Of a stretch of 36,270 nucleotides of DNA, positions 1 to 36,270 are shown piece by piece. Source of the stretch: Deltaproteobacteria bacterium (GTDB lineage Bacteria; Myxococcota_A; Bradymonadia; REDH01). Location: the NCBI GenBank assembly GCA_013205435.1, contig JABMMX010000372.1, positions 1-36,270 on the forward strand. Direction: 5' to 3'. The notes beneath the pieces were generated by a model. The model saw only the letters and a list, made by a program, of their open reading frames with translations. It had not been told where the DNA came from and ran no database searches. Position 1 is the stretch's first letter, and every line of letters starts with the position of its first letter. The position numbers were made by a program, and so were the translations under genes.

Positions 1-84
1 CGTCGCTCTTGCGGGGAAAGGTGTCGCGTCATGGTCGAGGCTCGTCTCGGGGTGGCCGAAGGCTACCCGCTCAGACGCCCCCTG

Positions 85-1443
85 TCACGCCGGCTTCGCT
101 CGGGTGAAAAGTGCAACAGCCTCCATGTGGGCCGTCCGCGGGAAGGTGTCGAACAGCGTCCACGAGTGCACGCCGAATCCTGCCTTGGCCAGCAGCATCG
201 CGTCCCGAGCCATCGCAGCAGGGTCGCACGACACATAGATGAGGCGCTGGATGGAAGAGGACGAGAGCGCCGAAACGATCGCACGCGACAGCCCACCACG
301 CGGCGGATCCACCACCGCCAGCCGGTACTCCGAAATCCGGCTCAGCACAGGCTTCGGAAGCCCCTCGTTCAAGTCCTGCGCGAACATCCGAACCTGCGCC
401 ACACCGCTCTGACGCAGCGACGAGGCGAGCAGCTTTCCGGCATCCGAGGCAGGCCCGCTACCCTCCACCGCATCAACCTCCCAGCCCATGCTCGCAAGCA
501 CCACCGAGAAGTTTCCATAGCCCGCGTAGAGGTCCAACGCGCGTGCATCCATCGCACCGGCAAGCGTCGCAACCTCCTGTCGGAGCTTCTGCGACATGTC
601 GCGGCTACCCTGACGAAAGCTCCCGACCGGAATCCAGACCAGGATGGTATGCGCCGTCAGCGGGACGTGGACGCCCACCATGCCGTCGCCCCAGATGAAC
701 CGCTCCCGGATCTTCGCAAAGCCCTTCGCATCCGGAAGCGTCTGAATCTTCAGCGTCGAGATCCGCTCGCCCGAACCGAACTGCTTCGCAAGCTCGGCGC
801 CCCACTCCTTCGCCTTGTCGAGCGCCTTGTAGGGCACCTCCACGAGGGCGGCGACCGCCTGACGCTGATCGTCCCACTCCACATGCAGCATGCTCTCGTG
901 CGGCAGCCCCTGCGCCGAACCGCCCAGAATGAGCCGCACCTCGTCCAGTGCCGGCATCAGCACCGCGCATTGCGTCGACGGAACGCCCTGGTGGCTCCCC
1001 TGCTCGAGGAACCCGGTCTGGCCGCGCCCCATCAGATGAAACTTCGCACGCAGCCGGTAGCCATTCGTCCGCGGAGCCGCCTCGATCCGAGGATCAGGCC
1101 AGACCAGGTTGCGGTCCAACCGACGGATGCCTTCCAGCACCGCGGTCGACTTCCACGCCAACTCATCCTTGTAGGAGGGACCCCAAAACCGGCAGCCACC
1201 ACAGCGGCCAAACACGGCGCAGCGCTCCTCGGTATCGACAATCGGCTCCCGCACCGAGATCACCTTCGCCCGCACCAGGCGAGGCTTCGACTCGGTCACA
1301 ACGGCCTCGACCGTCTCGCCCGGATATCCCTGATTCAGCAGCGCCACGCGACCCGAGGGATGCGTCCCGACGGCATCTCCGCCCATCGCAATCCGCTCTA
1401 CCTTCGTCACAAACCGAGAACCCTCGGCTACCAACTCACTCAC
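85..1443 (-). CDS. rlmD: 23S rRNA (uracil-5-)-methyltransferase, RlmD/RumA type
   Basis: SAM-dependent RNA m5U methyltransferase of the TrmA/RlmD family, expected to modify 23S rRNA in the cytoplasm. Seen: an N-terminal TRAM-like segment; an iron-sulfur motif CAVFGRCGGC giving C75, C81 and C84, with a fourth Cys at 159 (TQCAVL), spaced almost as in E. coli RlmD; a SAM-binding DLYAGYGNF; and the catalytic Cys at 406 in YVSCDP, followed by the general-base region HMEAVALF. Length 452 aa is normal. The start is GTG at 1443, which overlaps the rimO stop as GTGA, so the two genes are probably translationally coupled. The exact target uridine cannot be told from sequence; an RlmC/RlmCD-type specificity is possible. 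The gene ends 84 bases from the window edge. Confidence 0.88.
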   Translation of the reverse strand: MSELVAEGSRFVTKVERIAMGGDAVGTHPSGRVALLNQGYPGETVEAVVTESKPRLVRAKVISVREPIVDTEERCAVFGRCGGCRFWGPSYKDELAWKSTAVLEGIRRLDRNLVWPDPRIEAAPRTNGYRLRAKFHLMGRGQTGFLEQGSHQGVPSTQCAVLMPALDEVRLILGGSAQGLPHESMLHVEWDDQRQAVAALVEVPYKALDKAKEWGAELAKQFGSGERISTLKIQTLPDAKGFAKIRERFIWGDGMVGVHVPLTAHTILVWIPVGSFRQGSRDMSQKLRQEVATLAGAMDARALDLYAGYGNFSVVLASMGWEVDAVEGSGPASDAGKLLASSLRQSGVAQVRMFAQDLNEGLPKPVLSRISEYRLAVVDPPRGGLSRAIVSALSSSSIQRLIYVSCDPAAMARDAMLLAKAGFGVHSWTLFDTFPRTAHMEAVALFTRAKPA

Positions 1444-2831
1444 GCACGCCCCACTACGACACCAACGAGATCATACTCGGTGGCGTCATCAATCTCGACC
1501 TCAACAAACGTGCCGGGCACCACAGGACCAACATCCTCGTGCTCGAACGACAGATAGGTCACACCGTCAATATCGAGCGCCTGACCGTAGTGGCGCCCCT
1601 GCATTACGTAGTCGTGCTCGTCCGACACGCCATCCACAAGCACCTTGAGCCGCTGTCCGATGCGTGCCTGGTTCTTCTTCCGGCTGATGCCCGATTGAAG
1701 CTCCATCAGCTCGCCGCGACGCTCCTCCGCCACCTCGGCATCCACCTGGTCCGGCATCGTGGCCGCCTCGGTGTTCTCCTCTTTGCTGTAGGTGAAGACG
1801 CCAACATGGTCGAACTCGACCTCGCCCATCCACTCGCGCAGGTCGGCATGGTCGGCATCGGTCTCGCCCGGAAAGCCCGAGATGAAGACCGTCCGGAGCA
1901 CCATGCTCGGGATATCCCGCAGCCGCCCGATCAGCTCCCGCTGCGCGTCACGCTTCACATTGCGACGCATCGCCTTGAGCACGTTATCCGAGATGTGCTG
2001 CAGCGGCATGTCGATGTAGGGCACCACCTTCTTCGAGTCCTTCACGATACCGAGCAGCCGGTCGGTGAAGTTCCACGGGTAGGCGTAGTGCAGCCGCACC
2101 CACTCGATGCCAGGCACATCCTCGAGGCCGATCAGCAGCTCCTCGAGCGCCTGCCGGTTGCCAAAGTCCACGCCGTAGCTGGTCAGGTCCTGCGCGATGA
2201 GGTTGATCTCCCTCACGCCTGCTGCGCCAAGGAAATGGGCCTCGCGGACCACATCCTCCACCGAGCGCGACACCTGCTTGCCGCGAATCTTCGGGATGAT
2301 GCAGAAGCTGCAGACACGGTTGCAGCCCTCGCTGATCTTCACATAGGCGCTGCCGCCACGGATGCTGTTCACCCGGTCTTCGGTCGAGGTGTAGAGCGCC
2401 GAACCGTAAGAGATGTACTCGCGGTCAGGCAGCGAGCCGGAGAGCGCCTCGTTGATCCGCTTGAACTCGTTCGTCCCCAAGAAGTAGTCGACCTCGGGCA
2501 TCTCCGCAGAGAGCTCCGTGCCGTAACGCTGCGCCATGCAGCCCGTCACAACCAGCTTCTCAGCGCGGCCGACGCCACGCTCCTTGAAGCGGGCCATCTC
2601 GAGGATGGTGTCGATGCTCTCCACCTTGGCGCTCTCGATAAAGGCGCAGGTGTTGACCACAATCAGGTCGGCATCCTCGGGCGAGTCGGTCAGCAGGTAG
2701 CCGTCCTTCTGCATCAGGCCGATCATGAGCTCGGAGTCGACCCGGTTCTTCGGACAGCCCAGGCTCACCACGTGAACCCGCTTCTTGGTGGCTTGAGCGA
2801 GAAGGTCGAATCGATCGGGAACGAGAGCCAT
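1440..2831 (-). CDS. rimO: Ribosomal protein uS12 methylthiotransferase RimO
   Basis: Radical-SAM enzyme that adds a methylthio group to the conserved aspartate of ribosomal protein uS12. Seen: N-terminal UPF0004 domain beginning VHVVSLGCPKNRVDSE (the SLGCPKN form is typical of RimO rather than MiaB); the radical-SAM triad C170-x3-C174-x2-C177 (CNRVCSFC); and a C-terminal TRAM domain. The ORF track starts at 2900, but ATG 2831 is preferred: GAGG lies six bases upstream and the protein then begins MALVPDRFD, giving 463 aa, close to family length. The first gene of a two-gene unit with the rRNA methyltransferase; both modify the ribosome. A weak promoter candidate (TTGCCC, 17 bases, TAGGGT) lies upstream, divergent from the tRNA-Val promoter. 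Confidence 0.93.
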   Translation of the reverse strand: MALVPDRFDLLAQATKKRVHVVSLGCPKNRVDSELMIGLMQKDGYLLTDSPEDADLIVVNTCAFIESAKVESIDTILEMARFKERGVGRAEKLVVTGCMAQRYGTELSAEMPEVDYFLGTNEFKRINEALSGSLPDREYISYGSALYTSTEDRVNSIRGGSAYVKISEGCNRVCSFCIIPKIRGKQVSRSVEDVVREAHFLGAAGVREINLIAQDLTSYGVDFGNRQALEELLIGLEDVPGIEWVRLHYAYPWNFTDRLLGIVKDSKKVVPYIDMPLQHISDNVLKAMRRNVKRDAQRELIGRLRDIPSMVLRTVFISGFPGETDADHADLREWMGEVEFDHVGVFTYSKEENTEAATMPDQVDAEVAEERRGELMELQSGISRKKNQARIGQRLKVLVDGVSDEHDYVMQGRHYGQALDIDGVTYLSFEHEDVGPVVPGTFVEVEIDDATEYDLVGVVVGRA

Positions 2832-2938
2832 GAATCCTCGGCAAAATTGCTGCAAATCGGCAGCCGAGCGGACCCTACTAGCGCCGGCCCGAAGGGGCAA
2901 GTTGGCGCATATTGGCCCCGCGGTCGCCCACGCCGCCC

Positions 2939-2967
2939 TTGCACGGCCGACACCGACTCGCTATCGT
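2939..2967 (+). promoter_or_regulatory. Promoter of tRNA-Val
   Basis: TTGCAC (2939-2944), a 17-base spacer, then TATCGT (2962-2967). The spacing is ideal for a sigma-70-type promoter, and the predicted start falls about five bases before the mature tRNA 5' end. The same -10 hexamer occurs upstream of the HU gene and of the beta-helix lipoprotein gene. Confidence 0.6.
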
Positions 2968-2978
2968 GTCTCTCCCGC

Positions 2979-3050
2979 GGGCGCATAACTCAGTGGGAGA
3001 GTGCCACCTTCACACGGTGGAGGTCGCAGGTTCAATCCCTGCTGCGCCCA
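2979..3050 (+). tRNA. tRNA-Val (anticodon CAC)
   Basis: A full cloverleaf can be folded by hand. The 7-bp acceptor stem is GGGCGCA with TGCGCCC; the D stem is ACTC/GAGT; the anticodon stem is CCACC/GGTGG around the loop TTCACAC, giving anticodon CAC at 3011-3013; the variable loop is AGGTC; the T arm is GCAGG-TTCAATC-CCTGC; the discriminator base is A3050. The 3' CCA is not encoded (the next bases are ctac), so a CCA-adding enzyme is needed. It stands alone on the plus strand between rimO and recD and reads GUG codons. Confidence 0.96.
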
Positions 3051-3064
3051 CTACGAACCTCGTC

Positions 3065-3105
3065 GCTTCTGCCACGCACAGAAGCTTCGGGGTTTGTTTC
3101 ATTTT
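3065..3105 (+). terminator. Possible terminator after tRNA-Val
   Basis: A perfect 7-bp stem GCTTCTG (3065-3071) / CAGAAGC (3079-3085) with a 7-base loop lies 15 bases after the tRNA. The following tract is T-rich but broken by G and A, so termination may be only partial. Confidence 0.4.
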
Positions 3106-3108
3106 GCC

Positions 3109-5130
3109 CTACCCGCGAAGCATCTCCGGCAGCAGCGAGGTGCGCTCCGTAACCCGCGCTACGCAGGCGTCGAAGACCTCGCGCGGCCCGATGACAAGCA
3201 CCTGCTTCTTCGCTCGCGTGATACCCGTGTAGAGACCCTCGCGGGTGCAAAGCCGCGACGGCTCGTCAGGGAGCAGCACAACCACGTTCTCCGCCTGCGA
3301 CCCTTGGGCCTTGTGCACCGTCGTAGCAAAGGCCGGCTCCCAGCCAGGGACCTGCGCCGGCGAAACGTAGTTCACCCCAGCGTCGCTGCCCGCATCGCTC
3401 ACAGGCCGTTCGAAGGCAAACACGTCAACCTCATCTCGTCTCACGCAGAGCCCGAGGTCACCATTGAAGATACCGAGCAGGTTGTTGTTCTGCGTCGCCA
3501 TCACGGGCTGACCCACGATTGGTTTGCCCGCCGACCAACCCTTGGTCACGGCCACCTCACCGCCGATCCGCTCATTGGCCTTCACGCTGCCGAACTTGCC
3601 GGCCCGGTGCAGACAGAGCACCCGTGCCGCATTCAACGGCACCTTGAGCAGGTCCGAAACTTCCCTATCAAACTCTGCCGCCTCCGCAGTCGCGGGGAGC
3701 GCCTCCGCGGCCTTGCGGAGCGCCACAAAGGGCTTGGAGAGAAGCTTCCAGTCGGCATCTGTGAGCGCCGTAAACTTCGTCTCCACGATCATCGCAGCGG
3801 CCTCGCTCTCAGCCGCCTTCTCAACGCTGTCGACCAGCATCTTGTCGCGGTCCGTTGCGTTCTGACCGAGCGAAACATCCGCGAGCGTCCGAATCTTCGA
3901 CCCATCCTCCGTCCGGTGCACGACCGCCAGCTTGATGGTCTGCGACCGTTCCGTCTCCGAGCTCTCCTGCGCCGCGATGAGGTCGCCCAGCACAGAGCCG
4001 GCCTCCACCGAGGCGAGCTGGTTCGGGTCGCCCACGAGCACCAGCTGCGCCTTTTCGGGCAGCGCCGCGACCAGCTTTGCCATTAGCGTGAGGTCTACCA
4101 TCGAGGCCTCATCCACGATGACCACATCGGCCGCGATCGGATTGTCGCGTCCGCGACCGGCCGTCACGCCGCCATGGATGCCAAGCAGCCGGTGAATCGT
4201 CGTCGGCTTCACCGTACCGCTCTGCAGCGCCGTCCGAAACGCCTCGGACACCTCCTCCGACGTGGTTCCCTTGAACATCGCCTTCTCCGCTGGGTTGGCC
4301 GGCTTCGCGTTCGCCTGCTCTAGCAGTGCCTGGAACATACGCGCCTGCGCCCGACCCGTTGGCGCCGCAAGCGCGACCCGCTTCCCGGCCAACACGCAGA
4401 GGTTCACGATGCGCCCGATGGTCGTCGTCTTGCCCGTACCCGGACCACCCGTGAGGATGATGTTGCGGTGCCCCTCCTTCACCTTCCGCACAGCCTCGCT
4501 CTGCGAGCTGCTGTTCGTGTCGCCAGCATCAATCTTGATCTTGGCATCATCGACCGCGGGCAGAGGGTCTCGATGCCGCCACCGCTCACGGACCGTGAGG
4601 TGCGCATCATACATGAGCCGCGACACCAGCTTCCCCTCGACCAACAACAGCGGCCGGTTCGACGGGCTCGGCTCGCTCTCCACCAAGCAACTTGTCGCGA
4701 GCAACGTACGCAAGGCCGCTGCGCTGATGGTCTGCCATGCGCCGCCGGTGGGAGCCTGTTTCGAGGCAACCCGCTCTGCGAGCTCCTCCAGCGACACCGC
4801 CGTGCTCCCACGCATCGGCGCAGCTATCACCTCGGCCACCACATGCACCAGGCGCGGGTCACGCACCCCCATCGCACTGCAGGCCGCAACGGCGAGCGTC
4901 CACACCTGCTTTATCGCGGCAAGGTGGTTCTGCTCCAACGGCTCCGGCGCGGAGGCCTCCTCAGCCCCTTCCTCGGACACCGCCGAAACCTCGGCCTCGC
5001 CGGTCTTTGCCGCGGCTTCCACAGACGCAAGCAGCGCCTGCAGATAGCCCTCTGCCGCGCTACCGTTCCGACGGCCAAACCAGCCGCTCACGCCCGAAAT
5101 CTGATCTTTCTCGCCCATTTCGATGCTCAT
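3109..5130 (-). CDS. recD: Exodeoxyribonuclease V subunit alpha (RecD helicase)
   Basis: 5'-3' helicase subunit of the RecBCD helicase-nuclease, which processes double-strand ends for recombination. Seen: Walker A GGPGTGKT at residues about 228-235; Walker B VIVDEASMVD near 336-345; the motif III-like VLVGDPNQLASVE; and C-terminal helicase motifs with FATTVHKAQGSQAENV and YTGITRAKKQVLV. At 673 aa it is somewhat longer than E. coli RecD (608), the extra being an acidic, Ala/Glu-rich N-terminal stretch. ATG 5130 overlaps the recB stop as ATGA. Last gene of recC-recB-recD; I see no clear terminator for it, since the hairpin downstream is oriented for the tRNA. Confidence 0.94.
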   Translation of the reverse strand: MSIEMGEKDQISGVSGWFGRRNGSAAEGYLQALLASVEAAAKTGEAEVSAVSEEGAEEASAPEPLEQNHLAAIKQVWTLAVAACSAMGVRDPRLVHVVAEVIAAPMRGSTAVSLEELAERVASKQAPTGGAWQTISAAALRTLLATSCLVESEPSPSNRPLLLVEGKLVSRLMYDAHLTVRERWRHRDPLPAVDDAKIKIDAGDTNSSSQSEAVRKVKEGHRNIILTGGPGTGKTTTIGRIVNLCVLAGKRVALAAPTGRAQARMFQALLEQANAKPANPAEKAMFKGTTSEEVSEAFRTALQSGTVKPTTIHRLLGIHGGVTAGRGRDNPIAADVVIVDEASMVDLTLMAKLVAALPEKAQLVLVGDPNQLASVEAGSVLGDLIAAQESSETERSQTIKLAVVHRTEDGSKIRTLADVSLGQNATDRDKMLVDSVEKAAESEAAAMIVETKFTALTDADWKLLSKPFVALRKAAEALPATAEAAEFDREVSDLLKVPLNAARVLCLHRAGKFGSVKANERIGGEVAVTKGWSAGKPIVGQPVMATQNNNLLGIFNGDLGLCVRRDEVDVFAFERPVSDAGSDAGVNYVSPAQVPGWEPAFATTVHKAQGSQAENVVVLLPDEPSRLCTREGLYTGITRAKKQVLVIGPREVFDACVARVTERTSLLPEMLRG

Positions 5131-8100
5131 TCCGCTGCCTCCCCTTTCGCATCCGACGGGCTCTTGCCCCAGGCTTCAGACAACTTCTCCACCCAGGCGC
5201 GCGGTGGCTTGATGAAGAACTGCCCGCGATCCGAACCCTGCTCCATCCCGCGGATGTAGAGGTAGTAGACCCCACCAAAGTCGCGGTCGTAGTCGTATTG
5301 TTTCTTTAGCGTCTGCTTCAGGTGCTGGTCCCAGGCCACCGTGTAGATGAGCAACTGCAGCAGGTAATGGCTGTGCGCCATCGCATCGAAGAGCCGGTCG
5401 GCCTCGTAACGGACGAACGCATCATCTGCAGGCTTCAACGGGTCGAGCCGGTTGGTCTTGTAGTCGGCAATGAACCAGCGCTGCCGGCCATCCGCCCCAG
5501 GCCGCGCAAACACGAGGTCCATCTTGCCAGTCAGAATGCCCGTCTCGTTCCTGATGCCGGCCGCGAGCGTCTTGAAGTAGCTCTTCCACGCGGGAGGTCC
5601 TTCGTAACCCTCCAAGAGTGCCTCCGCCGCCTTCCGGCTTTCGCACATCCGCATATCGAAGCTGCTCTCATCCGCACGGGTATCCAGTGTGACCTCTGAG
5701 AGGCTGCATCCGGCGCCCGCTTCGCCGCCCGCGAGCGGCACCTCGAGCACATCGAGCAGGTCCTTCAGCAACGCGTCGCCCCAGCAGCCGTCAGTGTCGA
5801 AGGTCGAGAGACGGCTCCGCGTGTTGATGGAAGCATGGCGCCGCAGAAGCTCCTTGGCGTCGAGCTCCTCATCCACGCTGCGACGGGTCTCGAAGTCGAG
5901 CTCCTCGTAGAAGGAGTGAACCAGGTTTCCGAAGGGCGTTCCGCCGAGCCGGTCCCACCGCGCATCGCGCTGGATGATGCCCGAATCCTCTTCGCCGTCG
6001 GTCCGCTGCACCTCCTCTTCGCCTACATCGGCGCGAGGCTTGGCGGCCTCCTTGTTCTTGAGCTGCTGGCTCATCGAGGTGAAGCTCCGCTTCGCCGACG
6101 CATACTGATGCGACCGCTTTGCGGCCGCCGCCCAGACCTTCTCGAGTTCCCGCCGCTCCGCCAACAGCACAGCTTCCGACCCATCGTCCTGCACGAGCGA
6201 GGCCTCATAGGCTGCCCGCATCTGCTCGGCCGCCTCGAACCAAGGCGTATCATCGCGGTTCACCTCAATGCACCCCTCCAGCTTCCCGGAGCCCTTCTTT
6301 GCGAGTTCGGCCCACTTCAGAAGCACGAACTCAGCGGGCTGGATGGGCTTCTCTGTGCCGGGCTCCGGCGGAGTCTCGGCGCTCAGATAAGCGAATGATT
6401 CGTTACCTACCCAGAACCAATTCGTGACACGGTCTGGATTCGTACTTGCCGCGGTGACCCGATGCTGGGCTGCAGTCAAATGGGCTAGGGTCAACCTCCC
6501 CTTTGGGCGCGCCAGGCTCTCCTCAACGTCAGCAACTCGCTTCTTCGCGGATTTGAGTTCGGCAACGAGAGCCCGCTGCGTTTGAAGATGCGCCGGCGAC
6601 TGCCGGATCAAGACACCCGCCAAGATGCCATTCACACCAACGTCGTCCTCAAGCCACCAGACGACCACCCGATGGCGCGCACGCGTCATCGCAACATAGC
6701 CCAATCGGGCCTGTTCCATCTCCACCTCCCGCAGCGCGCGACGCTTGGCAAACAGATTCACCCCTTTATCGTCCGCGTGGGTCGTGGCCTCCTCCGGCGC
6801 CCCGGCCTCCACCTTTGTTCCCTTCAGAAAGAGCCGCGTATCGATCCACCGATGCTCGGCCCCGTTCTCCCCGAAGCCGAAGATGAAGGTGTTCTTGCAC
6901 AACGTTGGATCTGGATCGGAGCTCCGGCCGAGGAAGGGAAGATATATCACCGACGCCTCGAGCCCCTTCGCAGCGTGAACGGTCCAGATATCCACCGCAG
7001 TGTCCTGCCTCTCCTTCGCTGCAGCGCGCACCTTGAACTCTGAGTCATCCTCCTTGCGCCGCTCATCCGCCATCCATCGGGCAAGCTCGGCCGGGTTCGT
7101 GCCAAACTCCCCAGCCCGAGCTTCAAGGGCAGTGAGGACCTGCCTCAGTCGGTCGCTCTGCGCCTCGCCATGCCACCCGGTCGCGATGTAATCCCAAGCG
7201 CCTCGAAGCTGCATCAGCCGCTCAAACCCGGCCAGAACCCCGTCCCCTTGGAAGACGCGGCGGCTCTCATCGAGTTGCTCAAGCCAGCCAGCCCACGCGG
7301 CACCCCCTTCACGAACAACAAGCGCAAGCGCCGCTACCTCCCATCCGAGCCACGGCGTCAGCGCCAAGGCACGCCGGAACCGCTCAACCTCTGGTTTGGC
7401 CAGGAAGTTCAGCCAGGTCATCACAGTCGAGGCTTCCTCCGTCATCATCAGCGGCAGTTCACGGCGCCGACTGCGAATCCGAAGGTCCGAAAGTTCCTGC
7501 TCGATGAGCGCACCATCGTAGTGCGAGCGCACCAGCACGGCCTGATCTTGCGTGGGCTTCTTCATCCGATCTGACGCGATCCGTGCCGCCACCCGCGCTG
7601 CGGTCGCGTTCCTGTTCTCGGACGCTACAACGACAAACTCGACGGCTGCATCAGGCTCCTGACGCTTCGCGCGGCTCTCAATCTCCTCCGCCTTGATTTC
7701 GTCGGTCAGGAAGGGCCACAACGGAAGGTTGGGCGCAAGCAGATGCTTCTTGAACAGCACATTGAGCGCGTGAACAAGCGGCTCGCTCGACCGATAGGAG
7801 TGATTCAGCGAGAACAGTGTTTCGTTCCTCACCGCCATGCCGCGAGCATCCCGATACACAGCCAAGTCTGAGCCGCGGAAACGGTAGATCGACTGCTTCG
7901 GATCGCCAACCAGAACAAAGTGACGCCCTGGCTCCATGGCGACCGCACCTTCCCCTACCGGAGGCTCCGCGAACAACCTTCGAAGCGCACTCCACTGCAC
8001 ATCGTCCGTGTCCTGAAACTCATCCACGAAGCAGGACTGGAACTCGGTCCGGATCGCCACACGCAACCGCGCCCCCAATTCAGGGTCGTGCAATGCGGTC

Positions 8101-9422
8101 GCAAGCTCCGACAGCATCGCATCGTAGGTGAGCCAGCCCTCCTGCTGCAGCCGAGCGCGCCAAAGCGCTCCGCTCGCCCTCAACCAGCAGGTCCGAACGA
8201 GATTCACGAGCCGCTCCAGTTCCGCGGCATCGAGCAGCTGGCTGAGCCAGAGATCTACCTGGGGAGCATCCGCAGCATCGCGGATCGAAGCGAACGCTTG
8301 TGCGAACTCCTCCGCCGTCGTTTCGTCGAAAGCCTGCGGTTCCGGAATCGAAACTTCGCCTCGTGGAAAGCTCAAGAGCTCCTCCGACGTGATCCAAGTT
8401 CTCGAAGCGTCCATCAACGTCGCCCACAGTCCTGTTAGTCCTGCCTTACCTGTCGGAAGCTTGGCCAGATCTGGATTCCGATCGGAGTACAGCGCGTGGG
8501 ACTCGCTAACCAACGATCTCAGATACCGCGCGTTCGGACTCAAACGGGGACCAATCCCCGACGCGTCCGCCTTGATTACATCCCGCGCCTCAATCTCCTC
8601 CAGAAGGAGCTGCACCCCTGCCGCGACCTTGCGCCGTTCAGCCAACAACCGACCGCCCTCGTTCACCGCCTCGCGGAACCGCACAAGCGCATCGTCCGGC
8701 TCGAGGTCAAGCGGCACAGGCGCCCCGTTCCCATCGGTCCACTCCGAAACGACCAGTGCATTCGGATAGGCCACCGACTTCTCCAGCAGCTCCTCAGCAT
8801 GCCCCGGATCGAGCCCTGCGATCCCGGTGAGAAAGTCGCCTGTCGCGCGCCCCAGATCACCATCGTCCCAGTTTGCAGAAGCATAGAGCCAGCCACCAAA
8901 TGCATTCTCCACGATCTCGCGTCGGACTGCTGCCGCATCGGGCAACATCTGAAGCGTCTCCGGCCTCCCCAACTCGGCCCCAAACCGGGTGAGCATCCGC
9001 TGGCAGAAGCTATGAATGGTCATCACGGAGGCCAACTCCAGAGAACCAATCGCTCGCGCAACCCGCTCACGCCAGTCGGAGACGTTCGCCTCATCAAACT
9101 TCAGGTCTGGAACATCGATGGCCCGTGCGAAAGCCACATCCCGCGTCGTAGCGGCTTCGTCCGGAGCGGTGGGCACCGCAGTCGCATCAGCGGCTGGTAA
9201 CTCCAGCGCCGCCTGCAACTCCATGAGTTTTGACTGCAGCCGTTTGGCCAGTTCCGCTGTCGCCTTGTTGGTGAAGGTGACCACCAGCACCTTGCGCAGC
9301 TCTACACCCCGAAGCACCGCCAGCAGCACCTCGCTCACGAGACGATAGGTCTTCCCCGTGCCCGCACTCGCCTCAATCATCCACAGCGCCTCGGCGCCCG
9401 TAACCTGCGTTTCTGGATTCAT
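5127..9422 (-). CDS. recB: Exodeoxyribonuclease V subunit beta (RecB helicase-nuclease)
   Basis: 3'-5' helicase and sole nuclease subunit of RecBCD. Seen from the chosen start: Walker A ASAGTGKTY at residues 18-26; motif II FVDEFQDTDDVQW near 464; motif IV NHSYRSSEPLVHALNVLF; HAAKGLEASVIYLPFL; and the C-terminal nuclease motifs GKMDLVF (about 1297) and IADYKTN (about 1319), then YDYDRDFGGVYYLYIRGM, all as in RecB. The nuclease residues appear intact. The track starts at 9641, but ATG 9422 (MNPETQVTG) has a purine-rich AAGGGGGAAG just upstream and overlaps the recC stop as ATGA, giving 1431 aa; the extra upstream residues lie inside recC and look non-coding. E. coli RecB is 1180 aa, so this one is long. 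Confidence 0.95.
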   Translation of the reverse strand: MNPETQVTGAEALWMIEASAGTGKTYRLVSEVLLAVLRGVELRKVLVVTFTNKATAELAKRLQSKLMELQAALELPAADATAVPTAPDEAATTRDVAFARAIDVPDLKFDEANVSDWRERVARAIGSLELASVMTIHSFCQRMLTRFGAELGRPETLQMLPDAAAVRREIVENAFGGWLYASANWDDGDLGRATGDFLTGIAGLDPGHAEELLEKSVAYPNALVVSEWTDGNGAPVPLDLEPDDALVRFREAVNEGGRLLAERRKVAAGVQLLLEEIEARDVIKADASGIGPRLSPNARYLRSLVSESHALYSDRNPDLAKLPTGKAGLTGLWATLMDASRTWITSEELLSFPRGEVSIPEPQAFDETTAEEFAQAFASIRDAADAPQVDLWLSQLLDAAELERLVNLVRTCWLRASGALWRARLQQEGWLTYDAMLSELATALHDPELGARLRVAIRTEFQSCFVDEFQDTDDVQWSALRRLFAEPPVGEGAVAMEPGRHFVLVGDPKQSIYRFRGSDLAVYRDARGMAVRNETLFSLNHSYRSSEPLVHALNVLFKKHLLAPNLPLWPFLTDEIKAEEIESRAKRQEPDAAVEFVVVASENRNATAARVAARIASDRMKKPTQDQAVLVRSHYDGALIEQELSDLRIRSRRRELPLMMTEEASTVMTWLNFLAKPEVERFRRALALTPWLGWEVAALALVVREGGAAWAGWLEQLDESRRVFQGDGVLAGFERLMQLRGAWDYIATGWHGEAQSDRLRQVLTALEARAGEFGTNPAELARWMADERRKEDDSEFKVRAAAKERQDTAVDIWTVHAAKGLEASVIYLPFLGRSSDPDPTLCKNTFIFGFGENGAEHRWIDTRLFLKGTKVEAGAPEEATTHADDKGVNLFAKRRALREVEMEQARLGYVAMTRARHRVVVWWLEDDVGVNGILAGVLIRQSPAHLQTQRALVAELKSAKKRVADVEESLARPKGRLTLAHLTAAQHRVTAASTNPDRVTNWFWVGNESFAYLSAETPPEPGTEKPIQPAEFVLLKWAELAKKGSGKLEGCIEVNRDDTPWFEAAEQMRAAYEASLVQDDGSEAVLLAERRELEKVWAAAAKRSHQYASAKRSFTSMSQQLKNKEAAKPRADVGEEEVQRTDGEEDSGIIQRDARWDRLGGTPFGNLVHSFYEELDFETRRSVDEELDAKELLRRHASINTRSRLSTFDTDGCWGDALLKDLLDVLEVPLAGGEAGAGCSLSEVTLDTRADESSFDMRMCESRKAAEALLEGYEGPPAWKSYFKTLAAGIRNETGILTGKMDLVFARPGADGRQRWFIADYKTNRLDPLKPADDAFVRYEADRLFDAMAHSHYLLQLLIYTVAWDQHLKQTLKKQYDYDRDFGGVYYLYIRGMEQGSDRGQFFIKPPRAWVEKLSEAWGKSPSDAKGEAAE

Positions 9423-12400
9423 GCTTCCCCCTTGCCGTTCCGATTCGCCTGTTGCTGCTTCGCACGCTCCAGCTCTGTGACCCGTAGCGCTTCGCCCCGT
9501 GGCGAAGGAGAACTCCAGTAACCCCATGCCCCCAGCCTCTTCTCCTTTATCAACTGCGTTCGCCCTTGCGCGATAACGAGCACGGGCAACCCAACGACCG
9601 TGCACCAGAGCGCCACGTCCGGATGCATCGATGTCGCCCAAACCGCGTCGCTCTCTGCCTCCTCGAGACGCGGATAGGGCGGCTGAACCAGCCCGCCCAT
9701 CAGCCCCTTCGGAAACTCAAATCCCTTCGCATTGGCAAAGGCGTCACCAACCCGCTTCGATACCTTGTCCATCAGGGCACCGGACGCCTCACCTGCTTCC
9801 TTCCGATCGAAGGGCGCAGCGCCCCCGCCAGACTCCGCTTCGGGCCGCTCGTCATCCGCGCTGCCTGCCTCCTCTTCCTCAGCGTCAGACGGCTTCGCCT
9901 TGACACTCGCCAGCAAGAGACCATCGCGAACGGCATCAAACAGCGGCGGCGCCCCTGTGCTGCGAACGAGAGCGCGTTCGAGCACCCCGCACAGCCCAGG
10001 TTCGCTCAGGTTCATCCGAACGGCGTCGAACAGAAACTCGCGCGACGCCACCACCAAGCGCTGCATGGCCGCACTCCGGAATCGGACCAACTCCCGAAGC
10101 CACGCCCCCTCATCGAGCCCGGAAGGCCAGATGCAGTAGTGGCGGTTGTACTTCCCTTTGGTCGAATCCCACCAAAGGTAGGCCAACGCCGTCGGCGGCT
10201 CCTCAGGCGCAGCCAGGCGCACCAGCGCCAGCGTGAGCGCCGCCTCGAATACAGCCTTCTGCCGCTTCGTGTGCGACACCACCACGGGAATGTCCTCTCC
10301 GTCGCTCCAGAGGAGCGAACCTGGCTGAATCAGACTCTCCACCCCACCCGGCGTGACCGCGCCAACCGAGATCGAGGGGCTTGCTTCGCCCTCTTCGCCG
10401 ATGCGCAACACCGCCTTGGAACCCTTCAGGTCGCTCCAGAGTCGCCCCTTCACCTGCAGCGCCTTCAAAGCGTTATCAAGGCTGGACAGCCGGCGCTTCA
10501 GCCCCTCCGTTGCACCGAGGCCCAAGTAACCCTTGGCGATCGAACCCGCTGCCGCGAACTTGCGCTCGAGCTCGTCGCGCCGAGCCGCAAGAGCAACGTC
10601 AGAAGGCTCCGATTCAATCTCGACCGCTCCGTCCGAGCCGCTCGCAGCCGCGACATCGCCCTCACCGGTGCCCACAGTGCCTCCCGCAAGAGCAACGTCA
10701 GAAGGCTCCGATTCAATCTCGACCGCTCCGTCTGCGCCGCTCGCAGCCGCGACATCGACCTCAGCGGTGCCGCCAACGACTCTCGCTGCTGGCTTGGTGT
10801 TGTCCTTCACCCAAGTCCGGCACTCCTCCAACTGCTTCAGATAGTCGATCCCATTTGGGTCATCACTGTCCACCGTCTCTTCGTCTTCAAGCGGTACGCG
10901 AAGCACCTTCGTGGAGAAGTAACGCAGCGGCTCCCAAACAGCCTGAAGAAGCTCGGGCAAACGCATCTTCGGCTCCACCGGCGCGGCAGGCACATCCGTC
11001 GGCGCCGACCGTTCTTCAACCCGAGCACGCGTGCGATACGTGGCCGCTGCAGGCAGAACCGCCAGTGCCGCAAGCTCAGCGGCAGACGGCACGCGCTCGA
11101 CCTTGCTTGAACTTGATTCCGTCTTGGGCTCTGAACCGGCCTGCTGTTCAGCCTTCTTGGGCGGCGAGGTGGCAATCAACCTCACGCACTCCATCAGCTC
11201 CAGCACCGGCGCAGACTCCGCCAGCGGCTCGCCCGACTTCGCCTCAAACCCGTTCGCGATCACCCAGAATCGCTCACGCGCCATCCCGAAGGCCTCGAGG
11301 AACAAGTGCCGGTCCTCGCGCGACGCATCCGGATCACAGAACTGCTTCGACCCCTTCTGCAGGTGCACCAGCGGCTGCAAACGATCGTCATCCGTCTTGC
11401 GCGGGAATGCTGCCGCCTCCAGCCCCATCAGCACCACCACCTTGAAGGGAATCGCCCGCATCGGCACCAGCGAACAGAAGGTCACACCCGCGCCCTGCTT
11501 CCGCTCCTGGTTCCGGACACGCTCAAGCTCCGCCTGCAGCACCTCTGCAAAGGCGGCCGCCGTGATCTCCACCGATGCAGCCTCCGTCGACTGCTCTGCG
11601 AGCGCGTCCATGACCCGCTCCACATAGTATCTGTCCTCGGTGAACTTCTTGCCCGAGAACCAGCTCCCAAGCCAGCCGCGCACCGACTCCACCCAGTTTG
11701 AGACCGACCGACCTCCATGCCCTTCGCGGAAGACCCGGACCGCACTCGCAACAGCATCCAGCGCCTCTACAGCCGCAGCCAGGTCGCGCGTCTGCACACC
11801 GCCCGCAACCGCTGCCGGCGCACGCTCGCGGAGCGCCTCCGGCCGCTCACCGGTCAGCAGGCCGAGCGCCATCCGCTCAACGCCCGCCTCCATGCCCATC
11901 CGGCCACCGACGTTGTCGACACGGGCCTGACGGTCGTCCTCATCGAGCCCCCACCGGGCGTTCGATTCGCCGAACCAGCCCGTCGCCAGCTCCGAGATAT
12001 CGTCGGGCAGACCCCATGCCTGCATCACCGCGCCGAGCGTCAGCCAGCGATGACAGAAGGTCGCATCAAAGCGCCCCGTCGCAGCCTCCAAAAGCAGGCT
12101 CAGCGCAGCCGCAATCGGCCGCTGCTCCCCGCCCATGTCAGACACCATCACATAGGAGATGCTCGGCACCCGCTGCTTGCCGGCAGCCAGCCCTACACCG
12201 TCGAAAAGCTGCCGCACCAGCGGCGCGAAGTCCGCAAGCCGCGGGCTCATCACCACCACCTCGTCCGGAGAGACCTGGCCCTCCGCAAACAGCGCCAGCA
12301 GCTGGTCGCGAAGCACCTCCACCTGCCGACGATCATCTACCGTCTTGAGAACGAGAATGCTCTCGTCCGCCTTCAGCCGAGCCCACTCTGTCTCGGGTGC

Positions 12401-13471
12401 AGCGAACACCAACCGCCCCTGTTGGTCCGTTTCACCGCGCGGAACACCCTGCGCGAGCCGCTCCTGCAAAAGGCGAAGCAGCGATGCCCCCTCCTCCTCC
12501 AGCAGCTCCAGAACCTCCGGCTCACGCTGCTCCGGCGCATCGCCGAACTCCTGCTCGAGCAGGGCCCGCAACTCCAGCGTCTGGTGACCGCCGCCGAACA
12601 GCATCGGGTGCGAGTAGCCACGCTCCGACAGCTGCCGAATGCTCCCCTTCCGCCGCACCTGACTCCCGTCGAGGAAGGCCTCCGTCGGCTCAAGCAGATA
12701 GACCACCACAGGCTTCGTCGCCGCGATCGCCCGGAGCGCCCGAAGCATGATCGGCGAGGGCGCCGAGTTCGCAAACAGATGCACCGAACCCTTCGTCCGA
12801 CCATAGCGCGACAGCGCCACCTGGCTGCCGCTCCGCGAAGCCTCCTCAATCCACTCCTGAACCAGCGGCCCCCGACGCGCCAGAAGCCGCTGCAACAGCA
12901 GCGCATAGGCCGCGGACCAACTGCTCACAGCGTCGCCCTCTTCCCGCTCACGCCGCCAATCCCATAGCTCCTCAGGAACCGTCCCCGCGCGGAACTTCGC
13001 AACCCACTCAGGGCGGTAGAAGACCATCCGCTCCATGCCATCAGCCAGCCGCGTCGCCATCGCAACCCAGTTCCGGCCAACCTCCGAACCGCTGCCGCCG
13101 ACGCCACGCGCCAGCAGTTTGAGCAGCGCTGCGTAGTCTTGCTCCGCGCCCGGCGAGCAGAGCTCCTGCAGCACCTCCCAACGGAGCCGCTCTCGCTTCC
13201 AGGTCGCACGCTTAGCTCCGGTTGCACCGTCGAGCCCACCCTTCGGCAGGTCAATCATCTGCATGAGCTTCTCGGGGAAGACCATCTCAACATGCGCCAC
13301 CGACCCCGTCGACCGCGCGATGCTCTCCTTCACCCAGCGCTCCATCCCCCGCGTGCCTGCCACCACGAGCGGCTGCACCAGCGGATTCTTCCCGCGGAGC
13401 TTCGACAGGTCCTGCGCAAGCGCATCCAGAAGCGGCTCCAGCCGCGTCGCAACTTTGATCTCAATGCCCAT
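9419..13471 (-). CDS. recC: Exodeoxyribonuclease V subunit gamma (RecC)
   Basis: Inactive-helicase scaffold of RecBCD; in E. coli it is the Chi-recognition subunit. Seen: N-terminal PLVVAGTRGMERWVKE and HVEMVFPEKLM, matching the RecC start; DEVVVMSPRLADFAPLV; VVLMGLEAAAFPRKTDDDRL; and EDRHLFLEAFGMARERFWV, all recognisable RecC blocks in the right order. ATG 13471 (MGIEIKVATRLE) has AGGGG at good spacing and gives 1350 aa, longer than E. coli RecC (1122). Part of the excess is an acidic low-complexity insert near residues 850-965 that contains a 33-codon tandem duplication (listed separately). First gene of the rec operon; 158 bases separate it from the small membrane protein gene upstream, and I see no convincing promoter there, so read-through from the pst-phoU unit is possible. 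Confidence 0.93.
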   Translation of the reverse strand: MGIEIKVATRLEPLLDALAQDLSKLRGKNPLVQPLVVAGTRGMERWVKESIARSTGSVAHVEMVFPEKLMQMIDLPKGGLDGATGAKRATWKRERLRWEVLQELCSPGAEQDYAALLKLLARGVGGSGSEVGRNWVAMATRLADGMERMVFYRPEWVAKFRAGTVPEELWDWRREREEGDAVSSWSAAYALLLQRLLARRGPLVQEWIEEASRSGSQVALSRYGRTKGSVHLFANSAPSPIMLRALRAIAATKPVVVYLLEPTEAFLDGSQVRRKGSIRQLSERGYSHPMLFGGGHQTLELRALLEQEFGDAPEQREPEVLELLEEEGASLLRLLQERLAQGVPRGETDQQGRLVFAAPETEWARLKADESILVLKTVDDRRQVEVLRDQLLALFAEGQVSPDEVVVMSPRLADFAPLVRQLFDGVGLAAGKQRVPSISYVMVSDMGGEQRPIAAALSLLLEAATGRFDATFCHRWLTLGAVMQAWGLPDDISELATGWFGESNARWGLDEDDRQARVDNVGGRMGMEAGVERMALGLLTGERPEALRERAPAAVAGGVQTRDLAAAVEALDAVASAVRVFREGHGGRSVSNWVESVRGWLGSWFSGKKFTEDRYYVERVMDALAEQSTEAASVEITAAAFAEVLQAELERVRNQERKQGAGVTFCSLVPMRAIPFKVVVLMGLEAAAFPRKTDDDRLQPLVHLQKGSKQFCDPDASREDRHLFLEAFGMARERFWVIANGFEAKSGEPLAESAPVLELMECVRLIATSPPKKAEQQAGSEPKTESSSSKVERVPSAAELAALAVLPAAATYRTRARVEERSAPTDVPAAPVEPKMRLPELLQAVWEPLRYFSTKVLRVPLEDEETVDSDDPNGIDYLKQLEECRTWVKDNTKPAARVVGGTAEVDVAAASGADGAVEIESEPSDVALAGGTVGTGEGDVAAASGSDGAVEIESEPSDVALAARRDELERKFAAAGSIAKGYLGLGATEGLKRRLSSLDNALKALQVKGRLWSDLKGSKAVLRIGEEGEASPSISVGAVTPGGVESLIQPGSLLWSDGEDIPVVVSHTKRQKAVFEAALTLALVRLAAPEEPPTALAYLWWDSTKGKYNRHYCIWPSGLDEGAWLRELVRFRSAAMQRLVVASREFLFDAVRMNLSEPGLCGVLERALVRSTGAPPLFDAVRDGLLLASVKAKPSDAEEEEAGSADDERPEAESGGGAAPFDRKEAGEASGALMDKVSKRVGDAFANAKGFEFPKGLMGGLVQPPYPRLEEAESDAVWATSMHPDVALWCTVVGLPVLVIAQGRTQLIKEKRLGAWGYWSSPSPRGEALRVTELERAKQQQANRNGKGEA
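10587..10784. repeat. Tandem 99-bp duplication inside recC
   Basis: Two head-to-tail copies, 10587-10685 and 10686-10784, with period 99 bp (33 codons, in frame). The first 47 bases are identical, and by my count about 81 of the first 85 match; the ends have diverged. Encoded on the minus strand as an acidic segment including GAVEIESEPSDVALA twice. Confidence 0.93.
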
Positions 13472-13629
13472 GAAACCCCTCTGCAGACTGCGCCCCCGCG
13501 ACCGGCTCCATGAGCTCGGCCGCGGTCGCAAGGTTGCACACGCATTGGCCGCCCGCAAACAGAAACGCCAACGCTCGCTCCGCTGGCAGCCATCCCTGTC
13601 CTCCCCCCTCCGCAGATCTGCCCGTCAGC

Positions 13630-13875
13630 CTACTTGCCGCCCCAGCGCCAGCGCGGAGGCTCGCCCTTCCACCAGCAAACCGCCACCAGCACCGCCGACT
13701 CCGCCAGCACCGCGATACCGCGCTCCGCCAGTAGCACCAACATCGCAACCAACCCAGCCAACCAGACGCCCATCACCACCCAGCCCTGCCAGCAGAGCGG
13801 AAGCCCCCAGCCCCAGCCGTAGCGCTTCGCCGCAAACCAATACTTCGGCAGCTCCACCAACGCGTCACTGCCCAT
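13630..13875 (-). CDS. Small tryptophan-rich membrane protein of unknown function
   Basis: An 81-residue protein beginning MGSDALVELPKYWFAAKR, with YGWGWGLPLCWQGWVV leading into two hydrophobic segments (about residues 29-48 and 52-67) and ending in a short polar tail WKGEPPRWRWGGK. It resembles small bacterial membrane proteins carrying a W-x-x-KRYGWGW...WQGW signature; I recall no assigned function. ATG 13875 overlaps the end of phoU by 11 bases in another frame, with GAGGG nine bases upstream, which supports it as a real, translationally linked gene. The ORF-track start at 13935 would lie further inside phoU and is not needed. Its place directly after phoU hints at a link with phosphate uptake, but that is inference. 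Confidence 0.65.
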   Translation of the reverse strand: MGSDALVELPKYWFAAKRYGWGWGLPLCWQGWVVMGVWLAGLVAMLVLLAERGIAVLAESAVLVAVCWWKGEPPRWRWGGK

Positions 13876-14566
13876 CGGAGCCGCCCTCTTGGCTCGCCAA
13901 TCCGCGGTGGCGGATGTCGAGACCCTCCGCCACAAAAATCACATGCTCCGCCAAGTTCGTCGCGTGGTCGCCGATGCGCTCCAGATACTTCACCACCGAC
14001 TGCACATGGATGCCACGCTTCACTGTCGCTGAATCAGAGACCATCTGCTGAAGCATGCTCCGGAACAGCGTATGATAGGCCTCGTCAATCTCATCGTCCC
14101 GCTCGATCACCGTCCGCGCCTTCGCCACGTCCAGCGTCGCAAAGGCCGCGATCGACTCGCGGTAAATCTCCAGCACCAGCGCGCTCATCTGCGCCACATC
14201 CTCCATCTCTCGAACAGGCGGCTCGGCATTCAAATCCAGCACCCGTTCAGCGATGTTCTTTGCCAGGTCGGCGATCCGCTCGATGTCTGTCACCAGCTTC
14301 AGCACCACCGCGATCAGACGAAGATCCGAGGCCATCGGCTGCCGCTTCGCTAGCAGCAGCAGACACATCTCATCGAGCTCCAACTCGTCGCGGTTCACCC
14401 GCGCATCCAGCGCCAGCGTCTGGCGGGCCTGCACCGTATCGCGCGCAACAAGCGCCGAAACAGCCGTCTCCACCATCACCGCAGCGCGCTCCGCCATCAG
14501 CACGAGCCGCTCGCACAACTCGCTCAGCTCTGCCTCGAATGCACTGTCTGTGTGTCGTCGCTGCAT
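13865..14566 (-). CDS. phoU: Phosphate signalling protein PhoU
   Basis: Cytoplasmic regulator that couples the PstSCAB transporter to the PhoR/PhoB phosphate response and limits phosphate uptake. Seen: 233 aa, all-helical composition, with the two PhoU repeats: an N-terminal one with DSAFEAELSELCERLVLMAERA and DELELDEMCLLLLAKRQPMASDLR, and a second with KYLERIGDHATNLAEHVIFV. The E-R-I-x-D metal-binding motif appears in both (DIERIADLAKNIAE, LERIGDHATN). ATG 14566 is chosen over the track start at 14935 because AGGAGAAGGGG precedes it and the extra residues fall inside pstB. It lies 11 bases after pstB. No phoR or phoB is present in the window. Confidence 0.95.
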   Translation of the reverse strand: MQRRHTDSAFEAELSELCERLVLMAERAAVMVETAVSALVARDTVQARQTLALDARVNRDELELDEMCLLLLAKRQPMASDLRLIAVVLKLVTDIERIADLAKNIAERVLDLNAEPPVREMEDVAQMSALVLEIYRESIAAFATLDVAKARTVIERDDEIDEAYHTLFRSMLQQMVSDSATVKRGIHVQSVVKYLERIGDHATNLAEHVIFVAEGLDIRHRGLASQEGGSDGQ

Positions 14567-14577
14567 CACCCCTTCTC

Positions 14578-15417
14578 CTACCCGAACTTGCCGGTGATGT
14601 AGTCCTCGGTACGGCTGTCTCTTGGCGATGTAAACAAGCGGTTCGTCGGTGCCAATTCGACCAGCGCGCCGCCCAAGAAAAACGCAGTATCGTGCGACAC
14701 CCGTGCCGCCTGCTGCATGTTGTGCGTCACGATCACAATCGTGAACTTCCCGGCCAGCGTATGGATGAGCTCCTCGATGCGAGCGGTTGCGATCGGGTCG
14801 AGCGCCGAACAGGGCTCGTCCATGAGCAACACGTCGGGCTCCACCGCAAGCGCCCGCGCGATGCAGAGCCGCTGCTGCTGGCCACCAGAGAGGCCCAAGC
14901 CGGGCTCCTTCAGCTTGTCGCGCACCTCCTCCCAAAGCGCCGCCGCCCGTAACGAACGCTCCACAATCTCATCGGCCTGCCCGGCAGCCAGACGCCCGGT
15001 CATCACCAGACCCGAGAGCACATTCTCGCGGATGCTCATCGTCGGAAAGGGGTTCGGCTCCTGGAAGACCATCCCCACCCTGCGGCGCAACAGCGCAGGG
15101 TCCACCATGGGTCCATAAATGTCCTGACCGTCGAGCGCCACGCGGCCCGTCACGCGCGCTCCGGCGCCTAGTTCATGCATCCGATTGAGGCATCGGATGA
15201 AGGTCGATTTGCCGCAGCCAGACGGCCCGATCACCGCGGTTACGCAACCGCCTCGGATCTTCATCGAGACTTCGCAGAGCACCTGCTTCTTTCCGTAAAA
15301 GGCGTTGAGCCCCAACGCCTCGATACTGGTGCCGTCGGCGCCCGTCGGAAGACCACGCAGCACCGACCCCGACGCCATCCCCAGCGCCCCTGCTTCCTGC
15401 TCCTGCTCGCTCTCCAT
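14578..15417 (-). CDS. pstB: Phosphate ABC transporter ATP-binding protein PstB
   Basis: ATPase of the high-affinity phosphate importer. Seen: Walker [11 protein letters not shown]-loop VFQEPNPFP, characteristic of PstB; ABC signature LSGGQQQR; Walker [14 protein letters not shown]; and the H-loop [17 protein letters not shown]. The 279 aa include about 30 extra N-terminal residues before the family start ([17 protein letters not shown]), so a start further in is possible, but ATG 15417 is only nine bases from the pstA stop and fits the operon spacing. Confidence 0.96.
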
Positions 15418-15426
15418 CAGATGCTC

Positions 15427-16287
15427 CTAGATACGAGGACGCTGCAGTCGGTGACGCACCAGCACCGCCACCGCGTTGAGACAGAGTACCGCCGCCAACA
15501 GTACCACGATGCCCGCTGCCGCGTTTGCCTGAAACGCCTCCTGAGGGCGCGATACCCAGTTGAAGATCTGGATCGGGAGCGTGCTGTAGGACGACATCAC
15601 ACCGTCCGGCAGGAAGGTAATGAAGGTCGCTGCACCCACGATAATCAGTGGCGCAGACTCTCCGAAGGCACGCGAAAGCGCCAGAATCGAGCCTGTGATC
15701 ATCCCCGGCGCAGCCATCGGAAGCACCACGCTCCGCACCATGCTCCACCGCGTCGCGCCCATCCCCAGCGCAGCCTCCCGCAATGCCTGGGGCACCATCC
15801 GGATCGACTCGCGCGAGGCGGTGATGATGACCGGCATCACCAGAAGCGACAGTGTCAGCGCACCGGCAATGAGGCTCTGCCGCAGCGACAAAAACCGCAC
15901 GAAGATCTCAAGTCCCAGCAACCCGTAAATCACCGACGGAACACCTGCCAGATTGGTGATGTTCACCTCAATCACACCCGCAAACCTGCCGCGCTTGCCA
16001 TACTCTTCCAGATAGAGAGCAGAGCCCACCGAGACCGGTACCGCGATCAGCATCGTCAGCAGCACAAGCACGACGCTCCCCACCAACGCGGGCAGAATCC
16101 CTGCCGCCGACGCGATACGGCTCGGAAACCTCATCACGAAATCTGCGTCAAGCCGCCCGATGCCCTCGGCAGCCACCGCCGCAAGCAGCGCCAGCAGCGA
16201 CACCACAGGCAACACGACCGCAGCAAGACAGAGCCCGCGGAAGACGATCTCTCCCATCGGCATACTCCCGCGGCGCAACCCCATCAT
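15427..16287 (-). CDS. pstA: Phosphate ABC transporter permease PstA
   Basis: Inner-membrane permease of the phosphate importer. Seen: 286 aa with about six hydrophobic helices; the PstA-typical LYLEEYGKRGRFAGVIEVNITNLAGVPS; and the EAA loop REAALGMGATRWSMVRSVVLPMAAPGM that docks PstB. ATG 16287 overlaps the pstC stop as ATGA; other in-frame ATGs follow close by, so the exact N-terminus is uncertain by a few residues. It pairs with PstC to form the channel. Confidence 0.95.
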   Translation of the reverse strand: MMGLRRGSMPMGEIVFRGLCLAAVVLPVVSLLALLAAVAAEGIGRLDADFVMRFPSRIASAAGILPALVGSVVLVLLTMLIAVPVSVGSALYLEEYGKRGRFAGVIEVNITNLAGVPSVIYGLLGLEIFVRFLSLRQSLIAGALTLSLLVMPVIITASRESIRMVPQALREAALGMGATRWSMVRSVVLPMAAPGMITGSILALSRAFGESAPLIIVGAATFITFLPDGVMSSYSTLPIQIFNWVSRPQEAFQANAAAGIVVLLAAVLCLNAVAVLVRHRLQRPRI

Positions 16288-17192
16288 GCCAGCCTCCGGT
16301 AACGCCGCGACAGCCGGTAGCTCACCCAGTTCATACCGAAGGTAATCAAGAACAGCGCGGCTCCCACCACATAGATGCTCTTGTACTCCAGCGTCCCATG
16401 CGGCGTGTCGCCCATGCTCACCTGCACAATGAAGGCCGTCATCGTCGCGATCGGAACCGTCGGATCAAGCGTAAGACGCGGCTGCTGCCCCGCCGCGATC
16501 GCAACGATCATTGTCTCACCTACCGCCCGTGACACCCCAAGAATCACAGATGCCGCGATGCCCGAAAAGGCAGATGGCAACACCACCCGCACAATCGTCG
16601 ATACCCGACCCACACCCAGCCCAAGCGACGCCTCACGAAGACTTACCGGCACCGCACGGATCGCATCCTCACTCAGCGAGGCAATCGTCGGCATGATCAT
16701 CAGCCCCATCACCAGCCCGGGCGCCAACGCGTTGAAGGCGCCGATGCTGGGCATCATCTTCTGAAGCACCGGAGTCACAAAGATGAGCGCCACATAACCG
16801 TAGACCACCGTTGGAACGCCGGCGAGAACCTCCACGCTCGGCTTCAGCCAGAACCGCACACGCGGCGACGAAAACTCGCTCATCTGAATCGCTGCCAGCA
16901 GCCCGAACGGCACAGCGACCGTCATCGCAATGAAGGAGGTCAGCACCGTCCCGCACACCAGCGGCCAGATGCCAAAATGCTGCTGCGCAAACAGCGGTGT
17001 CCACTCCGTGTCCAAGAGGAAGGCGCCCGGCGAAACCTCCGAGAAGAAGGCCGCACTCTCCAAGCCCAGCGTCAGCACGATCGCCGCAGTCGTGGCCACC
17101 GAGACCATTGCCGCCAGCCGCAACAGAGCCTCGATCACGCGCTCAGAGAGGGGCCGCTCGACCCGGCTCAGGGATGATGCGTCGTTCTCCAC
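16284..17192 (-). CDS. pstC: Phosphate ABC transporter permease PstC
   Basis: Second inner-membrane permease of the phosphate importer. Seen: 302 aa with about six membrane helices; LKPSVEVLAGVPTVVYGYVAL; the EAA loop REASLGLGVGRVSTIVRVVLPSAFSGI; and SRAVGETMIVAIAAG, all diagnostic of PstC. The start is GTG 17192 with AGGG upstream; it lies eight bases after the pstS stop. A long periplasmic loop near residues 45-70 is usual in this family. Confidence 0.95.
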   Translation of the reverse strand: MENDASSLSRVERPLSERVIEALLRLAAMVSVATTAAIVLTLGLESAAFFSEVSPGAFLLDTEWTPLFAQQHFGIWPLVCGTVLTSFIAMTVAVPFGLLAAIQMSEFSSPRVRFWLKPSVEVLAGVPTVVYGYVALIFVTPVLQKMMPSIGAFNALAPGLVMGLMIMPTIASLSEDAIRAVPVSLREASLGLGVGRVSTIVRVVLPSAFSGIAASVILGVSRAVGETMIVAIAAGQQPRLTLDPTVPIATMTAFIVQVSMGDTPHGTLEYKSIYVVGAALFLITFGMNWVSYRLSRRYRRLA

Positions 17193-17200
17193 AGGCTGCC

Positions 17201-18304
17201 CTACTTGGGCGCCGGGGCGCCGCTCCCCGACCCATCTGCCACCGCCACCTCTGCGAGCTTCAGCACCTCATCGAGCTTCGCACCGACAGCAGAGCCATCG
17301 GCAAAAAGCGTGCCCTTCTTGCCCGCTGCAAAGCGCCTCTGCACGGCGGCAGAGGTCGACACTGCGAGGGGAATGAAGCCGACCTCTCTCGAGAGCCGCG
17401 CTGCGTTCGACACATAGAAGGCAACCAGCTCCTTGACCTCGGCACGCCCGAGGCTCGCCACAGACACATAGACGAAGAGCGGACGAGCGAGCGGCTGATA
17501 GGTGCCCGCAAGGACCGTCGCCGGCGAAGGCGAAACTGGCCCGGGGCCGTTTGCAGCAACACCGTCATCAATCGGAACCACACGCAGTTTCCCCGCGCTC
17601 TCTGCGAAGTAGGAGTAGCCAAAAAAGCCGAGCGCCAGCTTGTCGGTAGAAACCCCCTGAACCAGAACATTGTCGTCCTCGCTCGAGGTGTAGTCGCCGC
17701 GGCTAGCGTGCTCCGAACCAACGATCGCCTTCGTGAAGTAATCGTAGGTGCCTGAGTCGACGCCGGCACCGAACAGCCGAATCTCCTCGTCGGGCCATGA
17801 AGACCGGACCTGGCTCCACTTTGTGACGCGCTTCTGCGCATCCGGCTCCCACATCCGCTTCAGCTCATCGACCGTCATAAAGTCGACCCAGCTGTTCTGC
17901 GGATTGACGACCACCGACAGCGCGTCGTAGGCCACTGCAATCTCAACGAAGCCAACCCCCTTGTCGGCGCAGGCCTTCGACTCGGCAGGCCGAATCGGAC
18001 GCGACGCTCCGGCGATATCGAGCTCACCGTTACAGAACTTCTGGAAGCCGCCGCCTGTGCCCGAGGCCCGCACCGTCACGCGGGAAGGCCGCTGTTTCTG
18101 GAACTCCTCTGCCACCGCCTCGCCGAGCGGAAGCAGGGTGCTCGAACCATCCATGCGGATCTCAGCGCCTGCCGCAACGGGTGCAGCCGAACCACTCCCG
18201 GAGCCGCTCTGCGCAGGTGCCGCGGGTTCGCCGCGACCGCTGCAGGCAACCGTCAAGAGCACCGCCAAACCACCTACAAAAGCCCGCGTCGACTGCTTCA
18301 TCAT
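17201..18304 (-). CDS. pstS: Phosphate-binding lipoprotein PstS (SphX-like)
   Basis: Periplasmic phosphate-binding component of PstSCAB. Seen: a lipoprotein signal peptide ending LLTVAC with Cys21 as the likely lipidated residue (the -3 Thr is not ideal), then a Ser/Gly/Ala-rich linker and the binding domain. The DGSSTLLPLGEAVAEEF start and RASGTGGGFQKFCNGELDIAGASRPI are typical of the PstS/SphX family. Length 367 aa is normal. ATG 18304 has GGAG six bases upstream; a second ATG follows directly. First gene of pstS-pstC-pstA-pstB-phoU. The 173-base leader holds the terminator of the preceding gene and weak promoter-like motifs. Confidence 0.95.
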   Translation of the reverse strand: MMKQSTRAFVGGLAVLLTVACSGRGEPAAPAQSGSGSGSAAPVAAGAEIRMDGSSTLLPLGEAVAEEFQKQRPSRVTVRASGTGGGFQKFCNGELDIAGASRPIRPAESKACADKGVGFVEIAVAYDALSVVVNPQNSWVDFMTVDELKRMWEPDAQKRVTKWSQVRSSWPDEEIRLFGAGVDSGTYDYFTKAIVGSEHASRGDYTSSEDDNVLVQGVSTDKLALGFFGYSYFAESAGKLRVVPIDDGVAANGPGPVSPSPATVLAGTYQPLARPLFVYVSVASLGRAEVKELVAFYVSNAARLSREVGFIPLAVSTSAAVQRRFAAGKKGTLFADGSAVGAKLDEVLKLAEVAVADGSGSGAPAPK

Positions 18305-18366
18305 CGGTCACTCCATCGCAGCAGGGACCGCATCAGCACCCTGCGCTCCAACCCTTCCACGCTCTG

Positions 18367-18398
18367 CCGATACAGGCAAGTTCGACGCCTTGCGACAG
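18367..18398 (-). promoter_or_regulatory. Weak candidate promoter region of pstS
   Basis: Read on the minus strand, CTGTCGCA (18391-18398) is followed, after the 18-base gap from GTCGCA, by TATCGG (18367-18372), about 63 bases before the pstS start. The arrangement echoes the candidate promoter of the upstream lipoprotein gene. The match to consensus is poor, so this is tentative. Confidence 0.25.
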
Positions 18399-18423
18399 CT
18401 CTTGCTACTGCCGCTGCTATCCC

Positions 18424-18461
18424 AAAAACGCGAACGCCGCGACACGCACTGTGCCGCGGCG
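18424..18461 (-). terminator. Rho-independent terminator after the beta-helix lipoprotein gene
   Basis: On the minus strand an 11-bp GC-rich stem (CGCCGCGGCAC / GTGTCGCGGCG, one G-T pair) with a 5-base loop is followed within seven bases by TTTTT. It begins 16 bases after the stop codon and separates this gene from pstS. Confidence 0.85.
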
Positions 18462-18477
18462 AAGCGAAGTGTTCGAC

Positions 18478-19779
18478 TTAGTTCGCCGGGTAGCTGGTCC
18501 AGCCAGCGGTCCAGGCAGCGCCCGTCGGGGCGAAGGCACCGTGGTAGGTCGCCGTGGCATCGAAGCCCGCGGGCGGGGTCGCGCCACCGGACTGAACGGC
18601 GGTGTTACCGGCCGCGAAGTCGGGAGCGGTCAGGCTGGTCGAAGCGAACTGGGGGTCGACCGTGACGAAGCCCTTGCCGGCGTTGCCGAAGTAGAGGGCC
18701 TCATCGAAGTCGGCATCGTTGTCGTCGGCGGGGAACTGGTCCGCGCCGTTGCCGAAGAAGTCGATGTTCGAGAAGTCGAGCGTCGAGTCGCCGACAAGCG
18801 CGGTGACCGTCGCGCCATCAAGGTCGATTGCGCCAGCCTGGAAGTTGGCAACGATCGAGTTCTTGAGAATCAGACCAGCGCCACGACGGATGTGGAGGCC
18901 ACCCTGCTCGGCGTTGGCACCCGAACCGACGAACGAGGCGTTGAAAATGGTCGGGCGCGACCGGGGGGTCGAGTCGACGACATCCTTGAGGTTGTCGCCC
19001 TCGATTGCCTTGTCGCCCACGCTCGCGCTCTGCTGAATCGCGAGGAACTGCACGTTGCCGCGCCAGCCTTGGTCGTAGTCGAGCGAATCGTCAGCAGCCT
19101 GCGTAATGAGGAGGTGCTTGATGCTGGCTGTGCCGCCGAAGAACTCAACGCCGTCGTCCTTGCCAAGGTGGCTCTGGATGAAGTCGAGCTCGGTCGCCGA
19201 GCCGCAGCCGCCAACCGTGAGGCCGTTCAGCTCGTTGTCGGTGCCGAAGACGTAACCGGCAAACTCGATGCGGGCATACTTGAGCGTACCGCAGCTGCTG
19301 GCGTCGTCGGTGCCGCCGTAGAGCGACGCGGGGCCGGCAGGCATACCCTCGATGTTGCCCTCGCCGCCGGCGAGGTTGAGGGTCGCCGAGCCAAGAAGAA
19401 CCACGCCACCCCAGTCGCCGGAAGCGCGCGAGCCCTCGGGCTTGGAGCTGGTGAAGACGATGGGCGAGGCAGCCGTGCCAGCCGCGTTGAGCTTGGCGCC
19501 GCGCGAGATGACAAGCGCCGAACCGTTGTCGCCCTTGACGATAACGCCGGGCTCAATGGTGAGCGTCGCGTTGTTGGTGACGACGATGAGCATCGAAAGC
19601 GTGACGATCGAGCCGCTGGCCCAGGTCGTGTCGGCGGTGACGTCCGAGCTGACCGTGATCTCCGTCGCCGCGGGGGTGCCCGTGTCGGCAGTACCCGTGT
19701 CGGTCGAGTTGCTCTCCTCTTCCGAGCAACCGGAGAGAAGGGCGAGAAGAGAGAGACTGCAAACGAGATGCTTCATCAT
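18478..19779 (-). CDS. Putative beta-helix surface lipoprotein
   Basis: Seen: a lipoprotein signal MMKHLVCSLSLLALLSGC with a good lipobox (LSGC), an acidic Ser/Thr/Asp linker, then a long repetitive Gly/Asn/Asp-rich domain of beta-helix character: TLTIEPGVIVKG, GDWGGVVLLGSATLNLAGGE, NGLTVGGCGSATELDFIQSH, DDGVEFFGGTASIKHLLI, GAIDLDGATVTALVGDSTL. It ends AGWTSYPAN. This block order recalls lipoproteins found beside TonB-dependent receptors in Bacteroidetes and other Gram-negatives, whose function I do not know. Of three nearby ATGs, 19779 is preferred (GGAG seven bases upstream), giving 433 aa. It lies downstream of the receptor gene and upstream of pstS, with its own candidate promoter and a strong terminator. 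A role at the cell surface with the receptor is inference. Confidence 0.75.
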   Translation of the reverse strand: MMKHLVCSLSLLALLSGCSEEESNSTDTGTADTGTPAATEITVSSDVTADTTWASGSIVTLSMLIVVTNNATLTIEPGVIVKGDNGSALVISRGAKLNAAGTAASPIVFTSSKPEGSRASGDWGGVVLLGSATLNLAGGEGNIEGMPAGPASLYGGTDDASSCGTLKYARIEFAGYVFGTDNELNGLTVGGCGSATELDFIQSHLGKDDGVEFFGGTASIKHLLITQAADDSLDYDQGWRGNVQFLAIQQSASVGDKAIEGDNLKDVVDSTPRSRPTIFNASFVGSGANAEQGGLHIRRGAGLILKNSIVANFQAGAIDLDGATVTALVGDSTLDFSNIDFFGNGADQFPADDNDADFDEALYFGNAGKGFVTVDPQFASTSLTAPDFAAGNTAVQSGGATPPAGFDATATYHGAFAPTGAAWTAGWTSYPAN

Positions 19780-19872
19780 TACCATGCTCCGTTCAACCCC
19801 AGTTTCGAAGACGGGCTCAGCGCGCATCGGGGACATTGCGCGACAGCCTCTTTGAGAGTGTGCGTCATCCAA

Positions 19873-19885
19873 CACGATGATCGTG
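19873..19885. promoter_or_regulatory. Odd-centred palindrome in the lipoprotein gene leader
   Basis: CACGATGATCGTG, a perfect 6+1+6 inverted repeat about 94 bases upstream of the lipoprotein start. It would fall in the transcribed leader if the promoter at 19925-19953 is used. Possible operator; function unknown. Confidence 0.35.
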
Positions 19886-19924
19886 ATCGGAGCGCGACGG
19901 GTCTGTGACATTTGCCCGCCATGC

Positions 19925-19953
19925 ACGATAAGTGTGCGCCACAGACGTGTGAC
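19925..19953 (-). promoter_or_regulatory. Candidate promoter of the beta-helix lipoprotein gene
   Basis: On the minus strand GTCACA (19948-19953), a 17-base spacer and TATCGT (19925-19930). The -10 hexamer is the same as at the tRNA-Val and HU promoters. Use of this promoter gives a leader of about 140 bases. The -35 element lies inside the 15-bp palindrome listed next. Confidence 0.45.
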
Positions 19954-19959
19954 ACACGT
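19945..19959. promoter_or_regulatory. Palindrome overlapping the lipoprotein -35 element
   Basis: ACGTGTGACACACGT is a perfect 7+1+7 inverted repeat between the receptor stop and the lipoprotein start. It covers the predicted -35 hexamer, the usual position for a repressor operator or an activator site. A second TGTGACA lies 44 bases away at 19904-19910. There is no T-run, so it is not a terminator. Confidence 0.5.
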
Positions 19960-19967
19960 GCAACAGC

Positions 19968-22900
19968 CTACGGTTCCCAGCCAACAGAGAGGCTGATGTC
20001 CGTGTCGGTCAGCTCCTCTTCCACGATCACGCCACCCTGCTCGGCACGGCGCGACTGGCCGAGGAGATTCCGGGCGCCGCCCTTCAGCTTCAGCCCCTCG
20101 CTGATCTCATACGACACCGTCAGATCCACCTTGTGGAAGGGCTCTGCGTAGACATCGGGAAGCCCAAGCAGACCCACCGTCGTGAGCTCCCGGCCCATGA
20201 CGTTGTAGAGCACCGTCGCCGAGATCGGAGAGGCCTCCGGCTCGTAGGAGAGAGAGCCGTTTACCATGTAGGAGGCCTGTCCCTGAAGCGGCCGCTCGGA
20301 CGATGTCGCAGCCCGCTGCTGCTCCTTGCCCACCGTCACGCTCGAGGTGATGAAGGAGGCGTTCGCGCCAACCGAGAGGGCTGCGAGCGCCTTCGCGAGT
20401 CCGCTCAACCCCGTCCTGAACTCCACCTCCGCGCCATAGCTCTCTGCGCTCTCAGCGTTGCCGTAGGTGACTTCGCCGGCCTGCGTCAGGCTCTGCTCGA
20501 TGGGGTGCAGAGGCACCTTGTAGAACAGGCTCGCAGCGAGAACCTCGGTGTTGCTCGGGAACCACTCCCACCGCAGATCGCTGCTGTGAACATAGGTGCG
20601 GAGCAGGTCGGGGTTGCCGGTGATGGTCTTGCGGCGAACGTAGTCCTGGAAGGCAAAGGGCGCGACCTCGCGACCCTGCGGACGGGCCACGCTGGCGCCG
20701 TAGTTCGCACGCACAAACATACCCTCGTCGAGTTCGAAGACGAGGCCCGCGGAGGGAAGCAGGTCGAACTCACCGCGCTCCACCGTTTCGCGCGTGAAGA
20801 CCCGCTGCCCGAGGAAGGGCGAACCGGAGACGACCGTCTGGTTGTAGTTCTCTGCCCGGGCGCCGCCCACAACCCGAAGCCACTCGAGCGGCTTGAAGTC
20901 GCTCATCAGGTAACCTGCGGTCATCACCTGATCGACCTCATACCGATCATTACCGCCCGTCTCCTCGCCGAACGTGAGCACGCTGTCGATGTTGCCACTC
21001 CCGATGTTTTCGTCGCTGAAGAGCTGCTCCGGGTCGAGCGCGCGCTGATCGCCCGTTCCGCAGAGTGTGCCGCAGGCGAAGCGGAAGCGGCGCGAGTCAA
21101 AGGCGCGGTGGCCCTTGAGCAGGTCGATGCCTGAGCTGAGGCTCGACTCGAGGCCGAGCGGCATCTTCCAGTCGAGGCCACCGGCGAGGTCGAGCTGATC
21201 GAGCTCCGAGAAGAAGCGCTCACCCGAACCCGGGTCCTGCCGCCAGCGGAAGATGCCATCGAGACCATCCCGTTTGAGGTAGCGGGTATCGGGCTCGTTG
21301 CGGGCTGCCCAGAGCACGTTGGTGTTCCACTTCACTTCGCTGTCGGCAAAGAGGTTACGGTGTCTGCCAACGAGCTGCGTGAAGGAGAAGCTGCGCTCCA
21401 CCCACTGCAGCCTCCGGCCCTCGTAGGGACGACCCTTGTCGGCCGAAACGTCGGTCGTGACATCGTTCACCAGATCGCTCCCCGACTGGCTGAAGAGCTC
21501 TGCAAAGGTGATCTGGTTGGCGTCGCCCCAGTTCTTGGTCGCAGTACCGAGCAAACCCCAGCGCGACTTCCGCTTGTCGCTCCGCTCCGTGAGCGTCTCC
21601 GAGATCGAGAGGTCGCCTGCGCCGTCGAGCGAGATAGAGCGGATGGTCCGCTCGTCCACGCTGTAGCTCCGGCTGTAGTTGGCGGTCAGCAGGTAGCCCC
21701 AGACGTTGCCCTCGGGGCCGCCGGAGTCACCGATGGTTGCCTTCAGACCCATACCCGGCAGCGCCGTCGACTGCTCAGGGTTCCAGACGTTGTCTAGCGA
21801 CCTGCCCGCCTCCGCCACCTGCTCCCGCGAGAGGCCCCGCCCGAGTTCGATGCGCTGGTCGGGGAAGCTGTCGGGAAGCGCGCGGCTGCCGTCATCAAAC
21901 CCAAGCCAGTCGAGGCTCCCGCCCTTGTAGGTTGCATGGTTGCCAAAGGTGGTGCCGGGCGTGACGGAGACCGAGGCGCCGAGCGAGAGCTTCCACTCTT
22001 CGGGGTAGTCGCGCGTGCCGATATCCATCTGGCCGGCAGCGCAGCCGCCGCTGAGGTTGGGCGTGAAGCTCTTGTAGACCGTGAGGTTGGAGAGCAGGTC
22101 GGAGGGGAAGATATCGAGCTGCACGCCGGGGAAGTCCGGGTCGGTTCCCCGCACAATCACGCCGTTCATCGTCACGCAGGTGTAGCGGCCGCCGAGCCCG
22201 CGAATGTAGAGGAACTGGTCATCGACGATGCTCGCGCCGACCACCCGCTTGACGGCGTCGCTGGCAGCCGAGTCGGGCGCCTTCGACATCTCCTGTGCGC
22301 TGACGGCGTCGGAGACAGCCGCCGACTCACGCCGCTCCATCAGCTGCGTTGCCGCATTCTCCTTGATGGCGCGGCCTTCGACCACGAAGGTCTCGGAGTT
22401 CTTCTCATCCACACCCATCGAGAGCGCGCCGAGATCGGCTGGCTGGTCGGCCAGGACCTCCACCTCGAAGGCCTCGGTCGCGTAGGAAAAGAGCTTGGCA
22501 CGGACAACAAAGAGGCCCGGATCAAGGTCGAAGAAGAAGGTGCCGTCGGCGCCCGTTCGAGCCGTACTGGTAGTGCCCTCCACCTCAACAGCGACGCCGT
22601 CGAGGGGCGTTCCGAACTCGCGATCGACCAACTTGCCGGTGATACGGACCTTGCCCGTGGGGACAACTGCAGGCGGCGTGGGCGCGACCGGCTCGCTCTT
22701 GTCGAGGTCGTCCCAGAAATCGCCGTAGTAGGCATCTTCAGCGTCGGGCGTCAGCGGCGCAGGGAGCTCGTCTCCGGGTACTGGCGCGATCTCCTCTTCG
22801 AGCGACGGAACATCCTCATCCTCAAACGAGGGAGCGATCTCCTCTTCGAGCGACGGAACAACCTCATCCTCAAAAGAGGGAGCGTTCTCCTCTTCGAGGG

Positions 22901-23189
22901 CCGGCGCGATCTCTTCCTCAAACGAGGGAGCGATCTCCTCTTCGAGGACCGGTGCGATCTCTTCCTCAAACGAGGGAGCGATCTCCTCTTCGAGGGCGGG
23001 TGCGATCTCCTCTTCGAACGAAGGAACGATCTCCTCTTCGAGTCCCCCCGAACCGTCAGGCGGCGCAGTCGCACCAGAGCCCTCCACGGCGGGGGCCGGT
23101 TGTGCCATCAGCGCCGCGGTCGGGACTCCCGCAAGCAACACCAGCGCCGCAATAAGCAACGCACTCCAGACGCGACCCACGTTGAACAT
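19968..23189 (-). CDS. TonB-dependent outer-membrane receptor with acidic repeat
   Basis: Outer-membrane active-transport receptor of 1073 aa. Seen in order: signal peptide ending near TAALMAQ (about residue 29); an acidic 11 x 8-residue repeat (51-138); an Asp/Pro linker; a carboxypeptidase-regulatory-like beta-sandwich (about 178-250; VRITGKLVDREFGTPLDGVAVEVEG); a possible TonB box ETFVVEG; a plug domain with VSDAVSAQEMSKAPDS and LYIRGLGGRYTCVTMNGV; then a beta-barrel with YGNAESYGAEVEF-like strands near the end (NAESAESYGAEVEFRTG). It ends SVGWEP rather than in the terminal Phe common in barrels. GAGGG precedes ATG 23189, which is 26 bases after tonB, so the two form an operon. The substrate is not evident from sequence; proximity to pst genes suggests phosphate or a phosphorus compound, and iron or other ligands remain possible. 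Confidence 0.9.
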   Translation of the reverse strand: MFNVGRVWSALLIAALVLLAGVPTAALMAQPAPAVEGSGATAPPDGSGGLEEEIVPSFEEEIAPALEEEIAPSFEEEIAPVLEEEIAPSFEEEIAPALEEENAPSFEDEVVPSLEEEIAPSFEDEDVPSLEEEIAPVPGDELPAPLTPDAEDAYYGDFWDDLDKSEPVAPTPPAVVPTGKVRITGKLVDREFGTPLDGVAVEVEGTTSTARTGADGTFFFDLDPGLFVVRAKLFSYATEAFEVEVLADQPADLGALSMGVDEKNSETFVVEGRAIKENAATQLMERRESAAVSDAVSAQEMSKAPDSAASDAVKRVVGASIVDDQFLYIRGLGGRYTCVTMNGVIVRGTDPDFPGVQLDIFPSDLLSNLTVYKSFTPNLSGGCAAGQMDIGTRDYPEEWKLSLGASVSVTPGTTFGNHATYKGGSLDWLGFDDGSRALPDSFPDQRIELGRGLSREQVAEAGRSLDNVWNPEQSTALPGMGLKATIGDSGGPEGNVWGYLLTANYSRSYSVDERTIRSISLDGAGDLSISETLTERSDKRKSRWGLLGTATKNWGDANQITFAELFSQSGSDLVNDVTTDVSADKGRPYEGRRLQWVERSFSFTQLVGRHRNLFADSEVKWNTNVLWAARNEPDTRYLKRDGLDGIFRWRQDPGSGERFFSELDQLDLAGGLDWKMPLGLESSLSSGIDLLKGHRAFDSRRFRFACGTLCGTGDQRALDPEQLFSDENIGSGNIDSVLTFGEETGGNDRYEVDQVMTAGYLMSDFKPLEWLRVVGGARAENYNQTVVSGSPFLGQRVFTRETVERGEFDLLPSAGLVFELDEGMFVRANYGASVARPQGREVAPFAFQDYVRRKTITGNPDLLRTYVHSSDLRWEWFPSNTEVLAASLFYKVPLHPIEQSLTQAGEVTYGNAESAESYGAEVEFRTGLSGLAKALAALSVGANASFITSSVTVGKEQQRAATSSERPLQGQASYMVNGSLSYEPEASPISATVLYNVMGRELTTVGLLGLPDVYAEPFHKVDLTVSYEISEGLKLKGGARNLLGQSRRAEQGGVIVEEELTDTDISLSVGWEP
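22776..23039. repeat. 24-bp tandem repeat, 11 units, in the receptor gene
   Basis: Eleven uninterrupted 24-bp units encode the 8-residue consensus EEEIAPSF / EEEIAPAL, with variants at several positions (EEENAPSF, EDEVVPSL, EDEDVPSL, EEEIAPVP). The early units alternate SF with AL or VL, giving a 16-residue higher-order period. Total 264 bp, 88 residues. Confidence 0.95.
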
Positions 23190-23215
23190 CAGTGACCCTC
23201 AGCCAAAACGAGTAC

Positions 23216-23992
23216 TCAGGCGAGCCGGAAGGGAAAGCGCCAGGTGAAGGCTACGGCGATGGGCTTCCCTCCGTGGTCTTTGGCCGGCTCATACTCCCAG
23301 TCTCGGATGATGGAGATGGCATACTCTGCCAACTCCGGTGGGCCGTCTTTGGCGCGGCAGGCGCGCACTTTGCCCTTCTCCGTGACGATGCACTGAACCA
23401 CGACGAGGCCGCTGATCGCCTTCTCTCGGAAGGCACGCGGGTAGCCCATCTTAGGATCCTGCTTGATGGCCTTCGGCGGCGTTCCAGCTTGATCGAGGCG
23501 CACCGGGCCGCGACGGACCTTTGCCGCCGGCTTGGGAGCAGTGGTCGCGACCTTTGGCGGTGCCTGCGGCGGGGGCGCCACGCCTTGGCCGTTGCCACTC
23601 GCCATCCCCGGGCCGTTCCCTCCCTCCACGGCGCCCATGTCTGGCCCCGAGTCTGGAGGCAGTTCTGCGGCAGGCTCTGGCTCGGGCTCGGGTTCCGCCT
23701 CTTTTGCAGCAACAGGCTCTGGCGGCGGCGGTTCCGGTTCGGGCTCCTTCTTGGCCTCCTCCTTGACCGGCGCGTCTGGCGGATCGGTGAAGGTCGAGTC
23801 GAAGGCGATGAACTCAACCGCGCGCGTCAGCCTCCCCGTTGCGGCAAACTGCCCTGCGCCGAAGATGAAGGCGTGCAGCGCCACAGAGGCAACAAACACC
23901 AGAACCCAGAGCACCGAGCGCCGCGAGGATCGTTCTTCCTGCATGGGTCGATAGGACGAGCCCATCGAACGAACGCGTGAAGTTTCACTCAT
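23216..23992 (-). CDS. tonB: Energy transducer TonB
   Basis: Periplasm-spanning protein that passes proton-motive energy from ExbB/ExbD to outer-membrane receptors. Seen: one N-terminal membrane helix SVLWVLVFVASVALHAFIFGA; a long Pro/Glu-rich linker (EEAKKEPEPEPPPPEP, KEAEPEPEPEP); a Gly-rich stretch; and a C-terminal TonB domain with YPRAFREKAISGLVVVQCIV and DWEYEPAKDHGGKPIAVAFTWRFPF. ATG 23992 (MSETSRVRS) has GGTGG upstream and gives 258 aa; the track start at 24040 has no such support. The linker is almost purely acidic, with few of the Lys-Pro pairs of E. coli TonB. First gene of tonB-receptor; no exbB or exbD is in the window. Confidence 0.9.
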   Translation of the reverse strand: MSETSRVRSMGSSYRPMQEERSSRRSVLWVLVFVASVALHAFIFGAGQFAATGRLTRAVEFIAFDSTFTDPPDAPVKEEAKKEPEPEPPPPEPVAAKEAEPEPEPEPAAELPPDSGPDMGAVEGGNGPGMASGNGQGVAPPPQAPPKVATTAPKPAAKVRRGPVRLDQAGTPPKAIKQDPKMGYPRAFREKAISGLVVVQCIVTEKGKVRACRAKDGPPELAEYAISIIRDWEYEPAKDHGGKPIAVAFTWRFPFRLA

Positions 23993-24206
23993 GAATGCCA
24001 CCAGTACCCAGTTGGCTGGCGCCGTCTCAGCGGCAACCAATCAATTCGAATGTGCCGCTTCACTACCTCGCCAATGTGACAAACAGCGCACAACGAAGTG
24101 CAGGTAAGGCACCTTCGGCATCACTTCCGCGCTCTGCAGATCCGCGGCACCGACCCGCTCCGTTGGCTGGCGGCCCCCACGGATTTCTTGATCTGGCGGT
24201 GTCGGC

Positions 24207-24225
24207 CAGGCGCAAGTTGCGCCTG
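24207..24225. promoter_or_regulatory. 19-bp palindrome upstream of lemA
   Basis: CAGGCGCAAGTTGCGCCTG, a perfect 9+1+9 inverted repeat, 53 bases before the lemA start, in the divergent space between tonB and lemA. It overlaps a weak -35 candidate. Operator-like; also able to form a hairpin, but no T-run follows on either strand. Confidence 0.5.
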
Positions 24226-24244
24226 CCGCGAAAGGGCCTAGAGT
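24217..24244 (+). promoter_or_regulatory. Weak candidate promoter of lemA
   Basis: TTGCGC (24217-24222), 16 bases, TAGAGT (24239-24244), about 34 bases before the lemA start codon. The -35 half lies in the right arm of the palindrome. Confidence 0.3.
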
Positions 24245-24277
24245 TGCGGCCACCACCTTTTCATCAGGAAGCCCGCC

Positions 24278-24880
24278 ATGAGCACCGCCGTTATCGTAGC
24301 TGTTGTCGCCGCCGTCTGCTTCCTGCTGCTCGCGATGGTCGCCATCGGGATCTACAACGGCCTCGTCACGCGCCGGAACCAGTTCCGCAACGCCTTCAGC
24401 CAGATTGATGTGCAACTGCGGCGCCGATACGACCTCATTCCCAACCTGGTCGAGACGGCAAAGGGCTACATGAGCCACGAGCGAGAGACGCTCGAGGCCG
24501 TCATTGCCGCCCGCAACCAGGCGGTCGCTGCGGCATCCCGCGCCAACGGAGCACCGGCCGATGCGCAGGCCATGCAGCAGCTGCAGTCTGCAGAATCGTC
24601 GCTCGGCGGCACGCTCTCGCGGCTCATGGTGGTCTCGGAATCCTATCCCGAGCTCAAGGCCAACGCGAACATGATGCAGCTCTCCGAGGAGTTGACCAGC
24701 ACAGAGAACCGGATCGGCTTTGCCCGGCAGGCCTTCAATGACGGGGTGACGGCCTACAACACCGCGCGGGAGAAGTTCCCCGCGAGCGTGATCGCCTCCC
24801 TCTTCCAGTTCCAAGCCGGGGCGCTCCTCGAGGAGACGCAGCCTGAGGTGAGGAATGCGCCGCGGGTCAGTTTCAACTGA
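24278..24880 (+). CDS. lemA: LemA family protein
   Basis: Seen: 200 aa with an N-terminal membrane helix (about residues 4-26) then the LemA core YNGLVTRRNQFRNAFSQIDVQLRRRYDLIPNLVETAKGYMSHERETLEAVI, and ELKANANMMQLSEELTSTENRIGFARQAFND. The family forms a helical bundle facing the periplasm or outside, with a poorly understood envelope role, often beside a membrane metalloprotease, as here. AGGAAG lies seven bases before ATG 24278. Twenty-one bases separate it from the peptidase gene, so they form a two-gene operon. Confidence 0.93.
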   Translation: MSTAVIVAVVAAVCFLLLAMVAIGIYNGLVTRRNQFRNAFSQIDVQLRRRYDLIPNLVETAKGYMSHERETLEAVIAARNQAVAAASRANGAPADAQAMQQLQSAESSLGGTLSRLMVVSESYPELKANANMMQLSEELTSTENRIGFARQAFNDGVTAYNTAREKFPASVIASLFQFQAGALLEETQPEVRNAPRVSFN

Positions 24881-24901
24881 CGACAAGGAGCGGCGCCCTG
24901 A

Positions 24902-26803
24902 ATGAGGAACTTTGCGGAACATCAGTCGCAGGCGAGACGGCAGACGCGCACCCTCATCTGGCTCTTCGTCGTGGCGGTCGCAGCCGTTGCGGTGAGCCTG
25001 TACGCCCTCGTTGGGGTGTTCACGCTGCCGGCCGATCCTGCGCATCCTGGCAGCCGTATCTGGTGGGACGGTAAGACCGCCTTCATCGCGGCCTGCGCAG
25101 CACTCGGAACCATCGGGCTAGGAGCGCTTCTGAAGCATTCTGCGCTCTCCTCGGGCGGCAAAGCGGTGGCGGAGTCGGTGGGCGGAAAGCTCGTGACCAG
25201 CGACACGCGCGACCCCGAGGAGCGGAAGCTGCTCAACGTGGTCGAGGAGATGTCCATCGCCTCAGGAGTCCCGCTCCCGTTGGTCTATGTCCTCGATCAT
25301 GAGGAGGGCATCAACGCCTTCGCGGCGGGATACTCGGTGAACGATGCCGCGGTGGCAGTGACGCGAGGCGGCCTCCGAACGCTCAACCGAGCGGAGCTGC
25401 AGGGTGTGATGGCGCATGAGTTCAGCCACATCCTCAACGGCGACATGCGCATCTCCATCCGGCTCATCGCGGCGGTAGCGGGCATAGAGGCCATCGCCGG
25501 CATCGGGCGGTGGCTGCTCGCCAGCAGCCTGCATACGGGCATGATGCTCGGCAGCCGTAAGCGCGAGAACGGCGCACCGATGCTGATGATCGGCATCGCA
25601 ATGCTGGTCATCGGTGCCGCGGGCATCGCCTTCGGTCACCTGATCCGCGCGGCCATCTCGCGGCAGCGCGAGTATCTGGCCGACGCGTCGGCGGTACAGT
25701 TCACGCGTGACCCCTCAGGCATCGCCAATGCACTGAAGAAGATCGGCGGACTTGATGCCGGCTCGCGCGTGAAGGCCTCGCAGGCGACGGAGTTAAGCCA
25801 CCTCTTCTTCGGGCAGGCGCAGGCGCACGCGGCCTTCGGAAGCCTGCTGGCGACCCACCCGCCACTGGCAGAGCGGATTCGGCGGCTCGACTCTGCATTT
25901 GACGGGACCTTCGCCGCGACCCAGGGCGCGGATGACGACGCCGGCGAGCGGGGAGCGATCGCCGGGCTGTCGGGGGAAGGGGTTGGCCGTGGTCGCATCT
26001 CTGCGGCAGCGTTGCTGCAGCGTGACAGCGGTATGGGCTCGCACCAGGTGGCGATGGCCCGCATCCGCATGGAGGATATCTCGCCGGCGCTGCGCGAGGC
26101 AGCGACCCATCCGCTTGGCGCCGCCGCGATCGTCGTCTTGGCGAGCGACCTGTCGGCCGCCCAGGGGGCAGCGGCCGCCGAGTTCGAGGTGACGCCGGCC
26201 CTGCTCGCGGAGGCGCAGCGATTGGAGCCCCATCACGCGCGCATGACGCCCGCTGCTCGACTCACGCTCGTTCAGCTCGCTTGCGGGCCACTGCGGCAGC
26301 TCGGCGCGACACAGGCAGCCATGCTGCTCCGCATCTCCAACGCAGCGATGATTGCGGACCAGCGGCTTACGCCCTTCGAGGTGGTGCTTCGAGAGGTGCT
26401 TCACGAGCACCTTGGCGCGGTTGTCGACGGGGCAGCAGCGCGGCGCATGCAGTTTGTAGCCTACCGCGCCGTCACCACCCACATCGAGGTGCTGCTCTCT
26501 GCGATGGCCCACCTCGGGGGTTCGGGTGCCGCTGCAGGTTCGGCCTTCCGCGACGCGGCGAAGGGGCTCCCTTCGGAGGTCGAGGCTGCCGTTGCGCTGC
26601 GAGGCCGGGCGGTGCTCGAAGACGAGGCGCTTACCGTGGCGATCCGACAGCTCGCGCGAGCGTCGACAGCGATCAAGCAAGGGGTACTCGAAGCGTTGGC
26701 CGCTGCGGCGGTGAGCGACGGCACGATTGGCCCGGAGGAGGCCGACATGGTCCGCGCTATAGCCATCATCTTCCAGCTCCCGCTCCCGCTGCCAGAGGCT
26801 TAG
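24902..26803 (+). CDS. M48 family membrane metallopeptidase with TerB-like C-terminal domain
   Basis: Integral-membrane zinc peptidase of the HtpX/Ste24 type, 633 aa. Seen: two N-terminal membrane helices (LIWLFVVAVAAVAVSLYALVGV and AFIAACAALGTIGLGALL); the zinc site HEFSH at 172-176 with the later Glu ligand region RQREYLADASAVQFT; a third hydrophobic stretch LMIGIAMLVIGAAGIAFG; and the TH-PLAERIRRL motif of M48 enzymes. The last 130 or so residues, ending LEALAAAAVSDGTIGPEEADMVRAIA, resemble a TerB-like helical domain. AGGAG lies upstream of ATG 24902. Pairs with lemA. Its stop overlaps the convergent murF-alr stop. Confidence 0.88.
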   Translation: MRNFAEHQSQARRQTRTLIWLFVVAVAAVAVSLYALVGVFTLPADPAHPGSRIWWDGKTAFIAACAALGTIGLGALLKHSALSSGGKAVAESVGGKLVTSDTRDPEERKLLNVVEEMSIASGVPLPLVYVLDHEEGINAFAAGYSVNDAAVAVTRGGLRTLNRAELQGVMAHEFSHILNGDMRISIRLIAAVAGIEAIAGIGRWLLASSLHTGMMLGSRKRENGAPMLMIGIAMLVIGAAGIAFGHLIRAAISRQREYLADASAVQFTRDPSGIANALKKIGGLDAGSRVKASQATELSHLFFGQAQAHAAFGSLLATHPPLAERIRRLDSAFDGTFAATQGADDDAGERGAIAGLSGEGVGRGRISAAALLQRDSGMGSHQVAMARIRMEDISPALREAATHPLGAAAIVVLASDLSAAQGAAAAEFEVTPALLAEAQRLEPHHARMTPAARLTLVQLACGPLRQLGATQAAMLLRISNAAMIADQRLTPFEVVLREVLHEHLGAVVDGAAARRMQFVAYRAVTTHIEVLLSAMAHLGGSGAAAGSAFRDAAKGLPSEVEAAVALRGRAVLEDEALTVAIRQLARASTAIKQGVLEALAAAAVSDGTIGPEEADMVRAIAIIFQLPLPLPEA

Positions 26804-29220
26804 CCTGCGGAGGCGTGGAAGATGCGGCGCACCCGCGGCGAGACGCGGGTGAGCAGTTCATAGCTGATGGTATCTGCCAGCTCTGCGAGCGCTTCGAGGT
26901 CGGGCTCTCCGGGAGCTGCCCCGAAGACGACGACCTCGTCACCTGCGCGTGGCGGCGGATCGAGGTGGGTCACATCGAGCATGGTTACATCCATGCAGAC
27001 CCTTCCGACAACCGGGCAACGCTCGCCGCGGATCGACATCCAGCCCCGGTTGGAGAGGGAGCGCGGGTAGCCGTCGTTGTAGCCCAACGCCGCCACTGCG
27101 ATGCGCTGCGGGGTTGCGCCGGTCGAGTAGGTATGGCCGTATCCCACGCCATGTTCGGCGGGGAGCTCCTTGACGGAGACGAGGCGGGTAACGAGCCGCA
27201 AAGCCCGCTGCAGACCGACGGTCGCTGCGTCGGGTGAAAAGCCGAAGAGCCCGATGCCAGCTCGGATGCCCGAGTAGCGAGATGAGGGGAAACGGATGCC
27301 GCCGGCCGTGTTTGCTGCATGCACCCAGCGTGGCGTGATGCCAGCCTCGGCGAAGGCTGTGACGATGCGCTCGAAGGCGGCGATCTGGGCGCGGGTCTCG
27401 GTGTCGCGCGCCGGTTCGTCTGCGGAGGCGAGATGGGTCATCAGTCCGACGACCTCGAGCGACCTACTCTGCAGCACGAACGCGAGCACCTGGTCGAGTT
27501 CGGTAGGCAGAAAGCCGACACGCCCCATGCCGGTATCGAACTTGATGTGGACGCGTGCGACCGTCTGCTGTTGCTCCGCCGCAGCCTCCAGTTCGCGCAT
27601 CGTTGTCATGGTTCCGAGCTCGGCGCTGAGGTTCTCGCGCAGCAGTTTCCCCATCTCGTGAGGGAGCACATTCTGCACCAGAATCGCGGCGGTGATTCCC
27701 CGGGCTCGGAGGGCGATGCCCTCATCGGGGAAGGCAACACAGAAGCAGCTGGCGCCGACCCGCTCTAGGGCCTGGGCGATGCGCACGGAGTCGACACCGT
27801 AGCCATAGGATTTCACGACCGGCATCACGGAGACACCGCCGGCAGCAACGCGCAGCCGTCTGTAGTTCTCCACGATAGCGTCGATATCGACATGCAAGAG
27901 TGTGCTGGAGACTGCGTCGAGGAGCTCGGCGGCGACGGTCTCGAGGCGCGCGGGCCGGCTCCCCTTGAGCAGAACCCTGTCGCCGGGCTGTGCCCAGTGT
28001 TCGAGCAGCTTGGCGGCCGAGGCAGCGTCGGCGGTCGTGACAACGGCGCTCGCAGCCATGCCCGCCTCGATGGCGGCCGCGACAATCTCTGCGCCACCAT
28101 CACCGACGCCAATGAGCCTGTCGACGCCGAGCCGCGCGACCAGTGCGCCAACCTCGCGGTGTGCACGGAGCGAGGCCTTTCCCAGCTGCGCCATGCCGCC
28201 AAGGACAGCGATGGAGCGACCAGCAGTGCGCTCCTGCTGCAGGAACCGGAGCGCTGCCGCAACGCTCTCGGGGTCGGCGGTGTAGGCGTCGTTGATGACC
28301 ACCAGTCCGCGGGTGGTGGAGCTCCACTCGAGGCGGCCCGGCGATGGCTGCCAGCGCGACAGTCCGAGCGTGGCCTCCTCCTGCGAGACGCCCAGCGCCA
28401 ACGCACAGGTGATCGCCAACGCTGCGTCGGTTCGGAGGACCCAGTTGGAAGCCCAGTTCGCGGTCAGAAGCTGCGTCGCTCGAGCCGGTTCCACCTCCTG
28501 CGCGTCGCAGGGGAGCGGGGCTACCGCGAGCAGCGCGAGCGACTCCGACTGCGGAATGAAGATTTTACATCCCTTGGACATCTCAGCAAAGAGCTGCACC
28601 TTCTCGGCTGCGATGCCCTCTCGGCTTGCGAGACCCTCGAGATGCGCCGAACCGACATTCGTCCAGATGCCCATGGTGGGCCGCACCATGCGCTGCAGCC
28701 GGAGCATCTCGCCCGGCTGCGAGATGCCGCACTCGATGATTGCGACATCGGCGCCGGGGTCGAGACCGAGGAGCGACTGAGCCACGCCGACCTGCGAGTT
28801 GTAGCCGAGCGGCGTGCCCGTGACGCGGAGGGCGTCGGAGAGCGCGCAGACCAACATCTCTTTGGTGGTGGTCTTCCCGTTGCTGCCCGTGATTGCGATG
28901 ACCGCGCCCGAAAACCGGCTCCGCGCGATGCTGGCGAGTGCCTGGATGGCAACCGTGGTATCTGCGACGACCACAAAGGCGTCGCCTGGGCGGCGCACGG
29001 ACGGGAGCTTGCTGCAAAGCGCGACGGCTGCGCCAGCGTCGAGCGCGGTTCGGACAAAAGCATCGCCGTCTCTCTGGGCTTGAAGCGCTACAAAGAGGTC
29101 TCCCTCGCGCACACCGCGGCGGGTGTCGATGATGGCGCGCTCACACCTGCGCTCGCCATCTCCCACCAGCTCACCGCCAGTCCAGGCAGCGATCTGCGCC
29201 GCTGTCGCGGGCCAAATCAC
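26800..29220 (-). CDS. murF-alr: Bifunctional MurF ligase / alanine racemase
   Basis: Two peptidoglycan-precursor enzymes in one 806-residue chain. The N-terminal half (about 1-430) is MurF, which adds D-Ala-D-Ala to UDP-MurNAc-tripeptide: ATP site GSNGKT at 112-117, NVGSAHLEG, and VINDAYTADPESV with the ligase C-terminal domain. The second half (about 435-806) is a PLP-dependent alanine racemase making D-Ala from L-Ala: PLP lysine K470 in VVKSYGYGV (many homologues have VKADAYGHG), HIKFDTGMGRVGF, and the catalytic Tyr at about 694 in VGYGHTYS; CMDVTML near the end is also typical. Both active sites look intact. The start is GTG 29220, overlapping the kdd stop as GTGA. Last gene of the run; no terminator seen. 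Confidence 0.93.
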   Translation of the reverse strand: MIWPATAAQIAAWTGGELVGDGERRCERAIIDTRRGVREGDLFVALQAQRDGDAFVRTALDAGAAVALCSKLPSVRRPGDAFVVVADTTVAIQALASIARSRFSGAVIAITGSNGKTTTKEMLVCALSDALRVTGTPLGYNSQVGVAQSLLGLDPGADVAIIECGISQPGEMLRLQRMVRPTMGIWTNVGSAHLEGLASREGIAAEKVQLFAEMSKGCKIFIPQSESLALLAVAPLPCDAQEVEPARATQLLTANWASNWVLRTDAALAITCALALGVSQEEATLGLSRWQPSPGRLEWSSTTRGLVVINDAYTADPESVAAALRFLQQERTAGRSIAVLGGMAQLGKASLRAHREVGALVARLGVDRLIGVGDGGAEIVAAAIEAGMAASAVVTTADAASAAKLLEHWAQPGDRVLLKGSRPARLETVAAELLDAVSSTLLHVDIDAIVENYRRLRVAAGGVSVMPVVKSYGYGVDSVRIAQALERVGASCFCVAFPDEGIALRARGITAAILVQNVLPHEMGKLLRENLSAELGTMTTMRELEAAAEQQQTVARVHIKFDTGMGRVGFLPTELDQVLAFVLQSRSLEVVGLMTHLASADEPARDTETRAQIAAFERIVTAFAEAGITPRWVHAANTAGGIRFPSSRYSGIRAGIGLFGFSPDAATVGLQRALRLVTRLVSVKELPAEHGVGYGHTYSTGATPQRIAVAALGYNDGYPRSLSNRGWMSIRGERCPVVGRVCMDVTMLDVTHLDPPPRAGDEVVVFGAAPGEPDLEALAELADTISYELLTRVSPRVRRIFHASAG

Positions 29221-30266
29221 GGGTTGGAGCTCAGCGCACGCTCGAACTTCCTGCGCACAAATGCGGAGGAGCGTACCAGGTCGAGTGCAAGCTCTGCGTG
29301 GCCAACGGCATAGCCGTTTCCGACCATGAGGTTTGCATCCTTGCCCACCCCCTCCGCGCCGAGCGCGGCCCGCGCGAAGCTGGTGGCCATGTTAAAAAAG
29401 TAGACCGTTCCGCCCTCTCGCACAGAGAGGATGGCTGCCATCTCGGTCGCATCGACATTGGCGGTGTTGATGACCACATCGGCCTCTCCACCAAGCAGCT
29501 CCGTGATGCGGCGTGCGGCGCCGAGTGCATCCTTCGCGTCGACCGCATCCCCGGCATCGATGACACCCTCGGCGAGCGCTTCGCTGAGCGCCTCGACCGA
29601 ACGATCTACCGCCACCAGCCGGCCTGTAGAACCGAGCGCAAGCCGTGCCTGTGCCATGCAGAGCGTGCCGCTCTTGCCGGCGCCAAGGATGGCGACGCGC
29701 ATGCCCTCACGAACCAGTCGTGCGGTCTGTGCGGGCGCCCCGCAGACGTCGAGAACCGACAGCGCGAGCGCCTCGGGGAGGTCGGCCGGCATGACCACAA
29801 GGGGTGCCGAGGCGGGGAGGAAGGCGCGCCCCTCCACGACGACCTGGTCGGAGCCGAGACGGACCTCGTGGATGGCGTCGAGGCGGAGCGGCGTAAGTGT
29901 GAGCGAGACGAGCGTGGCGATGCGGTCGCCCACCCGGAGCGGCACGGGGCCAACGTAGTCTTCGCCAAGGGCAACGACCCTACCGAGGAGCATGCCGCCG
30001 GAACCGGTAACAGGGTTCTGCATCTTCCCGCGCGCGGCGACGATGGAGGCGATGTGGGTCGCGACGGCGGCCGCATCGCGGCCGACAGCACCGATGATCT
30101 GGTGGAACGAGGCCGAGTCGATGTTCAGCAGCTCGACCGCGATCTCCACCTCATCGGCGCGGCATGGCCCTGCGGGGTCGAGCTGTTGCGCGCCCTGCGG
30201 CAGCGAGCCTTCGGGTGCCAGCACACGATTCTCGCCCCAACGGCCTGCTCTGTTCTGGTCTGCCAT
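29217..30266 (-). CDS. kdd: L-erythro-3,5-diaminohexanoate dehydrogenase
   Basis: Predicted to oxidise 3,5-diaminohexanoate to 5-amino-3-oxohexanoate with NAD(P), the dehydrogenase step of the lysine fermentation (3,5-diaminohexanoate) pathway. Seen: 349 aa with the Kdd-like KMQNPVTGSGGMLLG near residue 80; a medium-chain dehydrogenase fold; the nucleotide-binding GAGKSG at about 194-199 (VAILGAGKSGTLCMAQ); VVINTANVDATEM; and GNGYAVGHAELALDLVR close to the end. AGGAGAG precedes ATG 30266. It is 11 bases after the UDG gene and overlaps murF-alr. The next pathway enzyme, Kce, is encoded at the right edge, which strengthens the call. A general zinc-type dehydrogenase is the alternative. Confidence 0.85.
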   Translation of the reverse strand: MADQNRAGRWGENRVLAPEGSLPQGAQQLDPAGPCRADEVEIAVELLNIDSASFHQIIGAVGRDAAAVATHIASIVAARGKMQNPVTGSGGMLLGRVVALGEDYVGPVPLRVGDRIATLVSLTLTPLRLDAIHEVRLGSDQVVVEGRAFLPASAPLVVMPADLPEALALSVLDVCGAPAQTARLVREGMRVAILGAGKSGTLCMAQARLALGSTGRLVAVDRSVEALSEALAEGVIDAGDAVDAKDALGAARRITELLGGEADVVINTANVDATEMAAILSVREGGTVYFFNMATSFARAALGAEGVGKDANLMVGNGYAVGHAELALDLVRSSAFVRRKFERALSSNP

Positions 30267-30277
30267 GGCTCTCTCCT

Positions 30278-31186
30278 TCAGCTCAGCGCGAGCCGCTTCA
30301 TGACCTGCTGCAGGTCATGCCACGCCGCCTTCTTCAACTCCGGTTTCTGGAGCAGCAGGGTGGGGTGGAAGGTGGGCATCATGGGAACGCCGTGCAACTC
30401 CATCCACTTGCCGCGATCTTCTGCGGTGAGCGTCTCATCGGGCTTGAGCGCGGCCAGCGCAGCACCGCCGAGCACGACGATGACCTCTGGCTGTGCGATG
30501 CGGATCTGCGCGGCGAGAACGGGACGGCATCGCCTCACCTCCTCAGGATGGGGGCGCCGGGCGGGGGTGCTGCGGCACTTCACGACCGAGGTGATGTAGA
30601 CCTGCTCCGGGGTGAGTTTCATGGCCTGCAGCATCTTGCCGAGCAGTTCGCCCTCGGGGCCGGCGAGAGCGGTTCCCGTGCGGTCTTCCTCTGCGGTGGG
30701 CATGTCGCCAACGAACATGATGCGGGGCCGCTCTGCCCCCTCGCCGAAGACCAGATGTGTTCGGTCATCGCAGAGCGGGCAGCGATGGCAGTCGCCGAGC
30801 TGGGCGCGGAGTGCGGCGAGCGTCGTGGCCCGCTGCGGGACGGCGTCTGGCGGGCGGTTGGAGGAGAGTGTCTGGCTGACCGACTGGGCGAACTCCTCCA
30901 TGCGCCTTCCGATCGCCTCGTTCGAAGCGGCAGACGGCAGCTCGGAGGTTGCAGGCGTTGCAGCGTGACGGGGTGCACCGGTGGGGAGCGGAGCCTGTCG
31001 TTGCGGCGCTGAGGCTGGTTGCGGAGCCTGCCGCTCGGCCGGAGCGGGCGGTCGTGCGGCAGCAGGTCGTGGCGCTTCGCGACGGGCAAGCGTGGTGAGG
31101 CCGAGCTCTGACTGCCGACGGAGCCAGGCGGCGAGGTCGCCGGCCAGCTCCTGAAGCAGCATCTCATCGGAACGAACACCGCTCAT
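30278..31186 (-). CDS. Uracil-DNA glycosylase, family 4 (iron-sulfur)
   Basis: Removes uracil from DNA to start base-excision repair. Seen: four cluster cysteines C133-x2-C136 (CHRC) and C204-x15-C220, the spacing of family 4 UDGs; the catalytic-loop region FVGDMPTAEEDRTGTALAGPEG, usually GEAPG-x-EED; and HPTLLLQ near the C-terminus. The first 110 or so residues are a Pro/Ala/Arg/Gln-rich, probably disordered extension, making the protein (302 aa) longer than the core enzyme. ATG 31186 overlaps the coaB stop as ATGA. GDMP in place of GEAP is a variation in the active-site loop, so substrate range may differ from the textbook enzyme. Confidence 0.9.
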   Translation of the reverse strand: MSGVRSDEMLLQELAGDLAAWLRRQSELGLTTLARREAPRPAAARPPAPAERQAPQPASAPQRQAPLPTGAPRHAATPATSELPSAASNEAIGRRMEEFAQSVSQTLSSNRPPDAVPQRATTLAALRAQLGDCHRCPLCDDRTHLVFGEGAERPRIMFVGDMPTAEEDRTGTALAGPEGELLGKMLQAMKLTPEQVYITSVVKCRSTPARRPHPEEVRRCRPVLAAQIRIAQPEVIVVLGGAALAALKPDETLTAEDRGKWMELHGVPMMPTFHPTLLLQKPELKKAAWHDLQQVMKRLALS

Positions 31187-32196
31187 CGCTTCCTCGCCAA
31201 ACAGCCCTCTGCCCAGGCCACGATCGCCGCAGCGATCTCACGCTTCTCGGCAGGCCCGAAAGAGACAGCGCCTCCCGCTCCATCGTAGCACTGCACGCAG
31301 TTGCTGTCCGAGCCAAATGCGCCCCCCGCTCCTACATCGTTGGCAACGATGCCGTCGAGTGACTTGGCGCGGAGCTTCTCTCGGGCATACCGCTCCATGT
31401 CGTGCGTCTCCGCCGCAAAGCCAATCAACAGGTCGGGGCGGACGGCCGATGCAGAGAGCTCCGCGAGGATATCCGGGGTGCGCTCCATCTCGAGCGTCCA
31501 GGGGCCGACTCCCTTCTTCACCTTTCCGACGCGGCGCTCGACGGGCCGGTAATCTGAGACAGCGGCGGCCATGAAGACCACATCGTAGCGCTCCGCCAGC
31601 ACCGCCTCGCGCATCTCTTGGGCGCTGGTCAGGTCGATCCTGCGGATACCCCACGGGGTGTCGAGGACCGTGGGGCCGGAGACCAAGATAACCTCTGCAC
31701 CAGCGATCCAGGCTGCCTCTGCCAGCGCGTATCCCATCTTGCCGCTCGAGGGGTTGGAGAGGAACCGCACGGCGTCGAAGTGCTCTACCGTGGGGCCGGC
31801 CGTTACGAGCAGGCGGAGCGACTCCCAAGGGCGGTTGGAGAGCGCCCGCAGCAGACAGGGCAGCAGCCAGCGGCTCGCTGGGAACCTGCCCGCTTCGGGA
31901 GCCTGCACGAGCGGCAGTTCGGCCCGTTGCACCTGCCATTCACGCTTCGCCGCTGCACCGCCGAGGACCAGAAGTGCGTCGGCCTCCCACGATGCGGCGA
32001 CTCGCTCAACCGCAAGCCCCTCTCCGAGCAAATGCTCCAGCGCGGCGGCTCCGAACCATCTTGCCGCGCCGGGAACCTCATGAATCCCAACCCGTGCTCC
32101 GGCGCTGGCAAGGAGCCGCGCGAACGCAATGGTCTCGCTTGCTGCAGGCTCGTCAGAGACCGCAAGCAGGAGTCTGCGTTGGTTGAGGAGAGTCAC
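31183..32196 (-). CDS. coaB: Phosphopantothenate-cysteine ligase (CoaB) with degenerate CoaC-like N-terminus
   Basis: The C-terminal two thirds is a clear CoaB domain, which joins cysteine to phosphopantothenate in coenzyme A synthesis: LLVTAGPTVEHFDAVRFLSNPSSGKMGYALAEAA, VSGPTVLDTPWGI, AAAVSDYRP, KVKKG, PDILAELS, IGFAAET and IVANDVGAGGAFG. The first 128 residues sit where the CoaC decarboxylase should be (about 180 residues in E. coli) but lack the catalytic His segment, the PASANTIAK-type stretch, the N-x-x-MW motif and the C-terminal Cys loop. The decarboxylase half is therefore probably inactive. The track start at 32220 is TTG; GTG 32196 is preferred because it overlaps the Nudix stop as GTGA and has GGAG upstream, giving 337 aa. 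Confidence 0.85.
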   Translation of the reverse strand: MTLLNQRRLLLAVSDEPAASETIAFARLLASAGARVGIHEVPGAARWFGAAALEHLLGEGLAVERVAASWEADALLVLGGAAAKREWQVQRAELPLVQAPEAGRFPASRWLLPCLLRALSNRPWESLRLLVTAGPTVEHFDAVRFLSNPSSGKMGYALAEAAWIAGAEVILVSGPTVLDTPWGIRRIDLTSAQEMREAVLAERYDVVFMAAAVSDYRPVERRVGKVKKGVGPWTLEMERTPDILAELSASAVRPDLLIGFAAETHDMERYAREKLRAKSLDGIVANDVGAGGAFGSDSNCVQCYDGAGGAVSFGPAEKREIAAAIVAWAEGCLARKR

Positions 32197-32852
32197 TGCC
32201 CGCGCTCCATCGAGAGCCAACCTTGCAGGCCATCCGCACCATGCGCATCGAGCTCCATCACGCCCTCCTCGGCCCAGCGGAACAGGGAGGCGAGGAGGCC
32301 GCCTGTGAGCCCCCAGACGAAGTCACCTTCGTAGTCGAAGGCCTGCATGGTCACCTTGCGACCACCACGCTCAAACTCCTGCGGCCGGCGCGCATCGGGG
32401 TGCATGAGCCGCTCCACATCGGCCACGATGACGCGCGCAATCTCTGCCTCACTGAGCACGAGAGCCGGCGGTGCATCGAGCCAGCCAACCACCGGCACAA
32501 CACGGTAGCCACCGATGCTCCACGCCTCGTCCAAACAGCCGAGCGTCTGGACGGCCTCGGCTTCGATACCGCACTCTTCCCAAAGTTCGCGGAGCGCAGC
32601 TTCGCGCGCGCCTTCATCGTCGCGATCGAGGCGCCCGCCAGGAAAGGAGATCTGCCCCTTGTGGGTAGAGACCTGCTCGGTCCGCACGGTGAGGAGTGTC
32701 TTGACCCCGTCGTCATACCAGAAGGGCATGAGCACGGCAGCGCGCCGGAAGTAGGCCGGCACCACCTCGTCTCGGAGCTGCTTGGGCTCGTGGGTGGCGA
32801 GGGCGTCGAGCCGCGCGCGGAACCAGGCTGAGAAGGGAGGCTGCTCGTTCAT
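32193..32852 (-). CDS. Nudix hydrolase, CoA pyrophosphatase type
   Basis: Predicted to cleave coenzyme A or its derivatives to 3',5'-ADP and phosphopantetheine. Seen: 219 aa with the CoA-specific lead-in HKGQISFPGGRLDRDDEGAR followed by the Nudix box end REAALRELWEECGI, and then LGCLDEAWSIGGYRVVPVVGW. The HxGQxxFPGG arrangement distinguishes this subgroup from MutT. The stop overlaps the coaB start as GTGA, so an enzyme of CoA synthesis and one of CoA breakdown are translationally coupled. Twenty-five bases after the unknown two-domain gene; the ribosome-binding site is weak. Confidence 0.87.
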   Translation of the reverse strand: MNEQPPFSAWFRARLDALATHEPKQLRDEVVPAYFRRAAVLMPFWYDDGVKTLLTVRTEQVSTHKGQISFPGGRLDRDDEGAREAALRELWEECGIEAEAVQTLGCLDEAWSIGGYRVVPVVGWLDAPPALVLSEAEIARVIVADVERLMHPDARRPQEFERGGRKVTMQAFDYEGDFVWGLTGGLLASLFRWAEEGVMELDAHGADGLQGWLSMERGQ

Positions 32853-32877
32853 CGTGTCGCCGAGTCCCGCGGAGGGC

Positions 32878-33714
32878 TCAGTCCTTCTTGATGAGGTTGA
32901 AGACGCGGTCCGGGCCGGCTGGCACGATGCGAAAGACCCGCATCATGAGCTTGCGCATGGACTGGTTCGGAAGGAGCACCTTGGCAGAGTCTTCACCGAG
33001 CGACTCGTGGAAACGGCAGCGGCCCAGCGAGGGATGAAGGAGCACATCTCCACGCTTGAGGTGGTCGAGATCCACATCCTCGCTGTTCTCGATGTCCTCT
33101 TGGACCTTCGCGGAGAAGGCGGTGACGGCGCCCCAATCGAGCGCTGCCGCCGGCGAGGGGGGCGGAGAGGAGAGGCCGCTGAGCGGAGCCGCGGGCTGCA
33201 CGCGCATGGAACCGCCCTGCGATGTCGAGGGGCGAGCAGGCGCGATCGGAGCAGGCATGGAGCGAGAGACGACCTGCGGCGGCGTTGTGGTTCGAGGCGC
33301 TGCGACCTCGGGAAGGGCGCGGGCGGGTTGGCCCGCCGAAGCGGAGGCGCCGAAAGCGGCAGTTCGCTGCAGCAACACGGTGATGTCTGCCGCAACGAGG
33401 CCGAGTACCTGCCCTCCTCGGAGCGTCGGTTGTCCGCCGAGCGTCGCAAGGGCGGTGGCCATGAGGCGCAGCCGCTCCGTCTTCCGCGCATCCCAGCCAC
33501 CTTCGAGCGAGAGCAGCAGGCCGCCCTCGTCGTCGGCAAGCGTGACGGTCGCGCTGCTGTTGCGACCATCCGAGAGCCTGATCTGCTCGTAGCGGCCGGA
33601 GGCGCGCACATAGCCCGTTGGCCAGCCGAGCGAGAGCAGCGCTGCGGTCACAGCACCCGCCACCTCTTCACCCTCGGCAAGACGCAACTCCAAGACTCCC
33701 TCGTGCTCGCTCAT
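32878..33714 (-). CDS. Unknown protein with PPC-like N-terminus and small C-terminal domain
   Basis: No firm family. Seen: 278 aa in three parts. The N-terminal 115 or so residues (LELRLAEGEEVAGAVTAALLSLGW, then GGLLLSLEGGWDARKTERLRLMA) recall the PPC/DUF296 fold by pattern only. A middle stretch of about 80 residues is Pro/Ala/Ser-rich and probably disordered. The C-terminal 65 residues (LDHLKRGDVLLHPSLGRCRFHESLGEDSAKVLL, ending NLIKKD) look like a small beta-barrel domain seen in deltaproteobacterial proteins with a GD-x-x-x-HP-x-x-GRC pattern. First gene of the six-gene minus run, divergent from murJ with 60 bases between. Possibly a regulator or nucleic-acid binder; unproven. Confidence 0.6.
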   Translation of the reverse strand: MSEHEGVLELRLAEGEEVAGAVTAALLSLGWPTGYVRASGRYEQIRLSDGRNSSATVTLADDEGGLLLSLEGGWDARKTERLRLMATALATLGGQPTLRGGQVLGLVAADITVLLQRTAAFGASASAGQPARALPEVAAPRTTTPPQVVSRSMPAPIAPARPSTSQGGSMRVQPAAPLSGLSSPPPSPAAALDWGAVTAFSAKVQEDIENSEDVDLDHLKRGDVLLHPSLGRCRFHESLGEDSAKVLLPNQSMRKLMMRVFRIVPAGPDRVFNLIKKD

Positions 33715-33774
33715 GATTTGCTTTCGCTCAGATAACAGGCCAAACGGAGGGGGTTCCCAGCCGCGCCTGCCTTA

Positions 33775-35382
33775 TTGCCTCCAGACCACAGCGTGTCAAC
33801 GCAACCCCAGACCACCGGTGCGCAGCAGTCCACGCGCAGCGCGCTCCTCTCGGCGGCGTTGCTGCTCTCTGCATCTACGCTGCTGAGCCGCATTCTGGGC
33901 CAGTTCAGAGACCTCCTGCTGACCTGGAAGTTCGGTGCCTCTGCCGACACAGACGCCTACCTCGCGGCCTTCTGGCTCCCCGACCTGCTGAGCTACTTTC
34001 TAGCAGGCGGTGCCTTCACGATCTCGTTCGTGCCGGCCTTTGCCAAGGCGGTGAGTGAAGGTCGGAGTGCCGACGGCTGGAAGCTCTTCTCGAACATCGC
34101 GACGCTGACGGCCTGCGTGCTGCTGGTGAGCATCGGACTCTGCTGGTGGTTCACGCCTGAGCTGGTCGCGGTGATGTATCCCTCCTTCTCGGCGGAGCAG
34201 CAGGCGACAACATCGACCCTCACCCGCATCATTCTGCCGGGTCCTCTCTTCTTCTTCATCGGTGGCCTGCTGACCGCGACAGAGACGGTCCGCGGTAGCT
34301 TCGCTGCCGCCTCTCTCACACCGCTCGTCTACAACCTCGCCATCATCTCCGGCGGCCTCTTTCTTGCGCCCTGGGTGGGGGTCGCGGGTTTCTCGTGGGG
34401 TGTTGTGGCCGGCGCAGCCCTAGGCGCCCTTCTGGTGCCGCTGGCGTTCGCCTGGTCGAGGGTTCGCTTCAGGCCGCGGCTCGACCTCGCCGACCCGGAG
34501 CTTCGGAGCTACCTCTTGGCCACCGCGCCGCTCCTCATCGGCGTCTCGCTGCTGACGGTAGATGAGTGGATGGTGCGCTACTTCGGCGCGACGCTCGGCG
34601 TGGGCGCGATCACCCATCTGAGCAACGCCCGCAAGCTGATGCTGGTGCCTGCATCACTCATCGGACAATCGGTCTCCTACGCCATCCTCCCATCGCTTTC
34701 GAACGACCTGGCGGCAGGGCGCGTCGATGAGGCAAATGAGCGGATGAGCAGCAGCATCGGCTCCATCGTCGCGCTCGCTGCGCTCGCTGCTGTCGCCCTC
34801 GCGAGCGCGGCGGGCCCCATCGTCAGCACCATCTACCAACATGGTGCCTTCGGTGCAGAGGACGCCACCGCAACCACATCCTACCTCCGCGTGCTTGCGC
34901 TGGCCGTGCCCGGCTGGTGCCTCGCCACGGTGGCCTCACGGGGCTTCTACGCGCGGCAGGAGAACGGGCGTGCCATGCTCATCACCTCGGCCATCACCCT
35001 GCTCTCTCTGCCCGTCTACGGCTTCGGTGCGCACAACGGCGCCGGAGTGGGATTGGCATGGGCCTCGGTGGCCGGCTGCACGTTGCAGGGCATCGCGATC
35101 GCGGCCGCGCTGGACTGGCGTCACAAGACGCAGACAGTTGTCATGACGCTGCGCGGTTCGGCTGCCGGACTATTGTTCGCTGCTCCTGCAGCAGCGGCGG
35201 TTTATGGGTGGAGCGCTTGGGGGTCCGAACGCCTTGCGCTGGTGCACCCGTGGGACGCCGCGGTCTCGCTCGGAGTCAGCTGTTTGGCTTTCGGACTGAG
35301 CACCATCGCCTATGTGTGGCGGTCGGAGCCGGTGCTGTTCGCCAAGGCAACCAAGCTGCTCCGAAGAGGCGGCTCGAAGTAG
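33775..35382 (+). CDS. murJ: Lipid II flippase MurJ
   Basis: Moves the peptidoglycan precursor lipid II across the inner membrane. Seen: 535 aa with about 14 hydrophobic helices and the MurJ N-terminal signature SRILGQFRDLLLTWKFGAS, ADTDAYLAAFWLPDLL, AGGAFTISFVPAF, and later GAITHLSNARKLMLVPASLIGQSVSYAILPSLS. The start is uncertain: the track uses TTG 33775, and GTG 33793 is the other in-frame choice before the conserved region; neither has well-placed Shine-Dalgarno bases (GGAGGGGG lies 22 bases before the TTG). An upstream in-frame stop at 33733 limits the options. Transcribed alone, convergent with HU. Confidence 0.92.
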   Translation: MPPDHSVSTQPQTTGAQQSTRSALLSAALLLSASTLLSRILGQFRDLLLTWKFGASADTDAYLAAFWLPDLLSYFLAGGAFTISFVPAFAKAVSEGRSADGWKLFSNIATLTACVLLVSIGLCWWFTPELVAVMYPSFSAEQQATTSTLTRIILPGPLFFFIGGLLTATETVRGSFAAASLTPLVYNLAIISGGLFLAPWVGVAGFSWGVVAGAALGALLVPLAFAWSRVRFRPRLDLADPELRSYLLATAPLLIGVSLLTVDEWMVRYFGATLGVGAITHLSNARKLMLVPASLIGQSVSYAILPSLSNDLAAGRVDEANERMSSSIGSIVALAALAAVALASAAGPIVSTIYQHGAFGAEDATATTSYLRVLALAVPGWCLATVASRGFYARQENGRAMLITSAITLLSLPVYGFGAHNGAGVGLAWASVAGCTLQGIAIAAALDWRHKTQTVVMTLRGSAAGLLFAAPAAAAVYGWSAWGSERLALVHPWDAAVSLGVSCLAFGLSTIAYVWRSEPVLFAKATKLLRRGGSK

Positions 35383-35398
35383 TCAGATTTCGCGGGGC

Positions 35399-35430
35399 AA
35401 AAACGAGTGAGGCCGGCGTGAAGGCCGGCC
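35399..35430 (-). terminator. Rho-independent terminator after HU
   Basis: On the minus strand GGCCGGC - CTTCAC - GCCGGCC forms a 7-bp GC stem, followed seven bases later by TTTTT. It starts 33 bases after the HU stop. The plus-strand reading lacks a T-run, so it does not obviously serve murJ. Confidence 0.7.
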
Positions 35431-35463
35431 CCGGGGAGCATCCAATCGGAGCCCCAGCCTGGA

Positions 35464-35733
35464 TTAGAGGCTGGTCTTAAGATTGGGGGCGGCCTTGAAG
35501 CCGACCGACTTGCTCTCGCCGATCTGGATGGTCTTGAGCGTCTTGGGGTTGCGACCCTCGCGTGCCTTGCGGGTCTTCACCGTGAAGGTGCCGAAGCCGG
35601 GGTAGGAGAAACGACCCGCTGCGATCGCGTCGGCGGTGGTGGCGAAAACCACCTCGACCAACTCGGCAACAGCCTTCTTGCTGTGACCTTCAAGCTTGCT
35701 GTGGACCACGTCAATGAGTTCTGCCTTCGTCAT
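35464..35733 (-). CDS. HU family DNA-binding protein
   Basis: Nucleoid-associated DNA-bending protein of 89 aa. Seen: MTKAELIDVVHSKLEG helix start, GRFSYPGFGTFTVKTRKAREGRNP with the DNA-binding arm, and VGFKAAPNLK at the end. KTLKTIQI in place of the usual TG-E-x-I-x-I is a variation at the tip. ATG 35733 has a textbook GGAGG six to seven bases upstream; the track start at 35766 adds residues absent from the family. It has its own promoter, leader palindrome and terminator and so is monocistronic. HU and IHF subunits cannot be fully separated here. Confidence 0.94.
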   Translation of the reverse strand: MTKAELIDVVHSKLEGHSKKAVAELVEVVFATTADAIAAGRFSYPGFGTFTVKTRKAREGRNPKTLKTIQIGESKSVGFKAAPNLKTSL

Positions 35734-35785
35734 CTCATCCTCCAACGGTGTATTGCGGAGAACCACCCCCGCAAGCTCTTGAATG

Positions 35786-35806
35786 CAAAGGATATTTAAT
35801 CCTTTG
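35786..35806. promoter_or_regulatory. Palindrome in the HU leader
   Basis: A perfect inverted repeat of 8-bp arms (CAAAGGAT / ATCCTTTG) around ATTTA, an AT-rich island in GC-rich DNA. It begins a few bases after the predicted transcription start (about 35810) and lies 53 bases before the HU start codon. It could be an operator or a 5' hairpin that protects the mRNA. Confidence 0.6.
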
Positions 35807-35816
35807 GAGCGTCACT

Positions 35817-35846
35817 ACGATAAAGCCTGCGACGGAGCAAAGTCAA
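35817..35846 (-). promoter_or_regulatory. Promoter of the HU gene
   Basis: On the minus strand TTGACT (35841-35846), an 18-base spacer and TATCGT (35817-35822). The -35 matches consensus at five of six positions. The -10 is identical to that of tRNA-Val. Leader about 77 bases. Confidence 0.65.
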
Positions 35847-35966
35847 GCACAAAATGCATCGAAAAACCGCGCTGCGCCGCGTCAATCCTTGCGTTGCGCC
35901 CCCTCTCGCCTCGCGCATCGCCCGCCCGACCCGTTTCCGGAAAGTTCCGCGTGCGCGCAACTCCCT

Positions 35967-36270
35967 TTAGAATCCGAGCGGATAGCGGACTTCGGGCAGG
36001 CCAAGGTGTGCCCGCGCCTCGGTCACGCTCCACGGCGTGCGCCCTGTTTCTGCGGCCATGCGGGCTACTTCGGCCACCAGCTCGTAAGATCCTGCGGCGA
36101 GCTGGCCCTTGCGGAGAAAGATGTTGTCTTCGAGGCCAACACGCACATGGCCGCCCCATTCCAACGCGTGACGGGCCATCACAAGCTCGTGGCGACCGAT
36201 GCCGGCGACGCACCAGGTCCACCCTGCAGGCAGCCGCGAGACGAGGTAGCGGAGGTGGCCTGCGTCGGCC
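35967..36270 (-). CDS. kce: 3-keto-5-aminohexanoate cleavage enzyme (partial, C-terminal part)
   Basis: The reading frame is open from the right edge to a TAA at 35967, giving the last 100 or so residues; the track ORF begins at an internal GTG. Seen: WTWCVAGIGRHELVMARHAL, then GGHVRVGLEDNIFLRKGQLA, and EARAHLGLPEVRYPLGF. HVRVGLEDN is the hallmark of the BKACE/DUF849 family, the Glu being an active-site residue. In the lysine fermentation pathway Kce condenses 5-amino-3-oxohexanoate with acetyl-CoA to give 3-aminobutyryl-CoA and acetoacetate. Other BKACE enzymes act on different beta-keto acids, so the substrate is inferred from kdd 6 kb away. The N-terminal metal-binding histidines lie outside the window. 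Confidence 0.83.
   Translation of the reverse strand, partial: ADAGHLRYLVSRLPAGWTWCVAGIGRHELVMARHALEWGGHVRVGLEDNIFLRKGQLAAGSYELVAEVARMAAETGRTPWSVTEARAHLGLPEVRYPLGF

Follow-up and report, generated by a model that had tools for sequence, protein, structure and literature searches.

A repeat-built acidic N-terminal tail on an Oar-type TonB-dependent receptor beside pst genes, with a possible part in TonB recruitment

The window, that is, the whole stretch of 36,270 nucleotides analysed, carries on one strand and in this order tonB, a receptor gene, a gene for a predicted lipoprotein, pstS, pstC, pstA, pstB and phoU, with a divergent LemA gene upstream. The assignments were as follows:

23216..24040 (−): tonB, about 274 aa, 26 bp upstream of the receptor, start codon uncertain; PF03544/TIGR01352
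19968..23189 (−): TonB-dependent receptor (P0001), 1073 aa; Pfam Plug, TonB_dep_Rec_b-barrel and CarboxypepD_reg above cut-off, AF2 matches
18478..19926 (−): lipoprotein with a predicted beta-helix fold, conserved partner gene of the receptor; related loci, AF2
17201..18304 (−): pstS; TIGR02136 above cut-off
14578..17192 (−): pstC, pstA and pstB; TIGR02138, TIGR00974 and TIGR00972 above cut-off
13865..14935 (−): phoU, ORF as listed; TIGR02135

Since PhoU homology starts at residue 132 of its ORF, the true phoU start lies nearer 14540. Elsewhere in the window, a single ORF (26800-29220, −) joins MurF-type Mur ligase and alanine racemase domains in a bifunctional fusion, and its match to NF008897 is below cut-off.

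The first-pass annotation had called the receptor a TonB-dependent receptor (TBDT), which was borne out: PF07715 and PF00593 score above cut-off, the beta-barrel covers residues 584-1042 (Pfam), and the AF2 model matches FecA, PhuR, FhuA, XusA and many TBDT structures. PF13620 scored 38.7 bits against a cut-off of 32.3, which gives the Oar domain architecture, with CarboxypepD_reg before the plug. With TIGR01782 (TonB-Xanth-Caul receptors), the receptor reached 209.5 bits, below the curated cut-off of 310, and the STN signalling domain of the FecA/FpvA cell-surface-signalling type was absent in the Pfam scan. From the N-terminus, the features are:

22776..23039 (−): eleven-unit acidic 8-residue repeat, residues 51-138, in register
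22701..22730 (−): acidic-aromatic motif YYGDFWDDLD, residues 154-163, after the repeat; alignment, tails of relatives
22431..22643 (−): CarboxypepD_reg N-terminal extension (NTE) domain, residues 183-253; Pfam PF13620/PF13715
22371..22394 (−): TonB-box-like ETFVVEGR, residues 266-273, in the interval between CarboxypepD_reg and plug; sequence and alignment
22038..22331 (−): Plug domain, residues 287-384; PF07715

By its similarity to TonB boxes, ETFVVEGR is a putative TonB box; pLDDT is low at 262-272 in the AF2 model. The protein can be described as a TBDT of the Oar type whose N-terminal tail is acidic and made of repeats. Oar-type TBDTs such as Myxococcus xanthus Oar share the domain order, with a CarboxypepD_reg NTE, and have a TonB box before the plug, where the receptor here has its putative one, while the available part of the Oar report does not mention an acidic repeat tail ahead of the NTE (PMC6434023). 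A difference from Oar is that a lipoprotein of predicted beta-helix type and pst genes accompany the present receptor. Also comparable are the NTE-bearing XusA/XusB and SusC-like receptors (PDB 9gbc, 5t3r), which likewise have a carboxypeptidase-regulatory-fold NTE followed by plug and barrel, as well as a surface lipoprotein partner. They differ in their substrates and have low sequence identity to the receptor here. An acidic repeat tail is not known in these receptors.

The array is real and lies, as had been proposed, between the signal peptide and the CarboxypepD_reg domain. Its eleven in-register units are EEEIVPSF, EEEIAPAL, EEEIAPSF, EEEIAPVL, EEEIAPSF and EEEIAPAL (units 1-6), then EEENAPSF, EDEVVPSL, EEEIAPSF, EDEDVPSL and EEEIAPVP (units 7-11), so that the 88 residues hold 31 E, 3 D and no K or R. 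TRF detected the array at periods of 24 bp (score 230) and 48 bp (score 335), with a self-identity of 0.65 over 240 bp and 0.88 over 216 bp, respectively. Codon shuffles never exceeded these values, the maximum being 0.46 gene-wide (2000 shuffles) and 0.45 in the tail only (5000 shuffles, period 24). The description of the 24-bp units as highly similar proved too strong: their mean pairwise identity is only 73%, against 80% for alternate units. Therefore, the array truly repeats every 48 bp/16 aa, position 8 alternating between F and L. A pattern search of the own genome found no other copies, only weak matches with 2-3 mismatches.

In the AF2 model, receptor residues 14-177 have pLDDT <50, one isolated residue excepted, and a weak helix appears at 156-162 within YYGDFWDDLD. 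The net charge is −44 over residues 29-180. The repeat is thus predicted to belong to a free, intrinsically disordered, strongly acidic N-terminal tail in the periplasm, and the idea of an extended spacer does not fit in the sense of a linker joining two folded parts. Equivalents of YYGDFWDDLD occur in the family (YYEELWDDFE, WDDFWDAFD), and tails of lineage f34 end in a GFCFEDLTEDEE-like stretch. As a tail signature, the common short motif [FW]x(0-2)[DE][DEA][LIVF] is only a lead, with repeats inflating its counts; it exceeded shuffles in the four genus members, L007, L079, L226 and L231, and L200, L225, L230, L237 and L008 failed at p<0.05.

Unit number differs between species, as the first-pass annotation had suggested a comparison of related genomes might show: orthologues in three same-genus MAGs have 9, 11 and 8 units against 11 here (four genomes, a comparison between species). 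E1, E3 and P6 are invariant in 39/39 units of the four species and pN/pS among units is 0.21-0.34, indicating purifying selection on the protein sequence of the repeat even as the number of units changes. An assembly artefact can be rejected. The MAG from which the window derives is fragmented (404 contigs), but the array is short (264 bp) and three other assembled relatives carry orthologous arrays with differing unit numbers and diverged units, which leaves an artefact a negligible chance. Isolate names of the same-genus MAGs (uncultured Myxococcales/deltaproteobacteria), e.g., ErkenSummer, suggest freshwater lakes; salt-in halophily is therefore unlikely as the cause of the acidity.

The array is unusual for TBDTs, as had been claimed. 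The three other plug-domain proteins of the genome have no tail of this kind, and related genomes outside Myxococcota mostly have either a short stretch from signal peptide to CarboxypepD_reg or a different domain in its place. In Myxococcota orthologues, this stretch is a hotspot for low-complexity repeat tails. Tails of at least 40 aa occur in 57/150 distinct orthologues (a set mostly of Myxococcota), and in 31 of the 57 the repetition is significant (p≤0.01); the units, unrelated to one another, include TAQQPGTEADP (M. xanthus), NVPSGQPAAPAPGM (Pyxidicoccus), GPIE, GPME, EG, DDADS and AEAEADAG. Tail length ranges from 0 to 220 aa and tail charge, on the equivalent receptor, from −66 to about 0. 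Within the own family, the tails stay acidic while the repeat is replaced: EEEIAPSF in the genus, GTFEPSWDDEDDTED in L008 and D/W runs in L007, the last two tails each ending in an acidic-aromatic motif resembling YYGDFWDDLD. Lineage f18 (L232, L233, L235, L236) has a tail made of the 4-residue GPIE/GPME repeat.

Of the three functions proposed for the repeat, contact with TonB was the best supported. The accompanying statement that the TonB linker is also acidic did not hold for the part next to the receptor-binding domain, which is basic, the acidic Glu-Pro stretch lying farther away:

23444..23554 (−): TonB basic segment directly before the C-terminal domain (KVATTAPKPAAKVRRGPVRLDQAGTPPKAIKQDPKMG); sequence
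23651..23764 (−): TonB acidic Glu-Pro-rich stretch, farther from the C-terminal domain; sequence

The 53 aa before the domain have a net charge of about +8. Since the basic segment adjoins the receptor-binding domain, the contact idea becomes one of charge complementarity. Basic segments before the C-terminal domain also occur in TonBs beside acidic-tail receptors (KPAAKVRRGPVRL, ERREERRAERDRERRRPVRL, RRRTRQARAEAQEQVRRQPERRRPVRL), those of L007 and L008 being still more Arg-rich than here, while in Myxococcaceae TonBs, where receptor tails are weaker, the linker before the domain is net −4. The basic linker cannot be specific to the tail, because only one canonical TonB was found in the 81%-complete genome for four plug-domain proteins, of which one is tailed. 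The linker of E. coli TonB carries Glu-Pro stretches followed by Lys-Pro ones; in simulations they form a hairpin, which may hide the ExbD-binding motif (PMC10771500). The systems are alike in having disordered segments of opposite charge able to fold back on each other, but both lie in TonB in E. coli, whereas here a further acidic segment lies on the receptor. As to gene order, tonB directly adjoins the receptor in the window and ExbB homologues lie on other contigs; at L079 (3136-5577), from another Myxococcota lineage, the receptor is preceded by tonB, one exbB-like gene and a pair of exbD-like genes.

A survey across the phylum covered 104 distinct pairs of a receptor tail and the TonB encoded upstream. 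Tail charge and TonB linker charge were inversely related (Spearman −0.51 for 104 pairs, −0.62 for 47 genus means and −0.50, p=0.029, for 19 family means), while receptor core charge, taken as the control, gave +0.20, +0.29 and +0.16 for pairs, genus and family, respectively. General protein acidity was rejected as the cause, since receptor core charge does not track tail charge in like direction. With cut-offs picked after inspecting the data, the TonB segment was ≥+3 in 12/13 family-labelled tails of net ≤−20 and in 3/52 other tails. A second lineage, f34, shows the pairing again (e.g., L231, and L079, which clusters with f34; DDGFAVEDES repeats), as does L200, a single member of f14. On the receptor tree, independent contrasts gave r=−0.14, with p=0.16 (p=0.03 by sign-flip); about four acidic and five basic changes fall on this tree, with 3 of the ~4 acidic origins on a basic-TonB background. 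The acidic tail of L234 (DDADS repeats) accompanies a neutral TonB, and basic linkers occur without strongly acidic tails in L235, L236 and L208, likewise in E. coli. The charge association is suggestive, and weak after phylogenetic correction.

The gene neighbourhood bears on the substrate. Of 80 related loci, drawn from many phyla, most have a homologue of the lipoprotein close to the receptor, and several have pst genes no more than 10 kb away. The AF2 model of the lipoprotein is all-strand with weak structural matches, mostly to beta-helix proteins, so a beta-helix fold is predicted; a PDB search with its profile gave no sequence match. Low phosphate strongly induces two neighbours of phoBR in Flavobacterium johnsoniae, namely the TBDT Fjoh_0545 and a lipoprotein annotated with a pectin-lyase fold, Fjoh_0546 (PMC8115612). 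Likened by family and annotation, the Fjoh_0545-type TBDT and the receptor here have PF07715 (plug), PF13715 (CarboxypepD_reg-like) and PF14905 (barrel) in common, and both loci place a TBDT and then a lipoprotein in a phosphate-regulation neighbourhood; the F. johnsoniae system differs in belonging to Bacteroidetes and in that an acidic tail is not described (PMC8115612). The receptor here has an adjoining lipoprotein of predicted beta-helix type, as in low-phosphate TBDT/lipoprotein pairs. From the pst-phoU neighbourhood and the likeness to the Flavobacterium pair, a role in phosphate or organophosphate uptake is likely. Matches to an E. coli-type Pho box did not rise above chance.

The reading that we favour, tentatively and at a little less than an even chance, is that the disordered acidic-aromatic tail helps to recruit TonB electrostatically to a receptor that is probably for phosphate or organophosphate. 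The supports for recruitment are the predicted disorder, the charge, the conservation pattern, the gene context and the co-occurrence with a basic TonB. The tail would lengthen and shorten through tandem duplication, while selection would preserve its acidic residues, proline and spaced hydrophobic/aromatic residues. Many weak acidic-aromatic sites might then hold the basic linker segment of the neighbouring TonB and so raise the local TonB concentration near the TonB box ETFVVEGR, perhaps in competition with TonB's own acidic Glu-Pro arm for the basic segment. Physical binding, competition, the effect on transport and the substrate are what we infer here. A point against recruitment is that M. 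xanthus Oar still supports secretion after deletion of its CarboxypepD_reg NTE (PMC6434023), so N-terminal parts can be dispensable. If tails do capture TonB, evolution would be able to adjust the priority of a receptor through its number of units. It is a further, unlikely, extension that several Myxococcota lineages independently evolved, through the growth of tandem repeats, an acidic-aromatic tail mimicking the Glu-Pro arm and capturing the basic linker of TonB, as a second, charge-based TonB docking site in addition to the TonB box, its strength set by repeat number.

The main rival is a passive spacer: low-complexity DNA expanded by slippage at a tolerant site after the signal peptide, without a partner, K/R being avoided because Sec export demands a low number of positive charges at the start of the mature protein. 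This is a serious possibility, though a rather doubtful one. It accounts well for the many neutral tails, and agrees with the unrelated, nearly always K/R-poor compositions found at the site (P/Q/T/S, G/S, IEGP, TAQQPGTEADP), with the span of tail lengths and with other acidic or 24-bp minisatellites in the genome (L002, L003; the 99-bp repeats in the RecC-like gene). It does not sit easily with purifying selection on the units, with a strong acidity and an acidic-aromatic motif kept in the family despite sequence replacement, or with the clustering of strong acidity on basic-TonB backgrounds. Even a passive tail would represent one fixed site of repeat expansion in a conserved receptor family, with many unrelated units.

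Two other functions appear far less probable than TonB recruitment. The tail enters the periplasm first, and disordered acidic tails could, from general knowledge, engage basic chaperone surfaces, so while the receptor is being assembled it might interact with the BAM complex or with chaperones of the periplasm; such an aid to biogenesis is improbable, since the other plug-domain proteins of the genome have no such tail and the link to TonB charge would be left unexplained. The binding or buffering of divalent cations (Ca2+, Mg2+), also put forward in the first-pass annotation, would agree with the high Glu/Asp content and the net charge, but it is very improbable: the Pfam scan gave no calcium-binding domain, inspection by eye showed neither an EF-hand nor an RTX-like motif, and charge falls to about 0 in tails of the equivalent receptor. 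The original observation was confirmed and its interpretation partly supported.

Further repeats and an unusual receptor were seen in the genome. Within the window, the ORF 9419-13558, read from its sequence as a RecC-like exonuclease subunit, contains 1.9 copies of a 99-bp (33-aa) acidic repeat (10585-10771, −, 95% match), a further minisatellite within a conserved protein. At a contig end (C102; L002, 1456-1690), an acidic 8-residue repeat, EVDEAPAI/EEEEAPAI, with a 24/72-bp period forms the end of a protein whose gene is immediately followed by a DnaK-like one. This contig stops within the array, and repeats may therefore be a cause of fragmentation in the MAG. Another contig end (C210; L003, 1408-1845) encodes an Ala-Pro-Glu repeat protein with a 24/45-bp period and an acidic C-terminus. 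Finally, a plug-domain protein on C5 (L116) has a TonB_C-like N-terminal domain ahead of a CarboxypepD-like stretch, an unusual receptor architecture.

Follow-up and report, generated by a model that had tools for sequence, protein, structure and literature searches.

The window, i.e. the whole stretch of 36,270 nucleotides that was analyzed, originates from a lake bacterium and contains, in a compact gene cluster, a coaB-like gene whose product consists of an intact ligase domain preceded by an eroded decarboxylase domain (Table 1). The gene overlaps both of its neighbors. At its 5' end, the GTG start (32196) shares bases with the stop codon of the NUDIX hydrolase gene, and at its 3' end, the TGA stop (31185-31183) does so with the ATG of the uracil-DNA glycosylase (UDG) gene. 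Other genes in the cluster deserve mention. MurF and alanine racemase are encoded as a single protein, a fusion kept in the family (in G004 and G005, which represent two sister genera). The gene between murF-alr and UDG (29217-30266, minus strand) encodes an L-erythro-3,5-diaminohexanoate dehydrogenase (NF052381, above cut-off), which suggests lysine degradation; in G004, unlike in the window, the UDG and murF-alr genes are immediately adjacent. Upstream of the NUDIX gene, positions 32878-33714 (minus strand) encode a 278-aa protein matching nothing in Pfam or NCBIfam.

Table 1. The coaB-like gene, its domains, and its neighbors (positions are those of the window)
Feature	Position	Strand	Remarks
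coaB-like gene (native CoaBC minus its CoaC half)	31183..32196	-	337 aa, GTG start
Eroded CoaC domain, residues 1-126	31819..32196	-	no equivalents of His75, Asn125, and Cys158
Part recognizable as CoaC, ~residues 1-71, aligned with CoaC residues 2-70	31984..32196	-	hhalign E 4.9e-5; HMM i-E 0.008; 32% identity to G004 CoaBC, E 7.6e-5
Intact CoaB (phosphopantothenate--cysteine ligase) domain	31186..31818	-	Asn148 = E. coli Asn210; Lys225 = E. coli Lys289
NUDIX hydrolase gene, upstream, overlapping (GTGA), within the conserved neighborhood	32193..32852	-	
Family-4 uracil-DNA glycosylase (UDG) gene, downstream, overlapping (ATGA)	30278..31186	-	also adjoins coaB(C) in G004 and G041
MurF-alanine racemase fusion gene	26800..29220	-	806 aa; syntenic marker, found in G004 and G005 downstream of coaBC as well

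The ligase half of the protein has the domain and the key residues of CoaB. It matches PF04127 with an E value of 1.1e-62 and 211.6 bits (cut-off 22 bits) over residues 133-309, as counted from an earlier TTG rather than from the GTG start, and its closest solved relatives are CoaB structures. Asn148, Lys225, and the K-x-K-K loop (KVKK) are kept in all four species in which we found this protein. An earlier note on this DNA, which had claimed that the CoaB domain is intact, was therefore correct on this point. The decarboxylase half is very different. Only ~126 residues precede CoaB, of which PF02441, the CoaC family, finds none even at an E value of 10, and the score of the whole protein against the CoaBC equivalog TIGR00521 is 200.9 bits, i.e. 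below the cut-off of 219.7, with the best stretch covering model positions 166-388. A canonical CoaC profile made from twelve CoaC domains and run across the six frames of the entire window gave a single significant match, which lies in this gene and corresponds to CoaC residues 2-70. The same stretch was identified by profile-profile comparison and by a direct match to the N terminus of G004 CoaBC (Table 1), indicating that only the first third of CoaC has been kept. Where E. coli Dfp has its flavin loop, GGIAAYK, the aligned residues of the window protein are DEPAASE. The alignment further shows that ~60 residues are missing in total, namely the segments that contain His75, APATAN, PAMN, and the ACG flap. 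The catalytic His, the PxMN motif, the Cys flap, and the GGIAAYK FMN loop are absent in 4/4 species, in agreement with the earlier claim that the N terminus is shortened and lacks the catalytic His, the nucleotide-site segments, and the Cys loop. The six-frame search did not recover the FMN-binding or catalytic motifs in any other frame of the region. In the predicted structure, the N-terminal domain is a pared-down half-Rossmann fold modeled with fair confidence (pLDDT of about 63-92 across its blocks), which is followed by a confident CoaB fold, and a Foldseek search with this model ranks Mycobacterium smegmatis CoaBC first. Another known fold for the N-terminal domain was considered and rejected, because a PDB sequence search returned only a few matches, all with E values above 0.3 and M. 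smegmatis CoaBC among them, and the structure search led to CoaBC first.

The eroded gene is a genuine feature of the genus. Three more genomes encode a protein of the same type (79-90% identity), and all of these proteins have exactly 337 residues and align without gaps. Among the four species, dN/dS is 0.20-0.38 for the N-terminal half versus 0.06-0.16 for the CoaB half, whereas in a control, another genus of this class whose CoaBC is intact, the order is reversed (0.03-0.05 for CoaC and 0.16-0.19 for CoaB). When the N-terminal half is read in frame +1, dN/dS exceeds 1. The eroded CoaC half is thus far more relaxed than an intact CoaC yet not neutral. These results also dispose of the notion that a frameshift or an assembly error conceals a normal CoaBC, for which nothing speaks except that the MAG is fragmented. 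Four MAGs agree in length and frame, selection is seen in frame only, and a search with the CoaC profile for the missing motifs in all the other frames and in the rest of the window found none, so that such an artefact can be considered excluded for all practical purposes.

In G004 and G005, the two sister genera of the same family, CoaBC is canonical and ~400-420 aa long, and the NUDIX-coaB(C)-UDG-murF/alr gene order is in part common to them and to the window. In a CoaB tree, the four window-type proteins cluster with the proteins of G004 and G005 (support 96/93). This combination of synteny and grouping with sister genera that have full-length CoaBC identifies the gene as the vertically inherited native CoaBC of this Bradymonadia lineage, whose CoaC half was lost in place.

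The earlier note had reasoned that either the decarboxylase must come from another gene or the N terminus has a new role, and had suggested looking for a stand-alone coaC. Exactly one PF02441 (HFCD flavoprotein) gene was found in the genome of the window, at G000:C206:9715-10317(-), where it is cut by the end of the contig. This partner is unlinked to coaB, from which it is separated by lying on a different contig. A complete ortholog of 293 aa is present at G001:C49:5899-6780(-), and G003 carries the gene as well. Profile searches detected no further HFCD gene in G001 (93% complete) or in the genome of the window, although the latter is 81% complete, so that another CoaC could be missed. The partner scores 68 bits against PF02441 (cut-off 22.7), and GGIAAMK (the FMN loop), the motif APATYN, and a His at the position of His75 are all present, but the Asn125 of PxMN is replaced by His and the Cys158 flap is absent. 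What is left of CoaB in the partner is a C-terminal tract of ~85 residues, which aligns to the CoaB half of a full-length relative in G002 (SPLR, EELLLRGA) but has an Asp at the position of Asn210, lacks the region of Lys289, and gives no match to PF04127. Selection follows the same division, with dN/dS values of 0.06-0.20 for the CoaC part versus 0.23-0.29 for the CoaB remnant. The best profile for the class to which the partner belongs is CoaBC, and the structure model of the partner resembles CoaBC and PPC decarboxylases. The two genes therefore have reciprocal motifs: the window gene has lost His75, Asn125, and Cys158 while keeping Asn210 and Lys289, whereas the partner has kept His75 and lost Asn210 and Lys289. 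With its catalytic His and FMN motifs, and with its own CoaB half lost, the partner is a clear candidate, judged by its sequence, for the missing decarboxylase, which lends good support to the first of the two options in the earlier note. The full-length relative in G002 (G002:C610:8077-9354, L081; 420 aa) is a divergent CoaBC found beside the eroded native gene in the same genome, and is closest to the copy of G041, a genome from another family. One of its neighbors is a gene absent from the genus, although the composition of the contig fits nevertheless. This contig may have been mis-binned, or the copy may have been transferred, and we do not take it as evidence of an evolutionary intermediate.

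The partner belongs to a divergent class of CoaC that occurs elsewhere in Myxococcota, is monophyletic, and stands apart from canonical CoaC (support 100/100). Its motif line is GDH/GDR...GGIAAMK...H...APATYN...PTMHGSM...GKxxxP, and all aligned members have His for Asn125 (PTMHGSM, with small variations) and a deletion of the Cys158 flap, with GKxxxP instead. In the taxonomic class, PF02441 occurs as a single gene per genome: among 57 genomes, canonical CoaC is found in 48 and the divergent form in eight, none has both, and one has neither. Family f6 has the divergent form as part of a full-length bifunctional protein, the sole CoaBC, in which it is fused to the only CoaB of the genome. In 16 genomes of f12 and three of f22, where it is the only CoaC candidate, it is shorter or stands alone and is accompanied by a separate CoaB gene. 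Two f22 genomes have additional PF02441 genes, which were examined as possible canonical CoaC and rejected, as these are UbiX-like, with a MenG/UbiE-type methyltransferase gene next to them. As a side observation, L145 and L146 of f12, together with G044:C315 (L078), encode a separate type of CoaB (TAGGTREPIDDVRFVSN) unlike the CoaB half of CoaBC, which G044 has on top of a canonical CoaBC. A second exchange is seen in G041, which encodes a CoaB of 256 aa without any CoaC part, adjoining the same UDG gene, as well as a divergent-class flavoprotein whose CoaB half has likewise decayed. The G041 CoaB clusters with the canonical CoaBC of its own family (95/91), apart from the window-type proteins. 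These separate tree positions point to two independent losses of a CoaC half, i.e. the sequences indicate that the exchange happened twice, and that in G041 the native CoaC half is wholly gone. Considering its patchy presence and its position in the tree, the divergent class may have been acquired by transfer. Neither this class nor a splitting of CoaBC in Myxococcota is described in the literature that our searches retrieved.

These organisms are expected to need a CoaC. CoaX was found in 12 of the 13 genomes tested (the exception being G031), including all those of the genus, G041, and five of f12, and CoaE was found in 13/13. Type III pantothenate kinase cannot use pantetheine, which precludes a bypass of CoaBC by pantetheine salvage (PMC8721197). 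Because CoaX is present and the type III enzyme does not allow a bypass, the cells would need CoaC, as judged from a search for pantothenate kinases that covered CoaX.

Our preferred explanation, to which we give a probability of roughly 80%, is that the native CoaBC acts only as CoaB, that an unlinked divergent CoaBC with a decayed CoaB half supplies CoaC, and that the N-terminal remnant is likely a structural support. Two broken enzymes would thus probably complete each other. The native decarboxylase half would have become redundant once the lineage carried a second CoaBC of the divergent class, whose own CoaB half would then have decayed to ~85 residues. The window protein would catalyze only the CTP-dependent joining of 4'-phosphopantothenate to cysteine, and the partner would convert phosphopantothenoylcysteine to phosphopantetheine by FMN-dependent oxidative decarboxylation. 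As for the remaining third of CoaC, the relaxed yet genuine purifying selection on it, together with a half-Rossmann fold modeled with fair confidence, suggests that the cell still makes this part and benefits from it. In the simplest case, it would be a structural appendage that supports the CoaB domain as a folded unit. M. smegmatis CoaB does not dimerize and is inactive without CoaC, whereas E. coli CoaB works alone (PMC7794376), and the former dependence makes a support role the simplest guess. The remnant is dispensable in principle, as illustrated by the CoaB of G041. What counts against the partner as a CoaC is its His for Asn125 and its lack of the Cys158 flap, whose Cys the plant and yeast enzymes require for the second half-reaction (PMC9604783, PMC4626798). 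We do not consider this fatal, because M. smegmatis CoaBC (6tgv) sets a precedent for a Cys-less CoaC: in the alignment, the Asn of PxMN is a His (PAMH) and the flap has no Cys. These two textbook residues are thus, on alignment, not universal even among characterized CoaBC.

Rather than merely supporting CoaB, the N-terminal domain could work in a mixed oligomer, docking on the partner CoaC in the manner of yeast Hal3, Vhs3, and Cab3, and keeping CoaB beside the decarboxylase. The constant length of the tract in four species and its purifying selection would fit, as would the inactivity of M. smegmatis CoaB when deprived of its CoaC (PMC7794376) and the organization of yeast PPCDC as a heterotrimer of degenerate paralogs (PMC4626798). 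However, HFCD protomers meet at the active site, most of whose segments belong to the lost tract, and G041 keeps the same partner class after dropping the whole domain, which makes such docking unlikely, if worth keeping in mind. A related scenario, in which a divergent CoaC without the usual Asn and Cys repeatedly displaced native CoaC halves in Myxococcota, with pairs of reciprocally eroded bifunctional genes as the outcome, and the leftover third in this genus holds CoaB to the foreign CoaC as a hybrid two-gene complex, is likewise unlikely, and something we would propose only tentatively.

The remnant might also have taken on an unrelated function, with the former flavin loop now serving, for instance, to sense a ligand or in regulation, since DEPAASET is invariant in 4/4 species and dN/dS is below 0.4. 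DEPAASET was rejected as a significant motif, because with four species it is not above chance: about half of the columns of the domain are invariant, and by our reckoning a run of eight is expected ~0.6 times by chance. In addition, the CoaC half is much less selected than an intact one, as for a fading domain, so that a new function appears improbable. We find it similarly hard to believe, and slightly more so, that a non-HFCD enzyme performs the CoaC step while the divergent flavoprotein does another job, e.g. another decarboxylation of cysteine. This could account for a class without Cys158 and with His at Asn125, and there are HFCD proteins, e.g. EpiD and CypD, that modify peptides. Nevertheless, the divergent protein is the only CoaC candidate in f6, f12, f22, and G041, it is fused in f6 to the only CoaB of the genome, its best profile is CoaBC, and mycobacterial CoaBC has the same two changes.

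Other bacteria depend on CoaBC, which serves as a drug target there and is usually viewed as an inseparable two-domain enzyme. The genus represents a natural experiment in the separation of CoaBC, with two distantly related copies that have lost opposite halves. It would allow one to test whether fusion is needed for channeling or for CoaB dimerization, and how a CoaC without the redox Cys completes its reaction. In practical terms, standard equivalog models would make the CoA pathway of these Myxococcota seem incomplete. The cut-offs of TIGR02113 and TIGR02114, the models for the separate CoaC and CoaB of streptococci, are reached by neither the window protein nor its partner.

Compared with known systems, the window gene resembles bifunctional CoaBC (Dfp; TIGR00521, as in E. 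coli Dfp and M. smegmatis 6tgv) in occupying the CoaBC locus of the sister genera and in its intact CoaB and recognizable first third of CoaC. It differs in a CoaC half shorter by ~60 residues, in the loss of His75, Asn125, and Cys158, and in falling below the TIGR00521 cut-off. As in bacteria with separate CoaB and CoaC (TIGR02114/TIGR02113), such as streptococci and Mycoplasma iowae (PMC8721197), ligase and decarboxylase would reside on two polypeptides, but here the split arose when two bifunctional genes, each from a different class, eroded, leaving a remnant on each. Yeast PPCDC, the Hal3/Vhs3/Cab3 heterotrimer (PMC9604783, PMC4626798), offers a parallel from the same pathway, in that degenerate paralogs divide a formerly complete enzyme. 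However, the yeast subunits share a single CoaC active site among them, whereas whole CoaB and CoaC domains are divided here and our preferred reading involves no shared active site. The partner class, for its part, shares with actinobacterial CoaBC (M. smegmatis) the PAMH-type His in place of PAMN and the flap without Cys, but it has lost ~6 flap residues and has GKxxxP, unlike the full bifunctional M. smegmatis enzyme. The splitting of CoaB and CoaC is itself known; what is new is the reciprocal erosion of two bifunctional genes, together with a divergent class of CoaC as the replacement.
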